From: Archivesica marissinica
Lineage: Eukaryota; Mollusca; Bivalvia; Venerida; Vesicomyidae
NCBI GenBank assembly: GCA_014843695.1
Contig: CM026391.1
Span: forward strand, 38,501,515 to 38,565,514
DNA: 64,000 nucleotides
Direction of reading: 5' to 3'
In this document: piece after piece, positions 1 through 64,000 of the stretch
Numbering within the stretch: position 1 is the first letter of the stretch
Layout of the letters: each line of letters begins with the position of its first letter
Notes under the pieces: generated by a model
Told to the model about the DNA's origin: nothing
The model's database searches: none
What the model saw: only the letters and a program-made list of their open reading frames with translations
Program-made: the position numbers and the translations under genes

Positions 1-345
1 CGCCAGCTACCCGCCATCTACATCAGGATCAGACTAAAACACCCGCCGCCAGCTACCCGCCATCTACATCAGGATCAAACACCCGCCGCCAGCTACCCGC
101 CATCTACACCAGGATCAGACTAAAACACCCGCCGCCAGCTACCCGCCATCTACACCAGGATCAGGCTACAACACTCGCCGCCAGCTACCCACCATCTACA
201 CCAGGATCAGGCTACAACACTCGCCGCCAGCTACCCACCATCTACACCAGGATCATGCTAAAACACCCGCCGCCAGCTACCCGCCATCTACATCAGGATC
301 AAGCTAAGATACCCGCCGCCAGCTACCCGCCATCTACAGCACCGA
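1..345. repeat. 46-bp minisatellite, cut by the window edge
   Basis: Eight head-to-tail copies of a 46-bp unit centred on CGCCAGCTACCCGCCATCTA, starting at 1, 47, 87, 133, 179, 225, 271 and 317. The copy at 47 is shortened to 40 bp. Units differ by single bases (cacc/catc, cagact/caggct). There is no credible reading frame. The array probably continues to the left of the window. Confidence 0.95.
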
Positions 346-880
346 GCATTGCTGTCTCGCCAAGTAGGGAAGTTACTTTGAGGCTACTCATACTGAGTCA
401 CACGGCCTGTTCTGTTCCGATAACGAGGCTGGCATCAGCAAAGTCCTTGACCAATTTTCCTACTGTGAGCTGTGTCTATGTCACGACGTGCACGTTGTGG
501 AGGAGTGACCTGGTGAGCAGACATGTAAACTGAACTATATACTAGAAATGCATCAGTACATGATTCAATGGACAAATATTTTGTATTTGTTTTTCTTTTT
601 TTGTAAATACTTTGAGGTTTTGTTAGTAATTCACATGTTTGACAAATTGCAATATCAAGGCCAGTGCTAACCTGCACAGGGATCATTGTGTAACATACAA
701 CATCTCTACTTGTGGAATTACTAAATCAATCAGCGTAAGCTCTTCAGCCTCTGGCCATCTGTGCTTTGCGGCACTGCACGCATCATCTTTAACCAATGTT
801 GCCATTATACGGATTGTGCACGCAGACGATGCGTGACGCTTCCGGTTATGGCTTTTTAAGCCTCCATACGAAAGAGTTAA
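346..880. other. intergenic, no gene seen
   Basis: AT-rich single-copy-looking DNA. Short open frames of 65-92 codons occur on both strands but overlap each other, lack recognisable domains and look like chance. I see no RNA gene or transposon end here. Confidence 0.6.
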
Positions 881-914
881 ACTCAGTTGAGCATGAGATC
901 ATGCTCAACTGAGT
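881..914. repeat. perfect 34-bp palindrome with 2-bp centre
   Basis: Two perfectly complementary 16-base arms (ACTCAGTTGAGCATGA and its complement) are separated by GA. The sequence can form a tight hairpin or cruciform, or bind a dimeric protein. It lies 110 bp upstream of the 42-bp GC-rich array. Function is unknown, and a remnant of a foldback element is possible. Confidence 0.85.
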
Positions 915-1023
915 ACAGTCTCAAAACGTTTTATAACCTACGATTCGTTTTGAGTCGAGTTTAGAGCTGAGATCAAAAAAGTGTTATAACCTCGGGGCCA
1001 GATGAACATTGGCATCCACTATG

Positions 1024-1480
1024 ATGTACCTCACCGCGGCCGGAACACTGACTCTCAAGCCCCGGATGTACCTCACCGCGGCCGGAACACTGACTCTCAA
1101 GTCCCGGATGTACCTCACCGCGGCCGGAACACTGACTCTCAAGCCCCGGATGTACCTCACCGCGGCCGGAACACTGACTCTCAAGCCCCGGATGTACCTC
1201 ACCGCGGCCGGAACACTGACTCTCAAGCCCGATGTACCGCGGCCGGAACACTGACTCTCAAGCCCCGGATGTACCTCACCGCGGCCGGAACACTGACTCT
1301 CAAGTCCCGGATGTACCTCACCGCGGCCGGAACACTGACTCTCAAGCCCCGGATGTACCTCACCGCGGCCGGATCACTGACTCTCAAGCCCCGGATGTAC
1401 CTCACCGCGGCCGGAACACTGACTCTCAAGCCCCGGATGTACCTCACCGCGGCCGGAACACTGACTCTCAAGCCCCGAAT
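1024..1480. repeat. 42-bp GC-rich minisatellite (11 copies)
   Basis: Eleven copies of a 42-bp unit containing CACCGCGGCCGGAACACTGA, at 1024, 1066, 1108, 1150, 1192, 1230 (a 5-bp-shorter copy), 1267, 1309, 1351, 1393 and 1435. Because 42 is a multiple of three and the unit has few stops, several frames stay open (for example a 14-residue MYLTAAGTLTLKPR repeat). The short copy shifts the frame without harm, which argues against coding. The unit is much more GC-rich and CpG-dense than its surroundings. Confidence 0.93.
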
Positions 1481-1722
1481 GACAATCACAGTCGGTTGAA
1501 CTAAATTAAAATTTAACAACAGTGAACACATTACTCGATTTGAGTGTTCCCGGTCCAGTTGTGCCACTGGCTGTACATCCCGTTTTCATATCTATTCCAT
1601 CAAATACTGCTCTGTGATATCACAACATTCACCAGTCTGGAAAGCTACCCTGCTTTAGTATTAATGGCTTTACCATGCTTAACAGCGGTGTTCTGAAACT
1701 GACCTTGGTCTTTCGTTTGTTG

Positions 1723-1946
1723 CGTGTGTGTTTTACGTTTATTTATCGTCGCTACCGGTTGCCCATATGAGCGACGCCTCCTGAAGAGATTAGTCATTTT
1801 AGATTTTTGGAGGACAGTGCGATGATACAGACAGAGATCCATTCCAGAGTCTCCTCTTGTTATGTTGTGTGCACGGTTTAAAGCACCGCTTAAAGATTCA
1901 TCTGAAAGACTGTTAATTTCATTAGGGGCAGACGGGGATCGAACTC
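1723..1946 (-). mobile_element. SINE-A copy, 5'-truncated
   Basis: Minus-strand copy of the tRNA-headed SINE that is most abundant in this window (called SINE-A here). The conserved tail, read on this strand, is at 1723-1790 (complement of GTAGCGACGATAAATAAACG). The copy ends inside the tRNA-like head near 'gcagacggggatcgaac', so the A-box part of the head is gone. Confidence 0.85.
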
Positions 1947-2355
1947 GTGTGTTGCCCTCCCTAGTTTCTTGATAATGATATGATTCCAGATTAAAATTAA
2001 TTAAATAAGCTAATTATTTATATTACGTATTAATAAATGTAGAATTGCACTTATACACTGTACATGCATTTCAATAATATGATTCTTTAAGTCGCTAATG
2101 GTTTAAGCCCTTTGAATATTGGTACAAATACAATCCCGGTGCCGTAGCTTCTCTAAATACATGCTCGGTGCTTCAGCAAGTTTGTGTTGACAACAGAAGC
2201 TGATAATTGTTACTAATGCTCACAGATATACGATGTGAGTAGCTTTCGCTAGGTTAGCGCCAACCAATTCTAAAATTGAGGCATCAAGCTACGCCCTAGC
2301 ACACACTTGTATGACGTTTCAAACATAGACGAACGCACCTATTACTTACACTATT

Positions 2356-2538
2356 AGACAGATCTGTAGTCCATTGGTAACACACTGGACTGGTAATCCA
2401 GGGATAGCAGGTTCGATCCCCCGTCTGACACCATAATAACATTAACAGTCTTTCAGATGGGACGTTAAACCGAGGTCTCGTGTCCGTGCTTTACACCGTG
2501 CACGTAAACGAACAAGAGGAGATTCTGGAATGGGTGTA
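2356..2538 (+). mobile_element. SINE-A copy, 3'-truncated
   Basis: It starts with the tRNA-like head (GATCTGTAGTCCATTGGTAA...GGTTCGATCCCCCGTCTG, with an obvious B box GGTTCGATCC) and continues through the body until 'gattctggaatgggtgta'. The conserved 3' tail is missing. The anticodon-like loop reads CTGGTAA (GGT), so the head resembles tRNA-Thr. It is SINE-derived rather than a working tRNA. Confidence 0.85.
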
Positions 2539-3311
2539 TCCGCAGATAATTAAAGCAGCACTATATCGTAATAAATGATGTGTTTTGGTAAAATATAAAT
2601 ACTAATGTATGTGTGTTTACAAAAATCGAAATAGTCGCTCAAAAAACGGTACAAATCCAATAAATATACACTGTTGTATACGCGAATTGTTTATCAACAA
2701 ACGAAATGTGTTTATCAACACACGAAATGTAGACATGCACAGCGCGCATGCGTGAAACAACAGCGGATGTAGAAACGCACGTTGGAATGTCAACATATTT
2801 TGAACATGAAATACTATCTTCCTCTAATGTGGAATCCCTCGCGGGGATGTAGACATGTCCCTAAAATACTTAGATAACAGAAGTATGAATCGACATCTCA
2901 AATAATTCAATTAAAAAAGACAACGTGGGACAAATGGGGACGCTGCATTCCGAATGTAAACAAGTGCGGACGATGCGTTCCGATTGTAAACAAGTGCTTG
3001 ACAGACCGACTAGGAAAGTCCTACTTTCGGTTTCGAGTTTTGATTTTTTTTCCACTGTTTACTAATTGAACATAATTATACAAATTATAATGTAAAAATG
3101 CGTAGCAGCGTTAGCTACCCATACGTTAAATTTGAATTTTGCAAGTATCTTTTATTTCATACGATATAGAGCTGCTTTAATACAAATATGATATGAAGCA
3201 AAATTTATATAAAATTCCTTTGGTGCAAGTCACCAAGATAATCCTGACGAGTTTTCTGGAACCATCCGACATGCGTTCGTGCATTATTACATCTACATAC
3301 ATTCTCAAGTA
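2539..3311. other. intergenic, no gene seen
   Basis: AT-rich DNA with two small direct duplications: 'gtttatcaaca.acgaaatgt' near 2690-2730 and 'cgttccgA/attgtaaacaagtgc' near 2945-3000. Open frames are short and have no recognisable product. Confidence 0.55.
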
Positions 3312-3564
3312 GTACCAGGGATCGCAGGTTCGATCCCCCGTCTGATCCTAATAAAATTAACAGTCTTTCAGATGGGACGTTAAACCGAGGTCTCGTGTCG
3401 GTGCTTTACACCGTGCACGTAAACGAACCAGAGAAGACTCTGGAATGGGTCTCTTTCTGTATCATTGCACTATCCTCCAAAATCTAAAATAACTAATCTC
3501 TTCATGAGGCGTCGCTCATATGGGCAACCGGTAGCGACGATAAATAAACGTAAAACACACACAC
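3312..3564 (+). mobile_element. SINE-A copy lacking the first half of the head
   Basis: It begins at 'gtaccagggatcgcaggttcg' (B-box half of the tRNA-like head), runs through the complete body and ends in the conserved tail GGCAACCGGTAGCGACGATA followed by a CA-rich run. It is shortened by about 45 bases at the 5' end, as expected from incomplete reverse transcription. Confidence 0.88.
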
Positions 3565-3825
3565 ATTATTATTATTATTCAGTATTTGCCATAAAAACAA
3601 GCATAGTGTTGGACACAATTATGTATAATCAATGCGTATTAAGCATGCATAGTTGCATCCACCATTGTACAATGAACGCATGTGTTTGTAATATTTCGAT
3701 CAATAATCAATGTCTCTTTTCAAATATAAAGCAAACCTTTAGCTAATACAAACATTACATTGTAAATTGAATCGATATTTTTATTAACTTAGTTTGAACA
3801 AAGTGGCATATTACATTGATATACG

Positions 3826-3947
3826 TATCAGAGGTATAGATCACCTGAACAAAACTGGACGTGTATTAACGTGTTCATTAACTTTTTAAAAAGATTGATA
3901 TATTTGGTTATTTTGGTTCATAACGACTTCAACGGATACCAATAAAC
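3826..3947 (+). promoter_or_regulatory. conserved 5' flank of the UNG-like gene
   Basis: The 122 bases before the ATG differ from the right-arm copy (62087-62208) at about 3 positions, against massive change inside the gene. It includes an AT-rich stretch CTTTTTAAAAAGATTGATAT about 60 bases before the ATG that could serve as a TATA-like element. The start context AAACATGAA has A at -3. The promoter role is inference from position only. Confidence 0.35.
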
Positions 3948-4724
3948 ATGAATCAGCCGACTGACGTAGATATATTTTTAAACGAAAATAATGTTCATGC
4001 GGATTGGATAACTTTTATTAGAGAAGAACCTGATTTACTTGATGAATTAACCAGAAGCCTTGGAGTAGTTGAGGAATTCGGTGATACAATCATTCCAAGG
4101 CGAAATCTGATACTTCGAGCACTGACGATATGCTCACCTGCAGACATAAAGGTTGTCCTAATTGCACAAGATCCTATTCCGAATGGATACCTTGCAACTG
4201 GACTGGCATTCTCCTTTCCACAGGGAAATACTGACACTAGTTCTCCCTCCATGAATATAATGCACGAAGCACTTCGGAACGCTAATTTACGGAACACGAA
4301 TAACGCATCGTGTTGTCACGAATCCTGGGCCAATAATGGAGTCTTACTACTGAACGCTGTCCTCACCATTGATCCACAGCTTTGTTACGATAAGCACAAG
4401 CAAGCTTGGATCAGCTTTACAAATAAATTGGTCCGCAAATTGTGCCAACAAAACAATAATTTATATATCATCTGTTGGGGAACAAACGCCAATGACATAG
4501 CTAATGGGTTAAGTGATATCGATCCTTACAAACAACAATGCACACATGACTGCACAGAGAAGACCCACGACAACTGCAGGCTTTTCGTATCGGACCATCC
4601 GACATTTCCAAAAAAAAATGTTGCTAAAAACAACTTCCCCACAGAAGGACCAAAGCAGTTCAAACGTATCAACAGGTGTTACAAGGGTATCTTCAAGTCG
4701 GCACGGAACGACCAAAACGATTGA
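3948..4724 (+). CDS. uracil-DNA glycosylase-like protein, left copy (258 aa)
   Basis: Intronless 258-codon frame with the motif order of family-1 uracil-DNA glycosylases. AQDPIP (residues 73-78) stands where the family has GQDPYH. GLAFSF (85-90) supplies the stacking Phe88, GVLLLNAVLT (131-140) the uracil-reading Asn136, and SDHPTFP (215-221) the His217 of the HPSPLS motif. The Asp75-Phe88 spacing of 13 equals that of E. coli Ung (64 to 77). The Tyr that keeps thymine out of the pocket is Ile77, and the next His is Pro78, so specificity or activity may be altered. There is no signal peptide or membrane segment. Compared with the right-arm copy it has about 70 replacements and only 3 silent differences, and it extends 8 residues further because TCG replaces the other copy's TAG stop. 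A nuclear or cytoplasmic DNA-binding or repair role is inferred; enzymatic activity is uncertain. Confidence 0.82.
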   Translation: MNQPTDVDIFLNENNVHADWITFIREEPDLLDELTRSLGVVEEFGDTIIPRRNLILRALTICSPADIKVVLIAQDPIPNGYLATGLAFSFPQGNTDTSSPSMNIMHEALRNANLRNTNNASCCHESWANNGVLLLNAVLTIDPQLCYDKHKQAWISFTNKLVRKLCQQNNNLYIICWGTNANDIANGLSDIDPYKQQCTHDCTEKTHDNCRLFVSDHPTFPKKNVAKNNFPTEGPKQFKRINRCYKGIFKSARNDQND

Positions 4725-4924
4725 ACAAGAAGTTCCCTGGCGCCAGACGTACCAAAAGTTAATCTACCATGAGGACCTCATCATATATACAAATCAAAGA
4801 ATAGGGCTATAAGTGAAAACTACACATTGGAACTATTTAGTAAACGTTGAAAAGTACAGAAACTATATATTATATGTTATGGAATATGATGATATATGGA
4901 ATTGTCCAGTAGAAAGTGGGAATG

Positions 4925-4985
4925 AGACAATTAATGACAATAAATCTGAATGAGACAATTAATGACAATACATCTATATCACAAT
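4925..4985. repeat. short tandem duplication, two copies
   Basis: The unit 'aatgagacaattaatgacaat' occurs twice here, after the UNG-like gene. The mirrored site in the right arm (61055-61130) has three copies, so it has changed copy number since the arms separated. Confidence 0.8.
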
Positions 4986-5171
4986 GTGCTTAAACAAAGC
5001 AATTCACATAACTATAGCAAGGGCAATGCACAAATACGCTAAACACTGTGTATAACATTATCTGAAGTAATAATAGTAGAATAGTAGAATAGTAGAACCG
5101 TCTGCGGAAAATATGTGAATAATCCATATTATTATAGGTAATGTAATCAGAGATGAATGTAAGTAATTCTG

Positions 5172-8100
5172 TGATGTGTATATATACACTATGTGTGATG
5201 GATATATATACACTATGTGTGATGTGATGGATATATATACACTATGTGTGATGTGATGGATATATATACACTATGTGTGATGTGATGGATATATATACAC
5301 TATGTGTGATGTGATGGATATATATACACTATGTGTGATGTGATGGATATATATACACTATGTGTGATGTGATGGATATATATACACTATGTATGATGGA
5401 TATATATACACTATGTATGATGGATATATATACACTATGTGTGGTGGATATATATACACTATGTGTGGTGGATATATATACACTATGTATGATGTGATGG
5501 ATATATATACACTATGTGTGATGGATATATATACACTATGTGTGATGTGATGGATATATATACACTATGTGTGATGTGTGGATATATATACACTATGTGT
5601 GATGATGGATATATATACACTATGTATGATGGATATATATACACTATGTATGATGGATATATATACACTATGTGTGGTGGATATATATACACTATGTGTG
5701 GTGGATATATATACACTATGTATGATGTGATGGATATATATACACTATGTGTGATGGATATATATACACTATGTGTGATGTGATGGATATATATACACTA
5801 TGTGTGATGGATATATATACACTATGTGTGATGGATATATATACACTATGTATGATGGATATATATACACTATGTGTGATGGATATATATACACTATGTG
5901 TGATGGATATATATACACTATGTGTGATGGATATATATACACTATGTATGATGGATATATATACACTATGTGTGGTGGATATATATACACTATGTGTGGT
6001 GGATATATATACACTATGTATGATGTGATGGATATATATACACTATGTGTGATGGATATATATACACTATGTGTGATGTGATGGATATATATACACTATG
6101 TGTGATGGATATATATACACTATGTGTGATGGATATATATACACTATGTGTGATGTGATGGATATATATACACTATGTGTGATGGATATATATACACTAT
6201 GTGTGATGGATATATATACACTATGTGTGATGGATATATATACACTATGTGTGATGGATATATATACACTATGTGTGATGGATATATATACACTATGTGT
6301 GATGGATATATATACACTATGTGTGATGGATATATATACACTATGTGTGATGGATATATATACACTATGTGTGTGGATATATACACTGATGGTATTATGG
6401 TGGTGGATATATATACACTATGTGTGATGGATATATATACACTATGTGTGATGGATATATATACACTATGTGTGATGGATATATATACACTATGTGTGAT
6501 GGATATATATACACTATGTGTGATGTGATGGATATATATACACTATGTGTGATGGATATATATACACTATGTGTGATGGATATATATACACTATGCGTGA
6601 TGGATATATATACACTATGTGTGATGGATATATATACACTATGTGTGATGTGATGGATATATATACACTATGTGTGATGGATATATATACACTATGTGTG
6701 ATGGATATATATACACTATGCGTGATGGATATATATACACTATGTGTGATGTGATGGATATATATACACTATGTGTGATGGATATATATACACTATGTGT
6801 GATGTGATGGATATATATACACTATGTGTGATGTGATGGATATATATACACTATGTGTGATGTGATGGATATATATACACTATGTGTGATGGATATATAT
6901 ACACTATGTGTGATGGATATATATACACTATGTGTGATGTGATGGATATATATACACTATGTGTGATGGATATATATACACTGTGTGTGATGGATATATA
7001 TACACTATGTGTGATGGATATATATACACTATGCGTGATGGATATATATACACTATGCGTGATGGATATATATACACTATGTGTGATGGATATATATACA
7101 CTATGTATGATGTGTATATATACACTATGTGTGATGTGATGGATATATATACACTATGTGTGATGGATATATATACACTATGTGTGATGGATATATATAC
7201 ACTATGTGTGATGGATATATATACACTATGTGTGATGTGATGGATATATATACACTATGTGTGATGTGATGGATATATATACACTATGTGTGATGGATAT
7301 ATATACACTATGTGTGATGGATATATATACACTATGTCTGATGGATATATATACACTATGTGTGATGTGATGGATATATATACACTATGTGTGATGTGAT
7401 GGATATATATACACTATGTGTGATGGATATATATACACTATGCGTGATGGATATATATACACTATGTATGATGTGATGGATATATATACACTATGTGTGA
7501 TGGATATATATACACTATGTGTGATGGATATATATACACTATGTGTGATGGATATATATACACTATGTGTGATGGATATATATACACTATGTGTGATGGA
7601 TATATATACACTATGTGTGATGGATATATATACACTATGTGTGATGGATATATATACAATATGCGTGATGGATATATATACACTATGTGTGATGGATATA
7701 TATACACTATGCGTGATGGATATATATACACTATGTGTGATGGATATATATACACTATGTGTGATGGATATATATACACTATGTATGATGGATATATATA
7801 CACTATGTGTGGTGGATATATATACAATATGTGTGATGTGATGGATATATATACACTATGTGTGATGGATATATATACACTATGTATGATGGATATATAT
7901 ACACTATGTGTGATGTGATGGATATATATACACTATGTGTGGTGGATATATATACACTATGTATGATGGATATATATACACTATGTATGATGGATATATA
8001 TACACTATGTGTGGTGGATATATATACACTATGTGTGATGGATATATATACACTATGTATGATGGATATATATACACTATGTGTGATGGATATATATACA

Positions 8101-9019
8101 CTATGTGTGATGGATATATATACACTATGTGTGATGGATATATATACACTATGTGTGATGAATATATATACACTATGCGTGATGGATATATATACACTAT
8201 GTGTGATGGATATATATACAATATGTGTGATGGATATATATACACTATGCGTGATGGATATATATACACTATGCGTGATGGATATATATACACTATGTGT
8301 GATGGGTATATATACACTATGTGTGATGGATATATATACACTATGTGTGATGGATATATATACACTATGTGTGATGTGATGGATATATATACACTATGTG
8401 TGATGGATATATATACACTATGTGTGATGGATATATATACACTATGTGTGATGTGATGGATATATATACACTATGTGTGATGTGATGGATATATATACAC
8501 TATGTGTGACGTGATGGATATATATACACTATGTGTGATGTGATGGATATATATACACTATGTGTGATGGATATATATACACTATGTGTGATGGGTATAT
8601 ATACACTATGTGTGATGGATATATATACACTATGTGTGATGGATATATATACACTATGTGTGATGGATATATATACACTATGTGTGATGTGATGGATATA
8701 TATACACTATGTGTGATGGATATATATACACTATGTGTGATGTGATGGATATATATACACTATGTGTGATGGATATATATACACTATGTGTGATGTGATG
8801 GATATATATACACTCTGTGTGATGTGATGGATATATATACACTATGTGTGATGGATATATATACACTCTGTGTGATGGATATATATACACTATGCGTGAT
8901 GGATATATATACACTATGCGTGATGGATATATATACACTATGTGTGATGGATATATATACACTATGCGTGATGGATATATATACACTATGTGTGATGGGT
9001 ATATATACACTATGTGTGA
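5172..9019. repeat. 24/29-bp minisatellite, about 150 copies
   Basis: Unit GGATATATATACACTATGTG+TGAT (24 bp), with a frequent 29-bp form that adds GTGAT. It runs uninterrupted for 3.85 kb, with variants gtgt/gtat/gcgt/gtgg and a disrupted unit at 6370-6405. Being a multiple of three, it leaves DIYTLCVM- and GYIYTMCD-type frames open on both strands. These are artefacts. The right arm holds just one unit at the same place (near 60835-60860). Confidence 0.97.
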
Positions 9020-9085
9020 TCATATTTATTTCAAGCTTAGCTATATATTGGCTGTGATTCTTGTCTGTGATTCAAAGTATTAGGA

Positions 9086-9447
<362 letters not shown>

Positions 9448-9811
9448 ATATTATACACCTTTATATATATATGGTTACTGATTCTTATATTTACTTGTTT
9501 CTGATTTAAAATAATATAGTCAACGCTAACTGCTAATTGTTATTAATGTGTGATAATTGCATGCATATATATTTTATCAACGCATGTACTGTTTATGTAT
9601 ATAAAATGTATCGTCGTTATTAAATCTAAGCAATATTTTATCTTGATAAATGTACATGTTAGTACAACACACAATAACATCAGTTCACAACTGATAACAT
9701 ATTACCCCATTTGGAAATGTCACCAGATCCGTATTGCATTGACTTTGTTGGAAATGTTGTATATATGTTAAAGGGAATCTCTGAATACTGTCATTCACAT
9801 ATGGCCACCAA
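9448..9811. other. intergenic, no gene seen
   Basis: AT-rich sequence between the CTGT array and the TIR element, shared with the right arm at about 3% divergence. Small frames of 66-73 codons here do not keep a coding pattern between the arms. Confidence 0.5.
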
Positions 9812-10343
9812 TTTAAAGCGACACTACATCAGTGAAAACACAAATGTCTACAGAATGTATTTTCCTATTATATGGCATAAATTGTTTTCAAATATTTGCC
9901 TCAAATACTGATTATTTCAACTAATAAACAAACGTCGTATACGCGGTTTGTTGACATAACCAAATCATGTAAACAGCCATGCGTAATACAACTAGTGTAT
10001 CCTGAATAACACGATTTATGGTACAGATGTACCGTTATATCTCACATGTCTGCCTATTATTTGTAGACTATTCTTAGTTAAATTATCTCTAAATGACATT
10101 ATATCGTGTTTAGTATTGACTCGTATGACAAACAAGTGTCAATTCAGGAGCATAGATGACCGTTATATGAAATCCTACTTTCGCTTGAAAGTTTGTAGAC
10201 CACAATACACTGTTTATTGATGCAATGCTAGTGTTCGAATGTATTCAGAAGAATTTGTAATACCCAAGAATTTGTAATACCAATGCATTTATACGTGAAC
10301 ACATTGATTGTATTTGCTTTTTGCGATGTAATGTCGCTTTAAA
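9812..10343. mobile_element. TIR (MITE-like) element, 532 bp
   Basis: Bounded by inverted repeats TTTAAAGCGACACTACATC (9812-9830) and its complement at 10325-10343, 18 of 19 bases matching. No transposase frame is present, so it is a non-autonomous element. It is flanked by an imperfect direct repeat of about 40 bp ('ggaatctctgaat...catatggcc'). The same element is in the right arm at 59302-59832, so it predates the duplication. Confidence 0.7.
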
Positions 10344-10617
10344 GGAAATCTATGAATGCAGTCATTTCACATATGGCCAACAATTTAAGGAATTATGAGT
10401 AAAATGTGTGAGCTTCCGTCGTTTCCTGGAAGTCTTAACGGAACCACATACAAAGCTCAAACTATGTTTGCAATGAGCTTGCGGTCGTAAGTTCACTGTG
10501 ATGACGAGGTTAACAAAACAAATGTACATATAGTCGAATACATGACACATAGCCTCGGCGCAGACCGATATACACGTAACCAGGGTAAAAACCAGAGGTA
10601 ACAAACCATTTATGATA

Positions 10618-10912
10618 ACAGACGGATCTGTAGTACAGTGGTAACACGCTGGACTGGTAATCCAGGGATAGCAGGTTCGATCCCCCGTCTGACCCTAATA
10701 CAATTAACAGTCTTTCAGATGGGACGTTAAACCGAGGTCTCGTGTCGGTGCTTTACACCGTGCACGTAAAAGAATCAGAGGAGACTCTGGAATGGGTCTC
10801 TGTCTGTATCATTGCACTATCCGCCAAAAAGCTAAAACGACTAACCTCTTCAGGAGGCGTCGCTCATATGGGCAACAGGTAGCGACGATAAATAAACGTA
10901 AAACACACACAG
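10618..10912 (+). mobile_element. SINE-A, full length with target-site duplication
   Basis: Complete copy: tRNA-Thr-like head with A and B boxes (B box GGTTCGATCCC), body, conserved tail ending GGTAGCGACGATAAATAAAC and a CA-rich end. It is flanked by a perfect 10-bp duplication ATTTATGATA (10608-10617 and 10913-10922), proving insertion by target-primed reverse transcription. It is shared with the right arm (58734-59024), so it predates the duplication. Confidence 0.93.
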
Positions 10913-10967
10913 ATTTATGATAGTGTGAAAAAAACTGTATCCAATATACCCCAGGGATGTTTCACAT

Positions 10968-11606
10968 AGTGGTGGAACCTATGCTCGGCGTATTCCTATG
11001 CTCGGCGTATTCCTATGTATGTGTCCATTTACATCCGTATTTAAAATATTTATATAGGTCTACGTTAATTTCGCTGACAGGGCTGAAGCCTTGTTCAATA
11101 TCATTCCGTTGCGTGTATCGGTAGCCTGATGCAACTGTCACGTGACTGGTCCAGTAGACGAATATAAACAAATAAATCATTGGGAGAATATTTCCACCGA
11201 AACTGATACAGTGTATGAGCAATTCAGGTAGCTATCCGAATTTTAGAAATCTACCCCTAACCCGAAAAATAATTTCTATACCATTTCTAATTAAGACCAA
11301 TAAGTGTTTTTACTCAATGATGCACTATATCAAAATAAGATATTCTACAAGTTATGGTGGATACATAAAACATAACAAGTTCGCCGTGCATAGGTGCCCC
11401 GAAGTCTTGAGTTCCCCATATAAGCGGGTGCTGACCCGACACCATTGCGATAGCTGTATTGAGCAGCAAGGTCACGTGATGAAATTAAAACTGTCAGCAA
11501 GAATATTTTGAAAGTTATTTTCACGAACTATTAATATACAAGGGCAATTAACATTTTATACTAGTCATTATATGGGGGATTTACGCCGAGCATAGGTTCC
11601 ACTACT
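10968..11606. mobile_element. TIR element, about 640 bp, with 69-codon frame
   Basis: Ends are inverted repeats of about 25 bases (AGTGGTGGAACCTATGCTCG and its complement finishing in CCACTACT) with one mismatch. Inside the left end 'cctatgctcggcgtatt' is duplicated. A 69-codon minus-strand frame (11013-11222) is kept in the right arm copy (58036-58677) with two changes, which the overall near-identity of the arms is enough to explain. No transposase is recognised. Confidence 0.6.
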
Positions 11607-11667
11607 CTGTACTAACAACATATATTTGATTGTATGACCACATATACGCTTTCATCCGCGCCAACGA

Positions 11668-11730
11668 AAGTGATTAATATAAGTTCTTAGAACTTGCTTC
11701 GCAATCGTTGTAAAATAAATAAAGTTTAAA
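11668..11730 (+). mobile_element. SINE-B tail fragment
   Basis: The stretch 'agtgattaatataagtt...ttcgcaatcg...aataaa' matches the 3' tail of the second SINE family (SINE-B). The head and body are absent or unrecognisable. Confidence 0.6.
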
Positions 11731-12159
11731 AGTTAAACTTATTTGATTGTAGATTAACATATTTATCAAACTATAACATATTGGTACGATATACAGCCTG
11801 ATACTGATAGGAGCCGCATATATAGGGGATTGCATTTATATGTTATCGAGGTCAAGTGTACATTTGGTATGTTTGTATCGACCGTGTCGTGCGATAACCT
11901 AAGACTTCCGCGATCGTGCGAGTTTGTGTGAAGCATGAGACAAGTCACCATACGTTAAATATGTATGCCGACCTGGTTATATTTGCAGACCAGCTTACAC
12001 ATGAAACACATAATGCTTGCCCGTTCAAATCCGATCTATTATGTCACCTCTTGAACCAATTTTCCTTGCGCTTGTGTTCGGTTTATGTCTCGTGTTTCCA
12101 CGATATTTGTTTATCTGACTATGTTAATGCTTGTACCGTCGAGGAATCATAATCCGCCG

Positions 12160-12207
12160 TGTTTTACGTTTATTTATCGTCGCTACCTGTTGGCCATATA
12201 AGCGACG
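12160..12207 (-). mobile_element. SINE-A tail fragment
   Basis: About 48 bases of the SINE-A tail on the minus strand (complement of GTAGCGACGATAAATAAACG), also present in the right arm at 57426-57472. No head is present. Confidence 0.75.
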
Positions 12208-12542
12208 CAGAATAATCCGACAATGATTATTGTGCTTATATGTGACATGTCTACATTTCTACGATGTGCTATTGTTTAATTCGCCTGAGAACTCATTGTA
12301 AATCGTAAAAGATAATTTCTCTTTGACAAGTTTTGGAACCATGGATCCCATCTTTAACATTGCATTCTGGTAAATGTATTGATGCGTCATAGGTAAACAA
12401 GGCACATCGTAGAATCTAGCCTTGGAACAGGTGTCGATATATTTTGCCTGGACAGTCAAATAAATATATTTTAACACTGAGACTATTAATTGGGTCGTAT
12501 TGAGTTTCTGATGACTTTTGCCAGAAGTTAAAAAGTGAAAAG

Positions 12543-12666
12543 TGTCAGGCTGGAACCCAGGCTACGTAGAACCTAGAACTATGAAGAGATCGATAACCTT
12601 TGAATGTCGGGCTGGAACCCAGGCTACGTAGAACCTAGAACTATGAAGAGATCGATAACCTTTGAA
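12543..12666. repeat. 62-bp tandem duplication, left arm only
   Basis: 'gtcaggctggaacccaggct...gataacctttgaat' occurs twice in a row. The right arm (near 57040-57095) has a single, internally shortened copy, so the duplication arose after the arms separated or was lost there. Confidence 0.85.
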
Positions 12667-12784
12667 CAGGTAGATGTATTACCGTATTGTGTTTAATAAT
12701 AGGCCATTTAATAGTGCTTGTATGTCAGAATTTTAGTAGCTGCCATTTTTGTTCTGTCGCTAGTGTGGCGTTGCATAGCGTTCA

Positions 12785-12895
12785 ACCAATATTGTGTCGC
12801 GACCAATTTTGGGTCGCTATCCATTTTGGGTCGGGTCTCGACCAATTTTGGGTCGGTCGACCAATTTTGGGTCGTGTCGACCATATTCTGGTAGT
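12785..12895. repeat. short tandem repeat of CCAATTTTGGGTCG
   Basis: Four to five copies of a CCAATTTTGGGTCG-type unit with variable 4-8 base linkers. The mirrored array at 56800-56915 has a slightly different copy number. Confidence 0.85.
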
Positions 12896-14263
12896 CCGAC
12901 CAGCGTGGGGCATATAAACGACCAATGTTACCAAAGTACTGGTACAGTACGTAGCGTCTAAACGGGACGGATAACTAGTGTTGTACTGAATGCGAGTGGT
13001 TGTAACATTATAATTAGTATTCTAACACGATCCAGCTAATAACATACATACTTTTAGAGTAAAATCTACCTCGGGTTATTCTACGATATACCTACCTTGA
13101 ACTATGCTGCATTCGCACCGTGTTTTGGATATTCCATGTATACAATGTGTACAGTTTTATGAATGAAAGTCACGTGATGTTTGTAAAAAATACCGTGGGA
13201 ATTCACGGAAGTAAGCTATTTTTAGAATCAGGTAATCTCTTGTCCGTCTTGTTTTTCTGTTAAGTAACGTTTCAGTTACTATTCTGTACAGTTTTATTTG
13301 ACAAAATAAATAAAATTATTGATCAGTTACAACTTGTGTTCATTTATGCACTAGATTGATAGTTTTCATAAAACATAACGCCATCACCCCTTACGCGGGA
13401 GGAAATTTCGAAAGCCAAATGCAGTGGAGTAGCACTGCGTTTGAAGAAAATACTCCTTTGATTCTCGTCTAAAATTATTAGAAGTAAGTCGTGTTAGAAT
13501 CGAAATAATAAGTATCAACCGTGGTATATCGCAGAATAACCCGAGTTTGAAGTTCTTATGCGTAGAAATATATCACTTAATGTACGGTGTAACTGTTTTA
13601 CGGCGTCGATAGTGTCATACAAATCTCTCGCGCGTTGATCCGTCGGAGGTTTTGGAGTACCGTCTCTAATCGTGTTATTATATGCTTGAGTAAAGTCATC
13701 TTTAAACTAAACTCATATTATAGTCCCTTTATACCCACGCACATATACATCACGTATGTAGTGCAATCAACGCATTGTAGTACCGTAATATCTGCAAGAA
13801 GAGCACTAGCTAGAGAAGTGCTCCAGTGCTGAGTAGGAACTACGTGAACACCCTAAGCACGCGACCACGACAGCAGGATGGCCCTTACACAATCGAACGC
13901 AACAATACTAATAACAATAACGAATCTGAATTGAATTTGATTTTAACATTCATAGATCCCGAATTGCAATAGCAAAATTGCTTGCGAAACGATCTAAGTC
14001 TAGAGTAGAACTGACGAACAATCACATTATATCACATGACCGAACGCGCACTCACTGTCACGTGATCCTCATTATATGCACTAATAATTCACACACATAA
14101 TTTTGTGCCAAGTATCGTTAAGACATACGTTCTGAGTTATACTAAAGTAACGCACTGAACTTGAAATTACTGACATTTCTAGGAATCCCAAATTTTCATT
14201 TTGTGAGCAATCACTAAGACGACCAAGACTGAAGGTCTCAAATTTGTTTTATTTGGAGTCGCA
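12896..14263. other. intergenic, one imperfect inverted repeat
   Basis: No supported gene. A 23-base sequence CTCGGGTTATTCTACGATAT+ACC near 13068 recurs inverted near 13530-13552 with one mismatch, so a 480-bp TIR or foldback element is possible. All of it is shared with the right arm (55221-56440). Confidence 0.45.
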
Positions 14264-14442
14264 TTAACTCTTTCAGCGTCTGATCAGGATCTATGTTGTT
14301 TGCTATTCGGACAGGTGCTTCAGCCCCACTGTCTGAAGAGCAATCAGTATATAGCCTGATCAGACGGCATGTTCTGTTCTGTCCGATCGGGTTCTCTACT
14401 TTTTTACAAAGTCGCTTTTATGCGACATTGGCGGTGAAAGAG
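14264..14442. mobile_element. piggyBac-like MITE, one TTAA lost
   Basis: Begins TTAACTCTTTCAGCG and ends GGCGGTGAAAGAG, an inverted repeat of about 12 bases. The left TTAA is present but the right one has become AAAA. A full copy with TTAA on both sides is at 24554-24757, and the right arm has a longer version at 54972-55220. TTAA target sites with CYCTTT-type ends are typical of piggyBac elements. No transposase is encoded. Confidence 0.72.
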
Positions 14443-14533
14443 AAAATCTACATTAAATTTATAATGGAAATCAGCAGAATAATGATGTATTTAATTTATT
14501 GACGTATTCATTCATTCTCAGAGTTTTAGGATG

Positions 14534-14910
14534 CATATATGATCTTACATGAGTGGTGATACCATATATGATCTTACATGAGTGGTGATACCATATATGA
14601 TCTTACATGAGTGGTGATACCATATATGATCTTACATGAGTGGTGATACCATATATGATCTTACATGAGTGGTGATACCATATATGATCTTACATGAGCG
14701 GTGATACCATATATGATCTTACATGAGCGGTGATACCATATATGATCTTACATGAGTGGTGATACCATATATGATCTTACATGAGTGGTGATACCATATA
14801 TGATCTTACATGAGTGGTGATACCATATATGATCTTACATGAGCGGTGATACCATATATGATCTTACATGAGCGGTGATACCATATATGATCTTACATGA
14901 GCGGTGATAC
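14534..14910. repeat. 29-bp minisatellite, exactly 13 copies
   Basis: Unit 'catatatgatcttacatgag+tggtgatac', 29 bp, 377 bases in total. Variation is essentially limited to gagtgg/gagcgg. The right arm has exactly 15 copies (54446-54880). Confidence 0.97.
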
Positions 14911-15416
14911 CATATTTTCTGAAACGCGTTTTGGAATTTTGCTATAATGAGTTTCATAAAATGTGGTATGAAATCACCACGCGTGTAAGATCCTTGTTAC
15001 CATAGTAACAACAACCATAAAGTTGAAGGTTGTAGCCATTTGCTTTTGTCTCCCCAGATTAAATCGTATACAGCAATAATTATAAATCCTAATATAATTT
15101 CACAATTTTTCTACGTATTTCATTGTGTGTATAATTGTAATGTAATGTAATGTAATGTAATGTATGGGGGGGGGGGGAAATGCAATAAAATATTATTTAA
15201 AATTAAATGTGAAGAAACAATACGTTTCTGATTGCCAGTATATTGTGAGCCTTATTACATTAAGCTGCATCCGCACGCCGTAATAAATAGTCCCTGATAA
15301 CCAAACAAGGCAAATAATGTGATACAAATAGTTGCATTGTGTTCATGTAAATGTAATTTTAGATTTCGGAGGATTGTGTATTGATGCACAATAATACAGA
15401 CACCAATTCCTGATTC
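14911..15416. other. intergenic with (TAATG)n and poly-G tract
   Basis: Contains a short TAATG run and a G homopolymer near 15136-15178. The rest is AT-rich and shared with the right arm (53961-54445). No gene seen. Confidence 0.6.
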
Positions 15417-15640
15417 TGTTGCCAAGTGGTTAATGTCGTTGACTTCAAATCACTTGCTCATCACTGTTGTAGGTTCGAATCCCCCTGGGGATTGAATTCA
15501 AGCGAGGAAGTGATCCAGTTGGCTTGCGGTAGATCGCTGGTTCTACCCGTGCAGGAAATACTGCTCATATGACACACGGGGTCTTCCTCCGCCAATAATA
15601 TTTAACGTCGCTATCGGTTGCCCATTTGAACGATGGGCAG
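15417..15640 (+). mobile_element. SINE-C (tRNA head plus conserved mollusc-type core)
   Basis: Class II tRNA-like head (GTTGCCAAGTGGTTAATGTC...GGTTCGAATCCCCC, with a long variable arm) followed by a core 'gtgatccagttggcttgcgg...ggttctaccc' and 'gggtcttcctcc'. I recognise this core as one that recurs in many bivalve sequences. The 3' end carries 'aacgtcgctatcggttgccc', related to the SINE-A tail in inverse sense. Mirrored copy at 53743-53960. Confidence 0.7.
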
Positions 15641-15923
15641 TTTACCTAACAACACGTTTCCTGGGAAGGCTACAGCGGTTAACCAGTACTCGGTGCAGCA
15701 ACCTCCATAAGAAACTGCCAAACTTCTTCATATAATGAGACACGGTCTGAGTGGTGCTCGAACCCGTGACTACCAATGACGTCATATGACCTAACCTGTT
15801 GTTGCGACGCTAAAACCACAACACAGACAAACAATGATTGTTCTCTCATATTCAGTAAACAATCAACGACACGAAACCTTGACTAAAGTCTCATCTGAAA
15901 GATTATGATACGAGTCATATACG

Positions 15924-16149
15924 TAAATTTATTTTAGCTCGATTGCGAAACAAGTTCTTTCAACTTATATTGATCACTCTCGAGACCTCATTCATGATGG
16001 AATTCATCGCCATGAAGGAGAGAGAAGAGGCAATGTGGAATTTAAATGCCTTGCCTAAGGGCACAATCGTAACGGCTCCAGCGGGGCTCGAACTCCAGAC
16101 CTTTCGCACCTGAAGCGAACGCGCATCCACTGTGCTATCACGATATAAG
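15924..16149 (-). mobile_element. SINE-B, full copy
   Basis: Minus-strand copy of a second tRNA-headed SINE. The head is at 16070-16149 (B box GAGTTCGAGCCCC on the minus strand), the body holds 'ttaaattccacattgcctct', and the tail is 'ttgtttcgcaatcgagctaa'. Present at the mirrored position in the right arm (53177-53406), so it predates the duplication. Confidence 0.85.
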
Positions 16150-16261
16150 TATGGTGTAGCGGGGGATATGGAACATACCGAACTACAGGACCGGCGGTGG
16201 TCACTGATTATACATAACAGTAGCTGTGATGTTTAAATACATATCTATTTAAAACCTATCA

Positions 16262-16345
16262 CCACGAGACGAGTGGTTCAGTGGTTAACATGTTGGACTG
16301 CGACTACATATATCGTAGGTTCAATACCCGATCTAACCCTTATAA
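16262..16345 (+). other. tRNA-like sequence, not a functional tRNA
   Basis: GAGTGGTTCAGTGGTTAACA...GGTTCAATACCC resembles a tRNA with A and B boxes, but the acceptor stem does not close and the T-arm loop has drifted. It is probably the head of a decayed SINE. Mirrored copy at 52980-53060. Confidence 0.5.
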
Positions 16346-16349
16346 TAAG

Positions 16350-16990
16350 TTCTTAGTAGATTGGCATGTTTTGGGACATTTTCACAAGAGACAAACTCAC
16401 AGATATGTTTAAAATATAGAGACAAAATGTCAAATCACACATATTTACCTTAAAGTAAAATTACTACGCCACACATATTAACTCGAATAAACACAATCAT
16501 AAACAATTATGGAACAGTTAAATGAATTATTAGAACTAAACAATAATATCAAACATACTACCGACGTGGTGTACATGGATGTAACATATTAACTGCTAAC
16601 TATACGGCCAATCTTTTTAACCCTTTCCTTCATAGAGACATTGGTTAATATACTATTATATTTATATACAAACGACAGTCATTTAGCTATCATGCAGTGG
16701 ATAAGTAGTCGCCGTATCTATCCTATCTCCATATATATTACTGGGACTACATGAGATTCTGGCCTTTATTATGAGCATTGGTTTGGCTATAACAGTGTCA
16801 ATGTATGTCGTATTGGTAATGGCGTCAAGAGGCGCTTCTATGAGGGAATGCACCTTTCTGTAGGTCCAACCCACCATCGCATTACTGTAACGTTGCACTT
16901 GAAAATACTAACAACACTAAATTGTCAAACATATCTAGGTTTTCTATTCCTTTAGTTTCCGTGCAGCTTGTTGAAAAAAACAGCTTCTTT
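16350..16990. other. intergenic, no gene seen
   Basis: A 71-codon minus-strand frame (16683-16898) is kept in the right arm (50952-51167) with three changes, in line with overall arm identity, so coding is not supported. The right arm has a LINE fragment inserted in the counterpart of 16550-16560. Confidence 0.5.
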
Positions 16991-17191
16991 AGTTTATACA
17001 AATTTATTTTAGCTCGATTGCGAAACAAGTTATTTCAACTTATATAAATCACTCTCGAGACCTCATTCCTGATGGAATCCATCGCCACGAGGGAGAGAGA
17101 AGAGGCAATGTGGAATTTAAATGCCTTGCCTAAGGGCACAATCGTAACGGCTCCAGTGGGGCTCGAACTCCGGACCTTTCGCACCTGAAGC
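16991..17191 (-). mobile_element. SINE-B insertion private to the left arm
   Basis: SINE-B copy on the minus strand flanked by a perfect 13-bp duplication AAACAGCTTCTTT (16978-16990 and 17192-17204). The mirrored site in the right arm (near 50860) is empty, so this copy inserted after the arms separated. The head is truncated just before the A-box region. Confidence 0.9.
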
Positions 17192-17364
17192 AAACAGCTT
17201 CTTTCACTTGGTGTATCTAACCACTGGACCAACGTCTGTATGGAATATATAACGCCATTAAGGAACGAGTTGCATTCAAGTGGACAGGAGAATCCTACGG
17301 ACAATGGACACGAAAAGTAGTCCATGCGCAATGTGTTCCGGTATAGTACGGCTAATTAAACTGG

Positions 17365-17649
17365 ACAGACGGATCTGTAGTCCAGTGGTAACACGCTGGA
17401 CTGGTAATCCAGGGATCGCAGGTTCGATCCCCCGTCTGACCCTAATAAAATTAACAGTCTTTCAGATGGGACGTTAAACCGAGGTCTGGTGCTTTACACC
17501 GTGCACGTAAAAGAACCAGAGGAGATTCTGGAATGGGTCTCTGTCTGTATCATGCACTATCCTCCAAAATCTAAAATAACTAATCTCTTCATGAGGCGTC
17601 GCTCATATGGGCAACCGGTAGCGACGATAAATAAACGTAAAAAAAAACA
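17365..17649 (+). mobile_element. SINE-A, full length with target-site duplication
   Basis: Complete head, body and tail, with a small internal deletion after 'gaggtct'. Flanked by a perfect 12-bp duplication TAATTAAACTGG (17353-17364 and 17650-17661). Shared with the right arm at 50411-50700. Confidence 0.93.
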
Positions 17650-17661
17650 TAATTAAACTGG

Positions 17662-18738
17662 GGCTTGTTTTCGCACTGGTTATCAGAGCATCATTCCGGC
17701 AACATATATATTTGCAACAGAATCAATCAATCATTCAATCAATCGAGTTAAAAATATTTTCATATAATTTACGAGTATCAATAAACCGACGGCTGCATAT
17801 TCATAGACCGAATGGATATGCCCAGTGTATGAACGATTTCCATTCGTAAAATTTAATATTCGTATCAATATAATTTTAAAGGCATCGCATTCATTTATTC
17901 ATTTGCAATTAGTTCTGGAGATTAGCGGTTTTCAATATTAAGAATAGCGCCTTCAAATACAAAGGTATGTTCATATCTTGAGAGGAAGATGAGGCCCGTA
18001 TTTAGCAACGGTTGAGTAGAGATATATTCGTGTGAACAATTCAAGTCTACTTTCGATAGAGAGTTTTCAATTAACGACTTTGCTAAATATTCAACAGTTG
18101 TAACGCTGTATATATATATATACGACGTAATTTGGCGTTATTAAAAGGCATTATTGTTACTTAACACGTTGAAACATAGCAGATGAATTAAGAATATAGC
18201 GACAGTGTAAATCTACTTGAAGCTAAGAAAATGGCTTATCCATGGTGCTTACAGACCGTGTGTGACTGTGGATTTACGATATACTATTGAATAATTTGGA
18301 TAATTATTATATATATATAGATCACTCTGCGACTGTGCAACAGCAATTTAGAAACGCTTAAACTTAATGGAATCCGCTTATGTATGATATGGAATACAAT
18401 ATTCGAAAAAGTGTAATTTGTTGAATAACAACTTTGTATCCAGTATGCAACAAGTCTGGGGAATTATGTGGTACATACAGTGTGAACACGGGTCGCGTGC
18501 AGACGACATTGGGAAACATAGAGCACTTTCTAAACAGAATGGATATACAACACACATATTGGAAATTACAATCTCAATGACAGTGTGACATATATACGGA
18601 ACAATTCTAGTTAATTTCTGCGAATATTTTCATTTTTGTGCTCTGCTTAAGTCTCGTCATAATTTGAACATAGAAATGTGTTAAATGTGCAATTGGTGGA
18701 ATATTGACTAGATTTATATTATTGACATTAACGTAAAC
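17662..18738. other. upstream region of the 391-aa gene
   Basis: AT-rich DNA with two short (TA)n runs (18108-18121, 18309-18320). It is retained almost unchanged in the right arm (49316-50410), so promoter elements may lie here, but none can be named from the sequence. Confidence 0.5.
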
Positions 18739-19914
18739 ATGGCTTCATCAAATCGGTACCAAAAGCGCGCGTCCGTGGCTCCTGATACGAAACTTCCACC
18801 TATAACCGAAACACCTCCTGCGTCATCGCCTACGTCACAATCATCAAAAGGTTCTAAATCAACAAAAAGTGACAATGAAAATCCGTTCAGGAGAAATTCA
18901 CGTCGGCCTTCCATAGCACTCTCTAATTCATCAAGCTCGTCACGAGATTCGACTATATCCCCGACTTCAAGGCGATCTTTGTCTAGTGCACCGGGAAGAA
19001 ATTCAATAGACCTATCAAAGTCTGAAAATATAATAAAACAAGTGAATAAACAGAGGAGAGGTTCAGTTCTCAACGTAATGCCGACTGGAAGAAAAGCATC
19101 GTTTCGTACAATTGGAGCGCGGGTTACTTCCCTTCTTAAAGCAAAGAATGCATTTGCAAGACTTAAAAATAGACAAGGTATAGTTGACGATGAGTTGAAT
19201 GAAGATGATTCTAAAGTATTTGAAATCGAAAAATTGCCAAATACGCCACGGTTTGCTTCAACACTATCGGCTGAAGCGCAGTATGCCATGATGAAAGGAT
19301 ATGAAGACGTGGTCTACAGTAATCTATGTAACCAGTATCCAGAATACAGGCCAATGCTACGGAGAAACAAAACACCACACTCGGGAATTACAGTCAGCCC
19401 ACCAAAGGGAAAAGATACGCACCATAGACTGCGTGAAACCTCTACAACTAGTGGACAACTGGAAGCTGCCGTAGATGACAAAGCAAATGACGCAACTGCG
19501 TCTCAGATGGAGAGTGAACCGCCAACTACGTCAACACCAACACTAGAAGACAAGTCCGACCAGACGCCACGAAACACAATTACTACATCTCCTGTTCCAA
19601 GATCACTGTCAAGCCTGAGCCATTCGCCACGCGAGGCAGAATACACATCATTATTTAAGATATCTCCATCTAAACACAAGCATGTAAAGAGGCAGCATGT
19701 GGACAGACCTGAAAATGAACAACAGCTCGTGATGACATATAGATATCAGCGTGCAATGGATATCCTGGATAATATACGCATGCACCAAGGTTGCCATGCT
19801 TTGTCTCCACGTATGAAAGCCGAACATCGCATTGAGCCACTGAAGGAATACAACTCTTGGTCATATGTGTGGAACCATGAATTTGTGCCAAAACCAGGAG
19901 TTTCAAATATGTAA
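18739..19914 (+). CDS. 391-aa Ser/Pro/Lys-rich protein, left copy, function unknown
   Basis: Single open frame with a good start context (AAACATGG) and TAA stop, no intron. I do not recognise the family. Residues 1-110 are basic and rich in Ser, Thr and Pro, likely disordered and phosphorylatable. Residues about 160-205 form a better-ordered stretch (AQYAMMKGYEDVVYSNL). Residues 210-320 are again Thr/Pro-rich, and the C-terminal 60 residues look structured, with several aromatics (YNSWSYVWNHEF). There is no signal peptide, membrane helix or catalytic motif. The right-arm copy differs at four residues (7, 103, 178, 326) and at six silent codons, which indicates purifying or weak selection and a real protein. 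Its separate conservation from the surrounding repeats makes it the best ordinary host gene here. A role in cytoskeleton or cilia cannot be argued from sequence. Confidence 0.75.
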   Translation: MASSNRYQKRASVAPDTKLPPITETPPASSPTSQSSKGSKSTKSDNENPFRRNSRRPSIALSNSSSSSRDSTISPTSRRSLSSAPGRNSIDLSKSENIIKQVNKQRRGSVLNVMPTGRKASFRTIGARVTSLLKAKNAFARLKNRQGIVDDELNEDDSKVFEIEKLPNTPRFASTLSAEAQYAMMKGYEDVVYSNLCNQYPEYRPMLRRNKTPHSGITVSPPKGKDTHHRLRETSTTSGQLEAAVDDKANDATASQMESEPPTTSTPTLEDKSDQTPRNTITTSPVPRSLSSLSHSPREAEYTSLFKISPSKHKHVKRQHVDRPENEQQLVMTYRYQRAMDILDNIRMHQGCHALSPRMKAEHRIEPLKEYNSWSYVWNHEFVPKPGVSNM

Positions 19915-19967
19915 AGGAGGAAGAGTTAATGTCAGAGTTTTCACTATTTACTGTGGTATATATCAGT

Positions 19968-20240
19968 AGCGTAGCTAGGGGCAACTTTCAACCGAGGCGT
20001 TCTATGGGTGCCGTATGCTCCCCCCTTACAATTGTTGGGGTATAGAAGCGAGTCCCTGCGTTTTCTGATTTAATGAGTTTAGACGTATAATTATGTACTG
20101 ACCTTTCAGTTCTCTTGAAGTCAACAACATTTGTATAGAGCACAGTGATATTTGTTTTATTTTATTTATTTAATTTTTGTTTTTGCTTTGGAAATTTTAA
20201 TCGAGGAAGCTGCCTCGATGTGCCTCAATGTGGCTACGGG
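19968..20240. mobile_element. MITE-like element with CAG...CTG ends
   Basis: Starts CAGTAGCGTAGCTAGGGGC and ends GTGGCTACGGGCCTG, an imperfect inverted repeat of about 15 bases. The same type of end (CTGGCTACGGCCCTG) recurs at 23549-23563. The contents are non-coding. Mirrored at 47806-48095. Confidence 0.55.
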
Positions 20241-20441
20241 CCTGTGTATCAGCATTTAAAACACTGTCGTGACGTCATAACGTTGTACTTGCAGTCCATT
20301 ATTATTATTATTATTGGACTACTGTCAAAAGGACAGAGTATTATATTAAATCATACGCGTACATGTACGAAATTAACAATTTTAATTAATAGGATCTTGT
20401 TATATAAGTGTGGGCTTTAAGTAAGATATAAGCCTCAAACG

Positions 20442-20517
20442 GATCCAATATGTAAAATATTCGTACTGTCTTCGGCGATACGCGCCTTACACAGTCCAAT
20501 ATTTTACATATTGGATC
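20442..20517. repeat. hairpin at the inner edge of the left arm
   Basis: Perfect 20-base inverted repeat (20442-20461 and 20498-20517; GATCCAATATGTAAAATATT and its complement) around a 36-base loop. The complementarity extends imperfectly outward through 'gatataagcc/ggcatatatc'. It lies 86 bp from the inner breakpoint of the giant inverted repeat; the right-arm copy is at 47540-47615. It may be a foldback element. Confidence 0.85.
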
Positions 20518-20922
20518 GTTTTCGGCATATATCCTATACATACATGATGTAATCTGTATTAACTAGGTATGACAACGAACGTTATCTACTTAACGTTAAT
20601 ACTATTTTTTTGTAATATATTACAGATAAATCATATAATTGTTTGTTTATATTTCAATCAATACATATTTAAGCACAAAAGAATGACCCAATGCGGGCCC
20701 GGGGGTGCGAACAGTTATCATGAGTTGGGTCCAAATAACAAAGGCAGGTGATGACAAGTTGCTCATACTTACAGGTGCAACTAATTGATTAATGCAGTCT
20801 ATTTGACGGACACAAACTGAGAAGCATTTGTTTTACAGATACTAACTGTAGCCCGTGAAAACCTACAAAGAGTTTAATGATTCACACTAAAACATGTCGG
20901 AACGTTTATGTCAACACCTGTG

Positions 20923-21215
20923 CGTGTGTGTTTTACGTTTATTTATCGTCGCTACCGGTTACCCATATGAGCGACTCCTCCTGAAGAGATTAGTCATTTT
21001 AGATGTTTGGAGGATAGTGCAATGATACAGACAGAGACCCATTCCAGAGTCTCCTCTGATTCTTTTACGTGCACGGTGTAAGGCACCGAAACGAGATCTG
21101 GGTTTAATGTCCCATCTGAAAGGCTGTTAATTTTATTAGGGTCGGACGGGGGATGGAACCTGCGATCCCTGGATAACCAGTCCAGCGTATTACCACTGAA
21201 CTACAGATCCGTCTG
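20923..21215 (-). mobile_element. SINE-A, full length, minus strand
   Basis: Tail at 20923-20990 and tRNA-like head ending at 21215 ('ctacagatccgtctg'). Flanks 'aacacctgtgc' and 'aacacatgtgc' look like a target-site duplication with one later change. Confidence 0.88.
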
Positions 21216-21780
21216 TAACACATGTGCATGTAATTAAAGTGTATTAAACCTATTACTGTAGGCAAGCTTCAAAAGACGTTACACGATTTGTAAACACGTC
21301 GGTATCTGCTCAATATTGAGTGCAATAATTGAGCAAATAAAACTTCTATTTAACTTTCGATTTGTAATTTATTGGGTACTGTACACTGATTCAGGGGAGT
21401 TGTTGAAAAATCAACACCAGCCCTATTTATTTGTTTATGACTCATGCTGTTTGCGTCCACAAAGGAATTGTGGATGTTACATCGCAGCGATGAAAGTAAA
21501 GTGGAATTCGAAGGTTCAAGAAATTAGAATATTCATTCGGAAGATCATCCGAATATTCGAATACCTAAATCACCATTCGTTTGTATTTACGTATGCAATT
21601 GTAAATAACACAGCTAAGTATGTATATACTATTTCACAATCACTGTATACTGTCCTGGAAAGATAAAGAAAATCACGTCCACATAAGATCATTTAGGTGG
21701 GTCGTTTATCATATAATATACATGGATATCGATCCTGACAACTGGGTTATATAAACTTACCTATCCAGGTAAATAATCAG
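21216..21780. other. intergenic, no gene seen
   Basis: AT-rich. A 116-codon frame (21316-21666) has no recognisable domain, and no codon pattern supports it. Confidence 0.5.
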
Positions 21781-22041
21781 CAGACGGGTCTGTAGTCCAG
21801 TGGTAACACGCTGGACTGGTAATCCATGGATCGCAGGTTCGACCCCCGTCTGACCCTAATAAAATTAACAGTCTTTAAGATGGGATTTTAAACCGAGGTC
21901 TCGTGTCGATGATGTACACCGTGGGTCTCTGTCTGTATCATTGCACTATCCTCCAAAAATCTAAAATGACTAATCTCTTCAGGAGGCGTCACTCATATGG
22001 GCAACCGGTAGCGACGATAAATAAACACAAAACACATACAT
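21781..22041 (+). mobile_element. SINE-A with internal deletion
   Basis: Head intact except for a B-box change (GGTTCGACCCC), about 30 bases missing after 'gatgtacaccgtg', and a complete tail. Short flanking duplication 'taaataat'. Confidence 0.85.
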
Positions 22042-22370
22042 AAATAATATGGTCGAATGCATATGTTTACAAATATCAAATTATCATTCAACACTAGTAG
22101 TGCATATATGCTACAAATACGATTAAAAGGTCTAAATATCTTGACATGATAAACGACACAACTAAATTATCTTATGTAGACTTGTCTAAATATGTTCCTG
22201 CGATGTTCTTCATCTTTCCAGGAGACTAGTGCTTGTAGATCGGAATTGTTGCGCATGGACTACTTTTCGTGTCCATTGTTGTATGTTTTTTCAAAGAAAT
22301 AGTGCTTATTATTGACAATTAATATTACATGCTATATCACCATTACTACATGTCCGCTCATCATTATTGT
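22042..22370. other. intergenic, no gene seen
   Basis: AT-rich unique-looking sequence. It includes 'gttgcgcatggactacttttcgtgtccattgt', which also occurs next to the SINE-A copy at 17310-17330, so it is probably dispersed. Confidence 0.5.
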
Positions 22371-23043
22371 TGTGTAAGCTCTCTATCATCGTGTGTTAGC
22401 TCTCTATCATCGTGTGTACGCTCTCTATCATCGTGTGTTAGCTCTCTATCATCGTGTGTTAGCTCTCTATCATCGTGTGTTAGCTCTCTATCATCGTGTG
22501 TTAGCTCTCTATCATCGTGTGTTAGCTCTCTATCATCGTGTGTTAGCTCTCTATCACCGTGTGTTAGCTCTCTATCATCGTGTGTTAGCTCTCTATCACC
22601 GTGTGTAAGCTCTCTATCATCGTGTGTTAGCTCTCTAGCATCGTGTGTTAGCTCTCTATCATCGTGTGTACGCGCTCTATCGTCGTGTGTACGCTCTCTA
22701 TCATCGTGTACGCGCTATATCGTCGTGTGTACGCTCTCTATCATCGTGTGTTAGCTCTCTATCATGTGTTAGCTCTCTATCATCGTGTGTTAGCTCTCTA
22801 TCATCGTGTGTTAGCTCTCTATCATCGTGTGTTAGCTCTCTATCATCGTGTGTTAGCTCTCTATCATCGTGTGTTAGCTCTCTATCATCGTGTGTTAGCT
22901 CTCTATCATCGTGTGTTAGCTCTCTATCATCGTGTGTTAGCGCTCTATCATCGTGTGTTAGCTCTCTATCATCGTGTGTTAGCTCTCTATCATCGTGTGT
23001 TAGCTCTCTATCATCGTGTGTTAGCTCTCTATCACCGTGTGTT
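22371..23043. repeat. 21-bp minisatellite, about 32 copies
   Basis: Unit TTAGCTCTCTATCATCGTGT+G, with a patch of irregular units at 22670-22770. The multiple-of-three length leaves CVSSLSS and LALYHRV frames open in parallel, which are repeat artefacts. Confidence 0.95.
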
Positions 23044-23084
23044 GACTCAAAATAGTGTAATTTAGCTCACAATGAGTGTACGCT

Positions 23085-23150
23085 AGTGATTAATATAAGT
23101 TGTAAGACCTTGTTTCGCAATCGAGCTAAACTAAATTTGTATAAACTAAC
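23085..23150 (+). mobile_element. SINE-B tail fragment
   Basis: 'agtgattaatataagtt...ttgtttcgcaatcgagctaa...aaatttgtataaact' matches only the 3' tail of SINE-B. Confidence 0.7.
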
Positions 23151-23869
23151 TTTATGTATATTGTACATAGATTTCAATTATAGCATTTAATCGTCGCAAA
23201 TTAATGAATTTTATTATTATAAATACAGCTAGGTGGATCGGAGCGGTCGGACGCCCCCCCCCCCCATAATTCCCCGATGTCCACATTTGCATGCACTCTA
23301 TCACATTGTTTACACAGTTACTATAATAATATTGATGCAAGCAACACCTGGGAATAGTTTTAGTTTATATGAGGTTTTCTCTGAACTTTCTCTATATGTT
23401 GTCGCATTTTAACTATGTACAATGCAGGAATTGGCGTTTCAGACCGTCTAGATTTCAAAATGTTCAGGGGGCATGCCGCCGGACCCACCTAGCGACCTAG
23501 GGTCTTCTGGACCTCGAAACGACCCCCTCCCGATAAAAACAAAACTGGCTACGGCCCTGAAATAGATGCATACTTATTATTATAATACGGAAACTTTTCT
23601 TGACAATTTATGTATGTGGAACAGAATATGCATTACCTATATACGTTATGTTATTGCTGTTAGAGCGTTGGTTAGATTTAAATCAGAACATTCTACATTC
23701 GGAAAATAAAGATTTTATTATTTTTGTTGTTGTTGACAATTTTAAAGAATGCCCGTGGAGAAAGAAAAATGTGTAATAGTGTTAATTTTATTATTGTCTC
23801 GTCTCTGTACATATACAACTAATAAAACATTTCATGAACAATATAGTTTAAACGTATTTTACAACGATT
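23151..23869. other. intergenic with fragments of older elements
   Basis: Includes a poly-C tract at 23254-23267 and an element end CTGGCTACGGCCCTG at 23549-23563 preceded by 'ggcatgccgccggaccca'. No gene is supported. Confidence 0.5.
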
Positions 23870-24088
23870 GCGAGGCAAGTTCTAACAACTTATATTAATC
23901 ACTCTCGTTGGCATGTGTGATAGCGTACATGTGGTCATTCGTGTGGTAGGAAACCGGAGTACCCGGAGAAACCCCACCTCTCCGATCTGGCGACCACCAT
24001 ACCATCTCACATACTTCCCGGTCCGAGGATCGAACCCGGGTTGCATTGGTGAGAAGCGAGCCTGCTAACCACTGCGCTTATGCAACAG
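23870..24088 (-). mobile_element. SINE with different tRNA head and SINE-B-like tail
   Basis: The minus strand begins at 24088 with a tRNA-like head (GCGCAGTGGTTAGCAGGCTC...GGGTTCGATCCTCGG). It passes through 'ggggtttctccgggtactcc' and ends in a tail like that of SINE-B ('aagttgttagaacttgcctc'). It may be a chimera sharing a tail recognised by the same LINE machinery. Confidence 0.65.
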
Positions 24089-24239
24089 CCTATAACAATA
24101 TACAATGGTACATAGCCATTCATTAATATTTAATTACATGAGGCATAATTTAGATTATCACATGGTCATACAAACATGTTCACGTTGTTATTATTACAAT
24201 TTGAATAAGAACAGAAAGATGAAAAGGAAAGAAAAACAA

Positions 24240-24540
24240 ACCTTAATATAAATATGGTAAAACTGAGGAGTAGTTATCCTTAATTATATAAAACTGTAAG
24301 CTATCATAAATATGGTAACTGAGCAGTAGAGCTATCTAATATATATGGTAAAACTGGCAGTGTCCTTAATAAAATTGGTAAAACTAAGTAGTAGCTATCC
24401 TTGGAAACTGCAGTAGAGTATCCTTAGGTAAACTGAGCAGTGTATATCCTTAAATGGTCTGAGCAGGTACAATATATATGGCAGTAGTAGCTATCCTTAA
24501 TATAAATATGGTAAAACTGAGGAGTAGTAACTAATTGTCA
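24240..24540. repeat. degenerate repeat of 'ggtaaaactgagcagtagctatcctta'
   Basis: Six to eight irregular copies, many truncated, separated by variable AT-rich pieces. Too degenerate for an exact period. Confidence 0.7.
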
Positions 24541-24553
24541 AATTAAAACGTTA

Positions 24554-24757
24554 TTAACTCTTTCAGCGCCGAATAAATTCAGAGCATCTGATCAGGATCT
24601 ATGTTGTTTGCTATTCGGACAGGTACTTCAGCCCCACTGTCTGAAGAACAATCAGCATATAGCCTGATCAGACGGCATGTTCTGTTCTGTCCGATCGGGT
24701 TCTCTACTTTTTGCTTACCAAGTCGCTTTTATGCGACATTGGCGATGAAAGAGTTAA
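24554..24757. mobile_element. piggyBac-like MITE, complete
   Basis: TTAA on both sides (24554-24557 and 24754-24757), inverted ends CTCTTTCA...TGAAAGAG and a core with CTGATCAGGATCTATGTTGT. It has no coding capacity. This is the best-preserved of the three copies in the window. Confidence 0.8.
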
Positions 24758-24808
24758 ACCAATTCAAATTGAATTGTGAAGTTTAATACCAACTAAACTA
24801 AAATGTTT

Positions 24809-25478
24809 TAGCATAGCATAGCATAGCATAGCATAGCATAGCATAGCATAGCATAGCATAGCATAGCATAGCGTAACATAGCATAGCATAGCATAGCATA
24901 ACATAGCATAGCATAGCATAGCATAGCGTAACATAGCATAGCATAGCATAGCATAACATAGCATAGCATAGCATAGCATGCATACATAGCATAGCATAGC
25001 ATAGCTAACATAGCATAGCATACATAGCATAGCATAGCATAGCATAGCATAGCATAGCGTAACATAGCATAGCATAGCATAGCGTACATAGCATAGCTAC
25101 ATAGCATACATAGCATAGCATAGCATAGCGTAACATAGCATAGCATAGCATAGCTACATAGCATAATAGCATAGCATAACATAGCATAGCATAGCATAGC
25201 ATAGCATAGCATAGCATAGCACAGCATAGCATAGCATAGCGTAACATAGCATATTATAGCATAGCATAACATAGCATAGCATAGCATAGCATAGCATAGC
25301 GTAACATAGCATATTATAGCATAGCATAACATAGCATAGCATAGCATAGCATAGCGTAACATAGCATATTATAGCATAGCATAACATAGCATAGCATAGC
25401 ATAGCATAGCATAGCATAGCATAGCATAGCATAGCATAGCATAGCGTAACATAGCATATTATAGCATAGCATAACATA
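24809..25478. repeat. (TAGCA)n pentanucleotide array
   Basis: About 130 units of AGCAT with local variants (GTAAC, ATTAT). The 60-184 codon MLCYAMLCY frames on the minus strand are repeat artefacts. Confidence 0.97.
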
Positions 25479-26198
25479 ATGTTTATTGACATTAAATAGC
25501 ATAAGCACATTTATAGCCACACATGATGAAGTTTGACAAATAGTGAAATACATGATACAGTTTTCTGAGAAGTTTGAATATATCAGTTAATAATTACATG
25601 TAGTTGATGAAAAAGTACAATAAGTGACACATGAAATATAATTACTGCACTGTTCGTGTATTTATGTATTACCTAGATGTTTTCTTAATCGAAAAGCAAA
25701 ACAGATATATTTCGCTAGATTGTTAACATTCTTTACGGATTCATTTGACATTAGGTTTTCGAATTTGTATATATTTGGCCATCTACAATAATATGGTTTC
25801 ATAAAATCGATAATCGGATAATTCGACATAACCGACTTTGACATAGCGGATGTAGACTGTGTACATATGAGTCAGATAAGAGCATGCTACGGGTAGGCCT
25901 ACTGGTGTTAATTGTGGCGATTGTTTCCCTGGTGACGATTTGATGGTGTGTTTTGTTCCTGTTTGAGAAGGCCATATTGAACATAGAATGTATGATTCTT
26001 TCTAAATTGCATTAATAAAGTATGTAACCATCGTTAAATAAATGTGTTCTTGTTTATCTGCATTGTCCTGTTGTGTTTGTAGCCGCCTTCGGTCTAATCT
26101 CCGAACGAAACGTCTTTTCACTGTATTGTTGTCATCTAGTAGATTGTCACACAGGCATGTTTGTGCATTACTAAATAATTATGAGTGCTTTAGAAAAG
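25479..26198. other. intergenic, no gene seen
   Basis: AT-rich, unique-looking DNA. Frames of about 60 codons only. Confidence 0.5.
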
Positions 26199-26818
26199 TT
26201 CGTGTCCATGTTTTACCAAATGAATGTTGCTAAATGGTCGTGTCTTGTCTATTTAATGGATTCGTGTCCATGTTTTACCAAATGAATGCTGCTAAATCGT
26301 CGTGTCTTGTCTATTTAATGGATTCGTGTCCATGTTTTACCAAATGAAGACTGCTAAATCGTCGTGTCTTGTCTATATAATGGATTCGTGTCCATGTTTT
26401 ACCAAATGAAGGCTGCTAAATCGTCGTGTCTTGTCTATATAATAGATTCGTGTCCATGTTTTACCCAACGAAGACTGCTAAATCATCGTGTCCTGTCTAT
26501 ATAATGGATTCGTGTCCATGTTTTACCAAATGAAGGCTGCTAAATCGTCGTGTCTTGTCTATATAATGGATTCGTGTCTATGTTTTACCAAATGAATGCT
26601 TCTAAATCGTCGTGTCGTGTCTATATAATGGATTCGTGTCTATGTTTTACCAAATGAATGCTTCTAAATCGTCGTGTCGTGTCTATATAATGGATTCGTG
26701 TCTATGTTTTACCAAATGAATGCTTCTAAATCGTCGTGTCGTGTCTATATAATGGATTCGTGTCTATGTTTTACCAAATGAATGCTTCTAAATCGTCGTG
26801 TCGTGTCTATATAATGGA
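26199..26818. repeat. 62-bp minisatellite, 10 copies
   Basis: Unit 'ttcgtgtccatgttttacca...gtctatataatgga', 62 bp. The right half of the array is homogeneous ('tctatg...gcttctaaatcgtcgtgtcgtg') and the left half is more varied, so recent amplification was at the right end. Confidence 0.93.
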
Positions 26819-26894
26819 TCAGTTCTTCAATTGTTGTCTGTCTAAGATTGATGTTTGCTCTCCATTACTAGTAGTACAGAACAATACTCGACCT

Positions 26895-27063
26895 GTGGAA
26901 GTCGTGGTAGCGCAGTGGGCGTTCGCTCCATGTGTGAGAGGTCCGGAGTTCTAGCCCAGCTGTAGCCGTTACGAGTATGCCCGGAATGAGGTATCGATAG
27001 TGATTTAACTACTGTTGTATAATAACTTGTTTCGCAATCGAGCTAACATTAATTTGCATAAAC
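26895..27063 (+). mobile_element. SINE-B, short copy
   Basis: Head GTAGCGCAGTGGGCGTTCGC with B box GAGTTCTAGCCC, shortened body and tail 'ttgtttcgcaatcgagctaa'. About 50 body bases are missing compared with 53177-53406. Confidence 0.82.
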
Positions 27064-27152
27064 TACAATACTAGATCTCGACAGAGACCCACTACAGAGG
27101 CGTATCCGGTTCATTTACGCGCACGACGCAACACGAGACCTTGGTATAAAGT

Positions 27153-27465
<313 letters not shown>

Positions 27466-27470
27466 CACAC

Positions 27471-30400
27471 CCAACCACTCTACAAGCGTGTCTACGTGCC
27501 GCCGCAACAACACATCCTCCCACTCTACCAGCGTACCGACGTGCCGCCGCAACAATACATCCAACCATTCTACCAGCGTGTCTACGTGCCGCCGCAACAA
27601 CTCATGCAACCACTCTACCAGCGTACCGACGTGCCGCCGCAACAACACTCTACCAGCGTACCGACGTGCCGCCGCAACAATACATTCAACCACTCTACCA
27701 TCGTGTCTACGTGCCGCCGCAACAACTCATGCAACCACTCTACCAGCGTACCGACGTGCCGCCGCAACAACACTCTACCAGCGTACCGACGTGCCGCCGC
27801 AACAATACATTCAACCACTCTACCAGCGTGTCTACGTGCCGCCGCAACAATACATTCAACCACTCTACCAGCGTACCGACGTGCCGCCGCAACAACACAT
27901 GCAACCACTCTACCAGCGTGCCGACGTGCCGCCGCAACAACACATGCAACCACTCTACCAGCGTACCGACGTGCCGCCGCAACAACACATCCAACCACTC
28001 TACCAGCGTACGACGTGCCGCCGCAACAACACATGCAACCACTCTACCAGCGTACCGACGTGCCGCCGCAACAACACATGCAACCACTCTACCAGCGTAC
28101 CGACGTGCCGCCGCAACAACACATGCAACCACTCTACCAGCGTACCGACGTGCCGCCGCAACAACACATCCAACCACTCTACCAGCGTACCGACGTGCCG
28201 CCGCAACAACACATGCAACCACTCTACCAGCGTGCCGACGTGCCGCCGCAACAACACATGCAACCACTCTACCAGCGTACCGACGTGCCGCCGCAACAAC
28301 ACTCTACCAGTGTACCGACGTGCCGCCGCAACAACACATCCAACCACTCTACCAGCGTACCGACGTGCCGCCGCAACAATACATTCAACCACTCTACCAG
28401 CGTGTCTACGTGCCGCCGCAACAACACATGCAACCACTCTACCAGCGTACCGACGTGCCGCCGCAACAACACATGCAACCACTCTACCAGCGTACCGACG
28501 TGCCGCCGCAACAACACATCCAACCACTCTACCAGCGTACCGACGTGCCGCCGCAACAACACATGCAACCACTCTACCAGCGTACCGACGTGCCGCCGCA
28601 ACAACACATCCAACCACTCTACCAGCGTGCCGACGTGCCGCCGCAACAACACATCCAACCACTCTACCAGCGTGTCTACGTGCCGCCGCAACAACACATC
28701 CAACCACTCTACCAGCGTGCCGACGTGCCGCCGCAACAACACATCCAACCACTCTACCAGCGTGCCGACGTGCCGCCGCAACAACACATCCAACCACTCT
28801 ACCAGCGTACCGACGTGCCGCCGCAACAACACATGCAACCACTCTACCAGCGTACCGACGTGCCGCCGCAACAACACATGCAGCCACACTACCAGCGTAC
28901 CGACGTGCCGCCGCAACAATACATGCAACCATTCTACCAGCGTACCGACGTAACAACACATCCAACCACTCTACCAGCTTACCGACGTGCCGCCGCCGCA
29001 ACAACACATGCAACCACTCTACCAGCGTACCGACGTGCCGCCGCAACAATACATTCAACCACTCTACAATCGTGTCTACGTGCCGCCGCAACAATACATT
29101 CAACCACTCTACCAGCGTACCGACGTGCCGCCGCAACAACACATGCAACCACTCTACCAGCGTGCCGACGTGCCGCCGCAACAACACATGCAACCACTCT
29201 ACCAGCGTACCGACGTGCCGCCGCAACAATACATTCAACCACTCTACCAGCGTGCCGACGTGCCGCCGCAACAACACTCTACCAGTGTACCGACGTGCCG
29301 CCGCAACAACACATCCAACCACTCTACCAGCGTGCTGACGTGCCGCCGCAACAACACATCCAACCACTCTACCAGCGTGTCTACGTGCCGCCGCAACAAC
29401 ACATCCAACCACTCTACCAGCGTGCCGACGTGCCGCCGCAACAACACATCCAACCACTCTACCAGCGTGCCGACGTGCCGCCGCAACAACACATCCAACC
29501 ACTCTACCAGCGTACCGACGTGCCGCCGCAACAACACATGCAACCACTCTACCAGCGTACCGACGTGCCGCCGCAACAACACATGCAACCACACTACCAG
29601 CGTACCGACGTGCCGCCGCAACAATACATGCAACCACTCTACCAGCGTACCGACGTGCCGCCGCAACAACACATCCAACCACTCTACCAGCGTACCGACG
29701 TGCCGCCGCAACAACACATGCAACCACTCTACCAGCGTACCGACGTGCCGCCGCAACAATACATTCAACCACTCTACAATCGTGTCTACGTGCCGCCGCA
29801 ACAATACATTCAACCACTCTACCAGCGTACCGACGTGCCGCCGCAACAACACATGCAACCACTCTACCAGCGTGCCGACGTGACGCCGCAACAACACATG
29901 CAACCACTCTACCAGCGTACCGACGTGCCGCCGCAACAACACATGCAACCACTCTACCAGCGTGCCGACGTGCCGCCGCAACAACACATGCAACCACTCT
30001 ACCAGCGTACCGACGTGCCGCCGCAACAACACTCTACCAGTGTACCGACGTGCCGCCGCAACAACACATCCAACCACTCTACCAGCGTACCGACGTGCCG
30101 CCGCAACAACACATTCAACCACTCTACCAGCGTGTCTACGTGCCGCCGCAACAACACATGCAACCACTCTACCAGCGTACCGACGTGCCGCCGCAACAAC
30201 ACATGCAACCACTCTACCAGCGTACCGACGTGCCGCCGCAACAACACATCCAACCACTCTACCAGCGTACCGACGTGCCGCCGCAACAACACATGCAACC
30301 ACTCTACCAGCGTACCGACGTGCCGCCGCAACAACACATCAACCACTACCAGCGTACCGACGTGCCGCCGCAACACACATGCAACCACTCTACCAGCGTG

Positions 30401-32178
30401 CCGACGTGCCGCCGCAACAACACATGCAACCACTCTACCAGCGTACCGACGTGCCGCCGCAACAACACATGCAACCACTCTACCAGCGTGCCGACGTGCC
30501 GCCGCAACAACACATGCAACCACTCTACCAGCGTACCGACGTGCCGCCGCAACAACACTCTACCAGTGTACCGACGTGCCGCCGCAACAACACATCCAAC
30601 CACTCTACCAGCGTACCGACGTGCCGCCGCAACAATACATTCAACCACTCTACCAGCGTGTCTACGTGCCGCTACAACAACACATGCAACCACTCTACCA
30701 GCGTACCGACGTGCCGCCGCAACAACACATGCAACCACTCTACCAGCGTACCGACGTGCCGCCGCAACAACACATCCAACCACTCTACCAGCGTACCGAC
30801 GTGCCGCCGCAACAACACATGCAACCACTCTACCAGCGTACCGACGTGCCGCCGCAACAACACATCCAACCACTCTACCAGCGTGCCGACGTGCCGCCGC
30901 AACAACACATGCAACCACTCTACCAGCGTACCGACGTGCCGCCGCAACAACACATGCAACCACTCTACCAGCGTGCCGACGTGCCGCCGCAACAACACAT
31001 GCAACCACTCTACCAGCGTACCGACGTGCCGCCGCAACAACACTCTACCAGTGTACCGACGTGCCGCCGCAACAACACATCCAACCACTCTACCAGCGTA
31101 CCGACGTGCCGCCGCAACAATACATTCAACCACTCTACCAGCGTGTCTACGTGCCGCCGCAACAACACATGCAACCACTCTACCAGCGTACCGACGTGCC
31201 GCCGCAACAACACATGCAACCACTCTACCAGCGTACCGACGTGCCGCCGCAACAACACATCCAACCACTCTACCAGCGTACCGACGTGCCGCCGCAACAA
31301 CACATGCAACCACTCTACCAGCGTACCGACGTGCCGCCGCAACAACACATCCAACCACTCTACCAGCGTACGACGTGCCGCCGCAACAACACATGCAACC
31401 ACTCTACCAGCGTACCGACGTGCCGCCGCAACAACACATTCAACCACTCTACCAGCGTACCGACGTGCCGCCGCAACAACACATCCAACCACTCTACCAG
31501 CGTACCGACGTGCCGCCGCAACAACACATGCAACCACTCTACCAGCGTACCGACGTGCCGCCGCAACAATACATTCAACCACTCTACCGGTCCGACGTGC
31601 CGCCGCAACAACACATGCAACCACTCTACCAGCGTACCGACGTGCCGCCGCAACAACACATCCAACCACTCTACCAGCGTGCCGACGTGCCGCCGCAACA
31701 ACACATGCAACCACTCTACCAGCGTACCGACGTGCCGCCGCAACAACACATCCAACCACTCTACCAGCGTGCCGACGTGCCGCCGCAACAATACATCCAA
31801 CCACTCTACCAGGTACCGACGTGCCGCCGCAACAACACATGCAACCACTCTACCAGCGTACCGACGTGCCGCCGCAACAACACATGCAACCACTACCAGC
31901 GTACCGACGTGCCACCGCAACAACACATCCAACCACTCTACCAGCGTGCCGACGTGCCGCCGCAACAACACATGCAACCACTCTACCAGCGTACCGACGT
32001 GCCGCCGCAACAACACATCAAACCACTCTACTAGCGTGCCGACGTGCCGCCGCAACAACACATGCAACCACTCTACCAGCGTGCCGACGTGCCGCCGCAA
32101 CAACACATCCAACCACTCTACCAGCGTGCCGACGTGCCGCCGCAACAACACATCAAACCACTCTACCAGCGTACCCAT
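27471..32178. repeat. 45-bp GC-rich minisatellite, block 1 (about 105 copies)
   Basis: Unit CAACCACTCTACCAGCGTAC+CGACGTGCCGCCGCAACAAC+ACATG, 45 bp. Variants are cgtaccgac/cgtgccgac/cgtgtctac and cacatg/cacatc/tacatt. A 35-bp unit lacking 'acatgcaacc' recurs at about 27640, 27765, 28290, 29270, 30027, 30547 and 31037. The last intervals are near 490-520 bp and have the same internal order of variants, a higher-order repeat. With 45 divisible by three and no stop in the unit, all three forward frames (TSVPTCRRNNTCNHS, YQRTDVPPQQHMQPL, LPAYRRAAATTHATT) stay open for kilobases. The 35-bp units switch frames freely, which argues against translation. Confidence 0.95.
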
Positions 32179-32404
32179 GTAGAACAATTTTCGTCATAGG
32201 CGTCCATATCCGTAGCTTATCGATACCCGATATCCATGACTGACCACTACCTCACCTGTACGCAACAGCTGATAATTTTACATTAAATTACATAGCAAAC
32301 TGATTGTAATCTCTAATAACGTCTTCATTGTTAAAATTATCAAATTATTCCTGTTATAGCCGTATTCATCGTTCAATTGTCTTTTATGTGTTATAAATTC
32401 TGAC

Positions 32405-32417
32405 AAAATAAGTATTT
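32405..32417. repeat. target-site duplication, left copy
   Basis: AAAATAAGTATTT here is repeated exactly at 35304-35316, directly after the LINE 3' end, while the LINE coding frame starts at 32418, the very next base. That is the expected structure of a 5'-truncated target-primed insertion. Confidence 0.75.
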
Positions 32418-34874
32418 CGTAAAGTCTGGCAATACGATACTGGGGATTATGCAACTCTCAGGGAACGAACGTCACACTTTAATTGGGATTCACTTATACA
32501 TACAGACATTGACACATATACAACTAACATAACTAACACAATAATCCGACTAGCAGAAGAAACGATACCAAGTAAAACAGTAACAATACGTCAATCAGAC
32601 CCACCATGGATGCATAACGAAATCAGAAAATACATACGAAAACGCAGACGGGCATATAACAAAGCACGCAAAACACAACTACAGCAACATTGGGATAAAT
32701 ACAAACAAATCAGAAACAAAACACTTACGCTGATAAGACATGCTAGAAACACTCTTAAAACCAAATTAGCAGACAGATTAAAGGATGAACATTTGGAACC
32801 ACGTGATTTCTGGAAAACCCTTACACAGATTATCAAAAACAACAACACAAACACAAAGATACCTATTCTAAAGCAAAATAACGTCTTCTATGTCTCAAAT
32901 AACGAAAAAGCAAATTGCCTAAACAACTTCTTCCAATCACAAACAATACTAAATGACTCTAAAATGACACTACCAACTACAACCATCGGTACACAAGCAC
33001 CAACATTAGCCAATCTAGTCATTTCTCCGGATGAAGTCGCATTCACGCTAAGTAAACTGAAAACTGGAAAATCGTCTGGCCCAGATAACATTAACAACAG
33101 GGTTTTGAAAGAACTTTCGGCAGAATTGGCCGCACCACTTTCGTCCTTGTTAAATTATTCCTTGGTCATAGGTAAAGTCCCAGATCAGTGGAAGCTTGCT
33201 AATGTATGTGCTATTCACAAGAAGAACGATCCTCAGGAAATTTCAAATTATCGTCCAATCTCACTTCTCAGTACTATAAGTAAAGTAATGGAAAAAATCA
33301 TTCATAAGCATGTTTTTAACTTTTTGTCTGAAAATAACATGATATCTGCTCTACAATCTGGCTTTGTATCTAACGATTCTACTGTCAATCAACTCACCTC
33401 TATCTATCATGCATTCTGTCAAGCACTCGATGAAGGAAAGGAAGTCAGAGCGGTTTTCTGCGATATTTCCAAAGCTTTTGACCGCGTTTGGCATCGTGGC
33501 CTCCTACATAAATTAGAAAATAATGGAATTTCTGGCAACCTTCTTACCTGGTTCAGTGACTATCTTACCGGACGAAAGCAACGTGTTGCGCTTTCTGGCA
33601 CGTTCTCCAATACTCTTCCCATAATGGTTGGTGTACCACAAGGTTCTGTTCTCGGTCCCCTGTTGTTCATTGTGTTTATAAATGACATTGTAAATAATAT
33701 ACACTCTGCAATTCGTCTCTTTGCTGATGATACAAGTCTCTACATCATAATTGATAATCCAGTTTCAGCGGCAGAACAACTCAACTCTGATCTCGTAAAA
33801 ATTAACGACTGGGCAAAAAGATGGCTTGTGACATTTAATCCAAGTAAGACCGAAACACTTCTTATCTCACGCAAAATCAAGAAACCCATCCACGCTCCAC
33901 TATATATGAATGATGTCTCAATTGAAGAAGTACACTCACATAAACATCTTGGCATAACTTTCTCTAATGACGGTACATGGCACGAGCACATTGACAGCAT
34001 AAAGGAAAAAGCTTGGAAACGTGTTAATATCATGAGACCACTTAAGTTTATTCTTGATAGGAAAACACTGTCCACTATATACACTGCATTTATCCGACCA
34101 TTATTAGAGTATTCAGATGTAGTTTGGGACAATATCACACAACAAGAAGCAAATGACCTCGAAAAAATTCAACTTGAATCAGCAAGAATTATATCTGGGG
34201 CAACAAAACTGGTTTCTCTCGAAAAACTCTACAGGGACACATGCTTGGAACAACTTCAATCACGCAGACGTAAACACAAACTCATACTTTATTACAAAAT
34301 GATACACCAGCTTACTCCAGACTACCTATCACACCTAGCTCCTCACCAAGTTGGCGAACTAATAACATACAACCTCCGAAATTCAGAAAATACTAGGAAC
34401 ATCCATTGCAATACACAGCTCTTCACAAAGTCGTTCCTTCCTTCAACCATTGACTTGTGGAACAATACACCAACTGATATACGGAACTCCGAGTCTCTTA
34501 GCATATTCAAACACAGGCTAAACGTAGGTCAAGAACATGTCCCACCTCACTATTTCATTGGTCAACGAGATATAAACATTTTCCACACCAGATTGAGAAC
34601 ACACTGCAGTACATTAAACGAACACTTGTTTTCAAAAAATATCGTTGAAAGTCCACTTTGTAGATGTGGCGAAGTAGAGACTACAGAACACTATTTCTTC
34701 ACTTGTTCACTATACAAAACCCACAGGACTACACTCATTAACGAAATCAGCAACATTACTACACCAATACTTAACACATTATTAGAAGGAAATGCACAAC
34801 TCAGCTCTGAACAAAACATATCACTTTTCACTCACGTTCACAAGTACATTAAAGACACAAAACGATTTGCATAA
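32418..34874 (+). CDS. LINE ORF2 protein, reverse transcriptase, lacking endonuclease
   Basis: 819 sense codons from the insertion point; the first Met in frame is at 32610, and 754 residues follow from it. Counted from that Met, motifs are SNYRPISLL (212-220), the catalytic block CDISKAFDRVW (284-294, Asp285), GVPQGSVLGPLLF (341-353), the FADD box (371-374) and a C-terminal Cys-rich segment (CRCG...HYFFTC) typical of CR1/Jockey-type elements. It would copy its own RNA at a nicked target. The N-terminal apurinic-like endonuclease is missing through 5' truncation, so the copy cannot mobilise itself. No stop or frameshift interrupts the RT domain. It shares the same C-terminal family (HLGI...KAWKR...RPLLEY.DV.WDN) with the fragment at 51637-52587. 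The original start codon is absent. Confidence 0.9.
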   Translation, partial: RKVWQYDTGDYATLRERTSHFNWDSLIHTDIDTYTTNITNTIIRLAEETIPSKTVTIRQSDPPWMHNEIRKYIRKRRRAYNKARKTQLQQHWDKYKQIRNKTLTLIRHARNTLKTKLADRLKDEHLEPRDFWKTLTQIIKNNNTNTKIPILKQNNVFYVSNNEKANCLNNFFQSQTILNDSKMTLPTTTIGTQAPTLANLVISPDEVAFTLSKLKTGKSSGPDNINNRVLKELSAELAAPLSSLLNYSLVIGKVPDQWKLANVCAIHKKNDPQEISNYRPISLLSTISKVMEKIIHKHVFNFLSENNMISALQSGFVSNDSTVNQLTSIYHAFCQALDEGKEVRAVFCDISKAFDRVWHRGLLHKLENNGISGNLLTWFSDYLTGRKQRVALSGTFSNTLPIMVGVPQGSVLGPLLFIVFINDIVNNIHSAIRLFADDTSLYIIIDNPVSAAEQLNSDLVKINDWAKRWLVTFNPSKTETLLISRKIKKPIHAPLYMNDVSIEEVHSHKHLGITFSNDGTWHEHIDSIKEKAWKRVNIMRPLKFILDRKTLSTIYTAFIRPLLEYSDVVWDNITQQEANDLEKIQLESARIISGATKLVSLEKLYRDTCLEQLQSRRRKHKLILYYKMIHQLTPDYLSHLAPHQVGELITYNLRNSENTRNIHCNTQLFTKSFLPSTIDLWNNTPTDIRNSESLSIFKHRLNVGQEHVPPHYFIGQRDINIFHTRLRTHCSTLNEHLFSKNIVESPLCRCGEVETTEHYFFTCSLYKTHRTTLINEISNITTPILNTLLEGNAQLSSEQNISLFTHVHKYIKDTKRFA

Positions 34875-35303
34875 CACTACAACAAACAATTGCCATATGA
34901 ACGCCTACTCAATTTCCGTACATGCACGAGCCGGTGGCATCTGATTCTGAAACGCTATTCTCCATTTTTTTTTCTTCTTTCTTTCTCCAATAAAATATCA
35001 TCATAGCCAATTGTGGTGATGTAATTGGATGATCAATTGCAACTGGTCATCCTGTTGCACAATCACCATCATATCTTAACATATACTTCAAAATTAGTAT
35101 CATTTTCTCACATTCTAAAATTAATGAGTTACTCAATATTTGACAGTAATTTTGTTGCTTAATTCTAACGGTATGTTTTGTAAATGATTCGTAGGAAAGA
35201 GGTAGCCATATAAGCAAGTTGCTTCCTCCTCAATCCTACATGTATTTTCTTATTGTGATAATTATACTATGTATATTCATTGAAATAAAATATGGTTTAA
35301 ACT
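32418..35303 (+). mobile_element. 5'-truncated non-LTR retrotransposon (LINE)
   Basis: Contains the reverse transcriptase frame (32418-34874) and about 430 bases of 3' UTR ending 'aatatggtttaaact'. The same terminal GTTTAAAC is found at the 3' end of the related fragment at 51298. Flanked by a 13-bp duplication (32405-32417, 35304-35316). An outer 17-bp direct repeat AAATTATTCCTGTTATA (32342-32358, 35445-35461) also brackets it. The open, undamaged frame indicates a recent insertion. Confidence 0.88.
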
Positions 35304-35316
35304 AAAATAAGTATTT

Positions 35317-36905
35317 GGGAAATTGCTTCCATTTTGCCTTAAATGTGATACACTTAGGCCTCTATATAAATTATATAGATTATGTGGAAACATTGTGTTC
35401 ATCCATATTTGATGATTGATTGAACAGGGGTTAAGTACAGCACAAAATTATTCCTGTTATAACGGTGAGCCATATTTCTTCCTCTTTACAGAGATACCAA
35501 ATAATGTATATTTGAACAATGTTCAGTTGCTTCCAATTGCGTTTGAAAATGACAACTATTTTAACGGCCGTGTCGATTTGCCCTGAAATATTCTAAGTCC
35601 GCAACAAATGTATCGGCTTTTATGTTTGAGCATATTATATGGACATAGGGAATCGGAAATACCAAATATATACAATTTAATGAAAATGTTGTACACCTAT
35701 TAATGAATATCATAATATAATTGGGGATTTTGTGTGTTTTACCTTTTTTCGACAATGTAGTTAAATTCCAATGTGACTACAATTACAGAAAATAAAATCT
35801 ACAGATTTAGTTTTTTCTGTATGTATATATTCTTTATTTCTGTCTCATCAATGTGCATTCATATAACTGATTTTGTAAAACATTTCTTAATTGCGCATTA
35901 GCGCTTTATTTCCATTTCAAATATTTTCGTTTTAGGCATTATTTAATTGTTCCTGGGTCTTAATAGTTTTCATCTTTATTAAAATCTCATCTCTGTACAT
36001 ATGTATATGACGGGAAAACATTAAGCATATAAAAACCTATAACATAAAGCAAAAAGAAAATAATTGTTACAATGGCTCAATTACGATAGGTAGTACGTGT
36101 CCCCTTTGGTGGTAGTCATGGTTCAATAATAATTAACGGGATTTTTCGACAAAACAAAAACTGTAATAATAACAAGGTGTTAGTTTAAACGTATTTGAGA
36201 GGTAAGCGGGTGAATGATGATGATGATTCCGTTTATTTACCCTCGCCGCCGGTAAACCCTGTTAAGCGGGTGAAAGTCCATTTTTCATCTTATAAAATCT
36301 TATAACAAGGTGTTAAATTACCAGTGTCGACCAATTTCCTGTAGAATACGACTTTGAAGCCATCGAAGTCCCTAGCTGGCCCCAATTCCACCGGAAACAG
36401 GGCCATAATTAACAAGGTGTCGTAGTATTGTGTCAATTTTGAAACTAATGGTGTCCTTGGCATATCACTCATTCGACTGTTTCACATTGCTTGTAATAAC
36501 AAATCTGGAGACTGTCACTATGTCTGAATATACATATCTCCGTAACAGAAATACTGAAAGGTTATTTGAATAATTATGATAGTCTCTTATAGCTCAGTTA
36601 TGAGCGGCAATATACTGATTTTATTGTGAACTGTATAACGTTGTATATATATGCTTATATGTTGATGAGACTTAAATGAATAAAAAATAAAGAATATACG
36701 CAATGTAGATGTGTATAACATAATGTTGACATATACTAAATACCTGACTTCTTAAAAGAAAATTAAATGAACTATTATATTAGAGCTTGTCCTCCGTGCT
36801 CGTAGCACTTGTATATAATAATATGTTATTCAATTGATTGATTGCTAGATATGATTATGTATACAATTTTATTTACATTACACTCCACAAAAAATCCTAA
36901 TCGTG
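35317..36905. other. intergenic, no gene seen
   Basis: AT-rich. A duplicated phrase 'ttaagcgggtgaa' lies at 36200-36270 and 'aacaaggtgt' recurs three times (36170-36425), suggesting a decayed dispersed repeat. A 60-codon minus frame (36290-36472) is not supported. Confidence 0.5.
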
Positions 36906-37095
36906 GTGTTTTATATTATTTGAAGCAAACTAATAACCATAACATATCAGTATTCATATGATCTTATTTGATGCATTTTATTACAGATCTTTATGCGATG
37001 AATCGCTGAATAATAATCTGGAATAAAATGATTTAATGACGATATGAAACTATTTATATTATAGTTATTAGTTTGCTCCAAATATTATAAAACAC
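36906..37095. mobile_element. foldback MITE, 190 bp
   Basis: 32-base inverted repeats (36906-36937 and 37064-37095, beginning GTGTTTTATATTATTTG) with 30 of 32 matching positions around a 126-base AT-rich centre. No target duplication is evident and the element has no coding capacity. Confidence 0.75.
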
Positions 37096-37665
37096 AAGGT
37101 GACCGTTTACAAATGTTGTTGGAGTATATGTATGCATGCATGTTTCTATGAAATGTACTTATGTATATATGTCTATTCAGTTCAACATTCTTGAATTAAG
37201 CACTGTAATGTTATGGTTATATATTTTAACGTCCATATTTATTATTATTAACCTTTAGACATTTTATCTATTAAGACCACCGCCGAAATACATTGTACTA
37301 TTTCATCCATGTTTAATCAACTGTTAGTTTTGACATATTTCAGATAAGATACTGTGTATGATTATTCCCAAATATAAAAATATCACCAATCAGACCCGGT
37401 ATATACAAAACATTTAGAGATAACCCATGAGATAATAGCTCTGATTACAAAATTACCCTCAACAACAGCGATATTTGTGATAAACGAAGCGTAAAAGTGG
37501 GTGCCAACTGACGCGTGACGACTGACCATTAATGTCTCGTCACTGATAATAAAGATATTTGGCAAAGTATTATCTACTAAGGGGATTAACTCAATTGTGA
37601 ATTGGTTGACTGCAGTATTTTACAGAGTAACTACACTTGCCCAATGATGATTATAGTTGCGTATG
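37096..37665. other. intergenic, no gene seen
   Basis: AT-rich sequence up to the second 45-bp array. Nothing recognisable. Confidence 0.5.
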
Positions 37666-39702
37666 CGACGTGCCGCCGCAACAACACATGCAACCACTCT
37701 ACCAGCGTGCCGACGTGCCGCCGCAACAACACATGCAACCACTCTACCAGCGTACCGACGTGCCGCCGCAACAACACATCCAACCACTCTACTAGCGTAC
37801 CGACGTGCCGCCGCAACAATACATCCACCCATTCTACCAGCGTACCGACGTGCCGCCGCAACAATACATGCAACCACTCTACCAGCGTACCGACGTGCCG
37901 CCGCAACAACACATCCAACCACTCTACCAGCGTGCCGACGTGCCGCCGCAACAACACATGCAACCACTCTACCAGCGTACCGACGTGCCGCCGCAACAAC
38001 ACTCTACCAGCGTACCGACGTGCCGCCGCAACAACACATGCAACCACTCTACCAGCGTGCCGACGTGCCGCCGCAACAACACATGCAACCACTCTACCAG
38101 CGTACCGACGTGCCGCCGCAACAACACTCTACCAGTGTACCGACGTGCCGCCGCAACAACACATCCAACCACTCTACCAGCGTGCCGTAAGCGTGCCGCC
38201 GCAACAATACATTCAACCACTCTACCAGCGTACCGACGTGCCGCCGCAACAATACATTCAACCACTCTACCAGCGTACCGACGTGCCGCCGCAACAACAC
38301 ATGCAACCACTCTACCAGCGTACCGTCGTGCCGCCGCAACAACACATCCAACCACTCTACCAGAGTACCGACGTGCCGCCGCAACAACACATCCAACCAC
38401 TCTACCAGCGTACCAACGTGCCGCCGCAACAACACATCCAACCACTCTACCAGCGTACCGACGTGCCGCCGCAACAATACATGCAACCACTCTACCAGCG
38501 TACCGACGTGCCGCCGCAACAATACATGCAACCACTCTACCAGCGTACCGACGTGCCACCGCGACAACACATCCAACCACTCTACCAGCGTACCGACGTG
38601 CCGCCGCAACAACACATGCAACCACTCTACCAGCGTACCGACGTGCCGCCGCAACAACACATTCAACCACTCTACCAGCGTACCGACGTGCCGCCGCAAC
38701 AACACTCTACCAGTGTCCGGTGGGTTTGGTGGTGGGTTGTGTGGTGGGACACATCCAACCACTCTACCAGCGTACCGACGTGCCGCCGCCGCAACAATAC
38801 ATTCAACCACTCTACCAGCGTGTCTACGTGCCGCTACAACAACACATGCAACCACTCTACCAGCGTACCGACGTGCCGCCGCAACAACACATGCAACCAC
38901 TCTACCAGCGTACCGACGTGCCGCCGCAACAACACATGCAACCACTCTACCAGCGTACCGACGTGCCGCCGCAACAACACATGCAACCACTCTACCAGCG
39001 TACCGACGTGCCGCCGCAACAACACATCCAACCACTCTACCAGCGTGCCGACGTGCCGCCGCAACAACACATCCAACCACTCTACCAGCGTGTCTACGTG
39101 CCGCCGCAACAACACATCCAACCACTCTACCAGCGTGCCGACGTGCCGCCGCAACAACACATCCAACCACTCTACCAGCGTACCGACGTGCCGCCGCAAC
39201 AACACATTCAACCACTCTACCAGCGTACCGACGTGCCGCCGCAACAACACATTCAACCACTCTACCAGCGTACCGACGTGCCGCCGCAACAACACATGCA
39301 GCCACTCTACCAGCGTACCGACGTGCCGCCGCAACAATACATGCAACCACTCTACCAGCGTACCGACGTGCCGCCGCAACAACACATTCAACCACTCTAC
39401 CAGCGTACCGACGTGCCGCCGCAACAACACATGCAACCACTCTACCAGCGTACCGACGTGCCGCCGCAACAACACATGCAACCACTCTACCAGCGTGCCG
39501 ACGTGCCGCCGCAACAACACATCCAACCACTCTACCAGCGTACCGACGTGCCGCCGCAACAATACATGCAACCACTCTACCAGCGTACCGATGTGCCGCC
39601 GCCGCAACAACACATGCAACCACTCTACCAGCGTACCGACGTGCCGCCGCAACAATACATGCAACCACTCTACCAGCGTACCGACGTGCCGCTGCAACAA
39701 CA
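37666..39702. repeat. 45-bp minisatellite, block 2 (about 45 copies)
   Basis: Same unit and variants as block 1 (27471-32178), including the 35-bp short units at about 38000, 38120 and 38700. It is separated from block 1 by 5.5 kb that includes the LINE. An intact stop-containing unit (ctactagcg) occurs near its left end, as at the right end of block 1 (32030). The two blocks may be one array split by insertion and rearrangement. Confidence 0.95.
38713..38750 (+). repeat. G-rich interruption inside the 45-bp array
   Basis: CCGGTGGGTTTGGTGGTGGG followed by TTGTGTGGTGGG replaces part of one unit. It has at least four GG/GGG tracts with short loops on the plus strand, so a G-quadruplex is possible, in an array whose plus strand is otherwise C-rich. 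It may be a template-switch scar. Confidence 0.7.
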
Positions 39703-39879
39703 TCCAAGCAAGATTGCACAAATTAACGCTGATAAAATGACGACCACAACGTGCATACGCTTACAGCCGCCACACTACACAAACAGGGCGATTATTAATT
39801 GTAATAGTATATAAGTCACTCCATGACAACACCAACATAACATAGTTTTTTAATGTCATGTTTAATAAAAACCCGATTG

Positions 39880-39910
39880 AAGATGCGAGGAAATGATCCA
39901 GCTGGCTTGC
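39880..39910 (+). mobile_element. SINE-C core fragment at the head of the 29-bp array
   Basis: 'aggaaatgatccagctggct+tgcgga' matches the SINE-C core at 15500-15530 (gaggaagtgatccagttggcttgcgg). The 29-bp satellite begins exactly where the SINE core would continue with 'ggttctaccc'. Confidence 0.7.
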
Positions 39911-42900
39911 GGAATATAGGTGATTATACCCGGGTATACGGAATATAGGTGGTTATACCCGGGTATGTGGAATATAGGTGGTTATACCCGGGTATGTGGA
40001 ATATAGGTGATTATACCCGGGTATACGGAATATAGGTGATTATACCCGGGTATGTGGAATATAGGTGGTTATACCCGGGTATACGGAATATAGGTGGTTA
40101 TACCCGGGTATACGGAATATAGGTGGTTATACCCGGGTATGTGGAATATAGGTGATTATACCCGGGTATACGGAATATAGGTGGTTATACCCGGGTATAC
40201 GGAATATAGGTGGTTATACCCGGGTATGTGGAATATAGGTGGTTATACCCGGGTATGTGGAATATAGGTGGTTATACCCGGGTATACGGAATATAGGTGA
40301 TTATACCCGGGTATACGGAATATAGGTGGTTATACCCGGGTATGTGGAATATAGGTGATTATACCCGGGTATACGGAATATAGGTGGTTATACCCGGGTA
40401 TACGGAATATAGGTGGTTATACCCGGGTATACGGAATATAGGTGGTTATACCCGGGTATACGGAATATAGGTGGTTATACCCGGGTATGCGGAATATAGG
40501 TGGTTATACCCGGGTATGTGGAATATAGGTGGTTATACCCGGGTATGTGGAATATAGGTGGTTATACCCGGGTATGTGGAATATAGGTGGTTATACCCGG
40601 GTATACGGAATATAGGTGGTTATACCCGGGTATACGGAATATAGGTGGTTATACCCGGGTATACGGAATATAGGTGATTATACCCGGGTATACGGAATAT
40701 AGGTGGTTATACCCGGGTATACGGAATATAGGTGGTTATACCCGGGTATACGGAATATAGGTGGTTATACCCGGGTATACGGAATATGGGGTTATACCCG
40801 GGTATACGGAATATAGGTGATTATACCCGGGTATACGGAATATAGGTGGTTATACCCGGGTATGTGGAATATAGGTGGTTATACCCGGGTATACGGAATA
40901 TAGGTGGTTATACCCGGGTATAGGGAATATAGGTGATTATACCCGGGTATACGGAATATAGGTGGTTATACCCGGGTATACGGAATATAGGTGGTTATAC
41001 CCGGGTATACGGAATATAGGTGGTTATACCCGGGTATACGGAATATAGGTGGTTATACCCGGGTATACGGAATATAGGTGGTTATACCCGGGTATACGGA
41101 ATATAGGTGGTTATACCCGGGTATACGGAATATAGGTGGTTATACCCGGGTATACGGAATATAGGTGGTTATACCCGGGTATGTGGAATATAGGTGGTTA
41201 TACCCGGGTATACGGAATATAGGTGGTTATACCCGGGTATACGGAATATAGGTGGTTATACCCGGGTATGTGGAATATAGGTGGTTATACCCGGGTATAC
41301 GGAATATAGGTGGTTATACCCGGGTATGTGGAATATAGGTGGTTATACCCGGGTATGTGGAATATAGGTGGTTATACCCGGGTATGTGGAATATAGGTGA
41401 TTATACCCGGGTATGTGGAATATAGGTGGTTATACCCGGGTATGTGGAATATAGGTGATTATACCCGGGTATACGGAATATAGGTGATTATACCCGGGTA
41501 TGTGGAATATAGGTGGTTATACCCGGGTATGTGGAATATAGGTGATTATACCCGGGTATACGGAATATAGGTGATTATACCCGGGTATACGGAATATAGG
41601 TGATTATACCCGGGTATGTGGAATATGGGTGGTTATACCCGGGTATGTGGAATATAGGTGATTATACCCGGGTATACGGAATATAGGTGATTATACCCGG
41701 GTATGTGGAATATAGGTGATTATACCCGGGTATGTGGAATATAGGTGATTATACCCGGGTATACGGAATATAGGTGATTATACCCGGGTATACGGAATAT
41801 AGGTGATTATACCCGGGTATACGGAATATAGGTGATTATACCCGGGTATGTGGAATATAGGTGATTATACCCGGGTATACGGAATATAGGTGATTATACC
41901 CGGGTATGTGGAATATAGGTGGTTATACCCGGGTATGTGGAATATAGGTGATTATACCCGGGTATACGGAATATAGGTGGTTATACCCGGGTATACGGAA
42001 TATAGGTGGTTATACCCGGGTATACGGAATATAGGTGATTATACCCGGGTATGTGGAATATAGGTGATTATACCCGGGTATACGGAATATAGGTGATTAT
42101 ACCCGGGTATACGGAATATAGGTGATTATACCCGGGTATACGGAATATAGGTGGTTATACCCGGGTATACGGAATATAGGTGGTTATACCCGGGTATACG
42201 GAATATAGGTGATTATACCCGGGTATGTGGAATATAGGTGATTATACCCGGGTATGTGGAATATAGGTGATTATACCCGGGTATACGGAATATAGGTGGT
42301 TATACCCGGGTATACGGAATATAGGTGGTTATACCGGGTATACGGAATATAGGTGGTTATACCGGGTATACGGAATATAGGTGGTTATCCGGGTATACGG
42401 AAATAGGTGGTTATACCCGGGTATACGGAATATAGGTGGTTATACCCGGGTATACGGAATATAGGTGGTTATACCCGGGTATGTGGAATATAGGTGGTTA
42501 TACCCGGGTATACGGAATATAGGTGGTTATACCCGGGTATACGGAATATAGGTGGTTATACCCGGGTATGTGGAATATAGGTGATTATACCCGGGTATAC
42601 GGAATATAGGTGGTTATACCCGGGTATACGGAATATAGGTGGTTATACCCGGGTATACGGAATATAGGTGGTTATACCCGGGTATACGGAATATAGGTGG
42701 TTATACCCGGGTATACGGAATATAGGTGGTTATACCCGGGTATACGGAATATAGGTGGTTATACCCGGGTATGTGGAATATAGGTGGTTATACCCGGGTA
42801 TACGGAATATAGGTGGTTATACCCGGGTATGTGGAATATAGGTGGTTATACCCGGGTATACGGAATATAGGTGGTTATACCGGGTATACGGAATATAGGT

Positions 42901-43864
42901 GGTTATACCCGGGTATATGGAATATAGGTGGTTATACCCGGGTATACGGAATATAGGTGATTATACCCGGGTATACGGAATATAGGTGGTTATACCCGGG
43001 TATGTGGAATATAGGTGGTTATACCCGGGTATGTGGAATATAGGTGATTATACCCGGGTATGTGGAATATAGGTGGTTATACCCGGGTATACGGAATATA
43101 GGTGATTATACCCGGGTATACGGAATATAGGTGATTATACCCGGGTATGTGGAATATAGGTGGTTATACCCGGGTATGTGGAATATAGGTGATTATACCC
43201 GGGTATACGGAATATAGGGATTATACCCGGGTATACGGAATATAGGTGATTATACCCGGGTATGTGGAATATGGGTGGTTATACCCGGGTATGTGGAATA
43301 TAGGTGGTTATACCCGGGTATACGGAATATAGGTGATTATACCCGGGTATGTGGAATATAGGTGTTATACCCGGGTATGTGGAATATAGGTGTTATACCC
43401 GGGTATACGGAATATAGGTGGTTATACCGGGTATACGGAATATAGGTGGTTATACCCGGGTATGTGGAATATAGGTGGTTATACCCGGGTATGTGGAATA
43501 TAGGTGGTTATACCCGGGTATGTGGAATATAGGTGGTTATACCCGGGTATGTGGAATATAGGTGGTTATACCCGGGTATGTGGAATATAGGTGGTTATAC
43601 CCGGGTATACGGAATATAGGTGGTTATACCCGGGTATACGGAATATAGGTGGTTATACCCGGGTATGTGGAATATAGGTTGTTATACGCGGGTATGTGGA
43701 ATATAGGTGATTATACCCGGGTATACGGAATATAGGTGATTATACCCGGGTATACGGAATATAGGTGGTTATACCCGGGTATACGGAATATAGGTGGTTA
43801 TACCCGGGTATGTGGAATATAGGTGATTATACCCGGGTATACGGAATATAGGTGGTTATACCCG
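39911..43864. repeat. 29-bp satellite, about 136 copies up to the gap
   Basis: Unit GGAATATAGGTGGTTATACC+CGGGTATAC, 29 bp. It varies mainly at ggtgg/ggtga and tatac/tatgt. Every TAC-type unit contains the perfect 14-bp palindrome TATACCCGGGTATA. A cluster of short units lies near 42330-42420. The array runs into the N gap, so the true length is unknown. Confidence 0.97.
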
Positions 43865-44864
43865 NNNNNNNNNNNNNNNNNNNNNNNNNNNNNNNNNNNN
43901 NNNNNNNNNNNNNNNNNNNNNNNNNNNNNNNNNNNNNNNNNNNNNNNNNNNNNNNNNNNNNNNNNNNNNNNNNNNNNNNNNNNNNNNNNNNNNNNNNNNN
44001 NNNNNNNNNNNNNNNNNNNNNNNNNNNNNNNNNNNNNNNNNNNNNNNNNNNNNNNNNNNNNNNNNNNNNNNNNNNNNNNNNNNNNNNNNNNNNNNNNNNN
44101 NNNNNNNNNNNNNNNNNNNNNNNNNNNNNNNNNNNNNNNNNNNNNNNNNNNNNNNNNNNNNNNNNNNNNNNNNNNNNNNNNNNNNNNNNNNNNNNNNNNN
44201 NNNNNNNNNNNNNNNNNNNNNNNNNNNNNNNNNNNNNNNNNNNNNNNNNNNNNNNNNNNNNNNNNNNNNNNNNNNNNNNNNNNNNNNNNNNNNNNNNNNN
44301 NNNNNNNNNNNNNNNNNNNNNNNNNNNNNNNNNNNNNNNNNNNNNNNNNNNNNNNNNNNNNNNNNNNNNNNNNNNNNNNNNNNNNNNNNNNNNNNNNNNN
44401 NNNNNNNNNNNNNNNNNNNNNNNNNNNNNNNNNNNNNNNNNNNNNNNNNNNNNNNNNNNNNNNNNNNNNNNNNNNNNNNNNNNNNNNNNNNNNNNNNNNN
44501 NNNNNNNNNNNNNNNNNNNNNNNNNNNNNNNNNNNNNNNNNNNNNNNNNNNNNNNNNNNNNNNNNNNNNNNNNNNNNNNNNNNNNNNNNNNNNNNNNNNN
44601 NNNNNNNNNNNNNNNNNNNNNNNNNNNNNNNNNNNNNNNNNNNNNNNNNNNNNNNNNNNNNNNNNNNNNNNNNNNNNNNNNNNNNNNNNNNNNNNNNNNN
44701 NNNNNNNNNNNNNNNNNNNNNNNNNNNNNNNNNNNNNNNNNNNNNNNNNNNNNNNNNNNNNNNNNNNNNNNNNNNNNNNNNNNNNNNNNNNNNNNNNNNN
44801 NNNNNNNNNNNNNNNNNNNNNNNNNNNNNNNNNNNNNNNNNNNNNNNNNNNNNNNNNNNNNNNN
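43865..44864. other. assembly gap of exactly 1000 N
   Basis: A round-number run of N marks a scaffold join of unknown size within or at the end of the 29-bp satellite. The sequence after it ('atcccggtgttactgg') is not satellite. Confidence 1.
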
Positions 44865-46440
44865 ATCCCGGTGTTACTGGTTTTCGACGACGTAGTATAT
44901 ATTATCTTTTATTCCTCCATTTCTGAAGAGTTACATACACTCATCAAGAAAGATACAAAAGTACAGAACATAATTATAAACACAACTATAGATCAGGTAC
45001 GAATTAGAATATACAAATAACATAACATACATACGTACAGATAATTAAGAATGAAAAAAAACAATACAATATCATAACCTTGGCCTAAGATCAAGGAAAG
45101 TGTCAATAGTTATTCTCGGGCTTAATAATAAATATACAACCATCTAAAACAACATAAGGATTCACGAAAGCGAAAATGGTACATTATGAAGTACATGGTG
45201 ATATAAATAGTATCGTTTTGTATCACATATATGAACACATTATTTTCGTTTATTTTATAATGCTATCGCATAAACTTGCTTAAGAAATGAAGCACTGGTG
45301 CACAGAAAGTCTGAATACTGTTCCGGATGTATTAATCTGGCAATGTCTTTGTCTATATGTCCTAGTAGATATTTCAAGAACGCAGGTCGTGATATATTTT
45401 TCATTAACATATATAAGTTATTAGAGAAATAGTCATGTACATGGTTCAGGTAAATGTTTCTGAGGTTATCTGATTTAACAGTATCGCATTCATAAACAAT
45501 GTGGAACAGTTCATCATATGTAATGGTGTTACAGTTTAAGCATGTGATAGGCCTACACACAGGTTTGCAGATTTGTTTTGCTGTAAAAGACATAAGTTCG
45601 ATGGTATTTGGTTTTTCAAGTGCTACACGCCACATGCTGGCGGGGATAAGTTCATCGTGGACGTCTCTGAATCTTGTAAATTCAACACGGGAAGCCATTC
45701 TCAGTGACCAGTTTGTCTGTTCGTAGTTTAAGACGGATTGTTTACATATTATCTTCCACCGTTGTTTCCCAGGAAACATATTATTTAACACAAATTCAGT
45801 CAGAAAACGTACTAAGCCGTATTTCTCAAGAACACAGGCGATATCAGACACAAAACCTCGATTGCGCGCTGTACTTTTGTTATTGTATTGATACAATCTG
45901 TAAATGAACAACTGCAGTGCAATGTCTGACGATTTTAGATGACACAGATAGCCTAAAAAGCTAAGCTTTTGTAAGTCTATATACGCTTCAATGGAGGTGA
46001 AGCCAAGTAGACCATTCACCATGTCAGAACGTGTTAGTTGTGGAAGATTCTGCAATCGTTTGAGGCAAAAATGGTGTGTTGCCTCAAGATGGCGCATGTC
46101 GGACTTTGTTATATGATTCCATAGTTCGCATCCGAAGAATGATCTTGGTAGAACAGTTGATGTATATAGTTTTGCCGCCGTTATTGGGTTTAAGCCGTTA
46201 GCGTGAATTCCAGAGTGTATGAAACTGAACAAAGTACTTCTAGCTGATTGTCGTATATCATCCACATTCGCTGGATTTTTTCTAGTCTTGTGCTGAACAA
46301 CACCAAGATGTTTGTATTGCTCAACTTCTTTAATGCAGGTAGTGTCGTAACACAATTTAATACTTTCCTTGCAATGACGTGGCTGATTGTGAACTAAGAC
46401 TGCGCATTTGGATGCCCCAAAATCTCGAAGAAAACCGATT
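44865..46440 (-). mobile_element. older LINE fragment with 3' UTR
   Basis: Minus-strand element. It has a truncated coding region from about 46440 to 45255, then a 3' UTR ending in 'aggaataaaagataatatat' near 44895. The 5' part, including the whole RT catalytic core, is missing. No clear target duplication is visible because the 3' end approaches the gap. Confidence 0.75.
45255..46440 (-). pseudogene. C-terminal fragment of a LINE reverse transcriptase protein
   Basis: The frame of 366 residues from the Met at 46355 reads through from about 46415 upstream (GASKCAVLVHN, the segment after the FADD box). It carries KHLGV (residues about 15-19) and a long LINE-type C-terminal region with a Cys-rich end (CLNC...YECD). 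It differs from the LINE at 32418 and belongs to another clade. The fragment is uninterrupted but cannot act alone because the polymerase motifs are absent. Confidence 0.75.
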
Positions 46441-47450
46441 GTTTACTTATTGAGAAAAATTGACAAAATAGCGGTACCTCATTCTCAGTAATCCGGAATG
46501 ACGTCACATGTTTTCGCCTAACTGTGGAAATTGCCTACAGCGCGAGCATTATTATGTAAGCAACAGTTTTTTTTAACAAAACAATATAAATAAGGAACAC
46601 TTACTTTAATAATAGGCTTAATTTATCATTTTCACTCAAAATTCATTTGTTGGAGAGCATTTTGTCTATATACTGTATCTAAAACACTAATTTAGTTTAT
46701 CTTAGACAAACACACGGGGCATAAGAAGTCGTCGCCCCTCCTAATTACTCTGACTGGGTGCAGAACCGTAACTGGACCCATCCATCGAACACATCACACG
46801 GTGCCTAACAGAGAATAACTAGGTTTACACAACCATGTATATCAGTTGGAGAACCTCTGTGAAAACACATGGACCTGAAGGCGAAAAACGGTGAAAATCG
46901 ATATTATGAATAAGGACCCCTTGTGTGTAATAACGGACATAACTCATAAACACGGAGCAGTGAGACTATAATGACATTTTTATTCGTAAATATATTGGCG
47001 TGGCAGACGATGCATATGTCATTTTGGAGAAAAAATTGCCAATTTCTTTAAAAAATGATATTTATATGGTGACATAAAACGGATATAGTGAAATTAGTGA
47101 AAACTGGGGTAGGTTTAAAGTTTTCACCGCTAATTTACCTTGTCTGATATATTATGATCAGTTAGAAATAGATTGGAAGTGCACAAGGTATGTTTATTTA
47201 TAATTCCGGTAACTGGAGCGTGAAATATTGCGTGATCTCTTGCGACTTGCTATTTCCACAGTTGGGCGAAAACCTGTTCTGGTCGAAAACTCTTCACGCC
47301 GGGATATGTGGAATCGATAAAAGATTGCACAAGCATGGTGCCTTCGCTTAAATAGTTTGGGAGTCTGAAAATAGTTCCAAGGATATTCATGCGCATAGAA
47401 ATTGTTATTTGGTCGTAGGTAAAAGGTTCAATCTTAATTTGATTAAACCA
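46441..47450. other. intergenic, possible TIR element
   Basis: A 21-base sequence TTTTCGCCTAACTGTGGAAA+T at 46512-46532 recurs inverted at about 47252-47272 with one mismatch, giving a 760-bp candidate element without a coding frame. No gene is supported. Confidence 0.45.
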
Positions 47451-48139
47451 AGTATTAACGTTAAGTAGATAACGTTCGTTGTCATACCTAGTTAATACAG
47501 ATTACATCATGTATGTATAGGATATATGCCGAAAACGATCCAATATGTAAAATATTGGACTGTGTAAGGCGCGTATCGCCGAAGACAGTACGAATAGTTT
47601 ACATATTGGATCCGTTTGAGGCTTATATCTTACTTAAAGCCCACACTTATATAACAAGATCCTATTAATTAAAATTGTTAATTTCGTACATGTACGCGTA
47701 TGATTTAATATAATACTCTGTCCTTTTGACAGTAGTCCAATAATAATAATAATAATGGACTGCAAGTACAAAGTTATGACGTCACGACAGTGTTTTAAAT
47801 GCTGATACACAGGCCCGTAGCCACATTGAGGCACATCGAGGCAGCTTCCTCGATTAAAATTTCCAAAGCAAAAACAAAAATTAAATAAATAAAATAAAAC
47901 AAATATCACTTTGCTCTATACAAATGTTGTTGACTTCAAGAGAACTGAAAGGTCAGTACATAATCATACGTCTAAACTCATTAAATCAGAAAACGCAGGG
48001 ACTCGCTTCTATACCCCAACACTTGTAAGGGGGGAGCATACGGCACCCATAGAACGCCTCGGTTGAAAGTTGCCCCTAGCTACGCTACTGATATATACCA
48101 CAGTAAATAGTGAAAACTCTGACATTAACTCTTCCTCCT

Positions 48140-49315
48140 TTACATATTTGAAACTCCTGGTTTTGGCACAAATTCATGGTTCCACACATAGGACCAAGAG
48201 TTGTATTCCTTCAGTGGCTCAATGCGATGTTCGGCTTTCATACGTGGAGACAAAGCATGGCAACCTTGGTGCATGCGTATATTATCCAGGATATCCATTG
48301 CACGCTGATATCTATATGTCATCACGAGCTGTTGTTCCTTTTCAGGTCTGTCCACATGCTGCCTCTTTACATGCTTGTGTTTAGATGGAGATATCTTAAA
48401 TAATGATGTGTACTCGGCCTCGCGTGGCGAATGGCTCAGGCTTGACAGTGATCTTGGAACAGGAGATGTAGTAATTGTGTTTCGTGGCGTCTGGTCGGAC
48501 TTGTCTTCTAGTGTTGGTGTTGACGTAGTTGGCGGTTCACTCTCCATCTGAGACGCAGTTGCGTCATTTGCTTTGTCATCTACGGCAGCTTCCAGTTGTC
48601 CACTAGTTGTAGAGGTTTCACGCAGTCTATGGTGCGTATCTTTTCCCTTTGGTGGGCTGACTGTAATTCCCGAGTGTGGTGTTTTGTTTCTCCGTAGCAT
48701 TGGCCTGTATTCTGGATACTGGTTACATAGATTACTGTAGACCACGTCTTCATATCCTTTCATCATGGCATACTGAGCTTCTGTCGATAGTGTTGAAGCA
48801 AACCGTGGCGTATTAGGCAATTTTTCGATTTCAAATACTTTAGAATCATCTTCATTCAACTCATCGTCAACTATACCTTGTCTATTTTTAAGTCTTGCAA
48901 ATGCATTCTTTGCTTTAAGAAGGGAAGTAACACGCGCTCCAATTGTACGAAACGATGCTTTTCTTCCAGTCGGCATTACGTTGAGAACTGAACCTCTCCT
49001 CTGTTTATCCACTTGTTTTATTATATTTTCAGACTTTGATAGGTCTATTGAATTTCTTCCCGGTGCACTAGACAAAGATCGCCTTGAAGTCGGGGATATA
49101 GTCGAATCTCGTGACGAGCTTGATGAATTAGAGAGTGCTATGGAAGGCCGACGTGAATTTCTCCTGAACGGATTTTCATTGTCACTTTTTGTTGATTTAG
49201 AACCTTTTGATGATTGTGACGTAGGCGATGACGCAGGAGGTGTTTCGGTTATAGGTGGAAGTTTCGTATCAGGAGCCACGGACGCGCGCTTTTGGTTCCG
49301 ATTTGATGAAGCCAT
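48140..49315 (-). CDS. 391-aa Ser/Pro/Lys-rich protein, right copy, function unknown
   Basis: Same length and boundaries as the left copy (18739-19914). Replacements are Tyr7 to Asn, Asn103 to Asp, Ala178 to Thr and Asn326 to Lys, plus six silent codons, so about 1% divergence. Start context and stop are unchanged and there is no frameshift. Upstream about 1.1 kb and downstream 0.6 kb are retained as well, so both copies could be expressed. If the arms are two haplotypes rather than a duplication, this is the second allele. Confidence 0.75.
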   Translation of the reverse strand: MASSNRNQKRASVAPDTKLPPITETPPASSPTSQSSKGSKSTKSDNENPFRRNSRRPSIALSNSSSSSRDSTISPTSRRSLSSAPGRNSIDLSKSENIIKQVDKQRRGSVLNVMPTGRKASFRTIGARVTSLLKAKNAFARLKNRQGIVDDELNEDDSKVFEIEKLPNTPRFASTLSTEAQYAMMKGYEDVVYSNLCNQYPEYRPMLRRNKTPHSGITVSPPKGKDTHHRLRETSTTSGQLEAAVDDKANDATASQMESEPPTTSTPTLEDKSDQTPRNTITTSPVPRSLSSLSHSPREAEYTSLFKISPSKHKHVKRQHVDRPEKEQQLVMTYRYQRAMDILDNIRMHQGCHALSPRMKAEHRIEPLKEYNSWSYVWNHEFVPKPGVSNM

Positions 49316-50410
49316 GTTTACGTCAATGTCAATAATATAAATCTAGTCAATATTCCACCAATTGCAAATTTAACACATTACTATGTTCAAATTATGACGA
49401 GACTTAAGCAGAGCACAAAAATGAAAATATTCGCAGAAATTAACTAGAATTGTTCCGTATATATGTCACACTGTCATTGAGATTGTAATTTCCAATATGT
49501 GTGTTGTATATCCATTCTGTTTAGAAAGTGCTCTATGTTTCCCAATGTCGTCTGCACGCGACCCGTGTTCACACTGTATATATACCATATAATTCCCCAG
49601 ACTTGTTGCATACTGGATACAAAGTTGTTATTCAACAAATTACACTTTTTCGAATATTGTATTCCATATCATACATAAGCGGATTCCATTAAGTTTAAGC
49701 GTTTCTAAATTGCTGTTGCACGGTCGCAGAGTGATCTATATATATATAATAATTATCTAAATTATTCAATAATATATCGTAAATCCACAGTCGCACACGG
49801 TCTGTAAGCACCACGGATAAGCCATTTTCTTAGCTTCAAGTAGATTTACTCTGTCGCTATATTCTTAATTCATCTGCTATGTTTCAACGTGTTAAGTAAC
49901 AATAATGCCTTTTAATAACGCCAAATTACGTCGTATATGCAATATATCATACAGCGTTACAACTGTTGAATATTTAGCAAAGTCGTTAATTGAAAACTCT
50001 CTATCGAAAGTAGACTTGAATTGTTCACACGAATATATCTCTACTCAACCGTTGCTAAATACGGGCCTCATCTTCCTCTCAAGATATGAACATACCTTTG
50101 TATTTGAAGGCAATATTCTTAATATTGAAAACCGCTAATCTCCAGAACTAATTGCAAATGAATAAATGAATGCGATGCCTTTAAAATTATATTGATACGA
50201 ATATTAAATTTTACGAATGGAAATCGTTCATACACTGGGCATATCCATTCGATCTATGAATATGCAGCCGTCGGTTTATTGATACTCGTAAATTATATGA
50301 AAAGATTTTTAACTCGATTGATTGAATGATTGATTGATTCTGTTGCAAATATATATGTTACCGGAATGATGCTCTGATAACCAGTGCGAAAACAAGCCCC
50401 AGTTTAATTA
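49316..50410. other. upstream region of the 391-aa gene, right copy
   Basis: Mirror of 17662-18738 with scattered substitutions. No named regulatory element. Confidence 0.5.
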
Positions 50411-50700
50411 TGTTTGTTTACGTTTATTTATCGTCACTACCGGTTGCCCATATGAGCGACGCCTCCTGAAGAGATTAGTTATTTTAGATTTTGGAGGATA
50501 GTGCATGATACAGACAGAGACCCATTCCAGAATCTCCTCTGGTTCTTTTACGTGCACGGTGTTAAAGCACCGACACGAGACCTCGGTTTAACATCCCATC
50601 TGAAAGACTGTTAATTTTATTAGGGTCAGACGGGGGATCGAACCTGCGATCCCTGGATTACCAGTCCAGCGTATTACCACTGGACTACAGATCCGTCTGT
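50411..50700 (-). mobile_element. SINE-A, right-arm copy of 17365-17649
   Basis: Minus-strand head (ends 50700, 'ctacagatccgtctgt') and tail at 50417-50475, flanked by the AGTTTAATTA-type duplication seen on the left. Shared insertion. Confidence 0.92.
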
Positions 50701-51297
50701 CCAGTTTAATTAGCCGTACTATACCGGAACACATTGCGCATGGACTACATTTCGTGTCCATTGTCCGTAGGATTCTCCTGTCCACTTGAATGCAAATCGT
50801 TCCTTAATGGCGTTATATATTCCATACAGACGTTGGTCCAGTGGTTAGATACACCAAGTAAAATAATCTGTTTTTTCAACAAGCTGCACGGAAACTAAAG
50901 GAATAGAAAACCTAGATATGTTTGACAATTTAGTGTTGTTAGTATTTTCAAGTGCAACGTTACAGTAATGCGATGGTGGGTTGGACCTACAGAAAGGTGC
51001 ATTCCCTCATAGAAGCGCCTCTTGACTCCATTACCAATACGACATACATTGACACTGTTATAGCCAAACCAATGCTCATAATAAAGGCCAGAATCTCATG
51101 TAGTCCCAGTAATATATATGGAGATGGGATAGATATGGCGACTACTTATCCACTGCATGATAGCTAAATGACTGTCGTTTGTATAGAAATATAATAGTAT
51201 ATTAACCAATGTCTCTATGAAGGAAAGGGTTAAAAAGATTGGCAGTTAATATGTTACATCCATGTACACCACCTCGGTAGTATGTTTGATATTTATT

Positions 51298-52786
51298 GGT
51301 TTAAACAGTATGTATTCCAATAAATATACATGTATAACACAAACAATGTTACAAATTACATAAATTGTGAATGGTTTGGATTGGAAAACAAGTTTTCAGA
51401 AAACTTATAATAATTCCTCTCCAATGGAAATGTACATAATAAATATTTGCAATGTTTTCGGTAGGTATAAAGAATAATACTAAAATCGAGTGTAACTTGA
51501 GGCGGATATTTTATATACATGTATGCAAGAAGTACTGTTCTAAGAAGGGACAGTTGGACATGAAAATACTTAATAATCATTCAAACAATGAAACCACACA
51601 CCGATCAACAGGTCAGCCAGCGCCTCCCTGGAGGCCTTACGGTGCCTCGAAACGCTTTGTGGATGATATGTAGCTATGGACACTCAGAAACATACATGTA
51701 TTTTGTTCTTGTTCATCCCCATATAGTAAATTATTGATAGTTGGAGCACATGGTAGATTTGAAAGATGTTGTTGTCTGTGTGTATTAAACCTGGGGCAAT
51801 GAAAAATGTAATGTGAAACAGTCTCAACGGAGTTGCACAAGCATAATGGTGAATTGACAATATTTTTTCTATATAAATCGTGATTTAGCGAGCTACATCC
51901 TAATCGAAGACGCGTATGTAGAATTTGGTTCCTTCGTGAACCGACAATGTATAGAGGAGGAGTTGTAGAAGAAGGTTGTATTTTGCGTTTGAATGAGTAC
52001 AAAGTGCTAGAGTTGCGGACGTCGAGAGGAAGACGGTTCCAATCGCGGATTGTAGCCGGAAGAAATGAATTACTATACAACTGTGTTCTGGTAGGTAAGG
52101 TTGGTATGTTGGCCGAGTTTCGTAAATGATATCGCTCATGGTTCGTAATGGGAATTAAGCCCGAAAGATAGGTAGGAGTAAGTGTGTTCGTCATTTTGTA
52201 AAACAATAATAACCTATGACTCTTTCTTCTCGAAGCCATAGACTCCCAGCGCAGATCAGACAGTAGAGTTTGTATGTTGCACAGTTTAGTGGCACCAGCT
52301 ACTATACGGGCTGCCTCGTTATGAACAGATTCTACCTCGTTGAGTAATGCGGAGGTGCAATTATCCCAAATAACGTCTCCATATTCGAGAAGAGGTCGTA
52401 TGTAGCTAATGTACATCTTCTCCAAACTGGAGCAGGAGCGTTGGAATTTAAGTGACCTCATAAGACCGATCCTCTTCCATGCCTTGTCTAGAATGAACGA
52501 GATATGTTTATTCCATTTGGCGTCGTTCGTCAGACAAATACCAAGATGCTTATTGGAGTCAACGGTAACAATAGGTACATTATTCATATAAAGGGATGAA
52601 TAGGTTTAATTTTACGCCTGGAGAACATAATGGACTCTGTTTTAGAAAGGTTAAATTTTACTAAATTCGTTTTGGACCATGCAAATATCTTTTGGAGGTC
52701 AGAATTGAGAATGGTAGCTGATGATTCCGGTTTGTCAATGATAATGTAAAGACTTGTATCATCTGCAAAGATATTTTTTGTATAGT
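51298..52786 (-). mobile_element. 5'-truncated LINE insertion private to the right arm
   Basis: Interrupts sequence that is continuous in the left arm (16540-16570). The 3' end on the minus strand is 'ggaatacatactgtttaaacc', sharing GTTTAAAC with the LINE at 32418-35303, and the 5' end stops at the FADD box. It therefore inserted after the arms separated, or is a haplotype-specific insertion. The target duplication is not clear. Confidence 0.85.
51637..52776 (-). pseudogene. LINE reverse transcriptase C-terminal half, frameshifted
   Basis: From about 52776 the minus strand reads FADDTSLYIIID and continues with RT thumb sequence to about 52600, where a small deletion shifts the frame. The frame is open again from 52587 for 316 residues (HLGICLTNDAKW, KAWKRIGLMRSLKF, RPLLEYGDVIWDN) to a Cys-rich end (CLCNSVETVSHYIFHC). 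It is related to, but clearly distinct from, the protein at 32418-34874. The catalytic core upstream of FADD is absent. Confidence 0.82.
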
Positions 52787-52979
52787 TCTAATAATTCATT
52801 TAACTGTTCCGTAATTGTTTATGATTGTGTTTATTCGAGTTAATATGTGTGGCATAGTAATTTTACTTTAAGGTAAATATGTGTGATTTGACATTTTGTC
52901 TCTATATTTTAAACATATCTGTGACTTTGTCTCTTGTGAAAATGACCCAAGCATGCCAATCTACTAAGAACTAATTATA

Positions 52980-53060
52980 AGGGATAGATCGGGTATTGAA
53001 CCTACGATCTATGTAGTCGCAGTCCAACATGTTAACCACTGAACCACCCGTCTCGTGGTG
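52980..53060 (-). other. tRNA-like sequence, right-arm copy
   Basis: Mirror of 16262-16345. Same drifted B-box region and non-closing stem. Confidence 0.5.
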
Positions 53061-53176
53061 ATAGGTTTGTAATAGATATGTATTTAAACATCACAGCTAC
53101 TGTTATGTATAATCAGTGACCACCGCCGGTCCTGTAGTTCTGTATGTTCGATATCCCCCGCTACACCATACTTATA

Positions 53177-53406
53177 TCGTGATAGCACAGTGGATGCGCG
53201 TTCGCCTCAGGTGCGAAAGGTCCGGAGTTCGAGCCCCGCTGGAGCCGTTACGATTGTGCCCTTAGGCAAGGCATTTAAATTCCACATTGCCTCTTCTCTC
53301 TCCTTCATGGCGATGAATTCCATCATGAATGAGGTCTCGAGAGTGATCACTATAAGTTGAAAGAACTTGTTTCGCAATCGAGCTAAAATAAATTTGTATA
53401 AACTAT
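53177..53406 (+). mobile_element. SINE-B, right-arm copy of 15924-16149
   Basis: Plus strand: head ATAGCACAGTGGATGCGCGT with B box GAGTTCGAGCCCC, body and tail 'ttgtttcgcaatcgagctaa'. Best reference copy of the family in this window. Confidence 0.88.
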
Positions 53407-53437
53407 AAACCATACTTATATGACTCGTATCATAATC

Positions 53438-53503
53438 TTTCAGATGAGACTTTCAGATGAGACTTTCAGATGAGAGACTTTCAGATGAGACTTTCAGATG
53501 AGA
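53438..53503. repeat. 13-bp tandem repeat private to the right arm
   Basis: 'tttcagatgagac' occurs five times. The left arm (near 15885-15903) has one copy. Confidence 0.85.
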
Positions 53504-53742
53504 CTTTAGTCAAGGTTTCGTGTCGTTGAATGTTGACTTAATATGAGAGAACAATCATTGTTTGTCTGTGTTGTGGTTTTAGCGTCGCAGCAACAGGTTA
53601 GGTCATATGACGTCATTGGTAGTCACCGGTTCGAGCACCACTCAGACCGTGTCTCATTATATGAAGAAGTTTGGCAGTTTCTTATGGAGGTTGCTGCACC
53701 GAGTACTGGTTAACCGCTGTAGCCTTCCCAGGAAACGTGTTG

Positions 53743-53960
53743 TTAGGTAAACCGATAGCGACGTTAAATATTATTCGCGGAGGAAGACCCCGTGTGTCAT
53801 ATGAGCAGTATTGCATGCACGGGTAGAACCAGCGATCTACCGCAAGCCAACTGGATCACTTCCTCGCTTGAATTCAATCCCCAGGGGGATTCGAACCTAC
53901 AACAGTGATGAGCAAGTGATTTGAAGTCAACGACATTAACCACTTGGCAACAGAATCAGG
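53743..53960 (-). mobile_element. SINE-C, right-arm copy
   Basis: Mirror of 15417-15640, with about 30 bases missing after 'aggtaaaccgatagcgac' relative to the left copy. Confidence 0.7.
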
Positions 53961-54445
53961 AATTGGTGTCTGTATTATTGTGCATCAATACACAATCCTC
54001 CGAAATCTAAAATTACATTTACATGAACACAATGTAACTATTTGTATCACATTAGTTGCCTTGTTTGATTATCAGGAACTATTTATTACGGCGTGCGGAT
54101 GCAGCTTAATGTAATAAGGCTCACAATATACTGGCAATCAGAAACGTATTGTTTCTTCACATTTAATTTTAAATAATATTTTATTGCATTCCCCCCCCCC
54201 CCCCCCTACATAACATTACAATTATACACACAATGAAATACGTAGAAAAATTGTGAAATTATATTAGGATTTATAATTATTGCTGTATACGATTTAATCT
54301 GGGGAGACAAAAGCAAATGGCTACAACCTTCAACTTTATGGTTGTTGTTACTATGGTAACAAGGATCTTACACGCGTGGTGATTTCATACCACATTTTAT
54401 GAAACTCATTATAGCAAAATTCCAAAACGCGTTTCAGAAAATATG

Positions 54446-54880
54446 GTATCACCGCTCATGTAAGATCATATATGGTATCACCGCTCATGTAAGATCATAT
54501 ATGGTATCACCACTCATGTAAGATCATATATGGTATCACCACTCATGTAAGATCATATATGGTATCACCACTCATGTAAGATCATATATGGTATCACCAC
54601 TCATGTAAGATCATATATGGTATCACCACTCATGTAAGATCATATATGGTATCACCACTCATGTAAGATCATATATGGTATCACCACTCATGTAAGATCA
54701 TATATGGTATCACCACTCATGTAAGATCATATATGGTATCACCACTCATGTAAGATCATATATGGTATCACCACTCATGTAAGATCATATATGGTATCAC
54801 CACTCATGTAAGATCATATATGGTATCACCACTCATGTAAGATCATATATGGTATCACCACTCATGTAAGATCATATATG
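54446..54880. repeat. 29-bp minisatellite, exactly 15 copies
   Basis: Reverse complement of the array at 14534-14910 (13 copies). The gcgg-type variants lie at the inner end only here, whereas on the left they form two patches. Confidence 0.97.
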
Positions 54881-54971
54881 CATGCTAACACTCTGAGAAT
54901 GAATGAATACGTCAATACATTAAATACATTATTATTCTGCTGATTTCCATTATAAATTTAATGTAGATTTT

Positions 54972-55220
54972 CTCTTTCACCGCCAATGTCGGATAACAGC
55001 GACTTTGTAAAAAAAGTAGAGAACCCGATCGGACAGAACAGAACATGAACATGCCGTCTGATCAGGATATATGCTGATTGCTCTTCAGACAGTGGGGCTG
55101 AAGCACCTGTCCGAATAGCAAACAACATAGATCCTGATCAGACGCGGCGCTATGCCGCGGCTGATCTGGATCTATGTTGTTTGCACATGCTCTGAATTTA
55201 TTCAGCGCTGAAAGAGTTAA
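54972..55220. mobile_element. piggyBac-like MITE, longer right-arm copy
   Basis: Ends CTCTTTCACCGCC and GCGCTGAAAGAG|TTAA. It has about 60 extra bases (55140-55200, including a second GATCTGGATCTATGTTGTTT) that the left copy lacks, so one arm suffered a deletion or an internal duplication. Confidence 0.72.
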
Positions 55221-56453
55221 TGCGACTCCAAATAAAACAAATTTGAGACCTTCAGTCTTGGTCGTCTTAGTGATTGCTCACAAAATGACAAATTTGGGAT
55301 TCCTAGAAATGTCAGTAATTTCAAGTTCAGTGCGTTACTTTAGTATAACTCAGAACGTATGTCTTAACGATACTTGGCACACAATTATGTGTGTGAATTA
55401 TTAGTGCATATAATGAGGATCACGTGACAGTGAGTGCGCGTTCGGTCATGTGATATAATGTGATTGTTCGTCAGTTCTACTCTAGACTTAGATCGTTTCG
55501 CAAGCAATTTTGCTATTGCAATTCGGGATCTATGAATGTTAAAATCAAATTCAATTCAGATTCGTTATTGTTATTAGTAGTGTTGCGTTCGAGTGTGTAA
55601 GGGCCATCCTGCTGTCGTGGTCGCGTGCTTAGGGTGTTCACGTAGTTCCTACTCAGCACTGGAGCACTTCTCTAGCTAGTGCTCTTCTTGCAGATATTAC
55701 GGTACTACAATGCATTGATTGCACTACATACGTGATGTATATGTGCGTGGGTATAAAGGGACTGTACTATGAGTTTACTCAAGCATATAATAACACGATT
55801 AGAGACGGTACTCCAAAACCTCCGATGGATCAACGCGCGAGAGATTTGTATGACACTATCGACGCCGTAAAACAGTTACACCGTACATTAAGTGATATAT
55901 TTCTACGCATAAGAACTTCAAACTCGGGTTATTCTGCGATATACCACCGTTGATACTTATTATTTCGATTCTAACACGACTTACTTCTAATAATTTTAGA
56001 CGAGAATCAAAGGAGTATTTTCTTCAAACGCGGTGCTACTCCGCTGCATTTGGCTTTCGAAATGTCCTCCCGCGTAAGGGGTGATGACGTTATTTTTTAT
56101 GAAAACTATCAATCTAGTGCATAAATGAACACAAGTTGTAACTGATCAATAATTTTTATTTATTTTGTCAAATAAAACTGTACAGAATAGTAACTGAAAC
56201 GTTACTTAGCAGAAAAACAAGACGGACAAGAGATTACCTGATTCTAAAAATGGCTCACTTCCGTGAATTCCCACGGTATTTTTTACAAACATCACGTGAC
56301 TTTCATTCATAAAACTGTACACGCATTGTATAAATGGAATAGCCAAAACACGGTGCGCGTGCAGCATAGTTCAAGGTAGGTATATCGTAGAATAACCCGA
56401 GGTAGATTTTACTCTATAAGTATGTATGTTATTAGCTGGATCGTGTTAGAATA
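55221..56453. other. intergenic, no gene seen
   Basis: Mirror of 12896-14263. No supported gene; frames of 73-76 codons are open in this arm only. Confidence 0.5.
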
Positions 56454-56650
56454 TTTTTTTTTATTTTATACAAATTTATTTTAGCTCGATTGCGAAACAA
56501 GTTCTTTCAACTTATATTAATCACTCTCGAGACCTCATTCCTGATGGAATCCATCGCCATGAAGGAGAGAGAAGAGGCAATGTGGAATTTAAATGCCTTG
56601 CCCAAGGACACAATCGTAACGGCTCCAGCGGGGCTCGAACTCCGGACCAC
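56454..56650 (-). mobile_element. SINE-B insertion private to the right arm
   Basis: Flanked by a 7-bp duplication TAGAATA (56447-56453 and 56651-56657). The mirrored site in the left arm (near 13020) is empty. The head is truncated. Confidence 0.85.
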
Positions 56651-56799
56651 TAGAATACTAATTATAATGTTACAACCACTCGCATTCAGAACAACACAGT
56701 ACTAGTTATCCGTCCCGTTTAGACGCTACGTACTGTACCAGTACTTTGGTAAAATTGGTCGTTTATATGCCCCACGCTGGTCGGACTACCAGAATATGG

Positions 56800-56915
56800 T
56801 CGACACGACCCAAAATTGGTCGACCGACCCAAAATTGGTCGAGACCCGACCCAAAATGGATAGCGACCCAAAATTGGTCGAGACCCGACCCAAAATGGAT
56901 AGCGACCCAAAATTG
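56800..56915. repeat. short tandem repeat CGACCCAAAATTGG
   Basis: Mirror of 12785-12895, with one additional 'gagacccgacccaaaatgga' unit. Confidence 0.85.
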
Positions 56916-57425
56916 GTTGAACGCTATGCAACGCCACACTAGCGACAGAACAAAATTGGCAGCTACTAAAATTCTGACATACAAGCACTATTAAATGACC
57001 TATTATTAAACATAATACGGTAATACATCTACCTGTTCAAAGGTTATCGATCTCTTCATAGTTCTACTAGCCTGGGTTCCAGCCTGACACTTCTCACATT
57101 TTAACTTCTGGCAAAAGTCATCAGAAACTCAATACGGCCCAATTAATAGTCTCAGTGTTAAAATATATTTATTTGACTGTCCAGGCAAAATATATCGACA
57201 CCTGTTCCAAGGCTAGATTCTACGATTTGCCTTGTTTACCTATGACGCATCAATACATTTACCAGAATGCAATGTTAAAGATGGGATCCATGGTTCCAAA
57301 ACTTGTCAAAGAGAAATTATCTTTTACGATTTACAATGAGTTCTCAGGCGAATTAAACAATAGCACATCGTAGAAATGTAGACATGTCACATATAAGCAC
57401 AATAATCATTGTCGGATTATTCTGC

Positions 57426-57472
57426 GTCGCTTATATGGCCAACAGGTAGCGACGATAAATAAACGTAAAACA
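57426..57472 (+). mobile_element. SINE-A tail fragment, right-arm copy
   Basis: Mirror of 12160-12207. Confidence 0.72.
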
Positions 57473-58035
57473 CGGCGGATTATGATTCCTCGACGGTACA
57501 AGCATTAACATAGTCAGATAAACAAATATCGTGGAAACACGAGACATAAACCGAACACAAGCGCAAGGAAAATTGGTTCAAAAGGCGACAAAATAGATCG
57601 GATTTGAACGGGCAAGCATTATGTGTTTCATGTGTAAGCTGGCCTGCAAACATAACCAGGTTGGCATACATATTTAACGTATGGTGACTTGTCTCATGCT
57701 TCACACAAACTCGCACGATCCCGGAAGTCTTAGATTATCGCACGACACGGTCGATACAAACATACCAAATATACACTTGACCTCGATAACATATAAATGC
57801 AATCCCCTATATATGCGGCGCGTATCAGTATCAGGCTGTATATCGTAAAACTGAGTACGAATATGTTATAGTTTGATAAATATGTTAATCTACAATCAAA
57901 TAAGTTTAACTTTTAAACTTTATTTATTTGATAACGATTGCGAACCAAGTTCTAAGAACTTATATTAATCACTTTCGTTGGCGCGGATGAAAGCGTATAT
58001 GTGGTCATACAATCAAATATATGTTGTTAGTACAG

Positions 58036-58677
58036 AGTAGTGGAACCTATGCTCGGCGTAAATCCCCCATATAATGACTAGTATAAAATGTTAATTGCCC
58101 TTGTCGTATATTAATAGTTCGTGAAAATAAATTTCAAAAAATACTTGCTGACAGTTTTAATTTCATCACGTGACCTTGCTGCTCAATACAGCTATCGCAA
58201 TGGTGTCGGGTCAGCACCCGTTTATATGGGGAACTCAAGACTTCAGGGCACCTATGCACGGCGAACTTGTTATTTTTTATTTATCCACCATAACTTGTAG
58301 AATATCTTATTTTGATATAGTGCATCATTGAGTAAAAACACTTATTGGTCTTTATTAGAAATGGTATAGAAATTATTTTTCGGGTTAGGGGTAGATTTTT
58401 TAAATTCGGATAGCTACCTGAATTGCTCATACACTGTATTAGTTTCGGTGGAAATATTCTCCCAATGATTTATTTGTTTATATTCGTCTACTGGACCAGT
58501 CACGTGGCAGTTGCATCAGGCTACCGATACACGCAACGGAATGAAATTGAACAAGGCTTCAGCCCTGTCAGCGAAATTAACGTAGACCTATATAAATATT
58601 TTAAATACGGATGTAAATGGACACATACATAGCAATACGCCGAGCATAGGAATACGCCGAGCATAGGTTCCACCACT
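58036..58677. mobile_element. TIR element, right-arm copy of 10968-11606
   Basis: Same inverted ends (AGTAGTGGAACCTATGCTCG and complement). Internal 69-codon frame at 58423-58632 with two changes from the left. Confidence 0.6.
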
Positions 58678-58733
58678 ATGTGAAACATCCCTGAGGTATA
58701 TTGGATACAGTTTTTTTCACACTATCATAAATC

Positions 58734-59024
58734 TGTGTGTGTTTTACGTTTATTTATCGTCGCTACCTGTTGCCCATATGAGCGACGCCTCCTGAAGAGG
58801 TTAGTCATTTTAGATTTTTGGAGGATAGTGCAATGATACAGACAGAGACCCATTCCAGTGTCTCCTCTGATTCTTTTACGTGCACGGTGTAAAGCACCGA
58901 CACGAGACCTCGGTTTAACGTCCCATCTGAAAGACTGTTAATTGTATTAGGGTCAGACGGGGGATCGAACCTGCGATCCCTGGATTACTAGTCCAGCGTG
59001 TTACCACTGTACTACAGATCCGTC
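58734..59024 (-). mobile_element. SINE-A, right-arm copy of 10618-10912
   Basis: Full length on the minus strand and flanked by the TATCATAAAT duplication, as on the left. Confidence 0.92.
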
Positions 59025-59301
59025 TATTATCATAAATGGTTTGTTACCTCTGGTTTTTACCCTGGTTACGTGTATATCGGTCTGCGCCGAGGCTATGTTT
59101 CATGTATTCGACTATATGTACATTTGTTTTGTTAACCTCGTCATCACAGTGAACTTACGACCGCAAGCTCATTGCAAACATAGTTTGAGCTTTGTATGTG
59201 GTTCCGTTAAGACTTCCAGGAAACGACGGAAGCTCACACATTTTACTCATAATTCCTTAAATTGTTGGCCATATGTGAAATGACTGCATTCATAGATTTC
59301 C

Positions 59302-59832
59302 TTTAAAGCGACATTACATCGCAAAAAGCAAATACAATTAATGTTTTCACGTATAAATTCATAGGTATTACAAATTCCTCGGTATTACAAATTCTTCTGA
59401 ATACATTCGAACACTAGCATTGCATCAATAAACAGTGTGTTGTGGTCTACAAACTTTCAAGCGAAAGTAGGATTTCATATAACGGTGATCTATGCTCCTG
59501 AATTGACACTTGTTTGTCATACGAGTCAATACTAAACACGATATAATGTCATTTAGAGATAATTTAACTAAGAATAGTCTACAAATAATAGGCAGACATG
59601 TGAGATATAACGGTACATCTGTACCATAAATCGTGTTATTCAGGATACACTAGTTGTATTACGCATGGATGTTTACATGATTTGGTTATGTCAACAAACC
59701 GCGTATACGACGTTTGTTATTAGTTGAAATAATCAGTATTTGAGGCACAGATTTGAAAACAATTTATACCATATAATAGGAAAATACATTCTGTAGACAT
59801 TTGTGTTTTCACTGATGTAGTGTCGCTTTAAA
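59302..59832. mobile_element. TIR element, right-arm copy of 9812-10343
   Basis: Begins TTTAAAGCGACATTACATC and ends with the complement. Non-coding. Confidence 0.68.
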
Positions 59833-60151
59833 TTGTTGGCCATATGTGAATGACAGCATTCAGAGATTCCCTTTAACATATATACAACATTTCTAACAAA
59901 GTCAATGCAATACGGATCTGGTGACATTTGCAACAACCCTTTCCAAATGGGGTACTTTGTTATCAATTGTGATCTGATGTTATTGTGTGTTGTACTAACA
60001 TGTACATTTATCAAGACAAAATATTGCTTAGATTTAATAAATTTTATCACACATTAATATCAATTAGCAGTTAGCGTTGACTATATTATTTTAAATCAGA
60101 AACAAGTAAAAATAAGAATCAGTAACCATATATATATAGGTGTATAATATC

Positions 60152-60769
<618 letters not shown>

Positions 60770-60834
60770 TCCTAATAATTTGAATCACAGACAAGAATCA
60801 CAGCCAATATATAGCTAAGCTTGAAATAAATATG

Positions 60835-60860
60835 ATCACACATAGTGTATATATACCCAT
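60835..60860. repeat. single unit of the 24-bp sequence
   Basis: One CACACATAGTGTATATATAC unit stands exactly where the left arm has about 150. Flanks on both sides ('gatcatatttattt' and 'aattacttacattcatctct') are shared, so this is either the unexpanded state or a full contraction. Confidence 0.9.
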
Positions 60861-61054
60861 CACAGAATTACTTACATTCATCTCTGATTACATTATCTAT
60901 AATAATATGGATTATTTACATATTTTCCGCAGACTGTTCTACTATTATTACTTCAGATACTATTATACACAGTGTTTAGCGTATTTGTGCATTGCCCTTG
61001 CTATAATTCTGTGAATTGCTTTGTTTAAGCACATTGTTATATAGATGTATTGTC

Positions 61055-61130
61055 ATTAATTGTCTCATTCAGATTTATTGTCATTAATTGTCTCATTCAG
61101 ATTTATTGTCATTAATTGTCTCATTCCCAC
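61055..61130. repeat. short tandem repeat, three copies
   Basis: 'attgtcattaattgtctcatt' three times. The left arm has two copies (4925-4985). Confidence 0.8.
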
Positions 61131-61345
61131 TTTCTACTGGACAATATATCATCTTATTCCATAACATATAATATATAGTTTCTCTACTTTTCAACTTTAA
61201 CATTACTAAATAGTTCCAATGTGTAGTTTTCACTTATAACCCTATTCTTTGATTTGTATATATGATGAGGTCCTTATGGTAGATTAACTTTTGGTACGTC
61301 TGGCGACAGGGAACTTCTTGTTCAATCGTTTTGGTCGTTCCGTGC

Positions 61346-62086
61346 CTACTTGAAGATGCCCGGGTAACGCTTGTCGATAAGTGTGAACTGTTTTCGTCCT
61401 TCTGTTCGGAAGTTGTTAGCTTCTCGTGGATATGTCGGATGGTCCGATACGAAAAGCCTGCACGTGGTGTGGTTCTCAACTGTGCATTGTGATGTGCATG
61501 GTTGTGTGTAAGGATGGATATCACATAACCCATTAGCTATGGCATTGGCGTTTGTTCCCCAACAGATGATATATAAATTCGCGTTTTGTTTGCACAATCT
61601 GCGGACCAATGTATTTGTAAAGTTGAACCAAGCTTGATAGTGCATTTGGTAATTACGCTGTGGATCAATGGTGAGGACAGCGTTCAGTAGTAAGACTCCG
61701 CTCTCGGCCCAGGATTCGTGACAACACGATGCGTTAGTCGTGTCCCGTAAATCAGCGTCCCGAAGTGCTTGGTGCATTTTAGCCATGGCGGTAGACATAG
61801 TTTCAGTCGTTCCCTGTGGAAAGGAGAATGCCAGTCCAGTTGCAAGGTCTCGATTCAGAATAGGATCTTGTGCAATTAGGACAACCTTTATGTCCGCAGG
61901 TGAGCATATCGTCAGTGCTCGAAGTATCAGATTTAGCTCTGGAATGTGATCACCGAATCCCTCAACTACTTCAAGGCTTCTGTTTAATTCAGCAAGTAAA
62001 TCAGGGTCTTTATTAATAAAAGTTATCCAATCCACATGAACTTTATTTATTTTTAAAAATCTATCTGCGTTAGTCTGCGGATTCAT
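61346..62086 (-). CDS. uracil-DNA glycosylase-like protein, right copy (246 aa)
   Basis: Intronless, same motif order as the left copy: AQDPIL (72-77, Asp74), GLAFSF (84-89, Phe87), GVLLLNAVLT (130-139, Asn135) and SDHPTYP (214-220, His216). Tyr and His of the usual GQDPYH loop are Ile76 and Leu77. It is about 71% identical to the left protein over 246 aligned residues, yet silent differences occur in only three codons (Ala, Lys, Gly). Unchanged blocks coincide with the expected active site and hydrophobic core. Replacements gather in the N-terminal 50 residues, residues 92-130, 143-170 and the C-terminal 60. Two in-frame indels (one and three codons) separate the copies. It ends at TAG, where the left copy has TCG. 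Diversifying selection is inferred; activity is not proven. Confidence 0.82.
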   Translation of the reverse strand: MNPQTNADRFLKINKVHVDWITFINKDPDLLAELNRSLEVVEGFGDHIPELNLILRALTICSPADIKVVLIAQDPILNRDLATGLAFSFPQGTTETMSTAMAKMHQALRDADLRDTTNASCCHESWAESGVLLLNAVLTIDPQRNYQMHYQAWFNFTNTLVRRLCKQNANLYIICWGTNANAIANGLCDIHPYTQPCTSQCTVENHTTCRLFVSDHPTYPREANNFRTEGRKQFTLIDKRYPGIFK

Positions 62087-62208
62087 GTTTATTGGTATCC
62101 GTTGAAGTCGTTATGAACCAAAATAACCAAATATATCAATCTTTTTAAAAAGTTAATGAACACATTAATACACGTCCAGTTTTCTTCAGGTGATCTATAC
62201 CTCTGATA
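62087..62208 (-). promoter_or_regulatory. conserved 5' flank of the right UNG-like gene
   Basis: Differs from 3826-3947 at about three of 122 positions. Promoter role inferred from position. Confidence 0.35.
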
Positions 62209-62299
62209 AGTATATCAATGTCATAGGCCCCTTTGTTATTACTGTTCACACTAAGTTTATAAATATTGATTCAATTTCCATTGTTACGTTTGTATTAGC

Positions 62300-62609
62300 A
62301 GTTAATTCACTGTATTTAATAAGGTATTTTAATTTGGTTGATAGATCGATTGATGTATTGGCTGATTAATGGATTGATTGGTTGATAAATTGATAGAAGT
62401 AGCAGATACAACATTCAGAAGAACAACTCATTGGCTGTCCGGGGAATACAATTATTATTACAAACTCTCAAATGAGACTTTGACTAGAGAAAGGGTTATT
62501 ATGGGGTTTTGGATTAATCTACATCTTTATCTGCTGCCAGGATCCTGTATCTTGATATCTCTCTTTAAAATAGATGCATGGTGGATATATGCCATTGAAG
62601 GAATGGTGA
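62300..62609. other. intergenic outside the palindrome
   Basis: Begins with a run of 'gattga/ttgatt' words. A 123-codon frame (62378-62749) runs into the repeat that follows and has no domain, so it is not accepted as a gene. Confidence 0.5.
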
Positions 62610-62890
62610 ACATTGTAGGCCCTGATCAGACTGCGCAGGCCTCATCATGGGAAACAATTGTGCCAAGTTATTTTAAAGTCCATCAATGCATAATGAAATT
62701 ACCGTCCAGACAAGATCTAGCATGCCCATTGTTAACCTTTAACCCATAAGTGTGACCTTGACCTTTGAGGTACGGACCTGGGTCTTGCGCTCGACATGCC
62801 ATCATGATGGTGAAAAATTGTGCCACGTTATTTTAAAATCCATCAATGCATAACAAAGTTACAGTCCGGACAATTTTTGTTACGTACGTA
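62610..62890 (+). repeat. dispersed molluscan-type repeat
   Basis: Contains 'gtgaccttgacctttgaggt' and 'gacctgggtcttgcgctcga', a phrase I know from many bivalve sequences. A near-duplicate 'aattgtgcca.gttattttaa' occurs twice, about 165 bp apart (near 62655 and 62817). Probably part of a DNA-transposon or unclassified family. Confidence 0.6.
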
Positions 62891-63281
62891 CGTGTACAAG
62901 GGCAAATCTAAGTGCCTCCACTATGGGGGGGGGGGCACATCTAATAATGGGACTCCCAGTCGAAGTGTTGCCAATAGTGGTCTACCCACTTGACCCCGCA
63001 CCGGCACTCATGGCTAGGGTCCCAGACCAAGCCATCAAAGTTCGAGTCCGGCCCTGGCCTCAAAGTTGGACAGGACGAGGACCGTCTAATATATTTGGGT
63101 GTGTCTTGTGGTGAAGATGGATGAGGTGGTGTAGATGGGTGAGAGCGTGTATGTTTGATGTCTGATAGTGTTTTATGTGTATGTTGGTGGTGTGTGTGTG
63201 CCTTGGGTGTTGAAATCCATACCCAGAGTATGAATTTCGCCCCCCAAAGATGTATGATGAAGTGCCTGAAAGTTGTGAAAG
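62891..63281. other. intergenic, no gene seen
   Basis: Poly-G run at 62923-62935, then GC-richer sequence with short frames only. Confidence 0.5.
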
Positions 63282-63415
63282 TGGTGCTGTGCGTGTGCTG
63301 TGTGAAGTGTGTGTGGTGTCTGAGTGGTTATCAGGAAGTGGTGCTGAGCGTGTGCTGTGTGAAGTGTGTGTGGTGTCTGAGTGGTTATCAGGAAGTGGTG
63401 CTGAGGGCATAGTGT
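63282..63415. repeat. 57-bp tandem duplication
   Basis: 'gtggtgctg.gcgtgtgctgt...gagtggttatcaggaa' is present twice plus the start of a third copy. Confidence 0.88.
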
Positions 63416-64000
63416 GTGTGGTGTGCTTTGGAGGGGGTGGTGGTTTTAATGTATCAACTGAAAAGTGTAAAGAAACAGAAGACGACATTTTTTAAAAACA
63501 AATAAAAATACAAAATAAGTTGTAAAATTACAAGTTAAAAATAAAGGAAAATGAAATAATAACTTGGGATATGGCAACAGCAAGTATTATAAGCAAGCAG
63601 GTACTGTAAAACAAAAATAAAAAAGCAATTCATAATAATATTAGGCACATGCAAAAGCACCACCTGTGGGTACCAATGCTTGGCTGCAGCTGCTTGGAGG
63701 CGAGGATATATTTAAATTTAGAAGGGGCATATATTTATAAAAGTGGTGTATACAGAGTTATGTAACTTGTCTTACTAATGTGACTTGTTAGACAATTAAA
63801 TCCCCATTCAAGATAAATCCATCTCGGCGATAAAAAAGAGCACAGTGAGGTTTTGTACGATGCCGAGGTTATGACAATATCTTGACTTTTTTCCTTCAAC
63901 ATCAACCAAACTAAGGGCACAAGTGAATGCTACATATGTTCTACATGCTCCCTAGAACACCAGCATTTCTTAAATTGTACAACACAGAATCAAGCAGTGT
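63416..64000. other. intergenic to window end, no gene seen
   Basis: AT-rich. A 61-codon minus frame (63735-63920) is not supported. Confidence 0.5.

What the first reader, a model, noticed from the sequence alone, without database searches (positions are those of the whole stretch)
3948..4724. UNG-like gene pair differs almost only by amino-acid replacements
Codon by codon against 61346-62086, I count about 70 replaced residues, two in-frame indels and only 3 silent codons (Ala GCA/GCG, Lys AAG/AAA, Gly GGT/GGC). Neutral change would give roughly three replacements per silent change, so about ten. Low silent divergence means the copies are young, so the proteins have been remodelled very fast. 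This is the pattern of an arms-race or recognition protein and is unexpected for a DNA-repair fold.
Basis: seen in the sequence. Interest (0 to 1): 0.93.

Follow-up and report, generated by a model that had tools for sequence, protein, structure and literature searches.

The report
Fast-changing DNA-repair-like clam protein pair
Two versions of a clam gene that resembles a DNA-repair enzyme differ almost only by changes that alter the protein, a sign of strong selection for novelty (perhaps an arms race with a parasite) in a fold better known for routine DNA repair.

Summary
A (3948-4724, +) and B (61346-62086, -) align over 246 codons: 71 replaced, 3 silent. Neutral simulation gives 16-20 silent codons; 0 of 1500 runs at each of four settings gave 3 or fewer. 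Pairwise omega is 5.1 (p 4e-5); with a third copy on C4 it is 2.8 (p 7e-5). Silent sites are as young as the flanks: 2 of 76 fourfold sites differ; six arm blocks differ by 0.7-2.4%.

New caution: B lies on a 29.2-kb contig between two 1000-N gaps, inverted and largely homologous to A's contig. A and B may be alleles rather than a duplicated pair. The selection stands either way.

Best reading: an intracellular UNG-fold defence protein in an arms race. Selection is shown; function is inferred.

The parts
3948..4724 (+). Copy A: intronless UNG-like ORF, 258 aa
61346..62086 (-). Copy B: intronless UNG-like ORF, 246 aa, 71 of 246 aligned residues replaced against A
   Evidence: Pfam UDG 29.3 bits
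3826..3947 (+). 122 bp just upstream of A, nearly identical to the same stretch of B (2 differences); promoter or 5' UTR candidate
62087..62208 (-). Matching 122 bp upstream of B
4725..5169 (+). 3' flank of A, shared with B; the first 110 bases differ at 3 places, the whole aligned 3' stretch (to 5209) at 17 of 463
9927..20603 (+). Homologous arm on A's contig; compared blocks differ from the other arm by 0.7-2.4%
47451..59718 (-). Homologous arm on B's contig
18739..19914 (+). Linked control ORF (391 aa); its partner at 48140-49315(-) differs by 5 silent and 5 replaced codons
43865..44864 (.). Run of exactly 1000 N between the contigs that carry A and B
44865..64000 (.). Contig with B; it continues to window-equivalent 74102, then another run of 1000 N (29,238 bp in all); possible unpurged haplotype

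Best explanation
A and B are two recently separated versions (alleles or young paralogues) of an intronless gene of a divergent UNG-like family found in molluscs. SHOWN: family-1 UDG fold; pocket residues Asn, Phe and His and, in these copies, the catalytic Asp kept; the Tyr that excludes thymine and the HPSPL loop lost; gene-wide positive selection that spares conserved positions; ordinary UNG exons elsewhere in the genome. INFERRED: the protein works inside the cell as a defence or decoy protein. Its UNG-like pocket and DNA face meet foreign nucleic acid, or the parasite proteins that attack UNG, and its outside is remodelled again and again to escape or catch a changing antagonist.
Against: No expression, activity, partner or parasite evidence. 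DNA-facing loops are not significantly enriched for replacements (20 of 45 against 69 of 201, p 0.23), so a DNA-mimic inhibitor is not singled out. The C4 lineage alone has omega 1.3, and the pooled single-copy changes (7 silent of 73) reach only p 0.02. The 5' stretch beyond the last 122 bp is also diverged (31 of 247 bases in all upstream), so part of the local divergence is not coding.
Confidence: 0.5

Rival explanations
1. A and B are two alleles of one locus: the contig with B is an unpurged alternative haplotype placed, inverted, beside the primary contig. The finding is then a hyper-divergent polymorphism in one animal, not a duplicated pair. This concerns genomic status and is compatible with the defence reading.
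For: B's contig is 29,238 bp between two runs of exactly 1000 N; its homology to A's contig reaches its last base, inside a 42-bp tandem repeat; the arms differ by about 2%. Its other end holds a reverse-transcriptase-like ORF (my reading of the translation; Pfam found no family), a usual place for a contig to break.
Against: 2.6 kb at one end and 8.5 kb inside that contig have no partner on A's contig, and it carries an extra 5' gene fragment. Three full sequences (A, B, C4) cannot all be alleles of one locus in a diploid.
Confidence: 0.55
2. A glycosylase retuned to altered bases in parasite or transposon DNA (working like Brig1): Tyr to Ile opens the pocket, and selection follows changing targets.
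For: Asp, Asn, Phe and His kept in A, B and C4; the Tyr position is Ile. That loss of this Tyr lets UNG accept thymine is recalled, from no call.
Against: 37 of 40 domains outside the clam trio lack the Asp, and the pocket itself does not vary between A and B.
Confidence: 0.2
3. A reproductive (sperm-egg or seminal) recognition protein, as known in molluscs such as abalone.
For: Gene-wide positive selection is typical there (search listing and abstract openings only).
Against: No signal peptide by eye; a UNG fold with a kept base pocket.
Confidence: 0.1
4. Shuffling by gene conversion from older, already diverged donor copies, without present selection.
For: Three copies share variants in a mosaic way.
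Against: Old donors would carry silent changes too; A-B, A-C4 and B-C4 have only 3, 7 and 6 silent codons against 71, 73 and 55 replaced. No other donor was found with A or P0140 as query.
Confidence: 0.07
5. Sequencing or assembly error, or decay of a pseudogene.
For: B stops 8 codons earlier than A; the fragment at 70.9 kb is truncated.
Against: Errors and neutral decay would hit silent sites and break frames, and would reach only the local 2-3%; here 100 of 738 bases differ, the frames are open, indels are in frame and 3 codons are silent.
Confidence: 0.03

Closest known systems
Family-1 uracil-DNA glycosylase (UNG)
   Different: AQDPI instead of GQDPY, HPT-x-P instead of HPSPL, below every NCBIfam UNG cut-off, intronless, omega about 5
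Unnamed UNG-like family of land snails and slugs (Candidula, Bradybaena, Arion) and unnamed metagenome sources
   Same: Scores far above ordinary UNG with the family profile (180 bits or more against 108 or less); shared C-x-H-E-x-W-A and HPT-x-P motifs in most members
   Different: Only 30-38% identity; Asp lost in 37 of 40 domains
Brig1 anti-phage DNA glycosylase
   Same: A UDG-superfamily protein used in defence (PMC11078745, passages)
   Different: Its best structural match in that paper is a family-4 UDG of an archaeon; no sequence relation was tested here
Abalone lysin and other molluscan fertilization proteins
   Same: Rapid replacement under positive selection (search listing and abstract openings)
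   Different: Secreted gamete proteins of another kind (recalled)

Membership tests
UNG (family-1 UDG), functional enzyme | UNG fold | tested here: met
UNG (family-1 UDG), functional enzyme | NCBIfam UNG equivalog cut-offs | tested here: not met
   A 105.9 and B 97.5 bits against 185.75 for TIGR00628; the other UNG models also missed; positive control P0023 passes all five. These models are tuned to prokaryotes
UNG (family-1 UDG), functional enzyme | GQDPY motif with catalytic Asp and thymine-excluding Tyr | tested here: not met
   Asp kept in A, B and C4; Gly to Ala and Tyr to Ile
UNG (family-1 UDG), functional enzyme | HPSPL loop | tested here: not met
   HPTFP, HPTYP, HPTHP
UNG (family-1 UDG), functional enzyme | Uracil excision | not testable with these tools
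   needs an enzyme assay
Molluscan UNG-like family | Closer to this family than to ordinary UNG | tested here: met
   A's best hits are P0001-P0018 over 93-97% of its length, then shorter bacterial UNGs; A, B, C4 group with them against 5 UNGs in a FastTree tree (support 0.88 for 43 tips; the tree was rooted on the UNGs)
Arms-race (positively selected) gene | Gene-wide dN/dS significantly above 1 | tested here: met
   strongest on A's branch, weak on C4's
Arms-race (positively selected) gene | Selected sites on the exposed surface | tested here: inconclusive
   They avoid conserved, strand and hydrophobic sites, but no coordinates were available to measure exposure
Brig1-like defence glycosylase | Match to a known defence model | tested here: inconclusive
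   0 PADLOC matches for A and B, but the library dates from 2023, before the Brig1 paper
Brig1-like defence glycosylase | Excision of modified bases from viral DNA | not testable with these tools
   needs an assay

The most novel reading that the evidence does not exclude
A UNG-fold protein family of molluscs, freed from repair, has become a hypervariable intracellular defence or recognition system: in one clam two alleles of the same locus differ at 29% of residues while fourfold silent and nearby non-coding sites differ by only about 2-3%.
Probability: 0.33. Interest if true: 0.92.

Novelty: new variant of a known kind. Interest (0 to 1): 0.76.

Why it matters
UNG is normally a conserved housekeeping repair enzyme. 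A UNG-fold gene whose silent sites are nearly untouched while 29% of its residues are replaced is an unusually clear case of diversifying selection, and a concrete candidate for defence against viruses or transposons in bivalves. It makes a question testable: do animals, like bacteria with Brig1, use uracil-glycosylase folds against foreign DNA, or as decoys for proteins that attack UNG?

Tried and rejected
Overlapping reading frame: rejected. Targeted mutagenesis: 72 of 100 differences involve an A, but a purely mutational process would also strike silent third positions. Concentration on DNA-facing loops: tested, not significant (loop limits set by me from the alignment and recalled UNG anatomy). 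Viral members of the family: of 126 confirmed viral loci the best 80 were kept; 69 of 80 hold QDPY, 0 hold C[CFG]H[EQKR]xW, 6 hold HPT[FYIC][PS] somewhere in the three forward frames; no viral member was seen in these 80. Sequence relatives of the window gene in padloc: none. Paper searches on such a family: 2 papers; 0; 0; 1; 0; 0; 1; none of the listed titles and abstract openings describes it; only open-licence PMC is covered. The Mercenaria paper PMC12123719 (passages) names a uracil-DNA glycosylase within 50 kb of heat-tolerance SNPs; its relation to this gene is unknown. PF03167 gave 0 matches in the whole genome, although a bacterial UNG query later found UNG exons as well as A, B and C4; that family search was insensitive.

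Not done: surface mapping on coordinates, read-depth check, population data, search of the genome with the flanking DNA (not completed), signal-peptide prediction (judged by eye).

Full report
The observation. A (3948-4724, +) and B (61346-62086, -) are intact ORFs of 258 and 246 aa. The codon alignment compares 246 codons: 172 identical, 71 replaced, 3 silent. The base differences are 33/45/22 by codon position; 52 codons have one change, 18 two and 4 three. Read in the five other frames the same differences would give 13-23 silent codons, and those frames hold 14-41 stops. Random placement of 107 non-stop changes on A leaves a mean of 16.1, 16.9, 18.3 or 19.5 silent codons for kappa 1, 1.35, 2 or 3; none of 1500 runs at each setting had 3 or fewer. 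A Goldman-Yang fit gives omega 5.13, 2dlnL 16.8 against omega 1, p 4.2e-5.

The local neutral clock. At fourfold codons whose first two bases agree, 2 of 76 third bases differ. Six other blocks of the homologous arms differ by 0.7-2.4%. In a 400-bp profile, bins away from the gene range from 0.5 to 5.6%, mostly below 3.5%, while bins over the gene reach 11-13%. The last 122 bases before the ATG differ at 2 places and the first 110 bases of the shared 3' flank at 3. Farther upstream the two copies diverge more (31 of 247 aligned upstream bases in all), so the local peak is not coding alone. The linked 391-aa ORF has 5 silent and 5 replaced codons. The gene's silent sites are therefore about as young as the surroundings, and the protein is not.

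Other copies. With A as query the genome search finds the two window copies, a third intact copy on C4 (17740820-17741608, -; 263 aa) and a 62-codon fragment at window-equivalent 70.9 kb on C6; P0140 as query finds only the three full copies. Silent/replaced codons: A-B 3/71, A-C4 7/73, B-C4 6/55. Codons in which one copy alone differs: A 31 replaced and 0 silent, B 17 and 3, C4 18 and 4; 23 codons differ in all three and 150 of 246 are identical. A three-branch model gives one omega of 2.84 (2dlnL 15.9, p 6.8e-5); free branches give 15.6 (A), 3.2 (B) and 1.3 (C4), a further 2dlnL of 8.4. Pooled single-copy changes, 7 silent of 73, reach p 0.02 against a silent share of 0.19. Over codons 1-38 the fragment differs from A, B and C4 by 0 silent and 8, 7 and 3 replaced codons.

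Host and true UNG. The host is a bivalve: the linked 391-aa ORF is closest among named proteins to Mercenaria (52%) and Ruditapes (53%). A bacterial UNG query finds 13 matches in the genome: A, B, C4, four exon-like hits at C8:63953452-63962216 and three two-exon copies on C9. In the two exons seen, the C9 copies, with HPSPLS intact, differ pairwise by 2-4 of 154 codons (2 replaced, 0-2 silent); these numbers are too small for a selection test. Ordinary UNG is thus encoded elsewhere, and A and B need not serve repair.

Where the changes lie. Of 51 columns conserved in the wider family, 0 differ between A and B and 3 differ in any of the three copies; 1 of 25 strand residues, 38 of 106 helix residues and 32 of 115 other residues differ between A and B; 9 of 71 replaced sites are hydrophobic in A against 84 of 175 kept sites. 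DNA-facing loops are not significantly enriched (any of three copies: 20 of 45 against 69 of 201, p 0.23; A-B: 15 of 45 against 56 of 201, p 0.47), although the loop that matches the 4-Pro loop varies at 10 of 12 sites. C198, C202, H207 and C210 of A never change among the three copies while most residues between them do; this may be a metal or disulfide site (inference). In close clusters of relatives, variable columns overlap those of the clam trio in 7 of 7 clusters tested (for P0134-P0137: 49 shared, 41 and 27 unshared, 102 neither, p 4e-7; weakest p 0.02). Exposed sites would do this anyway, so it does not by itself show selection there.

Assembly status. The window looks like a palindrome, but the right arm lies on a contig of 29,238 bp (44865-74102) between two runs of exactly 1000 N. 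Its homology to the left contig runs to its last base, in a 42-bp tandem repeat, and no match at E 1e-30 was found between 40 kb left of the window and the 49 kb after the second gap. That is the usual look of an unpurged haplotig, in which case A and B are alleles. Against it, 2.6 kb and 8.5 kb of that contig have no partner and it carries the extra 5' fragment. C4's copy also lies on a short contig (gaps at 17724200-17725199 and from 17766516). Runs of N can also be withheld stretches, but two runs of exactly 1000 suggest scaffold gaps. Three full sequences cannot all be alleles of one locus in one diploid.

How it may work. Shown: a UNG-fold protein under repeated selection for new residues away from its core. 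Inferred: an intracellular contest. No signal peptide is visible (by eye), the pocket residues are preserved, true UNG exists elsewhere, and a UDG-superfamily protein is a known antiviral agent in bacteria (PMC11078745, passages). A decoy or sensor against parasite proteins and a glycosylase for altered bases are both open; I favour the first because the pocket does not vary between the copies and the catalytic Asp is mostly lost in relatives.

Verdict. Observation confirmed; interpretation partly supported; the family assignment is refined; whether the pair are paralogues or alleles is unresolved.

Noticed in passing
P0135 (Bradybaena similaris, 492 aa): The predicted snail protein joins CIDE-N (99 bits) and DFF-C (51 bits) domains of the apoptotic DNA-fragmentation factor to a UNG-like domain; it may be a real fusion or a gene-model artefact.
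   Followed up: partly
P0121 and P0122 (529 and 530 aa): Two tandem UNG-like domains in one protein; in the second domain the QDP motif is largely lost.
   Followed up: partly
window 32610-34874 (+): Open 754-aa ORF with a reverse transcriptase domain (Pfam RVT_1, 117 bits), between two arrays of the same 45-bp unit.
   Followed up: no
window 27463-32175 and 37666-39702: Long 45-bp tandem arrays (about 107 and 46 copies) that stay open in several frames on both strands.
   Followed up: no
window 5170-9020: 24-bp AT-rich minisatellite, about 152 copies, just 3' of copy A; similar repeats lie beside the C4 copy.
   Followed up: no
L003 680-1349: Insertion beside the C4 copy with 144-bp inverted repeats, 96% complementary, like a non-autonomous DNA transposon.
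   Followed up: partly
G000 C9: 944787-947165, 1019771-1022186, 1165162-1167581: Three nearly identical two-exon copies of an ordinary UNG on one chromosome.
   Followed up: partly
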